Positions 1 through 58,898 of a stretch of DNA of 58,898 nucleotides are shown here, in pieces. Made by a program: the position numbers and the translations under genes. This DNA comes from Rhodococcus maanshanensis NBRC 100610 (GTDB taxonomy: Bacteria; Actinomycetota; Actinomycetes; Mycobacteriales; Mycobacteriaceae): the NCBI RefSeq assembly GCF_001894865.1, contig NZ_BCXA01000045.1, positions 1 to 58,898 of the forward strand, in the 5' to 3' direction. The notes under the pieces were generated by a model. The model was given only the letters and a program-made list of their open reading frames with translations, was not told the origin of the DNA and made no database searches. Within the stretch, counting starts at the first letter, position 1. Each line of letters opens with the position of its first letter.

Positions 1-224
1 GGCGTCGCACCCATCGACGGGGAGATGTTGGCGGACTCACCGGACATGGCGACGGTGACGACGGTGCCGTCGACCAGGGTCTTGCTGATGGTGCCACCGG
101 GCAGCGGCACGAAGGTGTCGGCGTTCGCCGCGCCTGCGGACAGGAAGCCGAGGGCGATCGCGGCGGTGGCACCGACGGCGGCGGTCTGCAGCCCGCGACG
201 CAGGCCGTTCTTACGGGAGTTCAT
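1..224 (-). CDS. MspA-family porin, N-terminal part (runs off the window)
   Basis: Only the first 74 codons are present; the rest lies beyond the left edge. An ATG at 224 opens a basic N-terminus (MNSRKNGLRRG), then an Ala-rich hydrophobic stretch ending in AGAANA, a normal Sec signal peptide. The mature start (ADTFVPLPGG) and the segment ESANISPSMGAT are typical of MspA/NfpA-type porins of the mycolata outer membrane. It lies 98 bp downstream of a second porin of the same family and on the same strand, so the two probably form a pair like NfpA/NfpB of Nocardia farcinica, which form mixed pores. No separate operator is visible in the gap, so I infer co-transcription with the upstream porin. 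Its metal link is only by context. Confidence 0.85.
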   Translation of the reverse strand, partial: MNSRKNGLRRGLQTAAVGATAAIALGFLSAGAANADTFVPLPGGTISKTLVDGTVVTVAMSGESANISPSMGAT

Positions 225-322
225 GAATTCCTCTTTGCTGGTCGATGTTTCAGGATCCGGACTGTGCGTGATCGGTACCCCAGTCGGGGTGCAACACGCG
301 CACGGGCGGCGCAGCCGCCTTG

Positions 323-991
323 CTAGCCGATGCTGAAGGGCTGGCCGTACAGGGTGGTCTTGGAGTAGTTGTCGCCGACGATCTCGACCACCGTGTAGGA
401 ACGGGCCTGGGCGAACCCGCCGCAGTTCTGGATCTCGAGCTGGGTGTCCTGGTATTGGACCGAGTACTTGCCGTTCTTCTTGATGTCCTTGCCCGCGACG
501 TTCACGAACTTGACCTGACCCGCGGAGACCGGGACGGTCAGCGAACCGGAGATCGAGGGACCGGAGAGGTCGATGCCCGCGCCGATGGATCCACCGAGGC
601 CGGTGATGTCGACCTGGCAGCCGACGATGTAGCCGGTGCTGATCCGCGAGACGCCGTGCGTCGAGGAGTTGTTGGTGCCCTTGTCGTTGGTCGCGCCGTT
701 CCAGGGACCTGCCTCGGTCTCCTTGGTGACGCCGGTGACGTCCGCGGTGACCGTGCCCGAGACCCACGCCGTGCGGCCGGCGCCGTTGGCGGCCAGCGAC
801 GGGGAGATCAGGGCGCTCTCGCCGGTGCGGGAGACGACCGCTCCCGGTCCGGCCTTCTGCCCGTCGGGCAGCGGCACGAGGGTGTCGGCGTTCGCCGCAC
901 CGGTCGACATCAGGCCGATCGCCACCGCCGCAGCGGCGCCTGCGCCTGCGATGCGGGCGCCACGGCGCGGGCCAGAGTTGTTGGTGTTCAT
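323..991 (-). CDS. MspA-family outer-membrane porin
   Basis: A complete 222-residue MspA-type porin. The ATG at 991 is chosen because it is preceded by an AAAGGAA ribosome site and directly opens a signal peptide (about residues 1-34, ending GAANA before DTLVPLPDG). The mature protein has the beta-rich pattern of the family, with ESALISPSLAANGAGRTAWVSG, a central GCQVDITG and the ending YGQPFSIG. Such porins form hydrophilic channels across the mycolic-acid outer membrane. Its promoter region contains a Zur-like operator (about 1099-1117) at the end of the ABC-transporter gene. This ties the porin to the metal-uptake operon and suggests it admits metal or a metal-chelator complex. That role is inference; the family call is firm. 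Confidence 0.88.
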   Translation of the reverse strand: MNTNNSGPRRGARIAGAGAAAAVAIGLMSTGAANADTLVPLPDGQKAGPGAVVSRTGESALISPSLAANGAGRTAWVSGTVTADVTGVTKETEAGPWNGATNDKGTNNSSTHGVSRISTGYIVGCQVDITGLGGSIGAGIDLSGPSISGSLTVPVSAGQVKFVNVAGKDIKKNGKYSVQYQDTQLEIQNCGGFAQARSYTVVEIVGDNYSKTTLYGQPFSIG

Positions 992-1098
992 GGATTTCCT
1001 TTTGGTAGGGGCCGAGGACCGGCCGATCGGGGACGAAGTGTGGACGAACAGCGCTCCACGGTCGCGGACTCCGGGCGCCGCGCGGGGACAGCTTCCGT

Positions 1099-1117
1099 TA
1101 ATGGTAACCATTATCGG
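1099..1117 (-). promoter_or_regulatory. Zur-like operator upstream of the porin genes
   Basis: On the plus strand the site reads TAATGGTAACCATTATCGG. Its first 15 bases (1099-1113) form a perfect 7-1-7 palindrome. It matches the site at 12428-12446 at 13 of 19 positions and resembles actinobacterial Zur boxes of the TGAAAATCATTTTCA type. It does not resemble the DtxR/IdeR iron box. It overlaps the last codons of the ABC ATPase gene and lies about 110 bp before the porin ATG. The Zur assignment rests on motif similarity only; another Fur-family member is possible. Confidence 0.6.
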
Positions 1118-2658
1118 TAAGGGAGATTGAAGTGCCCCTGCATTCGACTCCCGTAGGTGGTCGGCGAACGCCCCGACGATTGCCCTGACTCGTCGCGCGG
1201 GCCCCATCGATTCATGTCGACGACATCGTCCGCGAGCGTGTTCACGACGGCGGCATCATGGCTGATGACGAGCAGAGACAGGTCTTGGGTGCGTGTGAGG
1301 CTCTGCAGGATCTCGAGCACACGCTGTTGTGCGACGGGGTCGAGGCCGGTGGACACTTCGTCGCAGATCAGCATTGACGGTGCCGCGGCGATGGCGCGTG
1401 CGATGGCGGCGCGCTGCGCTTCGCCGCCGGAGATCGCGGAGGGTCGTTCCCGCGTGATCTGCTCGTCGAGTCCCACCTGCTCCAGCGCGGTCCGGGCGGC
1501 CGCTGCCGCCTCCCTGTCGGTGGCGCCGCGGAGTCGGACGGGGCCGCGCAGGATCTGTTCCCACACGGTGCGGTAGGGGTCGAAGGCGGCTTTGGCGTCC
1601 TGGAACACGTATCCGATGGCGGCGGTCTGCTCCCGCGTTCGCCGCCGCGTCGTGCCGGCCAGCGGCCGGCCGTCGAGGAAGGCGCGGCCAGCGGTCGGCG
1701 GGTGCAGCCCGGCGAGGACCCGCGCCGCTGTGGTCTTACCGCAGCCGGACGGACCCACCAGCGCCACGCATTCTCCTGGCTTGATCGAGAGCGAGAAGTT
1801 CTGCAACACAGCGTTGTTGCGGAACCCTGCGGTGATGTTGTCCATGGTCACCCGGTCGGTGGTCGGCGCGATGATCCGCGCCGTGGTGCGGTCGGTAGTG
1901 TCCTTGCGTCCCGTTCGGGAGTGCGCCGCGACCAGTGCGCGGGTCTGCGCCTGCGTCGTCGTCAGCAGCATCCCGGTGGTGCCGGCCTCGATGACCTGCC
2001 CGTGGGCCATGACGATCACGTGCCGGGCGACCGAGTGGACGGCGTCGAGGTCGTGGGTGAGGAGCACGACGGTCAGGTCCTGCTCGGACAGCCTGGTGAT
2101 CTCTCGGAGGATGGCCGCCCTGTTGGCTGGGTCCTGCCCCGTGGTCGGTTCGTCCATGATCAGGCAGGTCGGGCTCGTCAGCAGGGTTTGGGCGATGACC
2201 AGGCGTTGCTGTTGACCGCCCGAGAGTTGATGGGGAAAACGGCGGAGCATCTTCGGGTCGCTCGGGAAGCCGGCCCGTGAGAGCGCGTCGGGTACGGACA
2301 CCCGGTGTCCTGCGCTGTGGGCGGCGCGCTCGATGTCGCGGAGCACGGTGCCGATGCGTAGGGCGGGATTGAGCACCGAGGAGGGTTGTTGTGGCACATA
2401 GCCGAATCGCACTCCCTCGGCGTCGCGGCAGTCCATCGACAGTGCCACCCCGGGTCGGTGCTCGCCCATCAGGGCCAATGCGGTGGTGGTCTTTCCGCTG
2501 CCGGAGCTGCCGATGATCGCGGTGACCGCGCCTGCGTGGATGTCGAGATCGACATAGTCGACGAGGACCCGTCCGGGGGTTCGCGCGATGAGCCCGCGAA
2601 CCCGGATGGCGCTATGCCGAGTGGTTTCGGCGACGGTCGCAGGCATTGTCTCGGTCAT
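1111..2658 (-). CDS. Fused double ATP-binding subunit of a nickel/peptide-type ABC importer
   Basis: A 515-residue protein with two complete ABC ATPase domains in one chain, equivalent to DppD plus DppF or NikD plus NikE. The first has Walker A GSSGSGKT (about residue 50), signature LSGGQQQR and Walker B LIMDEPT. The second has GPSGCGKT (about 302), ISGGEAQR and LICDEVSTGLD. The ATG at 2658 overlaps the upstream permease stop by 4 bp and follows a GAGGAG site. It would power import by the two permeases and the lipoprotein encoded just upstream. Its TAA stop (1111-1113) lies inside the porin operator. The first domain has the classic spacing and both look catalytically intact. Substrate is not shown by sequence; context suggests a metal-metallophore complex. 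Confidence 0.88.
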   Translation of the reverse strand: MTETMPATVAETTRHSAIRVRGLIARTPGRVLVDYVDLDIHAGAVTAIIGSSGSGKTTTALALMGEHRPGVALSMDCRDAEGVRFGYVPQQPSSVLNPALRIGTVLRDIERAAHSAGHRVSVPDALSRAGFPSDPKMLRRFPHQLSGGQQQRLVIAQTLLTSPTCLIMDEPTTGQDPANRAAILREITRLSEQDLTVVLLTHDLDAVHSVARHVIVMAHGQVIEAGTTGMLLTTTQAQTRALVAAHSRTGRKDTTDRTTARIIAPTTDRVTMDNITAGFRNNAVLQNFSLSIKPGECVALVGPSGCGKTTAARVLAGLHPPTAGRAFLDGRPLAGTTRRRTREQTAAIGYVFQDAKAAFDPYRTVWEQILRGPVRLRGATDREAAAAARTALEQVGLDEQITRERPSAISGGEAQRAAIARAIAAAPSMLICDEVSTGLDPVAQQRVLEILQSLTRTQDLSLLVISHDAAVVNTLADDVVDMNRWGPRDESGQSSGRSPTTYGSRMQGHFNLPYR

Positions 2659-3464
2659 CTCGAACTCCTCGGGGAGAATTCTCGCGCCGCCGCGCGGGCG
2701 CTCGCGTCGAACAGCAGATTCACGCCCATCGCCAGCGCGATGATCATCACTGCGGGCAACACGACCCCCCAGGGAGCCAGCGCGATGCCGCTGCGGTTGC
2801 GGTCGATCATCACCGCCCAGTCGGTGCCGGTGGCGTCCGCTGTCAGACCGAGGAAGCTCGCGGAAGCGATCAGGTAGATGGCGCCGACGAACCGCAGTCC
2901 GGCGTCCGCGGCGAGAACCGGGAGCAGTGCACGCCCCAGATAGCCGAGGTTTCGGCGCCACCAGGTTTCACGTTGAAGGCGCAGCGCTTCCATGGCAGGG
3001 GTGTGCGCGATGTGCAGGGCCGAGGCCCGTATCAGGCGCGCCGAGTCCGGGAACTGCAGCATTGCCACCGTCGCTGCCAACACGAATGGGTTGGCCTCGG
3101 TGAGGGCGACCACCAGCAGGAGTAGCAGCATCGAGGGCAGTGAGAGCAGCAGATCCAGCGGCCGCATCAACGACTCGTCGATCGCCCGGCGCCGTGATGT
3201 TGCGGCCGTGACCCCCCATGGCACAGCGATCAGGTAGGTGAGCAGGACCGCCGCTGCGGCCACCAGCACCAGCGAGCGGCCACCGAGAAGCAGTTGCGTC
3301 AGTACGTCGCGGCCCTCGGAATCGGTGCCGGCGAGCCAGTTCTCGCCCTGGGTGAAGGCCGGACCGCGGGCACCCTGCTCGGCACTCAGCGGACCGAGCA
3401 TCGCGACGAGGAGCGGCACGGCGGTGAGCACCGCGCCGAGCAGGAAACGTGGGCGTGTGCTCAT
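2655..3464 (-). CDS. ABC transporter permease, DppC/NikC type
   Basis: A 269-residue integral membrane protein of the binding-protein-dependent transport family. It has an N-terminal membrane segment (LLGAVLTAVPLLVAMLGPL), the extracytoplasmic motif GTDSEGRDVLTQLLLGGR typical of DppC/OppC-type permeases, several further hydrophobic helices, and a cytoplasmic coupling-loop region (ASALHIAHTPAMEALRLQ) in place of the usual EAA motif. The ATG at 3464 overlaps the stop of the preceding permease by 4 bp, and its own stop overlaps the ATPase start by 4 bp, so the transporter genes are translationally coupled. With its partner at 3461-4411 it should form the membrane channel of the importer. Confidence 0.87.
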   Translation of the reverse strand: MSTRPRFLLGAVLTAVPLLVAMLGPLSAEQGARGPAFTQGENWLAGTDSEGRDVLTQLLLGGRSLVLVAAAAVLLTYLIAVPWGVTAATSRRRAIDESLMRPLDLLLSLPSMLLLLLVVALTEANPFVLAATVAMLQFPDSARLIRASALHIAHTPAMEALRLQRETWWRRNLGYLGRALLPVLAADAGLRFVGAIYLIASASFLGLTADATGTDWAVMIDRNRSGIALAPWGVVLPAVMIIALAMGVNLLFDASARAAAREFSPRSSR

Positions 3465-4411
3465 GAGGCCTCGCCCGCCGTGGGATTGAGCCGGTACGCC
3501 ATGATGTCCGCGATCGTGTTCACCATGACGGTGATCAGGCCGAACAGCGCGACCAGACCCATCAGCAGCGAGATGTCGCGGCTGCGGATGGCGTCGACCA
3601 GGACTTGTCCGAGTCCACCGACGGCGAACACCGCTTCGATGACGACGACCCCGCCGAGCAGCCAGTCGGCTACCCGGGCGAGATGCTGGATCGCCGGGGT
3701 GAGCGACCCCGGAAGGGCGTGCCGCCACACCACTCGACGCTCCGGCACCCCCAAGCGCAGCGTGTGCCGGACGTGCTCCGAGTCGAGTGTGGTGATCATC
3801 GACGCGCGTACCAACCGCGACAGCGAGCACACCGGGCGGATCACCAGTACCGCCACCGGCAACACCCAGAGTTCCGGCTGCAGCAGCAGTGGCCCGCTGG
3901 CGCCGACCGCCGTAGGGGCGAACAATCCCAGCCCCACCGCGAACACGGCGACCAGGATGATCGCGAGGGCGAACTCGGGTGCCGCGTAGAGGGCCACGGC
4001 CATCCCCGAGATCGCCCGGTCGATCGGCCCGCCCCGCCCGACCGCGGCGGCGACGCCCAATCCGACCGCCAGCGGAACAAGGGCCGCCAGCGCGAGTGCC
4101 GCCAGCGTGAGGGTGGGCGCCAGCGCAGAGAACAGCAGGTCGGTCACCGGGCGGCCGGAGACCGCGGACGTGCCCAGATCGCCGTGTAGCAGCCCGCTCA
4201 TCCAGTCGCCGAACTGGGTGAGCAACGGGCGATCGAGCCCAAGGGAGGTGCGCAGCTGCGCAATTCGCTCCGGGTCGGCATCGTCCGCAGCGATCACCAC
4301 CGCCGCGTCCCCTGGCAGCACCGAGGCCACCGCGAAGACGATGCCGAGCACCCCCAGCACCTGAGCCACCCCGAGCGCGACCCGCACGCCGGCATACCGG
4401 GCGAGGATCAA
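3461..4411 (-). CDS. ABC transporter permease, DppB/NikB type
   Basis: A 316-residue membrane protein resembling the DppB/NikB permease family. It has the N-terminal helix LGVLGIVFAVASVLPGDAA, the typical following segment AQLRTSLGLDRPLLTQFGDWMSGLLHGDLGTS, and the C-terminal EAVFAVGGLGQVLVDAIRSRD signature. I chose the TTG at 4411 because it gives the family length, an N-terminus directly before the first helix, and a 4-bp TTGA overlap with the stop of the binding-protein gene, like most other junctions in this operon. A GTG shortly downstream is an alternative. It pairs with the permease at 2655-3464. Confidence 0.85.
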   Translation of the reverse strand: MILARYAGVRVALGVAQVLGVLGIVFAVASVLPGDAAVVIAADDADPERIAQLRTSLGLDRPLLTQFGDWMSGLLHGDLGTSAVSGRPVTDLLFSALAPTLTLAALALAALVPLAVGLGVAAAVGRGGPIDRAISGMAVALYAAPEFALAIILVAVFAVGLGLFAPTAVGASGPLLLQPELWVLPVAVLVIRPVCSLSRLVRASMITTLDSEHVRHTLRLGVPERRVVWRHALPGSLTPAIQHLARVADWLLGGVVVIEAVFAVGGLGQVLVDAIRSRDISLLMGLVALFGLITVMVNTIADIMAYRLNPTAGEAS

Positions 4412-5985
4412 GCCAGCCACGCCTTGTCGAAACGGGCGTACCCCAGGGTGTTGGTGGGAGCGCTCTGCGCCATCCCCGCCAGCTTCGGCGCGAGTCCGTG
4501 CAGGCTGTCGGAGAATCCCCACACCAGCAGGCCGCCCTCGCTGTACAGCTGTGACTGCATCTGCTGGTATGCGCGGGTGCGTACCCCGTCGTCCGTGCTC
4601 TGGCTGGCGGTCGCGAACAGCGCGTCGAAGTCCGGTCGCCGCCACTGGGTGTAGTTCTTCGACGAGGTCGACAGCATCCGCTGCGCGGTATGCGATTCGA
4701 TGGGCATGGCACCGGAGCGGAAGCTCGACAGCACCCCCTCGTCGAGGGTTCGTGTCCAGTAGGTCGACCCCTCACCGATTTTCACGTCGACCTTCAGTCC
4801 GGCTCGACCTGCCTGCTCGGCGAAGATGTTCGCCGCCTCGACGAATCCGTTGGTGGCACCGGTGGTCTGCAACTCCACGGCCAGGTTCTGCGCGCCGGCC
4901 TTCCGGATCAGCGCCTTCGCCTCGTCCAGATCGACCCGGCGCTGCGGCAGATCACCGGCGTAGTACTTGGTGTCCTTGCCGAACAGGTCGTTGCCAACCA
5001 CCCCCGAGCTGCCGAGCACGGTGGACACCAGCTCGTCGCGGTCGACCAGTGCGAACATCGCCCGGCGCAGGTCCAGGTTGTCGAACGGGGGGCGGTCCAC
5101 CTTCATCGCGAAACCCGACATCGCGCTGCGCGGCGAGCGCAGGATCTGCACCCTCGCATCGGTTTCGTAGGTGCGCGCCGACGTCACACTCATGTCGTCG
5201 GCGTACTCCACCTGACCGCCGAGCAGGGCGTTGACCCGGGCCGTCTCGTCCGGGGCGGTGAGGATTTCGAGCTGATCGACGTGCGGGGCACCGTCCCAGT
5301 AGTCACCGAACCGTGCGGCGACGAAGGACCGGCCCGGCTCGAACGAGACGAAGGTGAACGGCCCGGACCCGATCGGGTGGCTGAAGTCGGTGGTGCCCTC
5401 GGGAATGATGTAGGCGCCGAAGGCCGCCAGCACGTTCGCCAGGTCTCCGCAGGGCCGGGAACACACGAATTCTATGGTGCGGTCGTCGATTTGACGGGAC
5501 CGGGCGATGTCGATCACCTCGAGCGAGGCCCGCGGGCGCAAAGCGTTCTTCGGATCGACGATGCGCTGGTAGGAGTACAGCACGTCCGCGGCCCTCACCG
5601 GCCTGCCGTCGTGGAACACCGCCGGGCGCAGCTCCACCGTCCAGGCGGTGGCGTCTCCGTTGGGTCGCCAGGCGGTGGCGAGCCGCGGCACCGGGCCGAG
5701 GTCGTCCCCGTACTCGACGAGTTTGTCGTAGAGAGCGTTCGAGCGCGCCACGTCGGCGTACAGGTTCGTCTTGTGGGGGTCCAGCACTTCTTGCGCGCCG
5801 CCGCCCGCGAACACCGCGCGCAGCCGGCCGCCGTCCCTCGGCGTTGCGGTGGCCGAGGTGGCGGTCTCGCCCGAGGCGCAGGCACCAAGCAGCACGGCGC
5901 CGGTGGCGGCGGCACCGAGGCCGAGAAAGGACCGTCGGCTCAGGGCAGGCAGTGGGGACTTGATCGATCGGTGGGCCGGATTCAT
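4408..5985 (-). CDS. Tat-exported lipoprotein, family 5 substrate-binding protein
   Basis: A 525-residue solute-binding protein of the nickel/peptide/opine family 5. The N-terminus carries a twin-arginine motif (SRRSFLGLG) followed by a hydrophobic stretch and the lipobox LLGAC, so the protein should be exported folded and anchored by its lipidated Cys. Family landmarks include LVEYGDDLGPVPRLATAW, FHDGRPVRAADVLYSYQRI and GSGPFTFVSFEPGRSF. The ATG at 5985 follows an AAGGAG site. It would capture the substrate delivered through the porins and hand it to the permeases encoded next. Tat export is often used by proteins that bind a cofactor or metal complex before export or that fold fast. The ligand is unknown; a chelator-metal complex is the contextual guess, a peptide the alternative. 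Confidence 0.88.
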   Translation of the reverse strand: MNPAHRSIKSPLPALSRRSFLGLGAAATGAVLLGACASGETATSATATPRDGGRLRAVFAGGGAQEVLDPHKTNLYADVARSNALYDKLVEYGDDLGPVPRLATAWRPNGDATAWTVELRPAVFHDGRPVRAADVLYSYQRIVDPKNALRPRASLEVIDIARSRQIDDRTIEFVCSRPCGDLANVLAAFGAYIIPEGTTDFSHPIGSGPFTFVSFEPGRSFVAARFGDYWDGAPHVDQLEILTAPDETARVNALLGGQVEYADDMSVTSARTYETDARVQILRSPRSAMSGFAMKVDRPPFDNLDLRRAMFALVDRDELVSTVLGSSGVVGNDLFGKDTKYYAGDLPQRRVDLDEAKALIRKAGAQNLAVELQTTGATNGFVEAANIFAEQAGRAGLKVDVKIGEGSTYWTRTLDEGVLSSFRSGAMPIESHTAQRMLSTSSKNYTQWRRPDFDALFATASQSTDDGVRTRAYQQMQSQLYSEGGLLVWGFSDSLHGLAPKLAGMAQSAPTNTLGYARFDKAWLA

Positions 5986-6070
5986 CGGTGTGTAACTCCT
6001 TGTAGGGGAGGGAAGGACCTGAACAGGAAGGGAGGGGAGGAAGCCGTCGCGGGAGGGTTGTGGTCGCGGG

Positions 6071-6907
6071 TCAGATCGCTTGGGCAATGACGTGCAGTCG
6101 GTCCCCGGACATCGGGCTCTCGCCGAGGCCGGTGAGGGCGGCCCGTCCCGATCCGGTGGGCCAGCCGTCGTCGGTTCGGGGGCCGGGGGTGTCGAACATC
6201 GCCCGCACCGCGAAGCCGGCGCGGCGCAGGTGGCCGGTCAGCTCCAGCGGGAACAGGAGCCGCCACGCGGAGGTCTGGACGAGTTCGTCGGTGGAGTCGG
6301 GGAGGTGCCAGCGACGGCGGCGGCGCAGCAATTGGGCGGCATGGTCGATCGAGAGGGTGGTCTCCGCCCGCCAGGTGCGGCCCTGCCACTGAAAGGACGA
6401 GCGGCTTGGGCCGTCGAGCAGTTCTGCGTTGCCGAGGAAGAAGGCGCCGTTGCGCATCTCGGCGACCAGCAGTCCTCCGGGACGTAGGTGGGTACGGGTG
6501 CAGCGCAGGCACGATTCCAGCTCGGTGTCGCTGTGGCAGTACAGCAGTGAGCTGTCCAGACAGATGACTGCGTCGAACCGTTGGCCGACCTCGAAATCCC
6601 GCAGGTCGCCCACCGCTGCGCTCACCCCTGGATAGCGTTGTTGCGCGTAGTCGACCATCGCGGGTGACTGGTCGAGTCCGTGGCAGCGGTACCCGAGTTG
6701 GGCCAGGTAGCCGAGGTCGCGGCCCGTCCCGCACCCGAGGTCCAGGACCGCTGCCGGGTGCGTCCGCGAGCCCACTGTGGCGTCCGGAAGGTACGCCTGC
6801 AGGATCTCGTCGACGAATCTCGCAGCGGTGTGGTCGGGGTCGGGGAACCGTGCCTCGTACAGCGTGGGGTTGTCGGTCAACAGGTTCCGGGACTCGGCGG
6901 TCGTCAT
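6071..6907 (-). CDS. SAM-dependent class I methyltransferase
   Basis: A 278-residue class I methyltransferase. Motif I, which binds S-adenosylmethionine, is VLDLGCGTGRDLGYLAQLG (around residue 50), followed by an acidic GLDQSPAMVDYAQ segment and DAVICLDSSLLYC as motif IV. The ATG at 6907 overlaps the stop of the MFS gene by 4 bp. An 85-bp gap separates it from the downstream binding-protein gene. Being embedded between an exporter and importer and behind four biosynthetic genes, it probably N- or O-methylates the small molecule made by this operon. The acceptor cannot be read from sequence. Confidence 0.8.
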   Translation of the reverse strand: MTTAESRNLLTDNPTLYEARFPDPDHTAARFVDEILQAYLPDATVGSRTHPAAVLDLGCGTGRDLGYLAQLGYRCHGLDQSPAMVDYAQQRYPGVSAAVGDLRDFEVGQRFDAVICLDSSLLYCHSDTELESCLRCTRTHLRPGGLLVAEMRNGAFFLGNAELLDGPSRSSFQWQGRTWRAETTLSIDHAAQLLRRRRRWHLPDSTDELVQTSAWRLLFPLELTGHLRRAGFAVRAMFDTPGPRTDDGWPTGSGRAALTGLGESPMSGDRLHVIAQAI

Positions 6908-8160
6908 GCCTTCACCCCGGCGGGATCGGCGAGCAAGCCCCGGCGCTGCAGCAACCAGACGCCTGCCGCGGAGGCCGCTGCGAGTGCGATGCACACCAGG
7001 GCGCCGGGCCACCCGTTGCCCAGCTCGATGCCGTAGCCGATCAAGGCGTTGCCCCCGGCCGCCGCGATTCCGGACACCAGGTAGAACATCCCGAACAGGG
7101 TGCCCGACATGCGGGAATCTCCATACGCCGGAATCAGTTCCATCACAAACGGCTGGGCGATCATGATCCCGGACTCGAGGATCAGGGCCGAGACCACCAG
7201 CGGCGCCATCGCGAGCGCCACCTGCCCGGCGGTGTGCCCGGGATCGACCAACAGGACGGGCAGCAGCAGGACGAACGCGCCACCCATCAGGGCCAATCCT
7301 GTGGTGATCGCGGCGCCGCGGCTGGTGCGGGCATCGAACCAGCGGGTCAGCCGCACTTGGAACAGCAGGCTGAAGATGGTGGTGCTCAGGAAGAGGACCG
7401 CGACCGCACCCTGCCAGCCGGTGATCCGCCCGGCCAGCGCCGGGTACACCAGGTACATCTGGGTCTGCAAGACGAACATGCCGAGCATGGCGACGGTGAA
7501 CAACACGAATCGGCGGTTGGCCAGCACCACACCCCAGCCGCGGAGCACTGTCGTCGTGGAGGGTTCGACGGCGTGGGCGGGCAGGAACCGCAGTTGCGCC
7601 AGGGTGAGGGCGGCGAAGAGCGCCGCCGCTGCGATGGCGACGGTGCGGAAATCCACCGCGAGCAGGGCGCTGCCGATCAGCGGCCCGGACAGCGCACCCG
7701 CCTGCGCGAAGACGTTGAACGTCGCGAACGCCTCCGCGCGCCGCGTCGGTTCGGCGACCGCGATGTAGGAGCGGACCGCCGGATTGAACAGTGCCCCCGC
7801 CAGTCCCGAGAGGACGGACGCGAGCAGGAGCAGCGGCACGCTGGTGCCGAAGGCGAAGACCGCGAAGCCAACCGATCGCAGCGCGCAGCCCGCGATGATG
7901 ACCCGATGGGGTCCCAGCCGGTCGGCGGCGGTGCCGCCGATCAGGAACAGTCCCTGTTGGCCGAGGGTGCGGACGCCGAGGACGAGGCCGGTGACCGTGA
8001 GGGTCAGGCCGAGGTTTCCGGTCAGGTGCATCGACAGGTAGGGCACCAGCATGTAGAAGCCGGTGTTGACCCCGTACTGGTTGAGCACGAGCAGCTGGAC
8101 GGACCGAGGGAAGCTGCGGAGCAGGGCAAGTGTCCCCGGGCCCGAGGGAGTCTCGGTCAT
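6904..8160 (-). CDS. Major facilitator superfamily transporter, putative metallophore exporter
   Basis: A 418-residue membrane protein with about twelve hydrophobic helices, a basic loop between helices 2 and 3 (GGTAADRLGPHRVI, the MFS motif A region) and a central cytoplasmic loop after helix 6. The start ATG at 8160 and the stop overlap neighbouring genes by 4 bp each. In siderophore and EDDS-type operons an MFS pump of this kind secretes the finished chelator, and that is the likely role here. General drug efflux is the alternative, but the position between biosynthetic genes argues for a dedicated exporter. Confidence 0.82.
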   Translation of the reverse strand: MTETPSGPGTLALLRSFPRSVQLLVLNQYGVNTGFYMLVPYLSMHLTGNLGLTLTVTGLVLGVRTLGQQGLFLIGGTAADRLGPHRVIIAGCALRSVGFAVFAFGTSVPLLLLASVLSGLAGALFNPAVRSYIAVAEPTRRAEAFATFNVFAQAGALSGPLIGSALLAVDFRTVAIAAAALFAALTLAQLRFLPAHAVEPSTTTVLRGWGVVLANRRFVLFTVAMLGMFVLQTQMYLVYPALAGRITGWQGAVAVLFLSTTIFSLLFQVRLTRWFDARTSRGAAITTGLALMGGAFVLLLPVLLVDPGHTAGQVALAMAPLVVSALILESGIMIAQPFVMELIPAYGDSRMSGTLFGMFYLVSGIAAAGGNALIGYGIELGNGWPGALVCIALAAASAAGVWLLQRRGLLADPAGVKA

Positions 8161-9185
8161 CGATCGTCTCCTGCGCGGGGATGCACGCCGAGGCCGATGG
8201 CGTCCCTTGGACGCAACACCCCGTCCTCACCGCCCAGCCCGGTCCACGGATCCCACGCGAGCAGCAGGTGCCCGTCCAGGTCGCACCACCGCGCCAGCGA
8301 GGCCAGATGCACAGCGGGAGCGATGCCGAGCGAGCTGCTCACCAGGCAGCCGAGCATGACGTCCATCCCGCGTTCGCGGGCCGCGGTGGCGATCTCGTGG
8401 GCGTGATAGACGCCGCCGCACTTCGAGAGTTTGATGTTCACGGCGTCCGCGAGGCCGACGAGCGCGTCCAGGTCGGCCAGTGTGTGGATGGCTTCGTCAG
8501 CGATCACCGGAATGTCCGTGCGGCTGCGCAACTCCCGTGCTCCGTCGCGGTCACAGGTCGGTAGCGGTTGTTCGAGCGCGACCACCGGCAGGCCTCTGGT
8601 CTCCTCGAGCACCCGCAGCGCGGCCGCGGCGGTCCATGACTCGTTCGGATCGACGATCAGATCAGCCCCGGGAGCGGCTTCGGTCACCGCCGCCAGCCGT
8701 CTGACCGACTCGGCCGTGTCGGCGTCCGTCTTCACCTTCAGTAACCCGACTCCGCTTTCGGCCAGGCCGGTGGCCACGGCTGCCATCTCGTGGGGTGACC
8801 CGATGCCGAGGGTGCGGGAGATGGGAATCTCGGTCGGTAGCGGCAATCCGAGATGCGCCGCGACCGACATCTCGGCCGTACGAGCCCGGTGCTCGGCAAT
8901 CGCGGACCACAGTGCGGCGGCGACCGCGGGATGCACATCCGGGAGAACCGACTCCAGGCCGGCGTCCACGCCCGCGCACCGGTCACGGACCATCCGCAGC
9001 TGTGCCTCGATTCGGTCCCGGTCCAGTTCGGCGTACACCGAGGTGACGACCTCGCCACGGCCGACGACGTCGGAGTCTGTGTCGGTCACCGTCACCGTGA
9101 CGGCCTCACGTGCGGACATCACCCCGCGGCTGATCCGGAACGGGCGAGTCAACTCGAGGGTGTGTGTTTTCCAGGTCAGTTTCAT
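8157..9185 (-). CDS. Enolase-superfamily racemase/epimerase, dipeptide-epimerase type
   Basis: A 342-residue member of the muconate-lactonizing-enzyme subgroup. The catalytic set is visible: KVK at residues 150-152, metal ligands D179 (VDPNESW), E205 (ALEQPL) and D230 (VIADEA), and the second acid/base Lys in NIKLSKCGG (252 or 255). This arrangement is that of L-Ala-D/L-Glu and related dipeptide epimerases, which invert an alpha carbon through a Mg-stabilised enolate. The N-terminal capping domain is present. Both ends overlap neighbours by 4 bp. In this operon it may epimerise a dipeptide-like intermediate made by the ATP-grasp ligase. Recycling of peptidoglycan peptides is the usual alternative role, but nothing nearby supports it. 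Confidence 0.82.
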   Translation of the reverse strand: MKLTWKTHTLELTRPFRISRGVMSAREAVTVTVTDTDSDVVGRGEVVTSVYAELDRDRIEAQLRMVRDRCAGVDAGLESVLPDVHPAVAAALWSAIAEHRARTAEMSVAAHLGLPLPTEIPISRTLGIGSPHEMAAVATGLAESGVGLLKVKTDADTAESVRRLAAVTEAAPGADLIVDPNESWTAAAALRVLEETRGLPVVALEQPLPTCDRDGARELRSRTDIPVIADEAIHTLADLDALVGLADAVNIKLSKCGGVYHAHEIATAARERGMDVMLGCLVSSSLGIAPAVHLASLARWCDLDGHLLLAWDPWTGLGGEDGVLRPRDAIGLGVHPRAGDDR

Positions 9186-10255
9186 CTCGCGGTCGCCTCC
9201 GTCCTGGCACTGACGCTTCCGATCGGCGAGCGCACCGATTCACACCGGGTCCAGCACCAGGTGGGGTCTTCGCAGTCGTCGATTTCGTGCGGCTGCGTGT
9301 GTGGCGGCTCGAGTAGGTCTCTGCGGCGGCACCAGTCGTCGTCGAAGATGGTGCGCAGGTAGCGATCCGGGCCGTCCGGGAAGATCGTGATCACGCTGCC
9401 CGGCCACCTGGCGGCCGCCCAGCCGGCGACGGTCGCGGTCGCGCCGGTCGACCACCCGCCGGTGTGGAAACCGCCGCGTGCCAGACCACGGCAGGCGTGG
9501 ACGGCCTCGTTGGGGCCGACCCAGTGGACCTCGTCGAACATGTCGTAGCGGACATTGCCGGGGTGCATGCTGCTGCCGAGTCCGCGCATGACGCGGGGGG
9601 TGGCGGGTTGACCGAAGATTCTCGATCCGAGCGCGTCTACGCCGATGATCCTCAGGTCCGGCCACAATTGGCGCAGCCGGTGCCCGACTCCGCTGCTGTG
9701 ACCTCCTGTTCCCACGCTGCACACCAGCACCTCGGCCCGCTCGATGCCCGCCGCGGTGAGTCCGCTGACGATCTCGTCGGCGAGGGCGTGATAACCCGCG
9801 GCGTTGTCCGGATTGTCGTATTGGTTGGGCCAATACGCGTCGTCGCCTGCCAGGATGTGGTGCAGGGCGTCGAGTCGGGCCTGCTGCCACCCGCCCTCGG
9901 GATGGGGTTCATCCACGATCACCAAGGTGGCACCCAAGGCCCGCAACAGATTCCGCATCGCCGGCTCGAGTTCGCTGTCCACCACCAGCGTTATCGGGTG
10001 CCCCAGGGCCTGGGCGACGTACGCCAGGCCAACGCCCAACGTACCGCTGGTGGATTCGACGATCCGGGCGCCGTCGCGCAGCTCTCCACGCCGGCGTGCG
10101 CCTGCCAGCATCGACTGCGCGGAGCGCGCCTTGAGCCCGCCGATCCCCAGTGCCTCGATCTTTGCGAAGTAGCCGGGATGGGGCTGCGGCACCGGAGTGG
10201 TGATGCGCACGAGCGGGCTGTGTCCGACACGCTCGAGCGGTTCGAAGACGGTCAT
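9182..10255 (-). CDS. Cysteine-synthase-like PLP enzyme, SbnA-like
   Basis: A 357-residue fold-type II PLP enzyme related to cysteine synthase and to SbnA/AesA enzymes that build diaminopropionate-type precursors. The probable Schiff-base lysine is K42 in GIGGLKARS, an unusual version of the common GGSxKDR motif. The phosphate/carboxylate loop is STSGTLG (from about residue 69), and a Gly-rich CSVGTGGHSSG binds PLP phosphate. The ATG at 10255 is preferred because it gives the operon's 4-bp overlap; a GTG three codons upstream is possible. It likely replaces a beta-leaving group of an activated serine with an amine or amino acid. No SbnB-like dehydrogenase is present, so the coupled product might be used directly. 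That is inference. Confidence 0.8.
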   Translation of the reverse strand: MTVFEPLERVGHSPLVRITTPVPQPHPGYFAKIEALGIGGLKARSAQSMLAGARRRGELRDGARIVESTSGTLGVGLAYVAQALGHPITLVVDSELEPAMRNLLRALGATLVIVDEPHPEGGWQQARLDALHHILAGDDAYWPNQYDNPDNAAGYHALADEIVSGLTAAGIERAEVLVCSVGTGGHSSGVGHRLRQLWPDLRIIGVDALGSRIFGQPATPRVMRGLGSSMHPGNVRYDMFDEVHWVGPNEAVHACRGLARGGFHTGGWSTGATATVAGWAAARWPGSVITIFPDGPDRYLRTIFDDDWCRRRDLLEPPHTQPHEIDDCEDPTWCWTRCESVRSPIGSVSARTEATAR

Positions 10256-11100
10256 CGCGGACACGCCGCCCGGTACAGGTAGATCGAGCTGGTGTCGCCG
10301 GTCAGCCAGAAGAACGGGTACGGCTCTGCCGAGAGTGCGTCGACGCCGTGCCCGAGCAGCTCCCGGGCCACCGCCGCCCCGCTCTGCGCAAACAGCGTGA
10401 CCGGCACCGGTCGCCCGCTCGCCGCCACCAGGTCGAGCAGGGGGTCGAGGGTGCCGTTGCCGAGCATCATTCCGCTGGCCAGCACCGCATCGGAGCCGTC
10501 GAGCCCATCGGCGAAGTCGGTGACGATCGGCTCACCCCACTCGGTGGTACCGCCCTTCAGGTCGCACGGCACGTACCGCAGGCCGCGCTCACGCAGGGAC
10601 GCGAGCAGGGAGTTGACCACCCCGATCACCAGCACCCGGCCACCAGGCGGTGTGTCGATCAGCCCCGTCACTGCCCTCGCCCGGGTCAGTGAGCGCTGCA
10701 GCGAATCGCCAGGATCCACCTGGACGGCTACCGCGCGGGCATCGAACGGGTGCGGGCGCAGGTGGGCGAGGTAGGCGTCGAGCGCTGCGACCCGAACGGC
10801 CAGCTCGTCGTGGTGCAGTAGCTCGATGACCGGCCTTCCCGCGCAGGCGTGGACCACTTCTGGGTCGATCGATCCGGGTTCGACGGCACACGATCCCGTT
10901 GTCGAACCGACCCGCAGGCTGATCACGTGATTGCGGTAACCGCCGCTACGCCCGTTGTGCCGCACGCATTGTGAGGTGGTGAATGCCACCGCGACCGTGT
11001 CGTCGACCGGGGGCATCAGGTCGGGATCGCTGCGGTAGCGGTCGAGGAGCGCGCTGACGGGCCCCGACTTCGCGGTACCGATCTGTGCGGCGGTGGTCAC
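10252..11100 (-). CDS. DUF364-type (putative heavy-metal chelation) Rossmann-like protein
   Basis: A 282-residue cytoplasmic protein. Its C-terminal half resembles the DUF364 Rossmann-like domain, called putative heavy-metal chelation domain, with GRVLVIGVVNSLLASLRERG, ASGMMLGNGTLDPLLDL and PVTLFAQSGA..LLGHGVDAL. The N-terminal half would correspond to the enolase-N-like DUF4213 module. The start is GTG at 11100, overlapping the ATP-grasp stop by 4 bp (GTGA). Members of this family are found near metal transport or molybdenum-related genes, but no reaction is established. Its tight coupling to the PLP enzyme and ATP-grasp ligase suggests a biosynthetic or metal-handling step. I recognise the fold family with moderate confidence only. 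Confidence 0.62.
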   Translation of the reverse strand: MTTAAQIGTAKSGPVSALLDRYRSDPDLMPPVDDTVAVAFTTSQCVRHNGRSGGYRNHVISLRVGSTTGSCAVEPGSIDPEVVHACAGRPVIELLHHDELAVRVAALDAYLAHLRPHPFDARAVAVQVDPGDSLQRSLTRARAVTGLIDTPPGGRVLVIGVVNSLLASLRERGLRYVPCDLKGGTTEWGEPIVTDFADGLDGSDAVLASGMMLGNGTLDPLLDLVAASGRPVPVTLFAQSGAAVARELLGHGVDALSAEPYPFFWLTGDTSSIYLYRAACPR

Positions 11101-12386
11101 GGTGTGAACTCCTCGCCGTAGGTGAGGGAGATCGACGCCAGCAGGTTCTCTGCGAGCGGCCGGGCACCGGCCCGATCGGGCGAGACGGTGATCACGGAAC
11201 CCAGGTAGCTGTTGTTGTCGACTGCCGCAGTCGTTTTGTGCCCCGCCGCCTTGAACGACGAGGACACCACCGCTGGGTGATCGGCGACCGCTGCCGTGCC
11301 GTCAACGCTGGTGAGGATGCCCGCGTCGCTTGGTACCAGCATGCAAACCGCCGCACTCTGTGGCCGCTTTGTGTCCTGCCGGGCCGGTGGAGACGCCAGG
11401 TGGTGGGGTGTGTCGCCGAGCGCGAGCTCGACCGCGACCGTCGGCAGGTCGATCCCGGTGACGTGCCTGATCAATTCGGTGATCTGGTTGCCGGCCGGAC
11501 GAGGGTTGATCTCGATGATGCGCGGTCCGGCCGCGGTGAGCCGCAGTTCGGTGTGCACCACGCCGTGATCGAGCCCAACCGCGCAGAGCGCGGCCTCCGC
11601 GGTCGCCACCAACTGGGTGCGCACTGTCTCCTCGACGGCGGCGGGGAACATGTGCCCGGTCTCCACGAAACCTGTTGCGCCGCCGAGGCTCTTGTCGGTC
11701 ACCCCGACGGTGTGGATCGCGCCGTGTCGAATCCAGCTCTCGACGCTGAACTCCGGTCCATCGAGGAACTCTTCGAGCAACACCGCGGGATCCCGTCGTT
11801 GTCCGCGCGCATTGACGGCGAATCGATGCAGATACCCGGCTGCGGTTTCGAGCGCGGCCCAATCGTCGGCGCGCTGCACGAACATCCCGGCGCACAAGTC
11901 CGTTGGCTTGACCACCAGCGGGAAGCCCACGATCTCGGCCGCTTCGCGAAGTCGGGTCGCGTCATCGGCCGGCGCGGTCGCGTGACGCGGACCGGGAAGG
12001 CCGGCGCGGTCCAACGCCGCTCGGGTCAGAGCCTTGTTGCAGGCCGACTCGACCGCTTCCGGGATGGGGCCGGGAAGCCCAAGGGCATCGGCGATCCTCG
12101 CGGCGGTCGGGAGGTAGTAGTCGCAGCTCGTGAGGACTCCATCGATCGGACTGTCCGCGTGGATTCGTCGCGCGGCGTGGAGCGCTGCGGCCGGGTCGTT
12201 GGTCTCCGCGGTGACCACGGCGCGGCCGAGGCGAAGCGGATGCGGTGAGCCGTCGGGCGCGCACTGTGGGTAGTGCCCCGGGCTCCTGGTCAAGAAGGTG
12301 AACTCGGCACCGAGTTCGGTTACCGCCCTGGGTAGGAGCGTTCCCATCGCACCGACCCAGCTCTCCACTAGCAGTAGGTGTGGCAC
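11097..12386 (-). CDS. ATP-grasp ligase, first gene of the metallophore-like operon
   Basis: A 429-residue ATP-grasp enzyme of the carbamoyl-phosphate-synthase/amino-acid-ligase type. It has an N-terminal preATP-grasp segment (LLLVESWVGAMGTLLPRAVTELG), an ATP-binding lysine strand VGFPLVVKPTDLCAG and the Mg-binding IIEINPRPAGNQ. Such enzymes activate a carboxylate with ATP and join it to an amine. The GTG at 12386 is chosen over upstream starts because it follows GAGGAAAGGCGAGGG and puts the N-terminus at the family position. It lies about 38 bp downstream of a promoter whose spacer holds a Zur-like box. As the first gene of the run it probably makes the amide or peptide bond of the operon's product. 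Confidence 0.8.
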   Translation of the reverse strand: MPHLLLVESWVGAMGTLLPRAVTELGAEFTFLTRSPGHYPQCAPDGSPHPLRLGRAVVTAETNDPAAALHAARRIHADSPIDGVLTSCDYYLPTAARIADALGLPGPIPEAVESACNKALTRAALDRAGLPGPRHATAPADDATRLREAAEIVGFPLVVKPTDLCAGMFVQRADDWAALETAAGYLHRFAVNARGQRRDPAVLLEEFLDGPEFSVESWIRHGAIHTVGVTDKSLGGATGFVETGHMFPAAVEETVRTQLVATAEAALCAVGLDHGVVHTELRLTAAGPRIIEINPRPAGNQITELIRHVTGIDLPTVAVELALGDTPHHLASPPARQDTKRPQSAAVCMLVPSDAGILTSVDGTAAVADHPAVVSSSFKAAGHKTTAAVDNNSYLGSVITVSPDRAGARPLAENLLASISLTYGEEFTP

Positions 12387-12423
12387 CCGTGATCCCTCGC
12401 CTTTCCTCGGATTCAGAACGCGA

Positions 12424-12452
12424 ACAGTAATGAGAATCGTTATCAATATCAA
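12424..12452 (-). promoter_or_regulatory. Promoter with Zur-like operator in the -35/-10 spacer
   Basis: Reading the minus strand, TTGATA (12447-12452) and TACTGT (12424-12429) are separated by exactly 17 bp. The spacer and flanks contain the operator whose plus-strand sequence is TAATGAGAATCGTTATCAA (12428-12446). Its core TGAGAATCGTTATCA differs from TGAAAATCATTTTCA, a Zur-box form, at three positions. A repressor bound here would block RNA polymerase directly. Expected result: the twelve-gene locus is off in zinc-replete cells. The promoter is strong on sequence; the identity of the regulator is inferred. Confidence 0.68.
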
Positions 12453-12554
12453 GAGCGGCACTGCGAAGTCCTGGATGGATGGTGTGCGGGTGCGTGCTCG
12501 AAGCGTGGGGCGAGCGCATGGCGGTCGTCGCCGGTTGGGGCCGCGCCATCGGGT

Positions 12555-12588
12555 CGCCAATTGACAACGAAAGTCATGTCAATTGGCG
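12555..12588. repeat. Perfect 11-bp inverted repeat in the long intergenic region
   Basis: The arms CGCCAATTGAC (12555-12565) and GTCAATTGGCG (12578-12588) are exact reverse complements around a 12-base loop. There is no T-run, so it is not a classical terminator. It lies about 105 bp upstream of the metallophore promoter and about 400 bp before the divergent secreted hydrolase gene. A binding site for a dimeric repressor of either gene is plausible. Confidence 0.55.
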
Positions 12589-12994
12589 AGATTGAAGTGT
12601 TTAACTTCTGAGTGGGAGCGCTCTATGGTTTCATCGCACCGGCGGACCACACCCCGGAGCGCCCACGCTCGGGACAGTAATTGGATCGCCACAGGCAGAG
12701 AGAGCGGCTCGGGACCGCGGCCGCCAGTGGGCACTGATGGTCCACATCGGTCGGATCGGAGACCGGCTTCGCGGAGGTCCGGCTCGAGATTCGAGTTCGG
12801 ATTCCACCGGCTCGCCAACTCGATAGGCATGCGGCCATTTCCCGCGTGCGATCCGGTCGTTCGTTCGGCGCAAACTGCATGTCCGTGGAAGGTCGTGGAT
12901 CGACCCGCTGCTCGGTCAACCCAATGGCGATCGTTCGGGACGGTCTGCCAGACGCCACAAGTCACACATCACGCTGATCGGGAGTGCACACTTC
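12589..12994. other. Intergenic stretch without a recognisable gene
   Basis: About 400 bp between the inverted repeat and the secreted hydrolase gene. Short open frames on both strands show no family resemblance, no plausible ribosome sites and no membrane or signal features. It presumably holds the leader and promoter of the gene at 12995. I see no convincing RNA gene. Confidence 0.5.
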
Positions 12995-15091
12995 ATGACA
13001 CAACACGGCGCGCATCTTCGCCGGTTCACCCAGGCGCTCTGCGCCGCAATGGCACTGATCCTCGGCGGTACCGGGATCGCGGCCTCGCAGGCCACCCCCG
13101 CGCCGACCTCGCTCGGCGACAACCCGGTGTTCGGTTTGGCGAACGGCTGCTACGCGGTCAAGTCCGAGCAATCCGGCACGTTCGTGCGCCGCGACGGCGG
13201 CGGCTACCGGGTGGACGGCGCCGACCTTGCCGCGGCCGAGCGATTCCGGATGCACGCCGCGCAGCTGGGTCGGTTCATGTTCTACGGCAAGGGCGGCGAC
13301 ATGCTCGCCCACGACGGCAAGCGCGCGATCGTCTCGACCCGCGACGCGCTGCCGACCACCGACTGGACGCTGACGCACACCGACGGCACCTACGCGATCA
13401 CCGCCACTTCGGACGGTAGCCAGCTCACCGTCGACGGCAACGGCTTGCGGCTGACCGATCCGGGCACCAACCCCCCGGGCGGCCGGTTCCTGGTCGTTCC
13501 CACCTCGGGCTGCGCGGACTTCCCCGACGCCGAGGTGAACGCCACGGGCACGCCGCTGTCCGGCACCGGCCCGAACGGTGAGGTGCGCGGGTTCATCGAC
13601 GCGCACGTCCACCTCAACTCCAACCTGTTCATCGGTGGTCAGGTGCACTGCGGCAAGCCCTTCGACCCGCAGGGCGTTGCGGTCGCGCTCCGCGACTGCC
13701 CCGACCAAGGCGCCAGCAAGGCGTCGGCTCTGCTCGAGAGCATCCTCTCGGGCGGCTCACCGCTCGACGGGCGCGACACCACCGGCTGGCCCACCTTCGC
13801 GAACTGGCCCGCCCACGACTCGCTCACCCACGAGCAGACCTACTACAAGTGGATCGAAAGGGCCTGGCGCGGCGGACTGCGCATGTTCAACGACCTGCTG
13901 GTGAACAACCGGGTGCTCTGCGACCTGTACCCGTACAAGAACCGCTCCTGCAACGACATGGACACCATCCGGGCGCAGGCCAAGCAGGTGCACGAGATGC
14001 AGGACTACATCGACGCCCAGCACGGCGGCCCCGGCCGCGGCTGGTTCCGCATCGTCAGCAACCCCGAGGACACTCGCAAGGTGATCGGCGAGGGCAAGCT
14101 GGCGGTGACGATCGGCATCGAGACCTCCGAGCCGTTCGGCTGCGGGCTGCGCGACGGCGTGCCGCAGTGCAACGAAGCCGACATCGATCGGGGCCTGGAC
14201 GAGGTGTACGCGATGGGCGTGCGGCAGATGTACGTCACCCACAAGTTCGACAACGCCTTCGGCGGCACGCGGTTCGACGCCGGCACCACTGGCGTCGCCG
14301 TCAACGTGGGCAACTTCCTCGGCACCGGCAGGTTCTGGGAGGTCGAGCCGTGCAAGGGCCCCGAGCACGACCAGCCGCTGATTCCCGTCGCCGAGGGTTC
14401 GGCCGAGGTGCTCGCGGCGCTGCCGACCGGCAGCGCAATGCCGGTCTACCCGTCCGGGCCGATGTGCAATACCCGTGGCCTGACGAAGCTGGGCGAGCAC
14501 ATGGTCCGCGGCATGATGGCGCGCGGCATGATCGTCGACATCGACCACATGAGCGCCAAGACCGCCGAGGACGCCCTGCGCATCCTCGAGGAGGCCAGGT
14601 ACTCCGGCGTGGTCTCCACCCACAGCTGGACCGACCCACTGAACCACAAGCGGATCTACGCGCTCGGCGGCTTCGTCGCCGGCTACGCGTCCGGACTGGG
14701 CGGTCACTCGGAGGACGGCCATGATCACGGGAACTTCATCGACGCCTGGCGGCAGGCTCGAGCGGACCGCAGCGACAAGTACTACTTCGGATTCGGCTTC
14801 GGCGCCGATACCGGCGGGTTCGCGCCGCAGGCCCCGCCCCGCGAGGACGCCGGCGCCAAGCCGCTGCAGTATCCGTACAAGACCTTCGACGGCGGCACGA
14901 CGATGGACCGCCAGCGCACCGGCGAGCGGGTCTTCGATCTGAACAAGGACGGCGTCGCGCACTACGGGTTGATTCCGGACTGGATCGCGGACATGCGGAA
15001 CGCGGCAGGCAACGAGGGCGACCAGATCATCGACGACATGAGCCGCGGCGCCGAGGCCTACCTGCAGATGTGGGAGCGGGTCGCCAAGTAG
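12995..15091 (+). CDS. Secreted M19-dipeptidase-like metallohydrolase with beta-trefoil-like N-terminal domain
   Basis: A 698-residue exported protein. Residues 1-33 form a signal peptide (FTQALCAAMALILGGTGIAASQA). Residues about 45-180 look like a fascin/ricin-type beta-trefoil (GCYAVKSEQSGTFVRRDGGGYRV and two further similar strands). The rest resembles peptidase family M19/amidohydrolase barrels: DAHVHL near the start for two metal-binding His, DIDHMSAKTAEDALRIL, VSTHSW and GFGADTGGF. These agree with the zinc-binding and catalytic positions of renal-dipeptidase-like enzymes. It is much longer than ordinary M19 proteins. The substrate is unknown; a dipeptide or lactam-like compound is typical. 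It is transcribed away from the metallophore operon, and a functional link is only possible. Confidence 0.65.
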   Translation: MTQHGAHLRRFTQALCAAMALILGGTGIAASQATPAPTSLGDNPVFGLANGCYAVKSEQSGTFVRRDGGGYRVDGADLAAAERFRMHAAQLGRFMFYGKGGDMLAHDGKRAIVSTRDALPTTDWTLTHTDGTYAITATSDGSQLTVDGNGLRLTDPGTNPPGGRFLVVPTSGCADFPDAEVNATGTPLSGTGPNGEVRGFIDAHVHLNSNLFIGGQVHCGKPFDPQGVAVALRDCPDQGASKASALLESILSGGSPLDGRDTTGWPTFANWPAHDSLTHEQTYYKWIERAWRGGLRMFNDLLVNNRVLCDLYPYKNRSCNDMDTIRAQAKQVHEMQDYIDAQHGGPGRGWFRIVSNPEDTRKVIGEGKLAVTIGIETSEPFGCGLRDGVPQCNEADIDRGLDEVYAMGVRQMYVTHKFDNAFGGTRFDAGTTGVAVNVGNFLGTGRFWEVEPCKGPEHDQPLIPVAEGSAEVLAALPTGSAMPVYPSGPMCNTRGLTKLGEHMVRGMMARGMIVDIDHMSAKTAEDALRILEEARYSGVVSTHSWTDPLNHKRIYALGGFVAGYASGLGGHSEDGHDHGNFIDAWRQARADRSDKYYFGFGFGADTGGFAPQAPPREDAGAKPLQYPYKTFDGGTTMDRQRTGERVFDLNKDGVAHYGLIPDWIADMRNAAGNEGDQIIDDMSRGAEAYLQMWERVAK

Positions 15092-15235
15092 GCGACCTGA
15101 CCGCGGACTGCTCGCTCCACGCGAGTGAACACGGCGATGAACCCCTCGGGTCCGTGCGATGAACATCCGGCGATCTGCCCCCGTGACGCGAGTTCCCGGC
15201 TCGCGGGGGTCGATCGGCGTCGATACAGTCCGGCC

Positions 15236-15784
15236 ATGCACGTCTTGTTCGTCTGCAACGGCAACGTGTGCCGCTCGGCGATGGCCGAGCGCCTCGCGAT
15301 CGCCATTGCCGCGGAGCTGGGACCGGCCGCGCCCGGTGCGAGGACGCTCAGCGCGGAGAGTGCGGGGACGAGGGCGCTGGTCGGGTTCCCGATGGAACCG
15401 GTCGCGGCCGAGGTGGTCCGCGGGCTCGGCGGCGATCCGTCGGGCTTCGTCGCCCGTCGGTTGCGGACCGAGCTGATCGAACGGGCCGACCTCGTGCTGG
15501 CGATGTCGGAGTCCGTGCGCGACGAGGTGGTGCGACTGGTGCCTGAGGCCGCGCCTCGGACCTTCACGCTGCCGGAGGCGCACCGCATCGTGTGGCTGAC
15601 CGGGGCCAGGACCGTCCGCGAGATGGCCGCGGGTCGCGACAACGTCCGGCCCGGCGGCGAGTCGATCAGCGATCCGGTGGGTTTGCGCCGCGAAGCGTTC
15701 GAGCGGGTGGGGGAGGAGATCGCGGAGGCACTGCTGCAGGTGATCCCCGCCCTGCACGCCGGCGGGCGGTCCGAGGTCGCGTGA
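15236..15784 (+). CDS. Low-molecular-weight protein tyrosine phosphatase family protein
   Basis: A 182-residue protein with the complete LMW-PTP phosphate loop near its N-terminus: C7-N-G-N-V-C12-R13-S (CX5R). The general-acid region is ISDPVGL near the C-terminus. The middle segment SAGTRALVGFPMEP..VARRLRTELIERADLVLAMSESVRDEVV is typical. The ATG at 15236 is chosen because the phosphatase loop must lie within the first ten or so residues. A TACAGT -10-like hexamer ends 6 bp before it, suggesting a leaderless transcript. It may act on phosphotyrosine in signalling or on an arsenate-like or sugar-phosphate substrate. The neighbours do not decide. Confidence 0.85.
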   Translation: MHVLFVCNGNVCRSAMAERLAIAIAAELGPAAPGARTLSAESAGTRALVGFPMEPVAAEVVRGLGGDPSGFVARRLRTELIERADLVLAMSESVRDEVVRLVPEAAPRTFTLPEAHRIVWLTGARTVREMAAGRDNVRPGGESISDPVGLRREAFERVGEEIAEALLQVIPALHAGGRSEVA

Positions 15785-15808
15785 CGGGCGGGGTCGCCTG
15801 GCATCTGG

Positions 15809-16159
15809 TCACCCGGTGACGCGCTCCCTGGTGCTCGAGCCGTCGATCGGCAGGCCGGCGGACTCCCAGTCCGCGATGCCCTCCCGGTACTTGCGCACAT
15901 CCGTGTACCCGAGCGCGCGGAGCCGGTCGGCCACGATCTCGCTGTTGCGGCACGAGATGTTCGCGCAGTAGGTCACGATTGCCGCGTCTCGGTCCGGAAG
16001 GACTTGCGGTGCCATCGATTCCACGTCGGCCTCGACGAGGTTCAGTGCGCCGCGGATGTGTGCCTTGTCGTAGTAATCGGCGGGGAGCGTGTCGAGGAGC
16101 ACCACGGAGTCGGTGCGGAGCGCGGCGGCCAGTTCGTCGCGCGTGATCAGCTCGGTCAT
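15809..16159 (-). CDS. Single-domain rhodanese-like protein
   Basis: A 116-residue rhodanese fold. LLDTLPADYYDKAHIRGALNL is the common CDC25/rhodanese front half, and VTYCANISCRNSEIVADRLRALGY holds the active-site Cys loop with a second Cys four residues on, before an Arg. The terminal GIADWESAGLPI is typical. The ATG at 16159 follows GGAAGG. Such proteins carry persulfide sulfur or sense oxidation. It is divergent from a MarR regulator and shares a large palindromic operator with it, so it is probably the target of that repressor. Confidence 0.88.
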   Translation of the reverse strand: MTELITRDELAAALRTDSVVLLDTLPADYYDKAHIRGALNLVEADVESMAPQVLPDRDAAIVTYCANISCRNSEIVADRLRALGYTDVRKYREGIADWESAGLPIDGSSTRERVTG

Positions 16160-16192
16160 CGTGTCACCTTCCATCGGGTCGCCGCACTCATG

Positions 16193-16235
16193 TGCGTGCG
16201 TACGCACATTTAATATCAATGTGCGTACGCACGCA
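16193..16235. promoter_or_regulatory. Divergent promoter region with perfect 18-bp inverted repeat, MarR operator
   Basis: The arms 16193-16210 and 16218-16235 are exact reverse complements around a 7-base AT-rich centre. Each arm itself contains the palindrome GTGCGTACGCAC, at 16196-16207 and 16221-16232, with centres 25 bp apart. A rhodanese promoter on the minus strand (TTGCGT at 16231-16236, 17-bp spacer, TTAAAT at 16208-16213) lies wholly within it. The likely MarR -10, TAGACT (16256-16261), lies just to the right, with its -35 region at the right arm edge. Two repressor dimers could bind and shut both promoters. Confidence 0.82.
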
Positions 16236-16267
16236 ACTGATGGGGTGGATCCGGTTAGACTGCCCCG

Positions 16268-16759
16268 GTGGCAGCGACACGGAGTTCCAGGAGACGTCAC
16301 CTGGAGACGAGCGCGTGGGGCGCGCTCCTGCAGGTCCATGCGCAGCTGGTTCCCGAGCTCGACGGTGACCTGAAGCGCACGACGGGCCTGCCGCTGGCCT
16401 GGTACGACGTGCTGCTCGAACTCTCGGGAGCGGGCGACACCCCGCTGCGCATGAGCGACCTCGGGGAGCGTGTGGTGCTCAGCCGCACCCGGGTCAGTCG
16501 CCTGGTCGCCGAGATGGAGACCCATGGGCTCGTGCAGCGGGGCGCGAACCCCGACGATCGCCGGTCGGCCTTCGTCACGATCACCGATGCGGGCAGGCGC
16601 CGATACCGTGAGGCAGCGCCGATCTACCTGCGCGGCATCGCGGAGCGCTTCGCGGACCGGCTGGCCGACGAGGAGCTCACCGCGATCACGGCGGCGTTGC
16701 AGAGGGTGCTCGAGCCGGCCGACGACAGCGGCGACCGAGCGGGGATCCGTCCGGCCTGA
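16268..16759 (+). CDS. MarR-family transcriptional regulator
   Basis: A 163-residue winged-helix protein. The recognition region is MSDLGERVVLSRTRVSRLVAEMETHGLVQRG followed by the MarR wing NPDDRRSAFVTITDAGRRRYREA. Flanking helices should form the dimer interface. The start is a GTG at 16268, 6 bp after TAGACT, so the mRNA is likely leaderless. The protein contains no cysteine, so despite the neighbouring rhodanese it cannot sense oxidants by a Cys switch. A phenolic or other small ligand is more likely. It probably represses itself and the rhodanese through the shared operator. Confidence 0.9.
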   Translation: MAATRSSRRRHLETSAWGALLQVHAQLVPELDGDLKRTTGLPLAWYDVLLELSGAGDTPLRMSDLGERVVLSRTRVSRLVAEMETHGLVQRGANPDDRRSAFVTITDAGRRRYREAAPIYLRGIAERFADRLADEELTAITAALQRVLEPADDSGDRAGIRPA

Positions 16760-16781
16760 CCGTCGGCGAGGGCCGAGCCGG

Positions 16782-16814
16782 CGGTCGCGGCGTCACCGGT
16801 GGACGCCGCGACCG
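16782..16814. terminator. Bidirectional hairpin terminator
   Basis: A perfect 13-bp stem, CGGTCGCGGCGTC (16782-16794) with GACGCCGCGACCG (16802-16814), and a 7-base loop lies between the convergent MarR and sulfotransferase genes. It has no U-run, as is common for actinobacterial terminators. Confidence 0.65.
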
Positions 16815-16824
16815 TCACTCCGGG

Positions 16825-17961
16825 TCAGGCGCCGAAGCGCTCCTCGACCTCGGCGGCGGTGAGCCCGAACTCCTCGAGGGTGTACTTGTGTGCGGGCCGC
16901 CGGTCACCGGACCGGCTCTCCTCGTGCATCGCCTCCATGGCCTGCTGTGCCTGCGTGGTCAGCGGGATGTCGAAGCGGGAGTAGATCCCCTCAACGGTGC
17001 CGAGCGGATCGGCGACGAAGTCCTGGTATTCGACGTCGATGAACTGGGCCGGATCGTGTTTGGCCCGTGCGGCGTTGAACTGCTCGAGGCCGCGTGCCCA
17101 CAGCTCGAGCTGGCTGCGCCCGATCACCTCGCCCTTGAACTTGTTCGACCAGCCGTCGGTGGCCTGCTCGGCCAGGCTGCACACGGACGGGATGATCGTG
17201 GTCGGCGGGCGGTGGGTCTGGATGATGAGCGCGTCCGGGTACACCGTGAGCAGTTCGTCGAGCGCGAACAGGTGGCTCGGGTTCTTCAGCACCCACCGGC
17301 GGTCCTGATCCGGAAGGCCGATCAGCTGCAGGTTCTTCTTGTGTCGCGCATAGGCATTGGTCCAGTCCTGCCCCTCGAGCCACTTCGAGTAGGTCGGCAG
17401 GTTGGCCAGGCACTCGTAGGACACCGACTTGAAGGTCTGGCGCAGCAGCTGCCAGCACTCCTCGACCTCGCCCGCCGACATGTAGTGCACGCCCATGAAC
17501 TCGGGGTGCTCGATGTGGTGCTTGCTGAACTGGGCCTCGATGCCCTGGAAGACCGGGTTCGACTCCCAGCTCTCGCGCGGCGGTCGTGGCTGCGGCATCT
17601 CGGTCAGCCACATCTCCAGGCCCTGGTGGGCGGGATCGACGGTGAGCAGCCGGTGCAGCGCGGTGGTGCCGGTCCTGGGCAGTCCGGTCACGAAGATCGG
17701 CCGCTCGATCGGCACGTCGGCATGCTCGGGGTGCTGCTTCCACGCTGCCTCGCTGAGCAGTCGCGCGACCAGGGCGCCGCGCAGGAAGACCCGAGAGATC
17801 TTGCTGCCGAACGGCGTCAGGTCCTCGTCGCCTGCGTAGGAGTCGAGCAGGACGCCGAGCGCCTCGGTGTAGTCATCGGTGCCGAAGTCGGTCATGCCGG
17901 TCATCCGGGTGGCGGAGGCGTGCAGGTCCTCGACGGTGCCGACGGTGGTGCGTTCAGTCAT
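16825..17961 (-). CDS. PAPS-dependent sulfotransferase family protein
   Basis: A 378-residue cytoplasmic sulfotransferase of the bacterial Sulfotransferase_3-like type. The 5'-phosphosulfate-binding loop is GLPRTGTT at residues 93-100. A downstream block with VLKNPSHLFALDELLTVYPDALIIQTHRPP matches the strand and 3'-phosphate-binding Arg region. It transfers sulfate from PAPS to a hydroxyl of an unknown acceptor. The neighbouring cysD, cysNC and cysQ would supply PAPS and remove PAP, which supports the call. It is the last gene of a minus-strand operon with an SDR and a DUF1214 protein, driven by a promoter next to the IclR gene. Lipid or terpenoid/steroid alcohols are plausible substrates. 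Confidence 0.85.
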   Translation of the reverse strand: MTERTTVGTVEDLHASATRMTGMTDFGTDDYTEALGVLLDSYAGDEDLTPFGSKISRVFLRGALVARLLSEAAWKQHPEHADVPIERPIFVTGLPRTGTTALHRLLTVDPAHQGLEMWLTEMPQPRPPRESWESNPVFQGIEAQFSKHHIEHPEFMGVHYMSAGEVEECWQLLRQTFKSVSYECLANLPTYSKWLEGQDWTNAYARHKKNLQLIGLPDQDRRWVLKNPSHLFALDELLTVYPDALIIQTHRPPTTIIPSVCSLAEQATDGWSNKFKGEVIGRSQLELWARGLEQFNAARAKHDPAQFIDVEYQDFVADPLGTVEGIYSRFDIPLTTQAQQAMEAMHEESRSGDRRPAHKYTLEEFGLTAAEVEERFGA

Positions 17962-18006
17962 GTGGTGCCTTCTCTGTGTTGTCCGGTCGTTCCGCGGGCT
18001 GCGCTC

Positions 18007-18789
18007 CTAGTGGTGGAACTCGCCGCAGTTGACGTCGAGGCACTGGCCGGTGATGGCGCTGGCCATCGAGGAGGCCAGGAAGATCACCGCGTCGGCGATC
18101 TCCTCCGTCTCCGGCAGCCTCTTGAGGTCGGTGGCCGCCGCGGTGTGCTCGTAGATCTGCTCGACGGTGATCCCGAACTTCTTCGCCTGGTGCTCGAAGT
18201 ACTGCTTGAGGGTGTCGCCCCAGATGTAGCCGGGCGCGACCGAGTTGATCCGGATTCCCTTGGGGCCCAGCTCGGTGGCGAGCGACTGCGACATCGCCAG
18301 GAGGGCGGCCTTGGCCATCTTGTAGCTGCCGTAGCGCTCCTGCGAGTGGCGCAGCACCATCGAGTTGATGTTCACCACCGCGCCCTTGCTCTCCTCGAGG
18401 GCGGGGGTGAACAGCTGCGTCAGCCGCAGCGCCCCGAGCACGGTCAGCTCGATGCTGTCGCGGATGTGCTGGTAGTCGGTGCGCGCGAGCGGCTTCATCG
18501 ACGGGATCGAGAACGCGTTGTTCACCAGGACGTCCACCCGGCCGTAGGCCTCGACGCTGGCGGCGACCAGGTTCTCGGCCGAGGCCTGGTCGGTGATGTC
18601 GGTGGACACCGTCACCGCGCGCCTGCCGAGGTCGGTGACCTCCTTGGCCACCTCGTCGAGCCGGGACTGGGTGCGGGCGGCCAGTACCAGGTCGGCCCCG
18701 GCGGCTGCGGCCTGCAGCGCGAGGGTCCGGCCGAGCGCGGGTCCGACACCCGAGATCACAACGACTTTGTCCTGCAAGAGATTTGTCAT
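18007..18789 (-). CDS. Short-chain dehydrogenase/reductase (SDR)
   Basis: A 260-residue SDR. The cofactor motif is modified: VVVISGVGPALGR instead of the common GxxxGIG. NNAFSIPS replaces NNAG, and the catalytic set is a Ser in NINSM with YGSYKMAK as YxxxK. IRINSVAPGYIWG and ITGQCLDVNCGEFHH complete the family pattern. It lies between the sulfotransferase and the DUF1214 gene, 7 bp from the latter, and is probably co-transcribed. It likely oxidises or reduces an alcohol/ketone in the same pathway that uses sulfation. Confidence 0.88.
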   Translation of the reverse strand: MTNLLQDKVVVISGVGPALGRTLALQAAAAGADLVLAARTQSRLDEVAKEVTDLGRRAVTVSTDITDQASAENLVAASVEAYGRVDVLVNNAFSIPSMKPLARTDYQHIRDSIELTVLGALRLTQLFTPALEESKGAVVNINSMVLRHSQERYGSYKMAKAALLAMSQSLATELGPKGIRINSVAPGYIWGDTLKQYFEHQAKKFGITVEQIYEHTAAATDLKRLPETEEIADAVIFLASSMASAITGQCLDVNCGEFHH

Positions 18790-18796
18790 GGTCGTA

Positions 18797-19963
18797 CTAC
18801 CCCAGCATCCGGTTGGCGACGGCGGCCTGGCGCGCCGCGATGCGGGCGGTCCAGTCCTCCGGCGTGATCTTGTTCTGTTCGTGGAACGGCAGCTTCGACG
18901 CGACCTCGTCCAGGCTCACCACCTCGACCGTCGGCCCGTCGGCAGGCGTGTACTCCCTGGAGGTGCGCTGCCAGCGGAACTGCAGGTACCCGCGGGGGTG
19001 TCCGACCGTCTCGATCCAGTTCGTGACGCCGGGATTGCGCTCGCTGACCACCATCCGGATCATGCCGTCGGGATCGACCTGGGCCTGGCCGTTGTTCAGC
19101 GACGTCTGGTGTCCGGTGTAGTCCAGCGAGATGTACCAGAGGCTGCCGAGCTGGAAACCCTGGTACGGCGCATCGGATTTCGGGACGGTGATGATCATCG
19201 CCTGGTCGTCGGCGAGCTCGTAGTGGCCGACGGACGAGTACTGGGTGGCCAGGCCGCCCGGGGTCAGTCGCGGCTCGGTCATCGTGTTCACGGGGAGCTT
19301 GAGGTAGAACCACTCGGGGAACTGCAGCCACGTCTTGACCCGGCTGACCAGGGCCTTGCCCGCCCTGGTGAAGCGCTTCGCGGTCTCCTCTCGGGTGAGG
19401 GCGTCGCCGGGCACCCCGATCCGGTCCACGCGGTCGATCCGGATGGTGCCGCGCTGCTGGCTCCAGTCGCTGTAGACCTCGCGGACGACCAGCTGAGAGG
19501 AGTCCGGCGCGAGGGTGAAGTGGTTGATGCGGCCGTCCGCCGGGCCGGGCCCGAAGGTGGCCACGAACGAACCGTCCTCCTCGATGTGGAGCTCGCGGTC
19601 GTCGAAGGCGGTCACGCTGCCCGGCACGTTGGAGTTGGTGTAGTTGCCGCTGAGCACCTGGAAGCTCAGATCGGCTGTGGTCCCGCGCTTGCCGGTGACG
19701 ACGTATTCCGCGTCGCCGTTGATCCGGGCGCCGAAGTAGAGGGTGTCCGGGTTGTCGAGGCCCATCTTCATGTACGGGCCGGTGCCCTGAATGAAGGTGG
19801 GGTGCGTCTTCTCGGTGGCCCATGCGGCGTGCACGGTGGCCAGGATGCCGCCCGCGAGGTACTGGTAGCCCTCGAGCAGGTCCTGTTCGGACCGGATGTG
19901 TGGGGCGGCCTCGACCAGCTTCTCGGCCTCGGCGATGGCCTCGGCCAGGGGTTCTGTCAGCAC
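18797..19963 (-). CDS. DUF1214 domain-containing protein
   Basis: A 388-residue soluble protein. Its C-terminal part (LNNGQAQVDPDGMIRMVVSERNPGVTNWIETVGHPRGYLQFRWQR, split here by its motifs DPDG, NPGVTNWIE and GHPRG) matches the DUF1214 family, whose biochemical function is unknown. The N-terminal part is mixed alpha/beta with no signal peptide or membrane helix. The GTG at 19963 follows a GGAG. It is the first gene of the operon containing the SDR and the sulfotransferase. Proteins of this family often accompany lipid or steroid degradation genes in mycolata. The role is otherwise open. Confidence 0.7.
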   Translation of the reverse strand: MLTEPLAEAIAEAEKLVEAAPHIRSEQDLLEGYQYLAGGILATVHAAWATEKTHPTFIQGTGPYMKMGLDNPDTLYFGARINGDAEYVVTGKRGTTADLSFQVLSGNYTNSNVPGSVTAFDDRELHIEEDGSFVATFGPGPADGRINHFTLAPDSSQLVVREVYSDWSQQRGTIRIDRVDRIGVPGDALTREETAKRFTRAGKALVSRVKTWLQFPEWFYLKLPVNTMTEPRLTPGGLATQYSSVGHYELADDQAMIITVPKSDAPYQGFQLGSLWYISLDYTGHQTSLNNGQAQVDPDGMIRMVVSERNPGVTNWIETVGHPRGYLQFRWQRTSREYTPADGPTVEVVSLDEVASKLPFHEQNKITPEDWTARIAARQAAVANRMLG

Positions 19964-19984
19964 TCCCGCTCCTCGCGTTCAAGT

Positions 19985-20000
19985 GGTACAAATATGTACC
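19985..20000. promoter_or_regulatory. Palindrome B1 in the leader of the DUF1214 operon
   Basis: GGTACAAATATGTACC is an inverted repeat with 6-bp arms. Almost the same sequence recurs at 21071-21086 in the cysD leader. Both lie roughly 20-35 bp after the predicted transcription start and before the start codon. It may bind a second regulator as DNA, or form a short RNA hairpin. Confidence 0.65.
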
Positions 20001-20025
20001 TAGGTGGTAGACCGGTGATGGTCCG

Positions 20026-20055
20026 ACAATAGAACGTGTTCTAAGGAGTGGTCAA
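20026..20055 (-). promoter_or_regulatory. Promoter of the DUF1214-SDR-sulfotransferase operon with operator A1
   Basis: On the minus strand, TTGACC (20050-20055) and TATTGT (20026-20031) are 18 bp apart. The operator TAGAAC-N2-GTTCTA (20030-20043) fills most of the spacer and touches the -10. The -35 overlaps the start codon of the divergent IclR gene. The same arrangement is found before cysD. Confidence 0.72.
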
Positions 20056-21026
20056 TGGCTGAAGAGCAGGACACCGTCGCCGGGCGCCGATCGCCCCCGA
20101 CCGAGCGGGTGGTGCAGGTGCTCGACTACCTGGTGGCCCGCCAGGATCAGCGGTTCGGCCTGTCCGAGCTGGCCCGCGCGCTCTCGATCAGCAAGCCGAC
20201 CTGCCTCGGGATCCTCTCCGCGCTGGTCGCCGGCGGGTATCTCACCCGTGATCCGGCGTCGAAGACCTACGGGCTCGGGCCCGCACTGATCGCGGCAGGG
20301 CGGGCGGCGCAGCGTGGCTTCGCGGTCGGCCCGATCGCGCGCACCCACCTCGACCGGCTCGCCGCCGAGTTCGGGTCGGTGTGCACGGCGTCCGCGGTGG
20401 TGGGCGACCGAATCATGATCCTCGAGGTGGCCACCCCTTCCGGCATGAAGGGCGGGCGGACCGCCGTCAAGGTGGGTCAGGCGTACCCGTTCGCGCCCCC
20501 GGTTGGGCTCATGTACGTGCTGTGGAGCGCCGACCACGACCTGGAGGCGTGGCTGCGTCGCGAACCGACGCTGCCGGTGGTGCTCGACCGCGACCTGTTG
20601 CGCGAGGTCGTCGAGGACTGCCGGGACGCGGGCTATCTCGTCGAGCGGTTGACCCCGATGGGGCGCAGGCTCTTCTCGCTCATGCAGGGCGTCGCCGGGC
20701 ACGACCTGCCGTCCGAGATCCGCGAACTGCTCGGCGAGATGGTCTCGAGCCTGGGGGAGCGGGTGTATCTGGGGCGTGAGCTGGCCGCCGACGCCGAGTA
20801 TCCGGTGAGCCTGATCGCCGCGCCCGCCTACGACGCCGACGGGCATCAGTCGCTGGTCCTGACCCTGGACGTGGGCTCGTCGATCAGCGGCGCCGAGGTC
20901 GAACGGCGCGGGAAGGCCCTCGCGGCTGCGGCCGACGCGGTGACGGCGGAGGTGGGCGGGCGGTGGCCGGACCGACGCGGCGATCCGGGTTCGTCGTCGA
21001 TCGGTGGAGGGATTGACCCGACCTAG
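20055..21026 (+). CDS. IclR-family transcriptional regulator
   Basis: A 323-residue regulator. The N-terminal winged helix is clear (PTERVVQVLDYLVARQDQRFGLSELARALSISKPTCLGILSALVAGGYLTRDPASKTYGLG, by its motifs LSELARALSISK and GGYLTRD). The ligand-binding IclR domain follows. The ATG at 20055 follows AAGGAG. The gene sits between two near-identical promoters that face away from it, each covered by TAGAAC-N2-GTTCTA. The TAG stop of this gene is the first part of the second operator. I infer it controls both the sulfotransferase operon and cysDNC, as well as itself. The effector is unknown. Confidence 0.88.
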   Translation: MAEEQDTVAGRRSPPTERVVQVLDYLVARQDQRFGLSELARALSISKPTCLGILSALVAGGYLTRDPASKTYGLGPALIAAGRAAQRGFAVGPIARTHLDRLAAEFGSVCTASAVVGDRIMILEVATPSGMKGGRTAVKVGQAYPFAPPVGLMYVLWSADHDLEAWLRREPTLPVVLDRDLLREVVEDCRDAGYLVERLTPMGRRLFSLMQGVAGHDLPSEIRELLGEMVSSLGERVYLGRELAADAEYPVSLIAAPAYDADGHQSLVLTLDVGSSISGAEVERRGKALAAAADAVTAEVGGRWPDRRGDPGSSSIGGGIDPT

Positions 21027-21041
21027 AACGCGTTCTATTGT
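21013..21041 (+). promoter_or_regulatory. Promoter of cysDNC with operator A2
   Basis: TTGACC (21013-21018), a 17-bp spacer and TATTGT (21036-21041) form a strong promoter inside the 3' end of the IclR gene. TAGAACGCGTTCTA (21024-21037), a perfect 14-bp palindrome, overlaps the spacer and the -10. From TAGAAC through CGG it matches operator A1 at 20 of 21 positions. Confidence 0.75.
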
Positions 21042-21070
21042 CGGCTCAGACTTCAAATTCGAACCGCCCC

Positions 21071-21086
21071 GGTACAAAAATGTACC
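21071..21086. promoter_or_regulatory. Palindrome B2 in the cysD leader
   Basis: GGTACAAAAATGTACC is the partner of the motif at 19985-20000. Its centre lies 48 bp from that of operator A2 (44 bp in the other promoter). It is in the transcribed leader, 35 bp before the cysD ATG. Confidence 0.65.
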
Positions 21087-21121
21087 GATGGCTCGGACCC
21101 CGATCAGTCGAGGAGCCGCAC

Positions 21122-22048
21122 ATGACAACCCGACATGCCCCACCCGCCTACGAGCTGTCCCATCTGGGCGCGCTCGAGGCGGAAGCGGTGCACATCTTCC
21201 GCGAGGTGGCCGCCACCTTCGAGCGCCCCGTCCTGCTGTTCTCCGGCGGCAAGGACTCGGTGGTGATGCTGCACGTCGCCGCCAAGGCGTTCTGGCCCGC
21301 GCCGCTGCCGTTCGCGGTGATGCACGTCGACACCGGCCACAACTTCGACGAGGTGATCGAGTTCCGGGACCGCGTGGTCGAGGAGTTCGGCCTCCGTCTC
21401 GTGGTCGCGCGGGTGCAGGACGACATCGACGCGGGCCGCGTCGCCGAGGAGCAGGGGCCGCGGGCCAGCCGCAACCGGCTGCAGACCGCCGCGCTGTTGC
21501 GTGGCATCCGCGACAACGAGTTCGATGCCGTCTTCGGTGGGGCCCGTCGCGACGAGGAGAAGGCTCGCGCGAAGGAGCGGGTGTTCAGCTTCCGCGACGA
21601 GTTCGGGCAGTGGGATCCGCGCGCGCAACGACCCGAGCTGTGGAACCTCTACAACGGCAGGCACCGCAAGGGCGAGCACATCCGGGTGTTCCCGCTGTCG
21701 AACTGGACCGAACTCGACATCTGGCAGTACATCCTCGAGGAGGAGATCGAGCTCCCCGCCATCTATTACGCACACCGCCGCCGGGTGGTGCCGCGCGATG
21801 GGATGTTGCTGGCGCACACCAGGTTCCTGACTTTGCTCCCGGGCGAGGAGCCGTACGAGGAGCTCGTCCGGTTCCGGACCGTCGGCGACGCCACCTGCAC
21901 CGGCTGCGTGGAGTCCTCGGCGGCCACCGCGGCCGAGGTCGTCACCGAGGTGGCGGCCAGTCGCATCACCGAGCGCGGGGCCACCCGCGCCGACGACCGG
22001 ATCTCCGAGGCCGGGATGGAAGATCGCAAGAAGGAGGGGTACTTCTGA
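21122..22048 (+). CDS. cysD: Sulfate adenylyltransferase subunit 2
   Basis: A 308-residue ATP sulfurylase small subunit. The PP-loop SGGKDS is at residues 41-46, followed by HVDTGHNFDEVIEFRD and the characteristic GGARRDEEKARAKERVFSFRD. The late WTELDIWQYI and CTGCVESSAAT are also typical. With CysN it makes adenosine 5'-phosphosulfate from sulfate and ATP. The ATG at 21122 follows a GAGGAG. The TGA overlaps the cysNC ATG by one base, so the two are coupled. The association with a sulfotransferase operon under the same operator pattern suggests the PAPS branch, rather than cysteine synthesis alone, is served. Confidence 0.96.
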   Translation: MTTRHAPPAYELSHLGALEAEAVHIFREVAATFERPVLLFSGGKDSVVMLHVAAKAFWPAPLPFAVMHVDTGHNFDEVIEFRDRVVEEFGLRLVVARVQDDIDAGRVAEEQGPRASRNRLQTAALLRGIRDNEFDAVFGGARRDEEKARAKERVFSFRDEFGQWDPRAQRPELWNLYNGRHRKGEHIRVFPLSNWTELDIWQYILEEEIELPAIYYAHRRRVVPRDGMLLAHTRFLTLLPGEEPYEELVRFRTVGDATCTGCVESSAATAAEVVTEVAASRITERGATRADDRISEAGMEDRKKEGYF

Positions 22049-23910
22049 TGTCGCAGTCCCACCACGCCCTGCAGCTGCTCCGCGTCGCCACCGCGGGCAG
22101 CGTCGACGACGGGAAGTCGACGCTGATCGGGCGGCTGCTCTACGACTCCAAGTCGATCTTCGAGGATCAGCTCGAGGCGGTCGAGCGCAGCAGCCGCGAA
22201 CGCGGCGACGAGTACGCGAACCTCGCGTTGCTCACCGACGGGCTGCGCGCCGAGCGGGAGCAGGGCATCACCATCGATGTCGCGCACCGGTACTTCGCCA
22301 CCCCGCACCGCAAGTTCATCATCGCCGACACCCCAGGTCACGAGCAGTACACCCGCAACATGGTCACCGGGGCCTCCACCGCGGACCTCGCGCTGATCCT
22401 GGTCGACGCGCGCAAGGGCGTGCTGGAGCAGACCCGCAGGCATGCCTTCCTGTCCACCCTGCTCGGGATCCCGCACCTGGTGCTGTGCGTGAACAAGATG
22501 GACCTGGTGGACTGGTCGCAGGAGCGCTTCGAGGAGATCAAGGAGGAGTTCCGGCAGTTCGCGATCAAGCTCGACGTGCACGACCTGACGTTCATCCCGG
22601 TCTCCGCGCTCAAGGGCGACAACATCGTCACCCGGACCGAGAACATGCCCTGGTACGAGGGCTCGTCGCTGCTGCACCACCTCGAGGACGTGCACATCGC
22701 CTCGGACCGCAACCTCATCGACGCGCGGTTCCCTGTGCAGTACGTGATCCGGCCACAGCGCCAGACCGACGCCGAGCTGCACGATTTCCGCGGCTACGCC
22801 GGCACCGTCGCCAGCGGCGTCTTCAAGCCCGGCGACGAGGTCGTCGTGCTGCCGTCGGGTTTCACCTCCACGGTCGAGGCCATCTTCGGCCCCGGCGGCA
22901 CGGTGATCGAGGAGGCATTCGCGCCGTCCGCGGTGACCATCTCGCTCGCCGACAACCTGGACGTCAGCCGCGGTGACGTGCTCTGCCGGCCGAACAACCG
23001 CCCGCAGGTCGGCCAGGAGATCGACGCGATGGTCTGTTGGCTCACCGAACAGTCCTCGCTCTCCGAGAACACCCGGTACACCCTGCTGCACACCACCAAG
23101 TCCACCAAGGCGCAGGTGGTCCGGCTCGACTACCGGCTCGATGTCAACACCCTGCACCGGGACGAATCCGCGCAGTCGTTGTCGCTCAACGAGATCGGCC
23201 GGATCCAGCTCAAGACCCAGCAGCCGCTGCTGTTCGACCCGTACCGTCGCAGTCGGGTGACCGGCAGCTTCATCCTGGTGGACGAGTCGACCGGGAACAC
23301 CGTCGCGGCAGGCATGATCCTCGGGCCGACGCTCAAGGAGTCGAAGGTCGTCTGGCACGCCGCGTCGGTCTCCAGGGCCGAGCGCGCCACCAAGGGTGCG
23401 ACGGTGTGGCTGACCGGGCTGTCCGCGTCCGGGAAGTCCACGGTCGCCGTCGAACTCGAGCGCAGGCTGGTGGCCTCCGGGGTGCCCGCCTACCGGCTCG
23501 ACGGGGACAATCTGCGGCACGGGCTGAACTCCGATCTGGGGTTCGGCGCCGCGGACCGGGCCGAGAACGTCCGGCGCGTCGGCGAGGTCGCCCAGTTGCT
23601 CGCCGATGCGGGGATGGTCGCTGTCGCCTCGCTGATCAGTCCCTACCGGGAGGACCGGGACCGGGTGCGGGCCCAGCACCTCGCTGCAGGCCTGCCGTTC
23701 GTCGAGGTGTTCATCGACACCCCCGTGGAGGTGTGCGAGGCGCGCGACCCGAAGGGCATGTACGCCAAGGCGCGGGCCGGGGAGATCACCGGCTTCACCG
23801 GCGTCGACGATCCGTACGAGGCCCCGACAAACGCAGAACTGGTGCTGCGCCCCGAGGACGGCGATCCCGTCGCCCAGGCCGCCACGATCATGGAGTATCT
23901 CAACCTTTAA
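22048..23910 (+). CDS. cysNC: Bifunctional sulfate adenylyltransferase subunit 1 / adenylylsulfate kinase
   Basis: A 620-residue fusion. Residues 1 to about 440 are the CysN GTPase with GSVDDGKST (G1), DTPGHEQYTRNM (G3) and NKMD (G4), plus EF-Tu-like beta domains. From about residue 450 a CysC APS kinase follows with the P-loop GLSASGKST at 457-465, YRLDGDNLRHGLNSDLGF and ISPYREDRDRVR. Together with CysD it converts sulfate to APS and then PAPS. The stop codon lies exactly at the right end of a TnpB element. The last bases of this gene and of the convergent tnpB overlap by two positions. Confidence 0.96.
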   Translation: MSQSHHALQLLRVATAGSVDDGKSTLIGRLLYDSKSIFEDQLEAVERSSRERGDEYANLALLTDGLRAEREQGITIDVAHRYFATPHRKFIIADTPGHEQYTRNMVTGASTADLALILVDARKGVLEQTRRHAFLSTLLGIPHLVLCVNKMDLVDWSQERFEEIKEEFRQFAIKLDVHDLTFIPVSALKGDNIVTRTENMPWYEGSSLLHHLEDVHIASDRNLIDARFPVQYVIRPQRQTDAELHDFRGYAGTVASGVFKPGDEVVVLPSGFTSTVEAIFGPGGTVIEEAFAPSAVTISLADNLDVSRGDVLCRPNNRPQVGQEIDAMVCWLTEQSSLSENTRYTLLHTTKSTKAQVVRLDYRLDVNTLHRDESAQSLSLNEIGRIQLKTQQPLLFDPYRRSRVTGSFILVDESTGNTVAAGMILGPTLKESKVVWHAASVSRAERATKGATVWLTGLSASGKSTVAVELERRLVASGVPAYRLDGDNLRHGLNSDLGFGAADRAENVRRVGEVAQLLADAGMVAVASLISPYREDRDRVRAQHLAAGLPFVEVFIDTPVEVCEARDPKGMYAKARAGEITGFTGVDDPYEAPTNAELVLRPEDGDPVAQAATIMEYLNL

Positions 23911-25085
23911 CGCCTCCCTTGCCTTAAGGCAGGAGATTTCAAGCTCGGACCGCAACCGGACCATCCACCCGAAGGGAGGTGATCAGATTGTCTGACGTCG
24001 TCAGCACTTGTGTGGCCGCGTTCTGCCACAGCCAGGATCACCCTGGCAGCGTTCCGATCGCGCCCTTCGGTGTAACCGCAGGCCGTGCATCGGAAGGTTC
24101 GCTGCGCGAGTTCGAGGGGCTGCTTGGCTCTCGCGAAGCACCTCGAACACGTCATCGTTGTGTAGGCGGGCCGTACCAACACCACCTTCCGGCCAGCCCG
24201 CATGCCGCGCTCGATCAGTTCCCGTTTCGCCGCACCGATTGCGGCGTCCGCAGCCTTGCGTGCCATCGTCAACCGCGACAGGAACGCCGGCTTGAAGTCT
24301 TCGATTGCGATCATCGCGTGAGAGTCGACAACCTGTTTCGCCCACACGCGGGAGTCGTACTGGGTTTGTCGGGCCGCCTTCTTGTGCAGCTTCGCAGCCG
24401 TGCGCCTGGCCCGCTGGTAGCCGTTCGACTGGCTTCGACCCTTGCGGTGTCGGCGCATCACCTTCCGTTGCTCCCGCGCAAGTTCGGCGGCGCACCGCTT
24501 CCGATGCCCCCGATATGGCAAGTCGAACTCGCTGCTCGTCGTGGTGGCGGTGCACCTAACGCCCCAGTCGATGCCGATGACACCATTAGCGTCCGCGGCC
24601 GGCGGTACCTCGCGGCGGACAACGAACGAGGCATACCAATGCCCGAGCGCATCCCGGGTTATGCGGACACTAGTCGGGTCGGAAGGCAACTCCCGAGACC
24701 ACACCACCGGCACGCTGATCCCCTTTGGCAGCAGCAGGCGACCGTTGCGGATCCGAAACCCGCGCCGCGTGAACTCCACACTCGGCAACGCCTTCTTGCG
24801 GGGTTTGAACGTCGGCCGGCCTCGATCCTTCAACGTGAAGGAGTGCTCGAGAGCCTGCGCGTATGTGCGCAGCGTCTGCTGCTGCGCGACCTGAGATCCG
24901 TCCCGCAGCCACGCGTCGCGGCCGCGGACTTCGGTGAGGAGCTTGCTCAGCTTCCCGAATGCCAGCCGGCTTCCCGACTTCTGCTGGTGGACGGCCTCAT
25001 TCCACAGGAATCGGCACCGATGCCACTCCGCGGTCAGGGCACGCTCCGCCAGCGCGCCGGGCCGCAGCCGAAACGTGTACCGCAC
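23907..25085 (-). CDS. tnpB: RNA-guided nuclease TnpB (IS605/IS1341 OrfB)
   Basis: A 392-residue TnpB. The three RuvC acidic residues are in place: D173 (GIDWGV), E262 (IAIEDF) and D343 (GRDRNAA). A CxxC...CxxC zinc ribbon (CSRC...CTAC) lies between the last two, and the N-terminal OrfB helix-turn-helix-like segment (WNEAVHQQ) is present. The GTG at 25085 is chosen for its GGAGGAA site and family-typical start (VRYTFRLRP). By known biology TnpB uses an RNA from the element's right end; the guide would be the abutting cysNC 3' sequence. All key residues are intact, so it may be active. The extreme C-terminus is encoded within the element end hairpin and stops at the cysNC stop codon. Confidence 0.92.
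   Translation of the reverse strand: MRYTFRLRPGALAERALTAEWHRCRFLWNEAVHQQKSGSRLAFGKLSKLLTEVRGRDAWLRDGSQVAQQQTLRTYAQALEHSFTLKDRGRPTFKPRKKALPSVEFTRRGFRIRNGRLLLPKGISVPVVWSRELPSDPTSVRITRDALGHWYASFVVRREVPPAADANGVIGIDWGVRCTATTTSSEFDLPYRGHRKRCAAELAREQRKVMRRHRKGRSQSNGYQRARRTAAKLHKKAARQTQYDSRVWAKQVVDSHAMIAIEDFKPAFLSRLTMARKAADAAIGAAKRELIERGMRAGRKVVLVRPAYTTMTCSRCFARAKQPLELAQRTFRCTACGYTEGRDRNAARVILAVAERGHTSADDVRQSDHLPSGGWSGCGPSLKSPALRQGRR
23914..23935 (-). repeat. Right-end hairpin of the TnpB element
   Basis: TGCCTTAAGGCA (23920-23931) is a perfect 12-bp palindrome, extended by CTCC and GGAG arms. It is the subterminal hairpin expected at an IS605-family right end, and the 3' scaffold portion of a TnpB-associated omega RNA would include it. 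Confidence 0.55.
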
Positions 25086-25188
25086 CGTTTCCTCCACACC
25101 AGGCAACCTAATCGACACCACCGACAGGAAGGAGGGCGGCGCTTCTTCTCTCTCTCGTGAACGAGTGAGTATCCGCGCCGAACTACCT

Positions 25189-26316
25189 ATGACGACCGAT
25201 GCCGCACTCGCGCGTGAACTGGCCACCCGCGCAGGCGAACTCCTCCTGGAACTCAGGAACCGCGAGCTGGGGGAGACCCCGCTCGAGAAGGCGCAGGCGC
25301 GCGAGCTCGGCCGCAGGGGCGACAAGGAGGCGAACACGCTGCTGCTTGGGCTGCTCGGGGAACGGCGTCCCGCCGACGCCGTGCTGTCCGAGGAGTCCGC
25401 GGACGACCGTGCCCGCCTCGACAATCCGCGGGTGTGGATCATCGACCCGCTGGACGGCTCGCGGGAGTACGGGCTGCCGGGACGTCCGGACTGGGCGGTG
25501 CACATCGCGCTGTGGGAACGCGGCGTGGGGATCACGGCGGCAGCCGTCGCCCAGCCCGCGCTTGGCGAGGTCTATGTGAGCGGGTCGGCCCGACCGGTGG
25601 ATCCGGCCGGGCGGGAGCGCCCGCGAATCCTGGTCAGCGACAGTCGCCCACCCGAGTTCATCGGGGCGCTGGCCGAGCGGATCGGCGCCGATGTCGCGCC
25701 GATGGGCTCGGCCGGCGCCAAGGCGATGGCGGTGCTGCGCGGCGAGGCCGACGCCTACCTGCACGCCGGCGGCCAGTGGGAGTGGGATTCGGCGGCGCCC
25801 GTCGGGGTGGCACAGGCCGCGGGCCTGCACTGCTCGCGGATCGACGGGACACCGCTGATCTACAACGAGGCGCACCCCTACCTGCCTGACCTCGTCATCT
25901 GCAGGCCAGAACTGGCCCGGCCGCTGCTCGACGGGATCGCCGAGCTGACCGGCGCGCCCGCCGACAGCCCACGGGTGGCGATGGCGCGCGAGTATCTCAG
26001 CAGCCTGGTCACCCACGACGCGAGCAAGGTACGGCTGTCGGCGGACTGCTTCCGGGTCGAGAACGGTCAGCGGACTGGCGATTCCGGGCCGGAGATCATC
26101 GCCGAGTTGGAGCACGGCGAGCAGTACAAGCCGATCACCGGGATCCGGGATCTCGAGTTCCGGGAGTGGGGTCCGAACGTGGTCGCGCGGTTCCTGCTCG
26201 ACATGGGCGCGGGCGAGCACGTCATCAGCGTCGCGATCACCGAGCACTTCGCGGTGCCGGGCGGGGAGATCGAGTCGATCCTGGCGATCATCGAGCCGCA
26301 CGCAGCGGCCGGGTGA
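25189..26316 (+). CDS. cysQ: 3'-phosphoadenosine-5'-phosphate phosphatase CysQ with extra NTF2-like domain
   Basis: A 375-residue protein. Residues 1 to about 255 are an inositol-monophosphatase-fold CysQ: SEES (metal-ligand Glu), WIIDPLDGSREY (DPLDG metal motif) and QWEWDSAAPVGVAQAAGL (WDSAA). It would dephosphorylate PAP, the inhibitory by-product of the sulfotransferase, or PAPS. From about residue 265 an unexpected domain follows (MAREYLSSLVTHDASKVRLS...RVENGQ...ITEHFAVPGGEIESI) that looks like an NTF2/SnoaL-like module of the DUF8021 kind. The ATG at 25189 fits the family; an in-frame GTG at 25165 is possible. The ribosome site is poor, perhaps because the TnpB element replaced the original upstream sequence. 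Confidence 0.85.
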   Translation: MTTDAALARELATRAGELLLELRNRELGETPLEKAQARELGRRGDKEANTLLLGLLGERRPADAVLSEESADDRARLDNPRVWIIDPLDGSREYGLPGRPDWAVHIALWERGVGITAAAVAQPALGEVYVSGSARPVDPAGRERPRILVSDSRPPEFIGALAERIGADVAPMGSAGAKAMAVLRGEADAYLHAGGQWEWDSAAPVGVAQAAGLHCSRIDGTPLIYNEAHPYLPDLVICRPELARPLLDGIAELTGAPADSPRVAMAREYLSSLVTHDASKVRLSADCFRVENGQRTGDSGPEIIAELEHGEQYKPITGIRDLEFREWGPNVVARFLLDMGAGEHVISVAITEHFAVPGGEIESILAIIEPHAAAG

Positions 26317-26323
26317 CGGCGGC

Positions 26324-27358
26324 GTGAAGGTCTTCACCGGGGCGGATCCGCGGATGGGGCTCGGCGACGTCGCGGCGTATGCCCGGCGCGTCGAGGCCGC
26401 GGGTTACGACGGCATGCACGTCTCGGAGACGGTGCACGATCCGTTCCTGCTCGCGCTGATCGCGTTGCAGAGCACCTCTCGGATCGTGGTGCGGACATCG
26501 GTCGCGCTGGCCTTCGTCCGTAGCCCGCTGCTCACCGCGTACACGGCGTGGGACCTGGCGCGGATGTCCGGCGGCCGGTTCCACCTCGGGCTCGGCAGCC
26601 AGATCAGGCAGAACATCGAGCAGCGGTACGCGATGCCGTGGGCGGAGCCTGCGGCGCGGATGGCGGAGTACGTCCACGTGGTCCGGGCGGCGTTCGAGAC
26701 GTTCCGGACCGGGAAGCTGACGCCCTTCGAGGGCGAGCACTACGGCTTCACCCGGATGCAGCCGTACTTCAATCCGTACGACGCGACCGACGCCGAGGCG
26801 CCGAGCCCACCGATCTACCTGGGCGGGGTCGGCCGCCGGATGTGCACCGTGGCGGGGGAGGTGGCGGACGGCCTGATCACGCACCCCACCGGCTCGAGCC
26901 CGTGGTTCCTGCAGCAGGACGTCCGCCCGGCGCTGGCGGCGGGCGCGGCGGTCGCGGGCAGGAACCCCGCCGACTGCGAACTGGTCGCGGGATTCCAGGT
27001 GATCACCGGCGAGACGGAGGCCGACCTCGATGCCGAGCGTGAGCGGCACCGGCGTCAGTTCGCCTTCCTGTACTCGACCCCGGAGTACCGCCGCGAGCTC
27101 GAACACTGCGGCCTCGGCGATCTGCGCGAACCGTTGGCACGGATGGTCAGGGCGAACGACTGGGACCGGCTACCGGAACTGGTCACCGACGAGGTGCTCG
27201 ACGCGATGTTGCCGTCGGCACGCTACGCGGAGTTGCCGAAGCTGATCCACGACCGGATCGGCGGGCTGGCCGACGCGGTCACCCTGCCGCTGCCGGCGGA
27301 TCCGGCGCGCGACCGCGCGATGGCGGACGTGGTGCGGCGACTGCGCGAACTGGACTGA
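26324..27358 (+). CDS. LLM-class flavin/F420-dependent oxidoreductase
   Basis: A 344-residue TIM-barrel oxidoreductase of the luciferase-like family, F420-dependent type. Landmarks are VEAAGYDGMHVSETVHDPF, VRTSVALAFVRSPLLTAYTAWDLARMSGGRFHLGLGSQ and PIYLGGVGRRMCTVAGEVADGLITHPTG. It begins with GTG 7 bp after the cysQ stop, so it is likely in the same transcript. Such enzymes reduce or oxidise a wide range of small molecules with F420 or FMN. Association with SDRs and an epoxide-hydrolase-like protein suggests modification of a lipid or terpenoid substrate. Confidence 0.88.
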   Translation: MKVFTGADPRMGLGDVAAYARRVEAAGYDGMHVSETVHDPFLLALIALQSTSRIVVRTSVALAFVRSPLLTAYTAWDLARMSGGRFHLGLGSQIRQNIEQRYAMPWAEPAARMAEYVHVVRAAFETFRTGKLTPFEGEHYGFTRMQPYFNPYDATDAEAPSPPIYLGGVGRRMCTVAGEVADGLITHPTGSSPWFLQQDVRPALAAGAAVAGRNPADCELVAGFQVITGETEADLDAERERHRRQFAFLYSTPEYRRELEHCGLGDLREPLARMVRANDWDRLPELVTDEVLDAMLPSARYAELPKLIHDRIGGLADAVTLPLPADPARDRAMADVVRRLRELD

Positions 27359-27449
27359 GGCGAGTGTTCCGCCCATCGGGCCGACGGTGCCTCGGGCGCT
27401 TCGGTCCGGCCTAGCCTCGGGGACAAACGAACTCAGGACGGAGACAATC

Positions 27450-28289
27450 ATGGAATCGGCTCGACAGCTGTTCAAAGGCAAGGTGGTGGTCATCACCGGG
27501 GCCTCGAGCGGAATCGGTGCGGGCCTCGCGCGGCACGCCGCAGGCCTCGGCATGCGGGTCGTGCTGGCCGATGTCGACGCGGAGCGGACCGAGTCGCTGC
27601 GAGCTGAGATCACCGAGCAGGGCGCCGAGGCGGAGGCCGTGGTGACCGACGTCTCCGACCCGGCCGCAGTCGAGGCGCTGGCAGAACGGGCCTGCAGGCG
27701 ATTCGGCGGGGTGGACATGCTGGTCAACAACGCCGGGATCATGGCGTTCGGGTACTCCTGGGAGATTCCGGCGGAGCGCTGGGACGCCATGCTCCGGGTC
27801 AACATCGGCGGGTACGTCAACGGCCTGCGCGCCTTCGTGCCGAGGATGCTCGATGCCGGGACCCCGGCGTGGGTGGTCAACGTGTCCTCGGTCGGGGGTC
27901 TGCTGCCCAGCCCGCTCATGGCCCCTTACAGCGTCACCAAGTTCGGCGTCCTGGCGCTCACCGAGAGCCTGCACTACGAGATGCAGATGAAGAAGGCGCA
28001 GATCCGGGTGTCCGTGGTGACGCCGGGGCACGTCAAGAGCGACATCTTCCGGGCCGCGCGCCCCGGTGCTGACACCCCACCCGAGGTGCAGGGATTCCAG
28101 CAGTGGCTCCAGAACGACGCGGACGAGCACGGACTCACCCCGGACGAGCACGCGGAGCGGGTGTTCGCCCAGATCGCCGAGGGGCGGTACTGGGTGGTGC
28201 CCCAGCCCGAGGCCCTCGACCCGGCGCTGCAGCCCCGCACCGACATGATCCTGGGACGGGTCACTCCCGTGGTGCAGTTCGGCGACTGA
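27450..28289 (+). CDS. Short-chain dehydrogenase/reductase
   Basis: A classical 279-residue SDR: cofactor motif TGASSGIGAG near residue 17, NNAG at about 90, catalytic Ser in VNVSSVGG and YSVTK as YxxxK, then VVTPGHVKSDIF. The acidic residue after beta-2 (VLADVDAER) suggests NAD(H) preference. The ATG at 27450 lies after a weak purine-rich site; TAGCCT about 33 bp upstream may be a -10 box. It probably acts with the LLM oxidoreductase and the limonene-epoxide-hydrolase-like protein. The substrate is not known. Confidence 0.9.
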   Translation: MESARQLFKGKVVVITGASSGIGAGLARHAAGLGMRVVLADVDAERTESLRAEITEQGAEAEAVVTDVSDPAAVEALAERACRRFGGVDMLVNNAGIMAFGYSWEIPAERWDAMLRVNIGGYVNGLRAFVPRMLDAGTPAWVVNVSSVGGLLPSPLMAPYSVTKFGVLALTESLHYEMQMKKAQIRVSVVTPGHVKSDIFRAARPGADTPPEVQGFQQWLQNDADEHGLTPDEHAERVFAQIAEGRYWVVPQPEALDPALQPRTDMILGRVTPVVQFGD

Positions 28290-28436
28290 CCGCGCCACGG
28301 TTCCGGTCGCCCGCAGCCGCGTTGTCGGCGCAGGAGACGGCGGCGCTGGACGCGGAGGTCCGGCGGTATGGGGAGTTCCTGGAAGTGCCGCGTGAGAAGG
28401 TTTCCGCACACGAACACCACAACCGAAGGGGAACCA
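28290..28436 (+). pseudogene. Possible short coding remnant between the SDR and LEH genes
   Basis: In one frame the gap reads APRFRSPAAALSAQETAALDAEVRRYGEFLEV, which resembles the C-terminal tail of winged-helix AlkZ/YcaQ-type DNA glycosylases (L-t-E-aaL-aEv-ry-aFL). No start, ribosome site or upstream part of such a gene is present. It may be the trace of a deleted gene, or chance. Confidence 0.25.
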
Positions 28437-28805
28437 GTGAATCCGGAGTCCGTCGTCACCGAGTTCTGCGCGCTCTGGGCGCAGGGCGATCCCGATGCGA
28501 TCGTCGAGTTCTTCGCGGAAGATGCCGTCTACCACAACATCCCGATGGAACCGGTCGTCGGGAAGCCCGCGATCAAGGACTTCATCACGAGCTTCATCGG
28601 ATCGTCCGGCGGCATCGCGTTCAACGTGCACCACCAGGTGGCCAACGGCTCGATCGTGATGAACGAGCGCACCGACGTCTTCGCCATGAACGGCAAGCAG
28701 ATCGACCTGCCGGTGGTCGGTGTCTTCGAGATCGCATCGGACGGCAAGATCGTGGCCTGGCGGGACTACTTCGACATGGCGCCGCTGACCGCGCTCGGCA
28801 GCTGA
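28437..28805 (+). CDS. Limonene-1,2-epoxide hydrolase-like (SnoaL-fold) protein
   Basis: A 122-residue NTF2-fold protein. The Asp-Arg-Asp catalytic arrangement of limonene-epoxide hydrolase is recognisable: Arg and Asp in MNERTDVF, and Asp in AWRDYFDM. A Tyr/Asn environment (DAVYHNIPMEPVVG) is also typical of the LEH subgroup. The start is GTG at 28437 after GAAGGGGA. It would hydrate an epoxide to a diol. Its neighbours (two SDRs, an LLM oxidoreductase, sulfation genes) fit a pathway on terpenoid, lipid or steroid epoxides. Followed by a strong hairpin. Confidence 0.82.
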   Translation: MNPESVVTEFCALWAQGDPDAIVEFFAEDAVYHNIPMEPVVGKPAIKDFITSFIGSSGGIAFNVHHQVANGSIVMNERTDVFAMNGKQIDLPVVGVFEIASDGKIVAWRDYFDMAPLTALGS

Positions 28806-28807
28806 CC

Positions 28808-28853
28808 GGAACCGCCACTGCGCTCACATTCCGTGGGCGCAATGGCGGTTTCC
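28808..28853 (+). terminator. Hairpin terminator after the LEH gene
   Basis: GGAACCGCCACTGCGC (28808-28823) pairs with GCGCAATGGCGGTTTCC (28837-28853) over about 16 bp with two mismatches and a 13-base loop. No clear U-run follows. Confidence 0.5.
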
Positions 28854-28930
28854 GCGCTTTTGCGTCACACAGTGTGAGGAAATTCCGCTGATCGCGGCTG
28901 AGAACTGCACCGATCCATCGATGGTGATGG

Positions 28931-29006
28931 TGGTGCCCCCGGCAGGATTCGAACCTGCGGCCTTTCGCTCCGGAGGCGAACGCTCTATCCCCTGAGCTAC
29001 GGGGGC
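28931..29006 (-). tRNA. tRNA-Arg (anticodon CCG)
   Basis: A 76-base gene including an encoded CCA end. The acceptor stem GCCCCCG pairs with CGGGGGC. The D arm contains AGCTCAGGGGATAGAGC. The anticodon stem TTCGC/GCGAA encloses CTCCGGA with anticodon CCG, and the T arm has GGTTCGAATCC. All stems are complete, so it is functional. It reads the CGG codon, common in this GC-rich genome. Confidence 0.95.
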
Positions 29007-29142
29007 CCGCCGATACTTCCGGCGTGCCATTGGGCGGGGTTAGCGTAACCCACGATTGGCCGGATCCATATTCGGACCCCCCGAATGGGTAAAGTGCCTG
29101 GTACGCACCCGGTGTCCGCTACGAATACCGAAGGGCTCGTCG

Positions 29143-31555
29143 ATGGCCGATCAGTATTATCCCGATGCCGAACTCGACCTGGACCTGCGCTGGTGGGCCG
29201 CCGCCAACTATCTGACGGTCGCCCAGATCTACCTGCGGGACAACGCATTGCTGCGAGAGCCGCTGCGCGCCGAACACATCAAGCCGAGGCTGCTCGGACA
29301 CTGGGGGACCAGTCCCGGACTGTCCGCGATCTACGCCGTGCTCAACCGGCACATCCGCCGCACCGACGCGGACTGGCTGTACGTCACCGGTCCGGGGCAC
29401 GGTGGCCCGGCGCTGGTGGCGGCGACCTACCTCGAGGGCACCTACTCGCAGATCTATCCCCAGGTCGGCGCGGATGCGGCCGGGATCGAACGGCTGTGTC
29501 GGCAGTTCTCGGCGCCGGGCGGGGTGCCGAGCCACGTGAGCGTGCAGACCCCGGGCAGCATCCACGAGGGCGGCGAACTCGGCTACGCGCTCGCGCACGC
29601 CGCAGGAGCCGCGTTCGACCGGCCCGATCTGCTGGTCGCGTGCGTGATCGGCGACGGGGAGGCCGAAACGGGCCCGATGTCCGCCTCCTGGAAGCTGCCC
29701 GCCTTCCTCAACGCGCGCCGCGACGGTGCGGTGTTGCCGATCCTGCACCTGAACGGCGCGAAGATCGCCGGGCCGACGGTCCTCGGGCGCAGCGCCGACA
29801 CCGACGTCGCCGCCTACCTCTCCGGGCAGGGGTGGGCGCCCGTACTCGTCGAGGGCGATGACCCGAGACTCGTGTTTCGTGCGCTGTCGGCAGCGGTGGA
29901 TCAGGCGTATGAGGCGATCACCGCGATCCAACGGGGAGCCCGCGCCGGCACCGCAGCGGACCCGCCGCGGTGGCCTGCGATCGTGCTGCGCACCCCGAAG
30001 GGCTGGACGGGTCCGCACACGGTCGACGGTGCGCTGGTCGAGGGCACGCACCGGGCCCACCAGGTGCCGTTGTCGGCCGTACGCGCCAATCCGGACCATC
30101 TCGCCCAGCTCGAGCGATGGATGCGGTCCTACCGGCCGGATCAGCTCTTCGACGAGAACGGCACGCTGGCAGCCGAACTCGCGGCTCTCGCGCCGACGGG
30201 AGACAAGCGGATGGGGTCCACCCCGTACGCGAACGGCGGGCGGCTGCGCAGGGCGCTGCCGGTCCCGCCGCTCGAGCGGTACGCCCTCGACGTGCCCGCG
30301 CCGGGGACGACCTTCCACGAGACCACCCGGGTGCTCGGCGAGCTGCTGCGCGACATCTACGCCGAGGGCACCCGGCCCGACGGCGGTGGCGACTTCCGGC
30401 TGTTCTGCCCCGACGAGACCGCCAGCAACCGCCTCGGAGCGGTGTTCGAGACGACGGACCGCTGCTGGCAACTGCCCGTCACCGAATACGACGACGCTCG
30501 GGCCCGACGGCCGGGTGATGGAGGTCCTCAGCGAGCACCTGTGCGAGGGGTGGCTGGAGGGATACCTGCTCGCGGGCGGGCACGGGATGTTCGCGAGCTA
30601 CGAGGCGTTCGCGATGGTCAGTGTCTCGATGCTGATCCAGCATGCCAAGTGGCTCCAACACGCGCGGACACTGCCGTGGCGGGAGCCGGTCTCCTCGTTG
30701 AACGTGCTCCTCACGAGCACCTGCTGGCGCAACGACCACAACGGTTTCAGTCACCAGGGCCCTGGCATGATCGACGCGGCCATCCCGTTGTCCCCCGAGG
30801 TGGTCCGGATCTGGTTGCCGCCGGACTCGAACACGCTGCTCTCGATCGCCGACCACTGCCTGCGCAGCACCGACCACGTCAACCTGATCGTCGTCGACAA
30901 GCAGCCGCACCTGCAGTACCTGAGTCTCGAGGAGGCCGACCGGCATTGCGCCGCAGGCGCCTCGGTGTGGCAGTGGGCGGGGACCGAGGATGACGGGGCC
31001 GTCCGTCCGGACGAGCCGGATGTCGTGCTGGCGGCGGCAGGGGACGTGCCGACCCAGGAGATCCTGGCCGCAGCCGAACTGTTGCGCGTCTGGGTGCCCT
31101 ACCTGCGGGTGCGGGTGGTCAATGTCGTCGACCTCATGGCGCTGATGCCCCAGGGCGTGCATCCGCACGGGTTTGCGGACGCGAGCTTCACCGAGCTGTT
31201 CACCGAGGACACCGACGTGGTGTTCGCCTTCCACGGGTACTCACGCGCGGTCCACCAACTGCTGCACGGCCGACCGAACGCGGACCGTTTCCACGTTCGG
31301 GGGTTCAACGAGCAGGGCACGACGACAACACCGTTCGACATGGTGGTGCTCAACCGGATGAGCCGATACGACCTGGTGCTCGAGGCGCTGCGCCGCGCCC
31401 GCCGGGTGCCCCAACGGGGCGACGAGCTGGCGCGGTACTGCCGGGATCAGCTCGAGCGGCACCGCGACCACGTCGTCGCGCACCTCGAGGACATGCCGGA
31501 GGTGCGCGACTGGACGTGGGGGTCGACCGCCCCCGCCGAGCCAACGGCGCGTTGA
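29143..31555 (+). pseudogene. xfp: Phosphoketolase (xylulose/fructose-6-phosphate type) with a frameshift
   Basis: The two halves together encode about 804 residues, the full length of a thiamine-diphosphate phosphoketolase. The first frame (29143 to about 30496) carries LGHWGTSPGLSAIYAVLNRHI, TGPGHGGPA, GDGEAETGPM and HLNGAKIAGPT. The second (about 30497-31555) carries PDGRVMEVLSEHLCEGWLEGYLL, STCWRNDHNGFSHQGPG and the usual C-terminus. The frame changes inside GACGACGCTCGGGCCC, where a GCGC-to-GC (minus 2) loss or a one-base gain would explain it. Each half is otherwise intact, so this is a recent mutation or a sequencing error. It would cleave xylulose 5-phosphate to acetyl-phosphate and glyceraldehyde 3-phosphate. 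Start ATG 29143. Confidence 0.9.
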
Positions 31556-31574
31556 CCGTGGGCGGTCGGGACGG

Positions 31575-32354
31575 TCAGTTCATCGGCAGGGGAGCCGCGC
31601 CCTTCTCGGCGAGCATGGTGGTGATCCGGTCCGCCTCGCTCTGCTGGGTGTTGACCATGGTCTTGGCCAGCATCTGAACCGCAGGAACCTCGGCATGCTG
31701 TGCGCCGTACTCCATCATCGGCAGGCCGCCCTGGTGATGACGCAGCATCAGCTGCAGGTAGAGGACGTCGGCGGCCGGTCCGCGGGCCTGCCGCAGCGCG
31801 GCCATGTCCTCGGAGCTGGCCATGCCGGGCATCGCCCCCGTCGACGCGGGCGCTGCGGCGGCGGAGGTCATCGCACCCATGTCGTGGCCGGATTCGGCGT
31901 GCCCGTGCCCGTCGCCACCGTGTCCGGCCTCGTCCGAGCTCATCCAGGTCATGTAGTCGCCGGTCGGGAGCAGCGGCTGGTTCCACAGCGACAGCCAGCC
32001 GGTCATCTGGCCGATCTGGTTCTGCTGGGTGGTCAGGATGTCGTACGCGAGGTCGCGGACCATCGGGTCGGTGGCGTTGGCGATCGCGATCGCCGACATC
32101 TCCACCGCCTGGTTGTGGTGCACGCTCATGTCCTGCGCGAACCCGACGTCCACCGAGCCGGCGCCCGGGGCGGAGGCGCCGTCGTCGCGCAGCGGCAGGC
32201 TCGCCAGGAACCCGATGGCGAACCCGATCGCGACGGCGGCGATCAGGCCGAGCACGGCGAGGGCGGTGCGCTGGCTGCGCTTGCCGCCCTCTTGCGCCTG
32301 CTCGGGCGCCTGCTGCTGGGCTGTGTGCTGCTCGGCTCCGGTCTGATCGGTCAT
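31575..32354 (-). CDS. DUF305 family membrane-anchored protein
   Basis: A 259-residue protein with a hydrophilic Gln-rich cytoplasmic tail, one membrane helix (about residues 33-55, TALAVLGLIAAVAIGFAIGF) and an extracytoplasmic DUF305 four-helix domain. The domain has the hallmark SVHHNQAVEMS and MLRHHQGGLPMMEYG repeats. A His/Met-rich loop between them (GHGGDGHGHAESGHDMGAM) suggests metal binding. Some DUF305 members bind copper, but the family role is not settled. It starts one base after the stop of the DUF3105 gene, so the two are co-transcribed. Confidence 0.85.
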   Translation of the reverse strand: MTDQTGAEQHTAQQQAPEQAQEGGKRSQRTALAVLGLIAAVAIGFAIGFLASLPLRDDGASAPGAGSVDVGFAQDMSVHHNQAVEMSAIAIANATDPMVRDLAYDILTTQQNQIGQMTGWLSLWNQPLLPTGDYMTWMSSDEAGHGGDGHGHAESGHDMGAMTSAAAAPASTGAMPGMASSEDMAALRQARGPAADVLYLQLMLRHHQGGLPMMEYGAQHAEVPAVQMLAKTMVNTQQSEADRITTMLAEKGAAPLPMN

Positions 32355-32355
32355 G

Positions 32356-33270
32356 TCAGCCAGCCGGTGCCGGTGCCGGTGCCTCGGGCGGGAGCTGGAG
32401 CTCCGGCGGCAGCTGCATGCCTCCGGGCAGTCCACCCGGTACTCCGCCGGTGCCCAGTTCGCCCTGGTCCTGTGCCAGGCCCTCGCCGTTCATCGGCACC
32501 GCGTCGGGGCCGGGCGCCGAGCCGTCGAAGGCGGGCGGGTTGTCCGGGTCGAACGCACCAGGGATGGTCGAGCAGCTGGCTCCGACCTCGGGGTAGACCC
32601 CGAAGTTGTTCAGTCGCAGCGCGGCGATGAACTGGCTGATCCGCGGGTCGTTCGCGTCGTCCAGCTTGAGCTGGTGTCCCCAGCTCTGCAGCGAGATCGG
32701 GGAGTCGAGGCCCGGGTAAGGCGACATCAGCATGTAGGACTTGCCGTCGACCCGGTCGGCGAGCGCTTCGCGCTGATCCTCCGAGACCTTGTCCGGGTTG
32801 TAGGCGATCCACACCGCGCCGTGCTCGAGCGAGTGCACGGCGTTCTCCGTGCGGATCGCGTTCGGGTACACGATGCCGGTGCAGGTGGCCCACGTCGCGT
32901 CGTGCGGGCCGCCGAACGGCGGGGTCTTGTCGTAGGCCACCCGCTGCGTGGCGCTCACGTGCAGCGCCGGGGGGTACTCGTTCCGCACGACGCCGTCGAT
33001 CTCGATCGAGGGATCCTTGTTCTCCGAGCTCGGCGCGAACTTGTCGGCCTCGGCCTTGTCCTGGTACTTCGGGAACAGGTTCACCGCGAGCACGCCGATC
33101 AGGGCCAGCACGGCAACCACCGCACCGATGGTCAGCCACGGGATGTTGCGTTGTTTGGGGATCCCGGCCTTGGGCTTGGCGCCGCCGGCACTCTTGTTGG
33201 CGGCTTTGATGGCCTTGGCTGACTTGGCGCCCGAGTTCTTGGCGCCGCGATTTTCCGAACCGCTTGGCAT
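32356..33270 (-). CDS. DUF3105 family membrane-anchored protein
   Basis: A 304-residue protein with a Lys/Ala-rich cytoplasmic N-terminus, one membrane helix (WLTIGAVVAVLALIGVLAVNLF) and an extracytoplasmic DUF3105 domain with YDKTPPFGGPHDATWATCTG and HSLEHGAVWIAY. The C-terminus is Pro/Gly-rich (ELQLPPEAPAPAPAG). The His residues of the two motifs could bind a metal. The paired DUF305 partner follows directly. No function is established; a role in copper handling at the cell surface is only a guess. It is divergent from argS. Confidence 0.85.
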   Translation of the reverse strand: MPSGSENRGAKNSGAKSAKAIKAANKSAGGAKPKAGIPKQRNIPWLTIGAVVAVLALIGVLAVNLFPKYQDKAEADKFAPSSENKDPSIEIDGVVRNEYPPALHVSATQRVAYDKTPPFGGPHDATWATCTGIVYPNAIRTENAVHSLEHGAVWIAYNPDKVSEDQREALADRVDGKSYMLMSPYPGLDSPISLQSWGHQLKLDDANDPRISQFIAALRLNNFGVYPEVGASCSTIPGAFDPDNPPAFDGSAPGPDAVPMNGEGLAQDQGELGTGGVPGGLPGGMQLPPELQLPPEAPAPAPAG

Positions 33271-33377
33271 CGGTGAGTGCTCTTTCGGTGGTGGGACAGT
33301 CACAGGGCGGCGGTGGGTCCCGCCGGGGCCCCACTCTACGTTCAGTGCCTGAGCGCAGGCCGTGAACGGCCAGACCA

Positions 33378-33383
33378 TAGGAT
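33378..33383 (+). promoter_or_regulatory. -10 box of a leaderless argS transcript
   Basis: TAGGAT ends 8 bases before the GTG start of argS, which leaves no room for a ribosome site and implies a leaderless mRNA. The -35 region is weak. Confidence 0.4.
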
Positions 33384-33391
33384 AGATACCT

Positions 33392-35044
33392 GTGACTCCT
33401 GCCGACCTTGCCGAACTGCTCCGAGGGACCGCCGCGAAGGTCCTCGCCGAGCGTGGGCTCGATGCGAGCGTCCTCCCGGCGACGCTCGCCGTCGAACGCC
33501 CCCGCAACCCCGAACACGGGGACTACGCCAGCAACGTGGCCATGCAGGTCGGCAAGAAGGCCGGCGCCAACCCGCGCGAGCTCGCGACCTGGCTGGCCGA
33601 CGCGCTGACCGCCACCGACGGCATCGAGACCGTCGAGGTGGCCGGTCCCGGATTCCTCAACATCCGACTGGCGGCGGCCGCCCAGGGCGTCATCGTCGCA
33701 AATGCCATCGCCGCGGGCGAGGCCTTCGGTTCGTCCAAGGCGCTGGCAGGAAAGCGGATCAACCTGGAGTTCGTCTCGGCGAACCCGACCGGTCCGATCC
33801 ACCTCGGCGGCACCAGGTGGGCCGCGGTCGGCGACGCGCTCGGACGCATCCTCGCCGCCCAGGGCGCGGCCGTGACCCGCGAGTACTACTTCAACGACCA
33901 CGGCGCCCAGATCGACCGGTTCGCGCGTTCGCTGATCGCCGCGGCCAACGGCGACCCGGCGCCGGAGGACGGCTACGCGGGGGCGTACATCTCCGACATC
34001 GCCGCGGAGGTCGTCCGGCAGCGGCCGGACGCGCTCGCGCTGCCCGCAGACGAGCGTCAGGAGACGTTCCGGTCCATCGGCGTGGCGCTGATGTTCGACC
34101 ACATCAAGAAGACCCTGCACGAGTTCGGCACCGACTTCGACGTGTACTTCCACGAGAACTCGCTCTTCGAGTCCGGTGCCGTCGAGACGGCGGTGGCGAC
34201 CCTCAAGGCGTCAGGGAACCTCTACGAGGAGGACGGCGCCTGGTGGCTCAAGAGCACCGACTTCGGTGACGACAAGGACCGCGTGGTCATCAAGAGCGAT
34301 GGCAACGCGGCGTACATCGCCGGCGACATCGCCTACTTCCAGGACAAGCGCTCGCGCGGCTTCGACCTGTGCATCTACATGCTCGGGGCCGACCACCACG
34401 GCTACATCGGCAGGCTCAAGGCCGCGGCCGCGGCGTTCGGTGACAACCCGGACACCGTCGAGGTGCTGATCGGTCAGATGGTGAACCTGGTCCGCGACGG
34501 TGTCGCGGTGAAGATGAGCAAGCGGGCCGGCACCGTCATCACCCTCGACGACCTGGTCGAGGCGATCGGCGTCGACGCCGCCCGGTACGCGATGATCCGG
34601 TCGTCCGTCGATTCGAGCCTGGACATCGACCTCGAGCTGTGGGCGAGCACCACCAGCGAGAACCCGGTCTACTACGTGCAGTACGCGCACGCCCGGCTCG
34701 CCTCGCTCGGCCGCAACGCAGCCGAGCTGGGCATCTCCACCGAGAACCCGAAGCTGGAACTGCTCACCCACGACCGGGAGGGCGACCTCATCCGGACCAT
34801 CGGCGAGTACCCGCGGGTTGTGGCCGCGGCGGCCGAGCTGCGCGAGCCGCACCGGATCGCCAGATACATGGAGGAGCTGGCAGGCACCTATCACCGGTTC
34901 TACACCGATTGCCGGGTGCTGCCGCAGGGTGACGAGCCCGCAGGCGATCTGCACACGGCCCGGCTGGCCCTGTGCGCGGCGACGCGCCAGGTGCTCGCCA
35001 ACGGACTCGCCGTGCTCGGCGTCAGCGCACCGGAGCGAATGTGA
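33392..35044 (+). CDS. argS: Arginyl-tRNA synthetase
   Basis: A 550-residue class I synthetase. The N-terminal Add-1 domain precedes the HIGH-type motif [12 protein letters not shown]. The KMSKS-type signature is VKMSKRAG, and the C-terminal anticodon-binding helical bundle contains [13 protein letters not shown]. It charges tRNA-Arg; a tRNA-Arg gene lies about 4.4 kb upstream. The GTG at 33392 is the family start. Its stop overlaps lysA by 4 bp (GTGA), the beginning of a tightly packed amino-acid operon. Confidence 0.97.
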
Positions 35045-36468
35045 GCGCGCATCCGGCGGGACCCAAGCACGCCGAGATCCCGCACGCGCCCGGACTGCCG
35101 CCGCGGCCGGAGTCCGCGGCCGAGCTGACCGCGCTGCCCGTCGATGTCTGGCCCCGCAACGCCGCCCGCGGTGAGGACGGCGTGGTCCGGCTGGCCGGGG
35201 TGCCCGTCACGGAGCTGGCCGAGCAGTACGGCACGCCGCTGTTCGTCGTCGACGAGGACGACTTCCGCTCCCGGTGCCGCGACATGGCCCGTGCCTTCGG
35301 CCCCACCGGCAAGGTGCACTACGCCTCGAAGGCATTCCTCTGCGGTGAGATCGCCCGCTGGGTGGCCGAGGAGGGGCTGTCGCTGGACATCTGCTCCGGC
35401 GGCGAGTTGGCCATCGCGCTGAACGCGAACTTCCCGGCCGAGCGAATTGCCATGCACGGCAACAACAAGTCGGTCGCCGAGCTCGAGGCCGGGGTGGCCG
35501 CGGGCGTCGGGCACATCGTGCTCGACTCGACCCAGGAGATCGACCGGCTGGACCGCGTCGCGGGCGCGCACGGCGTGGTGCAGGACGTGCTGATCCGGGT
35601 CACGGTCGGCGTCGAGGCGCACACCCACGAGTTCATCGCCACCGCCCACGAGGACCAGAAGTTCGGGTTCTCGCTCTCGGACGGGTCGGCGCTCGAGGCC
35701 GTCCGCCGGGTGTTCGCCACCGAGAACCTGCGGCTGGTCGGGCTGCACAGCCACATCGGCTCGCAGATCTTCGAGGTCGACGGATTCGAGCTCGCCGCGC
35801 ACCGCGTGATCGGGCTGCTCCGCACCATCGTCGCCGAGTTCGGGGTGGAGAAGTCCTCGCAGATCTCGATCGTCGATCTCGGCGGCGGGATGGGGATCTC
35901 GTACCTCGAGAGCGACGACCCGCCGCCGGTGGACGACCTGGCCGCCAAGCTCGGGCACATCGTCGCCACCGAGTCGGCGCTCGCCGGACTGCCGGTGCCG
36001 ACCCTCGCGGTCGAACCGGGCCGGGCGATCGCGGGACCGGGCACGGTGACCCTCTACGAGGTCGGGACGGTCAAGGATGTTCGCTTGGGCGCCAACGCAA
36101 CCCGTCGATACATCAGCGTGGACGGCGGGATGAGCGATAACATCCGCACGTCGCTGTATCAGGCCGAGTACGACTCGCGTCTGGTCTCGCGCGACAGCGC
36201 GGCCGACCCGGTGGTCGCCCGCGTGGTGGGGAAGCACTGCGAGAGTGGCGACATCGTCATCCGGGACACCTGGATGCCCGAGGACGTCAACGCGGGAGAT
36301 CTGCTCGCGGTCGCCGCCACTGGCGCATACTGCTATTCGATGTCCAGCCGCTACAACCTGCTCACCCGGCCCGCCGTGGTCGCGGTGCGTGACGGTCAGT
36401 CCCGACTGATCTTGCGCAGGGAAACAGTGGAAGATCTGCTCAGCTTGGAGGTACAGCAACATGACTGA
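35041..36468 (+). CDS. lysA: Diaminopimelate decarboxylase
   Basis: A 475-residue fold-type III PLP enzyme. The PLP lysine is in [19 protein letters not shown] and the Gly-rich [10 protein letters not shown] bind the cofactor phosphate, and CESGDIV and [12 protein letters not shown] line the active site, including the partner-subunit Cys. It converts meso-diaminopimelate to lysine. The GTG start overlaps argS by 4 bp; the 3' end overlaps hom by 8 bp. Confidence 0.97.
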
Positions 36469-37766
36469 ACCGAGTGGCAACGCCGCGATCGGTGTGGCGG
36501 TCCTCGGCCTCGGCAACGTGGGCAGTGAGGTCGTGCGAATTCTGCGCGAGCACGCCCGCGAGCTCGAGGCGCGGGTCGGCGCACCGGTGGTGCTGCGCGG
36601 TATCGCGGTGCGCCGGATCGAGGGTGACCGCGGGGTTCCGGCCGAGCTGCTGACGACCGATGCGGACTCTCTGGTCACGCGCGCGGACGTGGACATCGTC
36701 GTCGAGGTGATCGGCGGCATCGAGGTGCCCCGCAAGCTCATCCTCGCCGCCCTCAACTCGGGCAAGTCGGTTGTCACCGCGAACAAGGCCCTGCTGGCCG
36801 ACTACACCGGCGAGCTCGCCGAGGCGGCCGAGAACAAGCGGGTCGACCTGTACTTCGAGGCCGCGGTCGCGGGCGCCATCCCGGTGATCCGCCCGCTCAC
36901 CCAGTCGCTCGCGGGCGACCGGGTCAACAAGGTCGCCGGAATCGTCAACGGCACCACCAACTTCATCCTCTCCGCGATGGACGAGACCGGCGCCGACTAC
37001 GCCGACACGCTCGCCGAGGCGGGCCGCCTCGGCTATGCCGAGGCCGATCCGACCGCGGACGTGGAGGGCTACGACGCCGCGGCGAAGGCCGCGATCCTGG
37101 CGTCGATCGCGTTCCACACCCGCGTCACCGCCGCCGACGTCTACCGCGAGGGCATCTCGAAGATCACCTCGGCGGACCTCGAGGCGGCCAAGTCGCTGAA
37201 CTGCACGGTCAAGCTGCTCTCGATCTGTGAGCGGGTCAACGGCACGGACGGCTCCGAGCGGATCTCCGCCCGGGTATACCCGGCGCTGGTCCCGCTCGAC
37301 CACCCGCTCGCCTCGGTGAACGGCGCGTTCAACGCGGTCGTGGTCGAGGCCGAGGCCGCCGGACGGCTCATGTTCTACGGGCAGGGCGCGGGCGGTTCGC
37401 CGACCGCCTCGGCCGTGATGGGCGACCTGGTGATGGCGGCCAGGAACCGGGTGCACGGCGGCCGAGGCCCCCGTGAGTCGAAGTACGCGGACCTCAAGAT
37501 CGCGCCGATCGGCGAGATCCCCACCCGGTACTACGTCAACATGCAGGTCGCGGACCGCGCGGGCGTGCTGTCGGCGGTCGCGGCGGAGTTCGCCAAGCAC
37601 GACGTCAGCATCTCGACGGTCCGTCAGGAGGGCATCGGCAACGGCGCCGGGCTGATCGTGGTCACCCATCGGGCGACCGACGCGGCCCTGTCCGAAACCG
37701 TTGCGGCCCTCGGCAAACTCGAGTTCGTGACCGCGGTCACCAGTGTTCTCCGATTGGAAGGTTCCA

Positions 37767-37774
<8 letters not shown>
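36461..37774 (+). CDS. hom: Homoserine dehydrogenase
   Basis: A 437-residue enzyme with an N-terminal NAD(P)-binding [10 protein letters not shown], the central homoserine dehydrogenase domain ([32 protein letters not shown]) and a C-terminal ACT domain ([28 protein letters not shown], about residue 350 on) for threonine feedback inhibition. It makes homoserine from aspartate semialdehyde. The gene overlaps both lysA and thrC by 8 bp. Confidence 0.97.
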
Positions 37775-39817
<2,043 letters not shown>

Positions 39818-39852
39818 TCGGCTGATCGGACGGCATACCGGCGGGTCGGTCC

Positions 39853-39881
39853 TTGCCCGCGGCCCGGTTGGAGGCTATCCT
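39853..39881 (+). promoter_or_regulatory. rho promoter and start of a long leader
   Basis: TTGCCC (39853-39858), a 17-bp spacer and TATCCT (39876-39881) form a good housekeeping promoter. Transcription from about 39888 gives a leader of nearly 300 bases before the rho GTG at 40182. I see no gene in 39818-40181. Rho leaders are often autoregulated by Rho itself. Confidence 0.6.
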
Positions 39882-40181
39882 GAGGGTCGTTCGCCCATCG
39901 TGCGCATCAGACGCCGGTGTTCTACCAGGGCATTCACTCCGAAGATTGGCTCCCGTACCCCGGGACTGCTGAAGCAGGAGTAGACGCACCTGGCTCGATT
40001 CCCTCGCGTGATTTCCGCGGTGATCGACTCGGAACGTGCCTGTTCGAGAGGCCACGGGGGCGGACGAGCCGATAGTTCCATCCAGCGAACACGTCCGGCA
40101 CAACCGAGTTCAGCGAGTGAGCTGAATCTCGGGACGAACCCTCGACACGCGCCGCGCGAGCGAGGGAAGGAAAGGATCTCC

Positions 40182-42248
40182 GTGACCGATACGGACCTGA
40201 TCGCCACACCTGTTCTCGACACCCCGGTTGACTCCGCGGCGAGCCAGGCCGGCGGCAATGCACGAACTTCAGAGGCCACCGGCGACGCGGTGGCAGCCTC
40301 CACCAAGCGCGCCGAGGCCCGGCGCGGTTCCGGCCTGTCCGGAATGGTGCTGGCCGAGCTGCGCGGACTCGCGACCGAGCTCGGCATCAAGGGAACGTCC
40401 GGCCTGCGCAAGGGCGACCTGATCGCGGCCATCAAGGAGCGTCAGGGCGGCTCGGCCGCCACCAAGACGGCGGCTCCCAAGGCGGCCCCTGTCGAGGCCG
40501 CCGCGAGCGAGACCACGACCGCGCCGCAGCGGGTCGCCGAGGTCGCTCCGGCCGCCGAGTCGGCCCCCGCGACCACCGAGCGTCCGGCCGCGCAGCCCGC
40601 CGAGTCCGCCGAGGGCGAGCAGGGCGGCCGCCGAAACCGGCAGCGCCGCGGGTCCTCTCGCCAGGCCGGTTCGCCCGAGCAGGGTGAGTCGACGGCATCG
40701 ACGGCCCCCGCGACCGAGCAGGGCGGCGACCGCCAGCCTCGTCAGGAACAGGGCGCACGCCAGGAGCAGGGTGGCGAGCGCAACCGTCGCGACCGCAACC
40801 AGGGCGAGCGTGGCCAGGGTGACCGCAATCAGGGTGAGCGGAACCAGGGCGAGCGTGGCCAGGGTGACCGCAACCAGGGCGAGCGTGGCCAGGGTGAGCG
40901 CAACCAGGGCGAGCGCAACCAGGGTGGCAACGGCCCGCGTGGCGAGGGTCGCAACGACAACCGCGGCGGCGAGGACGAGGACGGTCGGGGTCGGCGGGGA
41001 CGCCGGTTCCGTGAGCGTCGTCGTGGACGCGACCGCGGCGAGGGCGGCGGCGCAGGCGCCGACCGCGACCTGGAGATCCGCGAGGACGATGTCCTGCAGC
41101 CGGTCGCGGGCATCCTCGACGTGCTCGACAACTACGCCTTCGTGCGGACCTCCGGTTACCTGGCGGGCCCGAACGACGTGTACGTCTCGATGAACCTGAT
41201 CCGCAAGAACGGACTCCGTCGCGGCGACGCCATCACCGGTGCCGTCCGCGTCGCCCGTGAGGGTGAGGGCGGCGGCGGTGGCAGCCAGCGTCAGAAGTTC
41301 AACCCGCTGGTCCGGCTGGACACCGTCAACGGCGGCGACGTCGAGGCGGCCAAGCGGCGCCCCGAGTTCGGCAAGCTGACGCCGCTCTACCCGAACCAGC
41401 GTCTGCGCCTCGAGACCACGCCGAACATCCTCACCACCCGCGTCATCGACCTGGTGATGCCGATCGGTAAGGGCCAGCGCGCCCTGATCGTCAGCCCGCC
41501 GAAGGCCGGTAAGACGAGCGTGCTGCAGGCGATCGCGAACGCCATCGCCACCAACAACCCCGAGTGCTACCTGATGGTCGTCCTTGTCGACGAGCGTCCG
41601 GAAGAGGTCACCGACATGCAGCGTTCGGTGAAGGGTGAGGTCATCGCCTCGACCTTCGACCGGCCGCCGTCAGACCACACCTCGGTCGCCGAGCTCGCCA
41701 TCGAGCGGGCCAAGCGACTGGTCGAGGAGGGCAAGGACGTCGTCGTGCTGCTCGACTCGATCACCCGACTCGGCCGCGCGTACAACAACTCGTCGCCCGC
41801 CTCGGGACGAATCCTCTCGGGTGGTGTCGACTCGACCGCGCTGTACCCGCCGAAGCGTTTCCTCGGCGCGGCCCGCAACATCGAGAACGGTGGCTCGCTC
41901 ACGATCATCGCCACCGCGATGGTCGAGACCGGCTCCACCGGTGACACCGTGATCTTCGAGGAGTTCAAGGGCACCGGCAACGCGGAGCTCAAGCTCGATC
42001 GCAAGATCGCCGAGCGTCGGGTCTTCCCCGCGGTCGACGTCAACCCGTCCGGCACCCGCAAGGACGAGCTGCTGCTCAACCCGGACGAGGCGGCGGTGCT
42101 GCACAAGCTGCGCCGGGTGCTGTCCGGCCTGGACTCGCACCAGGCGATCGATCTGCTGATCGACCGGCTCAAGAAGAGCAAGAACAACCTCGAGTTCCTG
42201 ATGCAGGTCTCCAAGACCGCGCCGGGAGCGATGGGCGACGACGACTAG
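40182..42248 (+). CDS. rho: Transcription termination factor Rho
   Basis: A 688-residue Rho, longer than the roughly 420-residue E. coli form. A Rho-N/SAP-like helical segment is at about 47-88 (LSGMVLAELRGLATELGIKG and onward). A long low-complexity Arg/Gly/Gln/Glu-rich insertion covers about 90-305. The cold-shock-like RNA-binding domain follows (ILDVLDNYAFVRTSGY), then the ATPase with Walker A SPPKAGKTS, LVDERPEEVTDM and VLLDSITRLGRAYN. The GTG at 40182 follows GGAAGGAAAGG. The insertion is typical of high-GC actinobacteria and is thought to add RNA binding. A hairpin terminator follows. Confidence 0.97.
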   Translation: MTDTDLIATPVLDTPVDSAASQAGGNARTSEATGDAVAASTKRAEARRGSGLSGMVLAELRGLATELGIKGTSGLRKGDLIAAIKERQGGSAATKTAAPKAAPVEAAASETTTAPQRVAEVAPAAESAPATTERPAAQPAESAEGEQGGRRNRQRRGSSRQAGSPEQGESTASTAPATEQGGDRQPRQEQGARQEQGGERNRRDRNQGERGQGDRNQGERNQGERGQGDRNQGERGQGERNQGERNQGGNGPRGEGRNDNRGGEDEDGRGRRGRRFRERRRGRDRGEGGGAGADRDLEIREDDVLQPVAGILDVLDNYAFVRTSGYLAGPNDVYVSMNLIRKNGLRRGDAITGAVRVAREGEGGGGGSQRQKFNPLVRLDTVNGGDVEAAKRRPEFGKLTPLYPNQRLRLETTPNILTTRVIDLVMPIGKGQRALIVSPPKAGKTSVLQAIANAIATNNPECYLMVVLVDERPEEVTDMQRSVKGEVIASTFDRPPSDHTSVAELAIERAKRLVEEGKDVVVLLDSITRLGRAYNNSSPASGRILSGGVDSTALYPPKRFLGAARNIENGGSLTIIATAMVETGSTGDTVIFEEFKGTGNAELKLDRKIAERRVFPAVDVNPSGTRKDELLLNPDEAAVLHKLRRVLSGLDSHQAIDLLIDRLKKSKNNLEFLMQVSKTAPGAMGDDD
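40794..40928 (+). repeat. 15-bp coding repeats in rho: nine RNQGE/RGQGD pentapeptides
   Basis: Nine consecutive 15-base units encode RNQGE, RGQGD, RNQGE, RNQGE, RGQGD, RNQGE, RGQGE, RNQGE, RNQGG (residues 205-249). The near-identical codons indicate recent slippage or recombination, so repeat number may vary between strains. It belongs to the disordered RNA-binding insertion of Rho. Confidence 0.9.
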
Positions 42249-42262
42249 CAATCGTGCGACGA

Positions 42263-42300
42263 GGCGGGCCCAGGACACCACACGGTTTCCTGGGCCCGCC
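42263..42300 (+). terminator. Hairpin terminator after rho
   Basis: A perfect 13-bp stem, GGCGGGCCCAGGA with TCCTGGGCCCGCC, and a 12-base loop lie 14 bp after the rho stop. No U-run. Confidence 0.75.
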
Positions 42301-42480
42301 TCGCGTTCGCGCCGGTCGGGAACAGATCGCGGCACCTGGTCGTTAGGACTTGATGCACGCGTTCTGGCAGAATGAACGATCGCGCCCGTGGCACTCGCCG
42401 CGTGCGAGCACAACAATGTCCGGTTCCGGTTCACGGCTTCGATTGGCGAAGGCGACCCGGCGACCACCGAAAGGGACACC

Positions 42481-42714
42481 ATGAAGGCAGGAATCCACCC
42501 CAACTACGTGGCGACCACCGTCGTCTGCGGTTGCGGTAACACGTTCGAGACCCACAGCACCAAGGAGTCCGGACGCATCAACGTCGAGGTCTGCTCGCAG
42601 TGCCACCCGTTCTACACCGGCAAGCAGAAGATCCTCGACACCGGTGGACGCGTCGCGCGCTTCGAGGCTCGCTACGGCAAGCGCGCCGGCAAGAAGGCCG
42701 ACGCCGACAGCTAG
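42481..42714 (+). CDS. rpmE: 50S ribosomal protein L31, zinc-binding type
   Basis: A 77-residue L31 with the full set of zinc cysteines: the early CGCGN pair and [12 protein letters not shown] with CSQC. This C-plus form normally serves zinc-replete cells and is a zinc store, while a Cys-less paralogue is induced by Zur. No Zur-like box is seen here, consistent with that. The ATG at 42481 follows a GAAAGGG. Followed by a textbook terminator. Confidence 0.96.
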
Positions 42715-42722
42715 CTGTCCCG

Positions 42723-42769
42723 CCGACGCCCGTCCTGTGTTCCATTGCAGGCCGGGCGTCGGTTTTTTT
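42723..42769 (+). terminator. Rho-independent terminator after rpmE
   Basis: CCGACGCCCG (42723-42732) and CGGGCGTCGG (42753-42762) pair over 10 bp and are followed by seven T. Confidence 0.92.
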
Positions 42770-42863
42770 GTACCCGTGGTGCGGGAGCCGGACCCGGCGC
42801 CGACATCCACCCATTGCACTGCCCGGCATCCCCTCGGGGGTGCCGACAACCGAGGAGCGAACC

Positions 42864-43943
42864 ATGGCGGGGACCACCCAGCCGTCGGCGATCGATGACA
42901 TCCTGGCCGAGCACGCCGGCCTTGAGCTGCAGCTGTCCGACCCGTCCCTGCACAACGATCCCGCGGCCGCCCGCCGGGTCGGCAAGCGGTTCGCCGAGCT
43001 CGCCCCGATCATGGCCACCCACACCAAGCTGCAGGCCGCCCGCGAGGACCTGGAGGCCGCGCGCGAGCTGGCAGCCGACGACTCGAGCTTCGCCGCCGAG
43101 GTGCCCGAGCTGGAGGCCAAGGTGGCCGAGCTCGACGTCGCCCTCACCGATCTGCTCGCGCCGCGGGACCCGCACGACGGCGACGACGTGGTGCTCGAGG
43201 TGAAGTCGGGGGAGGGCGGCGAGGAGTCCGCGTTGTTCGCCGCGGACCTGGCTCGGATGTACCTGCGCTACGCCGAACGGCACGGCTGGCGGGTCGAGGT
43301 CCTCGACGCGAACATCTCCGACCTCGGCGGCTACAAGGACGCGACCCTGTCGATCAAGTCGAAGGGCGACACCCGCGATGGTGTCTGGGCCCGGCTCAAG
43401 TTCGAGGGTGGCGTGCACCGCGTTCAGCGGGTGCCGGTCACCGAGTCGCAGGGGCGCGTGCACACCTCGGCGGCGGGCGTGCTGATCTACCCGGAGCCGG
43501 AGGAGGTCGAGGAGGTGCAGATCGACGAGACCGACCTGCGCATCGACGTGTACCGCTCGTCGGGCAAGGGTGGCCAGGGCGTCAACACCACCGACTCCGC
43601 GGTCCGGATCACCCACCTGCCCACCGGCATCGTCGTGACCTGCCAGAACGAGCGCTCGCAGCTGCAGAACAAGGCCCGCGCGATGCAGGTGCTCGCGGCC
43701 CGGCTGCAGGCGGCGGCCGAGGAGGCCGCCGCCGACGAGGCCTCGGCGGGCAGGCAGAGCCAGGTGCGCACCGTTGACCGCTCCGAGCGCATCCGCACCT
43801 ACAACTTTCCCGAGAACCGGATCACCGATCACCGGATCGGGTTCAAGGCGCACAACCTCGACGCCGTGCTCGACGGCGACCTGGACGCGCTGCTGGACGC
43901 GCTCGGCAAGTCGGACCGGGAAGCCCGGCTCGCCGCCGAGTAG
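42864..43943 (+). CDS. prfA: Peptide chain release factor 1
   Basis: A 359-residue class I release factor. The catalytic GGQ is in [26 protein letters not shown] (around residue 235), preceded by [21 protein letters not shown] and followed by [13 protein letters not shown] and [17 protein letters not shown], the RF1 signature. It releases peptides at UAA and UAG. The GGQ glutamine is the target of PrmC, encoded next. The ATG at 42864 follows GAGGAG. Confidence 0.97.
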
Positions 43944-44003
43944 GCACCGGGCCACGGTCGGGTAATGCGGGGTTCCGGCGCAGACGCATGGCAGGCTGAA
44001 CGG

Positions 44004-44903
44004 GTGAGTCGTCAACCCCTCCGCCTCGCGATCCTCGAGGCCGCCAAGCTGTTAGAGGAGGCGGGCGTACCCAGTCCCCGCACGGATGCGGAACTGCTCG
44101 CCGCCCATGTCGTCGGGGTGGAACGGACCAGGCTCGGGCTGGTGCCGCTCGTCGACCCCGAGGTGATCGAGCGGTACCGGGCGCTGATCGCCCGGCGAGC
44201 CGAACGCGTTCCGCTGCAGTACCTCACCGGTGTGGCGTCGATGGGAGACATCGACCTCCAGGTCGGTCCGGGGGTCTTCGTGCCGAGGCCGGAGACCGAG
44301 CTGATGTTCGCGTGGGCGCTCGCCGTCCTGGAGGGGCATCCCGCGCATCCGCCGGTGATCCTCGATCTGTGCACCGGCACCGGGGCCCTGGCGCTGGCGC
44401 TGGCGAACGCCCGCCCCGACGCGATCGTGCACGCGGTGGAACTGGATCCGGCGGCACTGGCCTGGACCCGCCGCAACGCCGAGGCCAGGGCGAACGAGGG
44501 CGACACCCCGATCACGCTGCACCAGGGCGACGTCACCGACCGGTCGCTGCTCACCGAGCTCGAGGGCAAGGTCGACGTCGTGGTGTCGAATCCGCCGTAC
44601 ATCCCCGAGGGCGCCGAGCTCGATCCCGAGGTCGCGGAGTTCGACCCGCACCTGGCGTTGTTCGGCGGTCCGGACGGGCTGTCGGTGATCACCCCGATGG
44701 TCTCCAACATCGCGCGCTGGCTGAAGATCGGCGGCGCGATGGCCATCGAGCACGACGACACCAACGGCGGTCAGGTGGCGGCCCTGCTGCGCGAGCGGCG
44801 GGTGTTCGGCGAGGTCGCCGAGCATCCGGACCTGGCGGGCAAGCCCCGGTTCGTGGTCGCCCGCCGGGTCGCGACGGACGCCGAGGCGGCCCGCGGGCAC
44901 TGA
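44004..44903 (+). CDS. prmC: Release factor glutamine methyltransferase
   Basis: A 299-residue HemK/PrmC. The N-terminal helical domain binds the release factor. The SAM site is LDLCTGTGALALALA, and the glutamine-binding NPPYIP is present, with FVPRPETELM just before the catalytic domain. It methylates the GGQ glutamine of RF1 and RF2. The GTG at 44004 is preferred over upstream in-frame starts because VSRQPLRLAI matches the family N-terminus. Confidence 0.95.
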   Translation: MSRQPLRLAILEAAKLLEEAGVPSPRTDAELLAAHVVGVERTRLGLVPLVDPEVIERYRALIARRAERVPLQYLTGVASMGDIDLQVGPGVFVPRPETELMFAWALAVLEGHPAHPPVILDLCTGTGALALALANARPDAIVHAVELDPAALAWTRRNAEARANEGDTPITLHQGDVTDRSLLTELEGKVDVVVSNPPYIPEGAELDPEVAEFDPHLALFGGPDGLSVITPMVSNIARWLKIGGAMAIEHDDTNGGQVAALLRERRVFGEVAEHPDLAGKPRFVVARRVATDAEAARGH

Positions 44904-44976
44904 TCCACCGGCGTGCGAGCCCGCGGAACGGCCAGGGGTGTCTGCAACGGATCGACGCGGATGGAAGGATGGGGGC

Positions 44977-45645
44977 GTGAGCATCGTCTACGACTGCCGG
45001 AACACCGATTCGCGCGAGGCTGGCATCGCGGCCGCGACGAATTCGCTCAAGGCCGGGCGGCTGGTCGTCGTGCCGACCGACACCCTCTACGGCCTCGCGG
45101 CCAACGCCTTCGACGGCGAGGCCGTCACCGCGCTGCTGCGCGCCAAGGGCCGCGGACGGGACATGCCCGTGCCGGTGCTCGTCGGCTCCTGGAACACCAT
45201 CGACGGACTCGTCTTCACGGTGCGGCCGCAGGCGCGTGAGTTGATCCGCGCCTTCTGGCCCGGTGGACTGAGTCTCGTTGTGCAGCAAGCGCCCTCGTTG
45301 GCGTGGGACCTTGGCGACACCAGGGGGACGGTGATGTTGCGGATGCCGCTGCACCCGGTGGCCCTCGAACTGCTGCGGGAGGTCGGACCCCTCGCCGTGT
45401 CCAGTGCGAACATCTCCGGGCACGCGCCGGCCGCCACCGTCGAGCAGGCCCGCGATCAGCTCGGCGGCGCCGCATCGGTGTACCTGGACGGTGGCCCCGC
45501 CCAGCATGCGGTGGCCTCGACGATCGTCGATCTCACGGCCGACGAGCCGCGCATCCTGCGCGAGGGGGCGGTCGCGGCCGCGGACATCGCGGAGGTCCTC
45601 GGCGTGACCGTCGAGAGCCTGCTGCCTGGACGGGTACCGGAATGA
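44977..45645 (+). CDS. ywlC: L-threonylcarbamoyladenylate synthase (Sua5/YwlC/YrdC)
   Basis: A 222-residue YrdC-domain protein that makes threonylcarbamoyl-AMP for the t6A37 tRNA modification. The signature is RLVVVPTDTLYGLAANAF, followed by KGRGRDMPVPVLV and PLAVSSANISGHAPA. The GTG at 44977 is supported by an upstream GGAAGGATGGGGG. The stop overlaps glyA by 4 bp. Confidence 0.94.
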   Translation: MSIVYDCRNTDSREAGIAAATNSLKAGRLVVVPTDTLYGLAANAFDGEAVTALLRAKGRGRDMPVPVLVGSWNTIDGLVFTVRPQARELIRAFWPGGLSLVVQQAPSLAWDLGDTRGTVMLRMPLHPVALELLREVGPLAVSSANISGHAPAATVEQARDQLGGAASVYLDGGPAQHAVASTIVDLTADEPRILREGAVAAADIAEVLGVTVESLLPGRVPE

Positions 45646-46994
45646 GCGACGCGGGATCCCCGCGACCGGCCCCCGCCGACCAGGCGTTCTGGGGCCCGGA
45701 CTTCTCCGAGCTCGAGCGGATCGACCCGGAGATCGCCGAGATCACGCTCGCCGAGCTGGACCGGCTGCGCGGTGGGTTGCAGCTGATCGCGAGCGAGAAC
45801 CTGACCAGCCCCGCGGTGCTGGCGGCGCTGGGCTCGACGCTGAGCAACAAGTACGCCGAGGGATACCCCGGTCACCGGTACTACGGCGGCTGCGCCGAGG
45901 TCGACCGCGCCGAGAGCCTGGCGATCGAGCGGGCCAAGACGCTGTTCGGGGCCGAGCACACCAACATGCAGCCGCACTCGGGGGCCAACGCCAACCTCGC
46001 GGTGTACGCCGCGTTCGCGCAGCCAGGCGACCCGGTGCTGGCGATGAGCCTGCCGCACGGCGGTCATCTCACCCACGGGTCCAAGGTGAGTTTCTCGGGC
46101 AAGTGGTTCACCCCGATCCCGTATCACGTGGACAAGTCGACCGAGCTCATCGACTACGACGAGGTCCGTGACCTCGCGCTGACCCATCGGCCGAAGATCA
46201 TCGTCGCGGGCGCGACCGCATATCCGCGACTGATCGACTTCGCGAAGTTCCGGCAGATCGCCGACGAGGTGGGCGCCATCCTGTGGGTCGACGCCGCGCA
46301 TTTCATCGGGTTGGTGGCGGGCGGGGCGATTCCGTCGCCGGTGCCGTATGCCGACGTCGTCTCCGCGACCACCCACAAGGTCCTGCGGGGGCCTCGCGGC
46401 GGCATGTTGCTGTGCCGGGCCGAGCACGCCAAGGCCGTCGACAAGGCGGTGTTCCCCTTCAGCCAGGGCGGTCCGCTCATGCACTCGATCGCGGCCAAGG
46501 CGGTCGCGCTGAAGGAAGCGGCGTCCGACGAGTACCGGGCCTACGCGTCGAGCGTGGTCGACAACGCCGCGGCGATGACCAAGGCCCTCGAGGCGGGCGG
46601 CATGCGCGCGGTGTCCGGCGGCACCGACACCCACCTGGCGCTGCTGGACCTTCGCGAGCTCGGGGTGAGCGGGGCCGAGGCCGAACGGCGATGCGAAGCG
46701 GCCCGAATCACGTTGAACAAGAACGCGATCCCATTCGATCCGGCGCCGCCGATGGTGGCGTCCGGGATCCGGGTCGGATCCGCAGCGGTGACCACTCAGG
46801 GCTTCGGCACCGACGACTGCGCGGCGGTCGGTGCGCTGATCGCCAGGGCGGTGCGGGCCGAGGACGGCACCACCGCGGGCGACGCCGAGCTGGCCGACGT
46901 GGCGCGCGAGGTCTCGGAGTTGGTGGCGCGCAAGCCTGCCTATCCCCGGCAGGCGCCGCAGTCGAGTGCAGCGGCGGGGGACGGCGCGCGGTGA
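45642..46994 (+). CDS. glyA: Serine hydroxymethyltransferase (paralogue-type)
   Basis: A 450-residue fold-type I PLP enzyme. The N-terminal GLQLIASENLTSPAVLAALGSTLSNKYAEGYPG motif set and HSGANANLAVYAA are intact. The PLP lysine is in TTHKVLRGPRGG, and FPFSQGGPLMHSIAAKAVALKEA follows. It interconverts serine and glycine with tetrahydrofolate. An N-terminal extension of about 20 residues is atypical. Its position between ywlC and wecA suggests it may be a second, locus-specific copy; whether another glyA exists cannot be seen here. Confidence 0.93.
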   Translation: MSDAGSPRPAPADQAFWGPDFSELERIDPEIAEITLAELDRLRGGLQLIASENLTSPAVLAALGSTLSNKYAEGYPGHRYYGGCAEVDRAESLAIERAKTLFGAEHTNMQPHSGANANLAVYAAFAQPGDPVLAMSLPHGGHLTHGSKVSFSGKWFTPIPYHVDKSTELIDYDEVRDLALTHRPKIIVAGATAYPRLIDFAKFRQIADEVGAILWVDAAHFIGLVAGGAIPSPVPYADVVSATTHKVLRGPRGGMLLCRAEHAKAVDKAVFPFSQGGPLMHSIAAKAVALKEAASDEYRAYASSVVDNAAAMTKALEAGGMRAVSGGTDTHLALLDLRELGVSGAEAERRCEAARITLNKNAIPFDPAPPMVASGIRVGSAAVTTQGFGTDDCAAVGALIARAVRAEDGTTAGDAELADVAREVSELVARKPAYPRQAPQSSAAAGDGAR

Positions 46995-47010
46995 CGGTAG
47001 CCTCTTCGAC

Positions 47011-48201
47011 GTGATCGCCGCCCATTCAGCATTGCTCGCTCAGTCGGGCCGGGGGGCCGGGGTCCCGATCAGGGAACTGTTGCTGGTGCTCTTCACCGCG
47101 GCGGTCATCACCTTCCTGGCGACCGGAGCCGTCCGGTTGTTCGCCCTCAAGTTCGGCGCCGTTGCCGTCCCGCGCGACCGCGACGTGCACGTGACGCCCA
47201 CGCCCCGGCTCGGCGGCGTCGGGATGTACGTCGGCTTCGCGGCCGCGCTGCTGTTCGCCCAGCAACTACCGGCGCTGACGCGGGGGTTCGAGTACGGCAC
47301 CAAGGACATCCCTGCGGCGCTCGTCTCCGGCGGCGTCATCGTGCTGGTCGGGATCATCGACGACAGGTGGGGCCTGGACGCGCTGACCAAGTTCGTCGGA
47401 CAGGTCACCGCGGCTGGCGTGCTGGTGGTGATGGGGGTCAGCTGGTTCGTGCTGTACCTGCCCTTCAACGGCACAACGCTGGTCCTGGACCAGTTGCAGT
47501 CGGGCCTGGTGACGGTGCTGATCGCGGTCGTGATGATCAACGCCATGAACTTCGTCGACGGTCTCGACGGTCTCGCCGCCGGCCTCGGGCTGATCGCGGC
47601 GCTGGCGATCTGCGTGTTCTCGGTCGGCCTGCTGCACGAGCAGGGCGGTGACGTGAGCGCGTATCCGCCCGCGATGCTGGCCGCCGCGCTGGCGGGCGCG
47701 TGCCTCGGCTTCCTGCCGCACAACTTCCAGCCGGCCCGGATCTTCATGGGGGACTCGGGGTCGATGCTGATCGGCCTGATGCTGGCGGCCATCTCCACCA
47801 GCGCCTCCGGCCGGATCCCGCTCAGTGCCTACGGAACAAGGGACATCCTCGGTCTGCTCTCACCGCTGCTGCTGGTCGGCGCGGTGATGTTCATCCCGAT
47901 CCTCGACCTGCTGCTCGCGGTGGTCCGGCGGACCAGGGCCGGGCGCAGCCCGTTCAGCCCCGACAAGATGCACCTGCACCACCGCCTGCTGCAGATCGGA
48001 CACTCGCACCGTCGCGTGGTCCTGCTGATCTATTTGTGGGTCGGGGTGCTCGCGTTCGGCGCCGTTGGCTCGGCCCTGTTCGACCGGCGGATCGTGGTGC
48101 TGCTGGTGGCGGGCGGTCTGGTGTTTGCGCTGGTCGTGACGGCAGTGCCGTCGCTGCGCCTGAAGCAGGTCCCCGGCCGCGATCGGGTGGGCGAGCCGTA
48201 G
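47011..48201 (+). CDS. wecA: Undecaprenyl-phosphate GlcNAc-1-phosphate transferase (WecA/Rfe-like)
   Basis: A 396-residue polytopic membrane enzyme with about eleven helices. Conserved cytoplasmic motifs are DRDVHVTPTPRLGGVGMY, the Mg-binding VGIIDDRWGL, NFVDGLDGLAAGL and IFMGDSGSMLIG, plus the late HLHHRLLQIGHSHRR. It starts the arabinogalactan linker by loading GlcNAc-1-phosphate onto decaprenyl phosphate in mycolata. The GTG at 47011 lies 7 bases after TAGCCT, suggesting an additional leaderless promoter inside the operon. Confidence 0.94.
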   Translation: MIAAHSALLAQSGRGAGVPIRELLLVLFTAAVITFLATGAVRLFALKFGAVAVPRDRDVHVTPTPRLGGVGMYVGFAAALLFAQQLPALTRGFEYGTKDIPAALVSGGVIVLVGIIDDRWGLDALTKFVGQVTAAGVLVVMGVSWFVLYLPFNGTTLVLDQLQSGLVTVLIAVVMINAMNFVDGLDGLAAGLGLIAALAICVFSVGLLHEQGGDVSAYPPAMLAAALAGACLGFLPHNFQPARIFMGDSGSMLIGLMLAAISTSASGRIPLSAYGTRDILGLLSPLLLVGAVMFIPILDLLLAVVRRTRAGRSPFSPDKMHLHHRLLQIGHSHRRVVLLIYLWVGVLAFGAVGSALFDRRIVVLLVAGGLVFALVVTAVPSLRLKQVPGRDRVGEP

Positions 48202-48220
48202 CCAGCTAGGCTGGCTCATC

Positions 48221-48709
48221 GTGACCTTCTCTCCGGAACCCGTGCCCGACCAGTCCGCTCCGCTGCGCGCCGCGGTCCGCTATGGCGTCATCGGCCTGAT
48301 CGCGCTCGCAGTGGTCGGCTCGATCATCGCCGTCCTGGCGGCAGGCATGCCGGGACTGTGGGGCGCGTTGATCGGCGTCGCGGTCGGGGGCGGCTTCATC
48401 CTGTGCACCGCGCTGGCGGTCCTGTTCACCGAGAAGCTCCCGCCCGCCACCTCGGGTGCGGTGTTGTTGGGCAGCTGGCTGCTCAAGATGATCCTGGCGA
48501 TCCTGGTCCTCGGCGTGCTCAAGGGCATGGACTTCTACAGCAAGCAGGCGCTGGTCATCGTCATGGTGCTGGCGCTGGTGATCGTGCTCGGCGCCGAGAC
48601 ATATGGGCTGCTCAAGGTGAAGGTGCCCTATGTCACTCCCGCACAGCAGGACGGCTCTCCCGCACAGCAGGACGGCACATCCGGTGAGACGGAATCCGAC
48701 GAAAAGTAG
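48221..48709 (+). CDS. AtpI-like membrane protein before the ATP synthase operon
   Basis: A 162-residue membrane protein with four predicted helices (VIGLIALAVVGSIIAVLAAG, GALIGVAVGGGFILCTALAVLF, GAVLLGSWLLKMILAILVLG and ALVIVMVLALVIVLGAETYG). Its position just upstream of atpB matches the AtpI/ATP synthase protein I slot, a c-ring assembly helper. Sequence identity to AtpI is weak by eye. The hydrophilic tail has a duplicated PAQQDG. The GTG at 48221 is 8 bases after TAGGCT, so the mRNA may be leaderless. Confidence 0.7.
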   Translation: MTFSPEPVPDQSAPLRAAVRYGVIGLIALAVVGSIIAVLAAGMPGLWGALIGVAVGGGFILCTALAVLFTEKLPPATSGAVLLGSWLLKMILAILVLGVLKGMDFYSKQALVIVMVLALVIVLGAETYGLLKVKVPYVTPAQQDGSPAQQDGTSGETESDEK

Positions 48710-49056
48710 TACGACGACCTGTCGTAATCGGTCAAGCTGGACCCCCGTCTACACAACGTCGTAGTTGTATTGGTAGGGTCAGGGCCAAGCGAGAGCCGGA
48801 ACGACGCGAAACACCCATTTCGCCGGGTCAGGCATCCTCGCAGGTGACCACGATCGTCAATTCCGCGTGTTCGGAAATGGCGAGTCGGGGAACACCGAGT
48901 CGACGACAGTCCGCCGACACCGACAGACGCGGGGCCGAGTGAATCGGCCACAGCAGCTGACGAATACGCGAGCCGACCTTGTCGACTTGTTAGATCGTCA
49001 ATGTCCGATCGAACCGCAGGCGATGCCGCCTGCGGCCACGACTACGGGAGAGACCG
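48710..49056 (+). other. Leader/promoter region of the atp operon
   Basis: About 350 bp without a credible gene. TAGGGT (48775-48780) is a possible -10 with a poor -35. A 6-bp inverted repeat TACGAC/GTCGTA (48710-48727) and a 5-bp one ACAAC/GTTGT nearby are the only notable structures. A long atp leader is implied. Confidence 0.4.
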
Positions 49057-50167
<1,111 letters not shown>

Positions 50168-50174
50168 TCTCGCC

Positions 50175-50735
50175 ATGTCAACCATTGCATTGATCGCAGC
50201 CGCGGAGGGCGAGGAGATCAATCCTCTCGTCCCCGCGACCTACGACATCGTGTGGTCGGCGATCTGCGTCATCGTCATCGGATTCGTCTTCTGGAAGTAC
50301 GTCCTCCCGAAGTTCCAGCAGGCGCTGGCGGATCGTACCGAGCAGATCGAGGGCGGCATCGCCCGCGCCGAGGAAGCCCAGGCCGAGGCCAAGGAGACGC
50401 TGGAGCAGTACCGCGCCCAGCTCGCCGAGGCTCGGACCGAGGCCGCGGCCATCCGTGAGGATGCCCGGACCCAGGGCCAGCAGATCATCGCCGAGATGAA
50501 GGTCCAGGCACAGGCCGAGAGCGACCGCATCGTGGCCGCTGGCAGCAGCCAGCTCGCCGCTCAGCGTCAGCAGATCGTCACCGAACTGCGCAGCGACCTG
50601 GGCAAGACCGCGGTCGATCTGGCCGAGAAGGTCATCGGCGAGTCGCTGGCCGACGAGGTCAAGCGGTCGGGTTCGATCGATCGTTTCCTCAGCGAACTGG
50701 ACGCCGTCAGCGCTGACTCCGCAGCCGGAAAGTGA
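50175..50735 (+). CDS. atpF: ATP synthase F0 subunit b
   Basis: A 186-residue stator subunit: one membrane helix ([21 protein letters not shown]) followed by a long coiled-coil rich in Ala, Glu and Gln. It links F0 to the delta subunit. Its TGA overlaps the atpH GTG by 4 bp. Only one b gene is present and the delta subunit is separate, unlike the b-delta fusion of mycobacteria. Confidence 0.96.
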
Positions 50736-51565
50736 GCACCATGTACGCAGCAAGCCGTGAGGCGCTGACTCATACGAGGAGCGCCCTGGAATCAGCGTTG
50801 GCCGGAGTTTCGGCCGGCGCGGCGACTGCAGCTGCGGCACAGACCGGTGCCGAGCTGTTCACGGTGGTCGAGGTTCTCGACGGCCAGCGCACGCTTCGCG
50901 CGTCGCTGTCCGACCCCTCGGCCCCCGCGGCGGTTCGGCAGGCCTTGGCCGAGCAGGTGTTCTCGGCCAAGGTTTCGGCCGAGGCGCTCGCGACGCTGAA
51001 GGCGGCTGTCTCCCAGGACTGGTCGAGCTCGGCCGACCTGCGGAACTCGCTGGTGCTGCTCGGTCGGGAGTCGCTGCTCAAGGCGGCCGACGATCAGGGT
51101 CAGCTCGACACCGTCGAGGACGAGCTCTTCCGCCTCGGCCGCATCGTGGCGGGCGACTCGAGCCTCGAGCAGGCGCTGTCAGATCGCGCGACGCCCACTG
51201 CGGCCAAGCGGGAACTGCTGTCCAAGCTGCTCTACGGCAAGGTCACCGCGATCACCGAGGCCCTGGCCAAGCAGGCCGCAGGCCGGTTGCGGACCGCACC
51301 AGCGGATGCCTTCAACGAGCTGTCGGAACTGGCGGCGGCGCGACGCGACAAGGCGGTCGCACATGTGCGCAGCGCCTCGGCGCTGTCCGCTGATCAGGAG
51401 GAGCGGCTCGCCGCGATCCTGACCCGCACCTACGGCAAGCCGGTCACCGTGCACGTGGAGGTCGACCCCGAGCTCCTGAGCGGCCTTGTCGTTCGCGTGG
51501 GCGACGAGGTCATCGACGGCAGTGCGGCGGGACGTCTCGCGTCACTGCGCAAGACCCTCAAGTAG
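50732..51565 (+). CDS. atpH: ATP synthase F1 subunit delta
   Basis: A 277-residue OSCP/delta subunit, longer than the roughly 180-residue E. coli protein, as in other nocardioform bacteria. The conserved C-terminal domain contains [39 protein letters not shown]. The start is GTG 50732 (4-bp overlap with atpF); an ATG three codons later is possible. It is not fused to a b-type domain, which separates this organism from Mycobacterium. Confidence 0.95.
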
Positions 51566-51632
51566 TCCCGGCGTTCGCGCCCGACCTCAAACTCCAGATA
51601 TTCGAAGACCAGATACCGAGAGCAGGAAAAAC

Positions 51633-53276
<1,644 letters not shown>

Positions 53277-53325
53277 GCGTGACGGCCGTGTCGGAATCTC
53301 GTGGGAAGGGAGTGTGACTGAGTAG

Positions 53326-55750
<2,425 letters not shown>

Positions 55751-55756
55751 TCGACA

Positions 55757-56125
55757 ATGGCTGAGATGACTGTTGAGCTTGTTGCCGTCGAGCAGCGGCT
55801 GTGGTCGGGTTCGGCGACGCTCGTCAGCGCTCAGACCACCGAGGGCGAGATCGGCATCATGTACGGACATGAGCCGGTCCTCGGACAGCTGATCGAGGCA
55901 GGCGTGGTTGCCATCACCACCGCCGACGGCGAGCGCGTCGTCGCCGCGGTGCACGGTGGCTTCCTCTCGGTGACGGGCACCACCGTCACGATCCTGGCGG
56001 AGTCCGCGGACTTCGCGGGCGACGTCGACGTCGAGGCCGCCAAGGCGGTCCTGGCCGAGACGACCGAGGATCTCGAGGCGATCGCGATCGCCAGGGGTCA
56101 GCTCCGCGCCGTAGAGCGCGCCTGA
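55757..56125 (+). CDS. atpC: ATP synthase F1 subunit epsilon
   Basis: A 122-residue short epsilon: the beta-sandwich with [18 protein letters not shown] is complete, but the C-terminal helical part is reduced, as in other actinobacteria. It connects the gamma shaft to the c ring. The ATG at 55757 is 6 bp after atpD. Confidence 0.95.
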
Positions 56126-56168
56126 CCGGTACCAACCCGATAGCCGCGACGAGCAAGGCCGACGAGCA

Positions 56169-56603
56169 GTGACAACCGGAGTGACAGTTCTATTCGTTCT
56201 GGTTGTCCTGCTCGCGGCGCTCGTCGCGGCTTTCGTGTATCGGTTGGGGGTGCTGCGCCGCGGCGGCACGGCGGCGATCGTCCGGGCCACCCCCGCTGCC
56301 GCTGGCCAGGGCTGGCGGCACGGTGTCATCCGGTACGGCGAGGAGGATCTCGTCTTCTATAAGCTCTCCAGCCTCCGGCCGGGACCCGACTCGCGGATCA
56401 GCAGGCAGGGCATCGAGGTGGGGGATCGGCGCGGGCCCCGCGACACCGAGTTCGACATCATGACCGACGAGATCGTGATCCTGTCGGTGCAGGACGGCGA
56501 TCACGGCTACGAGGTGGCGCTCGATTCCGGCGCCCTCACCGCGTTCCTGTCCTGGGTGGAATCGCGTCCCTCGGGACGCTCCATGCGGGGCCGTCCGGCC
56601 TGA
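56169..56603 (+). CDS. DUF2550 family single-pass membrane protein
   Basis: A 144-residue protein with an N-terminal membrane helix (VTVLFVLVVLLAALVAAFVYRLG) and a soluble beta-rich domain (GWRHGVIRYGEEDLVFYKLSSLRPGPD, EFDIMTDEIVILSV and ALDSGALTAFLSWVESRP). It matches the DUF2550 proteins found after atpC in mycolata. The function is unknown; the constant location suggests a link to the envelope or ATP synthase. Start GTG 56169. Confidence 0.88.
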   Translation: MTTGVTVLFVLVVLLAALVAAFVYRLGVLRRGGTAAIVRATPAAAGQGWRHGVIRYGEEDLVFYKLSSLRPGPDSRISRQGIEVGDRRGPRDTEFDIMTDEIVILSVQDGDHGYEVALDSGALTAFLSWVESRPSGRSMRGRPA

Positions 56604-56618
56604 CACGCACCCATATCG

Positions 56619-56645
56619 AAGACCCCGGCGCATCGCCGGGGTCTT
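56619..56645. terminator. Bidirectional terminator
   Basis: AAGACCCCGGCG and CGCCGGGGTCTT form a perfect 12-bp stem with a CAT loop. The flanking A and T bases give short U-runs in either direction, between the convergent DUF2550 and cobalamin adenosyltransferase genes. Confidence 0.88.
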
Positions 56646-56651
56646 TCTCGT

Positions 56652-57245
56652 TCAGTGCCCGCCCGCGGATTCGGTGCCGCCCGCCCCCGGCTTCCACAGC
56701 ACGTCGCCCTCGGGGTTCGCGGCGCGGCTCAGGATGAACAGCAGGTCGGAGAGTCGGTTCAGGTACTTGGCAGGCAGCACACTGGTGTCCTCGGGGGAGG
56801 CGTCCACCGCAGCCCACGCGGAGCGTTCGGCCCGTCGCACCACGGTCCGCGCCACGTGCAGGAGCGCCGCCAGCGCCGTGCCACCGGGCAGGATGAAGGA
56901 GTTCAGCGGCGTCAGCGGCTCGTTGTACTGATCGCACCAGCCCTCGAGTCGCTCGATGTAGCCGGCCGTGACCCGCAGCGGCGGGTACTTGGGATCCGCG
57001 ACGACCGGGGTGGACAGGTCCGCGCCCGCGTCGAAGAGATCGTTCTGGATCTGACGCAGCACCGCGACGAACTCGGGTCCCGGCCTGCCAAGCGCGAGGG
57101 CCACGCCCAGGCTGGCATTGGCCTCGTCGCAGTCCGCGTACGCGATCAGCCGCGGATCGTTCTTCGACACCCGCGAGAAGTCGCTGAGACCGGTGGTCCC
57201 GTCGTCGCCGGTACGGGTGTAGATGCGGGTCAGGTGTACGGACAT
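56652..57245 (-). CDS. Cob(I)alamin adenosyltransferase, PduO type
   Basis: A 197-residue ATP:corrinoid adenosyltransferase. Motifs are the N-terminal TRTGDDGTTGLSDFSRVSKND for ATP binding, DCDEANASLG, and the C-terminal VARTVVRRAERSAW and NRLSDLLFILSR. It makes adenosylcobalamin, the cofactor of methylmalonyl-CoA mutase and similar enzymes. The ATG at 57245 gives the standard N-terminus. It is divergent from murA by 82 bp. Confidence 0.95.
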   Translation of the reverse strand: MSVHLTRIYTRTGDDGTTGLSDFSRVSKNDPRLIAYADCDEANASLGVALALGRPGPEFVAVLRQIQNDLFDAGADLSTPVVADPKYPPLRVTAGYIERLEGWCDQYNEPLTPLNSFILPGGTALAALLHVARTVVRRAERSAWAAVDASPEDTSVLPAKYLNRLSDLLFILSRAANPEGDVLWKPGAGGTESAGGH

Positions 57246-57327
57246 GACGTCACGGTACCGCTCGTGCTTATCGAATCGGGACCGCTCGCGGTCGGGAGCC
57301 GGTCGCGGCTGACTAGGCTGTCGCACT

Positions 57328-58599
57328 GTGAGTGAACGCTTTCTTGTCACCGGCGGCAACAGGCTGACGGGTGAGGTCTCGGTGGGCGGCGCGAAGAACA
57401 GCGTCCTGAAGTTGATGGCGGCTGCCCTCCTTGCGGAGGGCACGACCACCATCACCAACTGCCCGGACATCCTCGACGTCCCGCTGATGGCGGAGGTACT
57501 GCGCGGACTCGGCTGCGAGGTGGTGCTCGAGGGGGACGAGGCACGCATCACGACGCCGGCCGAACCGAAGTACCACGCCGATTTCCCCGCCGTGACCCAG
57601 TTCCGCGCATCGGTGTGTGTCCTCGGACCCCTGGTCGCGCGGTGCAGGCGCGCCGTCGTCGCGCTCCCAGGGGGCGACGCGATCGGGTCGCGCCCACTGG
57701 ACATGCACCAGTCCGGACTGGAGTTGCTCGGCGCGCGCAGCGAGATCCAGCACGGGTGCGTCGTGGCGGAGGCGGACGACCTGCACGGCGCCACCATCCG
57801 CCTGGCGTTTCCGTCGGTCGGTGCCACCGAGAACATCCTGATGGCCGCGGTGCTGGCCAAGGGCGAGACCGTCATCGACAACGCCGCCCGCGAACCCGAG
57901 ATCGTCGATCTGTGCAACATGCTCAGGCGGATGGGTGCCCAGATCGAGGGTGCGGGTTCGACGACCCTGACCATTCGGGGGGTCAAGACCATGCAACCGA
58001 CCACCCATCGGGTGATCGGTGATCGGATCGTGGCGGCGACGTGGGGGATCGCGGCGGCCATGACCCGGGGCGATGTGCGGGTGCGCGGGGTCAACCCGAA
58101 GCACCTCTCGCTCGTGCTCGACAAGCTCCGGTCCGCGGGCTCGCAGGTGACGATGGAGCCGGACGGATTCCGGATCGTGCAGGAGGGCCGCCCCACCGCG
58201 GTGAACTATGCGACGCTGCCGTACCCGGGATTCCCGACCGACCTGCAGCCGATGGCGATCGGGCTGGCCGCAGTCGCGGACGGCACGTCGATGATCACCG
58301 AGAACGTCTTCGAGGCGCGGTTCCGGTTCGTCGAGGAGATGATCCGGCTCGGTGCCGATGCCCGCACCGACGGACATCACGCGGTGGTCCGGGGGATCCC
58401 GCGGCTCTCGAGCGCGCCGGTGTGGTCCTCGGACATCCGGGCCGGTGCCGGACTGGTGCTGGCCGGCCTGGTGGCGGACGGCGTCACCGAGGTCCACGAC
58501 GTCTTCCACATCGACCGTGGGTACCCGAGATTTGTCGAGAACCTGACGGGTCTCGGCGGCATGATCGAGCGGGTGCCAGCCCCTGCGGTGGCCGGCTGA
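57328..58599 (+). CDS. murA: UDP-N-acetylglucosamine 1-carboxyvinyltransferase, Asp117 (fosfomycin-insensitive) form
   Basis: A 423-residue MurA, the first committed enzyme of peptidoglycan synthesis. It has the N-terminal [19 protein letters not shown] substrate loop, [14 protein letters not shown] and [20 protein letters not shown]. The catalytic-loop residue normally occupied by Cys is Asp117 ([12 protein letters not shown]), the same change and number as in Mycobacterium tuberculosis MurA, which is not alkylated by fosfomycin. The GTG at 57328 lies 8 bases after TAGGCT, so a leaderless transcript is likely. Confidence 0.96.
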
Positions 58600-58892
58600 G
58601 CGAGCCGTCGCAGCGGGGGAGCGCCGAGAGTGTTCGGCGTCACAATGATCGATTTCCCCCGAAAGTGCCGGTTGGTCCGCCGACTCGAGCGCTCTGACCT
58701 GGCAATTTCTGAGGCGAACGGGTCGCGACATGGCGATTTGCCACAGCGTTCGCCGCCGCGTAACTTTTGTCGAGTCAGAGCGACACGGACACCGACCCGG
58801 CCGAGAGGCGCGGGACACGAGGTTGGACGAAGGCGCCAGACAATCCCAAAGCTTGCTTGATCAATCAGCCCGGTTTTGACTGGGAGGCTTCG
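58600..58892. other. Intergenic region after murA
   Basis: Nearly 300 bp with no convincing gene. The composition becomes less GC-rich toward the right. AAGCTTGCTTGATCAATCAG and the following GGGAGG suggest a promoter/leader for the gene starting at the right edge. In mycobacteria an rRNA operon follows murA; I see no rRNA sequence within the window. Confidence 0.4.
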
Positions 58893-58898
58893 ATGAGC
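58893..58898 (+). CDS. Start of a coding region cut by the right edge
   Basis: ATGAGC is preceded at 5-base distance by a strong GGGAGG ribosome site. Only two codons are visible, so no product can be named. Confidence 0.4.

Follow-up and report, generated by a model that had tools for sequence, protein, structure and literature searches.

The minus strand of the window (the whole 58,898-nucleotide contig NZ_BCXA01000045.1 of Rhodococcus maanshanensis NBRC 100610) carries ten genes from position 12386 to 1111, and all families named in an earlier interpretation made from the letters alone (the sequence-only reading) were present where stated. The genes, their neighbours and the predicted regulatory site are as follows.

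12431..12445, not strand-specific: predicted Zur box TGAGAATCGTTATCA (read as TGATAACGATTCTCA on the minus strand), 45-59 nt ahead of the ATP-grasp start
11097..12386, minus strand: ATP-grasp ligase with LAL_C2, L-amino acid ligase type (Pfam ATP-grasp_4 1.8e-18, LAL_C2 1.8e-12)
10252..11100, minus strand: DUF364-fold protein, putative core enzyme (Pfam DUF364 5.5e-4, below cut-off)
9182..10255, minus strand: SbnA-like PLP enzyme, probably for beta-replacement (TIGR03945 3e-70, below cut-off)
8157..9185, minus strand: enolase-superfamily enzyme resembling dipeptide epimerases and N-acyl-amino-acid racemases (MR_MLE_C 1.6e-36; DgcA 3.3e-69, below cut-off)
6904..8160, minus strand: predicted MFS exporter, MdtH-like (MFS_1 1.7e-28; MdtH 1.7e-43, below cut-off)
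6071..6907, minus strand: class I SAM-dependent methyltransferase (Methyltransf_25 9.4e-19)
4408..5985, minus strand: SBP_bac_5 (NikA/peptide family) solute-binding protein, Tat lipoprotein (SBP_bac_5 9.7e-72)
3461..4420, minus strand: ABC permease B, Nik/Opp type (BPD_transp_1 1.2e-29; Opp2B nickel permease 7e-64, below cut-off)
2655..3464, minus strand: ABC permease C, Nik/Opp type (BPD_transp_1 7e-17; Opp2C 2e-32, below cut-off)
1111..2658, minus strand: double ABC ATPase with two ATPase domains (ABC_tran 7.4e-56, two stretches; NikD and NikE models below cut-off)
323..991, minus strand: MspA-type porin, a lineage-specific neighbour (Pfam MspA 3e-24)
1..224, minus strand: fragment of a further MspA-like gene, truncated where the contig starts (Pfam E 0.043, below cut-off)

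All ten operon reading frames were open from start through stop. Overlaps of 4 bp were measured at seven junctions (ATP-grasp/DUF364, DUF364/PLP, PLP/epimerase, epimerase/MFS, MFS/methyltransferase, permease B/permease C, and permease C/ABC ATPase); the solute-binding protein and permease B genes overlapped by 13 bp, the permease start being uncertain (4420 or 4387), and 85 bp separated the methyltransferase gene from that of the solute-binding protein. Together with the Pfam, NCBIfam, and fold assignments, these junctions confirmed a one-strand operon with mostly 4-bp overlaps, as had been claimed from the sequence. The ATP-grasp gene starts with GTG and is preceded by the ribosome-binding-site-like stretch GAGGAAAGG; a scan for sigma-70-type promoter-like sites found none for the operon. 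NCBIfam models matched nine of the ten operon proteins, each below its curated cut-off, and none matched the DUF364 protein. Thus, the substrates were not assignable by family. The ligase combines an ATP-grasp domain with LAL_C2, as L-amino acid ligases do, and its best PDB match was one of these, BL00235 (3vot, 9.5e-31), whereas that of the epimerase-like enzyme was L-Ala-D/L-Glu epimerase (1jpd). A twin-arginine motif (RRSFLG) and a lipobox (LGAC) were read by eye in the N terminus of the solute-binding protein, MNPAHRSIKSPLPALSRRSFLGLGAAATGAVLLGACAS. An adjacent M19 dipeptidase was rejected as a member of the system, tblastn yielding no hit in 149 oriented loci.

The porin gene lies 119 bp beyond the ABC ATPase gene, with no minus-strand terminator-like site between them in the terminator scan. 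A further 98 bp separates it from the second MspA-like fragment, which runs off the contig start and is 51% identical to the first over 47 amino acids. The first porin is also 89.5% identical to an AztD-linked MspA at another Zur-like box of the same genome. The sequence-only reading had counted MspA porins as part of the system; the gene is real, but it was rejected as a conserved operon member, none of 89 related loci carrying it. Passage across the mycolate membrane would in this lineage probably proceed via MspA porins.

Relatives were collected by two routes. The contig search found 292 DUF364 relatives, of which the best 80 were kept, so that distant types are under-represented. In the gene-order search, 54 of 397 genomes yielded 63 places; 60 of these were taken, with G243, G000, and a weak second place in G244 set aside; a class search at a stricter cut (1e-90) gave 10 of 394, a figure not comparable with that of the order search. 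Removal of five order-search loci that were duplicates of named ones reduced the 149 to 144 distinct loci, the window standing outside the 144. In 89 related loci chosen by DUF364, three of them of the distant type C and some cut by contig ends, we found the PLP enzyme in 89, the MFS exporter in 85, the ABC ATPase in 83, the solute-binding protein in 80, the ATP-grasp ligase and the epimerase in 76 each, and the methyltransferase in 73. Protein identity per gene over the ten-gene set was 66-89% in Rhodococcus and about 39-64% in Streptomyces and Pseudonocardiaceae. Carriers of this form include Rhodococcus aetherivorans DSM 44752 (L013) and Streptomyces violens (L018). The neighborhood search called for earlier thus showed biosynthetic families, exporter, and importer to co-occur across these three groups of soil actinomycetes, and by its recurrence the gene arrangement is not due to chance. 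The loci fall into types A, to which the window belongs, B, and C, placed on a tree built from 63 of the 94 type A rows, among them the window, together with all 29 of type C and 15 of type B; its bootstrap values are not fully settled. The operon is rare in close kin: within the genus it occurs in one of six genomes, that of the window itself. Two relatives, L168 and L009, look like damaged copies.

The actinobacterial Zur motif is a 15-bp palindrome, TGANAANNNTTNTCA or tGaNNatSatNNtCa (PMC5472717), and the palindrome at 12431-12445 agrees with it at all 10 specified positions. A first, stricter guess at the motif, TGANAATCATTNTCA, had no match in the genome and was replaced by the more general form. 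Strict TGANAANNNTTNTCA matched the 5.67-Mb genome once, at 12431-12445. The count proves nothing alone because the reversed control pattern also matched once; the case is carried by conservation of the box. Of 77 upstream regions, the window's among them, 71 had a site scoring at least 8/10 (70 of the 76 from relatives), compared with 33 among 1540 Markov shuffles. A larger set, which overlaps the first, had such a site in 85 of the 92 distinct type A loci scored; these counts are not independent, the loci being related and many coming from one genus. Seven of the 92 scored below 8/10: six of them reach 7/10, and L009 yielded a site when the scan was widened. Among the sites counted, at least that of L059 stands at an odd position and may be due to chance. 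Type C loci carried a box within 350 nt upstream in 21 of 29 cases; for seven of the eight misses, sites appeared once the scan was extended to as much as 6.5 kb and made more permissive, which is weaker evidence.

With one mismatch or fewer allowed, 19 sites were found in the window genome, against five for the reversed control. One near-match lies between the genes of an MRF GTPase (E 2.3e-181), which is a gene of the kind that Zur targets, and a divergent bL28; another lies between AztD (E 1.3e-77) and a divergent MspA. The family search at such sites covered the neighbors of these two among the 19, and seven of the other 16 near-matches are inside a GC3-biased frame. Zur targets in Streptomyces coelicolor include rpmG/B (PMC5472717). 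Fur-family genes are present in the window genome, and one of them overlaps an ArsR/SmtB-like gene (ArsR read by eye), which we take to be the arrangement of mycobacterial zur. Because of the motif fit, the conservation upstream of relatives, and the near-matches at MRF/bL28 and AztD/MspA, the box at 12431-12445 is very probably a Zur box; the Zur-like switch proposed earlier is supported by these data together with the Fur-family gene.

The best PDB match of the PLP enzyme was SbnA, the siderophore enzyme, although its score against TIGR03945 (SbnA), 236.7 bits, remained below the cut-off of 349.95. Phosphoserine is selected in SbnA by Arg132, Tyr152, and Ser185 (PMC12414870). In the window enzyme the catalytic residue is Lys42, and Arg127 and Tyr146 align with SbnA Arg132 and Tyr152. 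Both were invariant in 87 of 87 PLP proteins; the position of Ser185 is glycine (Gly182) in all 87. Because the catalytic lysine and the phosphoserine-selecting arginine and tyrosine are kept from SbnA, the enzyme likely performs a C-N bond-forming beta-replacement, and because this Arg/Tyr pair, without the serine, is retained throughout the family, the probable product of the core is an aminopolycarboxylate-type chelator, to be decorated by the other enzymes. The operon holds no phosphoserine-making enzyme, and supply from the cell's own serine pathway is assumed.

A PLP enzyme goes with the DUF364 protein in 148 of 149 loci. In Pfam the window protein scored 20.0 bits, below the DUF364 cut-off of 23.0, which was passed by the relatives L026 (23.1) and L006 (43.3). 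Its AlphaFold model (pLDDT 91.8) gave 3l5o as the best Foldseek match (E 8.6e-11, TM 0.59/0.67), which predicts the enolase-N-like plus Rossmann-like fold of the DUF364 family (PF04016). A metal-chelation or siderophore-type role had already been inferred from genome context in the 3l5o structure paper (PMC2954201); as far as its text was accessible, that paper names no PLP partner, product, or link to Zur or a cobalamin riboswitch. DUF364, a structural orphan since that paper of 2010, would thereby gain a hypothesis for its function.

Several known systems resemble the operon in part. Among solved structures, the PLP enzyme comes closest to SbnA of the staphyloferrin B pathway of Staphylococcus aureus, with which it shares lysine, arginine, and tyrosine but not the third selecting residue, which is glycine in the window's family. 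Pfam (eleven proteins, those of the operon and MspA) and NCBIfam (ten, for the ABC ATPase among the 25 matches listed) gave no match to SbnB, NIS synthetases, nicotianamine-synthase-like enzymes, or opine dehydrogenase. The absence of SbnB, NIS synthetases, and opine dehydrogenase, noted by the sequence-only reading, thus held; its view that the enzyme set is unlike that of staphyloferrin B stood for SbnB and the NIS synthetases, but the chemistry is closer than it stated, the PLP enzyme being a relative of SbnA. In place of those enzymes the window has the DUF364 protein, the LAL-type ligase, the epimerase, and the methyltransferase, and it has a Zur box, whereas the sbn genes are under iron control. 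The staphylopine system, which is zinc-controlled, likewise combines biosynthesis and export with re-import through a Nik-type ABC transporter that has an SBP_bac_5 protein; CntA, CntC, CntD, and CntF models matched operon proteins, all below cut-off, but the operon lacks matches to the nicotianamine-synthase-like enzyme and opine dehydrogenase of staphylopine and other opine metallophores. Aspergillomarasmine (AMA) and EDDS, whose production is Zur-controlled in the case of EDDS, are zinc chelators with an N-(carboxyalkyl) amino acid backbone, the class to which the predicted core product would belong; as generally described, their pathways contain no ATP-grasp, epimerase, or DUF364 enzymes. 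AMA sequesters Zn2+ (PMC8319579). Coelibactin, compared by description only, is also an actinobacterial Zur-repressed zincophore, from S. coelicolor, and is described as enterobactin-type (PMC5472717). The ten-gene set itself was not found in the literature among the matches listed, subscription journals being mostly outside coverage, and within these bounds the system still appears undescribed, as had been suggested.

Genes for biosynthesis, export, and import lie in one conserved unit, as in a metallophore system. From their co-occurrence across genera and from the closeness of the PLP enzyme to SbnA, its nearest relative of solved structure, which support the earlier metallophore-type reading, we infer that the operon makes a metal-binding product. 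Judged from sequence, it is likely that the operon encodes Zur-repressed production, export, and re-import of a small amino-acid-derived zinc metallophore (zincophore). In zinc-replete cells Zur would bind the box at 12431-12445 and silence the operon, and zinc starvation would release it. The PLP enzyme would eliminate phosphate from O-phospho-L-serine and add the amine of an amino acid to the aminoacrylate, giving, as SbnA homology and two of the three phosphoserine-selecting residues suggest, an N-(2-amino-2-carboxyethyl)-amino acid, an aminopolycarboxylate chelator. The DUF364 protein may catalyze a second core step. The LAL-type ATP-grasp enzyme would attach an amide-linked amino acid, the epimerase-like enzyme would invert a stereocenter, and the methyltransferase would methylate. 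The MFS protein would then export the product, and the Tat lipoprotein and Nik-type ABC transporter would return the metal complex.

Type B is a sister clade that has only DUF364, PLP, and MFS (15 of 15) and is devoid of ligase, epimerase, and methyltransferase; a Nik-type ABC transporter is adjacent in 10 of 15. Upstream of all 15 distinct loci, RF00174, the cobalamin riboswitch, scored above the gathering threshold (85-103 bits), whereas a Zur box at 8/10 was found in none of them (best scores 5-7). Where one genome keeps the importer apart from the biosynthetic genes, both halves have a cobalamin riboswitch of their own. Riboswitch-fronted type B loci were found in Pseudonocardiaceae, for example in Saccharopolyspora spinosa (L026) and Prauserella rugosa (L058); the clade contains some redundancy, L021 and L111 having identical PLP proteins and L133-L135 being near-copies. 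All 149 loci were screened with a hand-made cobalamin pattern, which had no match in 92 type A and 29 type C loci; the Rfam scan covered the 15 type B loci and five of types A and C, and RF00174 was not detected in those five. Fisher values of 2e-13 and 1e-18 overstate independence because type B forms a single clade; what they capture is one switch and its maintenance. DtxR/IdeR iron control was not supported for type B: against a general consensus, the best scores in nine loci were 9-11 of 19, no better than the 8-13 of shuffled controls. The riboswitch in every locus, the absence of a Zur box at 8/10, and the split importer under its own riboswitch point to a cobalt-scavenging branch, and the minimal form (DUF364, PLP, MFS, and Nik-type ABC) behind this riboswitch would have cobalt as its target. 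The riboswitch-fronted relatives thereby suggest a re-use of this simple chemistry for collecting cobalt.

The sister clade also bears on whether the metal is zinc. The operon might be Zur-regulated and yet serve a metal other than zinc, or zinc among others, by making a broad chelator that also imports cobalt or nickel; the importer is nearest to nickel, cobalt, and peptide families (all below cut-off), and the sister clade lies under a cobalamin riboswitch. We regard this as unlikely: within type A the Zur box stands in 85 of the 92 scored loci and the cobalamin pattern in none, and the type of importer does not set the metal, since SBP_bac_5 proteins also serve staphylopine (the CntA match here being below cut-off). 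Type B argues similarly against a zinc-sparing or unrelated small-molecule pathway, such as that of a dipeptide antimetabolite produced under zinc shortage, in which the ABC transporter would import a peptide or precursor. LAL-type ATP-grasp enzymes are known from dipeptide antibiotics, e.g. bacilysin, BacD was matched, and an epimerase and an MFS protein would suit such a pathway, but the ligase, epimerase, and methyltransferase are what type B drops, while DUF364, PLP, and MFS are kept and the Nik-type importer stays next to them in 10 of 15 loci or, in the one further genome checked, lies elsewhere under its own riboswitch. Nor do the ten conserved genes include an evident self-protection gene except the MFS gene; we consider such a pathway improbable.

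A degraded or partly assembled cluster behind a chance palindrome would agree with the single strict match, equal to the reversed control, and with absence of the operon from five of six genomes of the genus. Given ten frames open from start to stop, a box conserved upstream in other genera, and two near-matches flanking genes of Zur-target type, we consider it very improbable.

Beyond the zincophore reading of the operon, we tentatively propose, at slightly less than an even chance, that DUF364 and the SbnA-like PLP enzyme are the minimal engine of an unrecognized two-enzyme metallophore class in which the regulator in front decides the metal: zinc under Zur for the ten-gene and GHMP-kinase/FecCD forms, and cobalt under a cobalamin riboswitch for the stripped-down form, which would be a dedicated cobaltophore. 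One gene core is seen behind two different metal-related switches. Genome mining usually targets NRPS, opine, or NIS enzymes, and a small metallophore class without any of these would be added. Type B raises the question whether a dedicated secreted cobalt chelator feeds vitamin B12 synthesis. Nine genomes, one of them of Saccharopolyspora, carry two types side by side, so that each type is separately deletable in one organism.

Open reading frames and family searches of the window gave ten open genes on the minus strand, from 12386 to 1111, with 4-bp overlaps at seven gene junctions, in agreement with the single-strand layout of the sequence-only reading.

Genes of the operon
Minus strand, upstream end of the operon: ATP-grasp ligase with L-amino-acid-ligase C-terminal domain
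Minus strand, gene after the ATP-grasp ligase: DUF364-fold protein
Minus strand, in the operon: SbnA-like PLP enzyme
Minus strand, in the operon: dipeptide-epimerase-like enolase
Minus strand, in the operon: MFS transporter
Minus strand, in the operon: class I methyltransferase
Minus strand, in the operon: SBP_bac_5-family Tat lipoprotein (SBP)
Minus strand, in the operon: two Nik/Opp-type permeases
Minus strand, in the operon: double ABC ATPase

A palindrome, TGAGAATCGTTATCA, was located 45-59 nt upstream of the ATP-grasp start. The Zur motif of Streptomyces coelicolor derived from ChIP is tGaNNatSatNNtCa, and taaTGaNAANNNTTNtCANta is quoted for actinobacterial znuA genes (PMC5472717). Upstream regions were scored at ten fixed motif positions, with 1540 Markov-shuffled sequences as controls. 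A score of at least 8 was reached by 71 of 77 regions (window included) versus 33 of the 1540 controls; the remaining six regions scored 7. The strict motif and its reversed control each occurred once in the window's genome; with at most one mismatch, 19 sites were found versus 5 for the control. Neighboring genes were searched against families at two of the 19. The near-match TGACAATCATTTTCG lies between the gene for the ribosome-hibernation GTPase MRF (E 2.3e-181), a Zur target in mycobacteria, and a divergent bL28 gene; TGCAAATGATTGTCA lies in the interval that separates AztD (E 1.3e-77) from a divergent MspA gene. In S. coelicolor, rpmG/B are Zur targets (PMC5472717). Seven of the other 16 near-match sites fell inside a GC3-biased frame. 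The genome holds three Fur-family genes, one of which overlaps an ArsR/SmtB-like gene (ArsR read by eye), which we take to be the smtB-zur arrangement of mycobacteria. The recurrent palindrome and the near-matches at MRF/bL28 and AztD/MspA support the Zur-like switch proposed earlier.

A scan for sigma-70-type promoters over positions 1-13100 of the window returned no match. A perfect 13-bp inverted repeat with a 10-nt spacer, TCGCCAATTGACA / TGTCAATTGGCGA (12554-12589), sits between the operon promoter region and a divergent M19 dipeptidase gene and is possibly an operator for a different regulator. The M19-type membrane-dipeptidase homologue (12995-15091, plus strand), which also gave a sub-threshold ricin-B-like match, had no counterpart in 149 related loci.

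An MspA porin gene lies 119 bp past the operon end, and no terminator-like site was found between them on the minus strand; a second MspA gene is truncated by the contig start. The porin behind the operon was 89.5% identical to the AztD-linked MspA, which supports a role of the porins in zinc uptake in this organism, in line with the outer-membrane passage originally assigned to them. MspA does not belong to the conserved operon (0 of 89 related loci); it is a lineage-specific addition. The AztD/MspA intergenic region (1471-1640 of locus L100; contig C21 of the window's genome near 111954) apparently holds two Zur-like palindromes, TGCAAATGATTGTCA and TGGAAATCATTTCCA, read by eye, which hints at the pairing of a zinc chaperone with an MspA porin under Zur control.

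The closest solved relative of the PLP enzyme was SbnA, which joins O-phospho-L-serine and L-glutamate and selects phosphoserine through Arg132, Tyr152, and Ser185 (PMC12414870). These align with Arg127, Tyr146, and Gly182 of the window protein, which were invariant, together with Lys42, in 87 of 87 PLP proteins (window plus 86 loci). Because Gly182 stands in place of Ser185, the likeness to SbnA does not fix the exact substrate. The ATP-grasp enzyme matched L-amino acid ligase BL00235 most closely. The DUF364 model (pLDDT 91.8) matched DUF364 structure 3l5o. In the paper on that structure, the active site was proposed to lie between the domains and the protein to act in siderophore- or pterin-like synthesis and in metal chelation (PMC2954201). 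The PLP enzyme and DUF364 protein would form an aminopolycarboxylate core, which the ligase would extend; the epimerase and methyltransferase may alter the putative product.

DUF364 relatives were sought in one genome per species (84,980 species), and the best 80 of 292 were used. The families recur together: among 89 related loci, PLP was present in 89, MFS in 85, ATPase in 83, SBP in 80, each permease in 79, ATP-grasp and epimerase in 76 each, and methyltransferase in 73. Searched against plasmids, the DUF364 protein gave nine records, every one from an actinomycete. The ten-gene order was annotated on pRZP2 of Rhodococcus sp. ZPP and nearly complete by annotation on p1 of Streptomyces angustmyceticus, where permease C was recovered by tblastn; tblastn also revealed the ten-gene order in Rhodococcus sp. 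JS3073, Embleya NBC_00888, and Streptomyces NBC_01591. Since the operon occurred in only one of six genomes of the genus, the window's own, and is plasmid-borne in two Rhodococcus strains, it looks accessory. Two loci appear to be damaged copies: in L168 only the ATP-grasp gene, a portion of DUF364, the permeases, and the ATPase remain, and in L009 the ATP-grasp gene is cut and methyltransferase and SBP have no match.

Nine of the best 80 loci, from Saccharopolyspora, Prauserella, and a Pseudonocardiaceae MAG, consisted of DUF364, PLP, and MFS genes only, without ligase, epimerase, or methyltransferase; a Nik-type ABC followed in six. None of the nine had a Zur box of at least 8 of 10 (best 5-7), and all nine carried, immediately before the DUF364 gene, a cobalamin riboswitch (RF00174) that was absent from four ten-gene loci scanned in parallel. 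An order search found DUF364 relatives in 54 of 397 genomes; 60 of 63 places were taken and classified, and five duplicates were removed. The final 144 distinct loci (window excluded) comprised 93 of the ten-gene-like type A, 15 of the minimal type B, 29 of the distant type C with a FecCD-type importer, and 7 others. Zur boxes and cobalamin patterns numbered 85 and 0 in type A (92 scored), 0 and 15 in type B, and 21 and 0 in type C. Rfam confirmed the riboswitch in six additional type B loci (85-103 bits over all 15) and found none in one type C locus. The PLP tree (107 rows) placed type B in a single clade (100/100) within the A+B group, sister to the set holding the Nocardiaceae form including the window. 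Thus, most simply, the regulator would have changed once and then been kept. Types also shared genomes: A and B in G318, G389, and G306, B and C in G358, G185, G213, and G377, and A and C in G167; Saccharopolyspora sp. HNM0986 has A (L055) and B (L021).

In each of seven type B genomes, cobalamin riboswitch matches numbered 7-9 (with one, in G358, under the gathering score), so chance is unlikely to put one immediately before a given gene. Of the six other riboswitches of G389, four precede MetE, an alpha subunit of ribonucleotide reductase, CobN, and a putative cobaltochelatase of the ChlI/ChlD type; the remaining two precede a binding protein with the F420-0/EitA families as its nearest and a NikA-like ABC, both family matches being below cut-off. 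The type B locus of this genome, L111, has no adjacent importer, and a separate NikA-like importer, L174, has a cobalamin riboswitch to itself, so that a riboswitch of this kind is retained at each part of the split system. The L174 binding protein shared 61-74% identity with eight type B binding proteins, compared with 41-47% for seven of type A (window included). The search for a separate importer covered G389; L024, L039, and L123 are further type B loci without adjacent ABC. On the simplest reading, type B would be a cobalt-scavenging metallophore expressed when B12 is short. The main alternative is corrinoid salvage, which is disfavored by the export pump of type B and by its homology with the form under Zur control.

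The original observation was confirmed, and comparative genomics supported the earlier metallophore interpretation under Zur, MspA being an addition of this lineage. For the ten-gene form, a zincophore system under Zur control and of a new biosynthetic type is most likely. More surprising is the sister branch under riboswitch control, which is a candidate cobalt metallophore. Neither the gene set, described beforehand as apparently novel, nor a DUF364 metallophore cluster or riboswitch-controlled cobalt metallophore appeared among the open-access literature matches listed, subscription journals being mostly outside.

Type C loci (L141-L150, L153, L155-L167, L169-L170, and L004-L006) contain DUF364, a PLP enzyme of a second subfamily, in most cases an MFS, and an importer of the FecCD/Peripla_BP_2 kind, their Zur-like boxes (21 of 29) occurring despite the iron-type transporter. 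A GHMP-type kinase was present in 25 of the 29, as though these clusters made the phosphorylated substrate themselves. Locus L139 is a hybrid with ATP-grasp, DUF364, PLP, MFS, a GHMP-kinase-like gene, an iron-type importer, and a Zur-like box.
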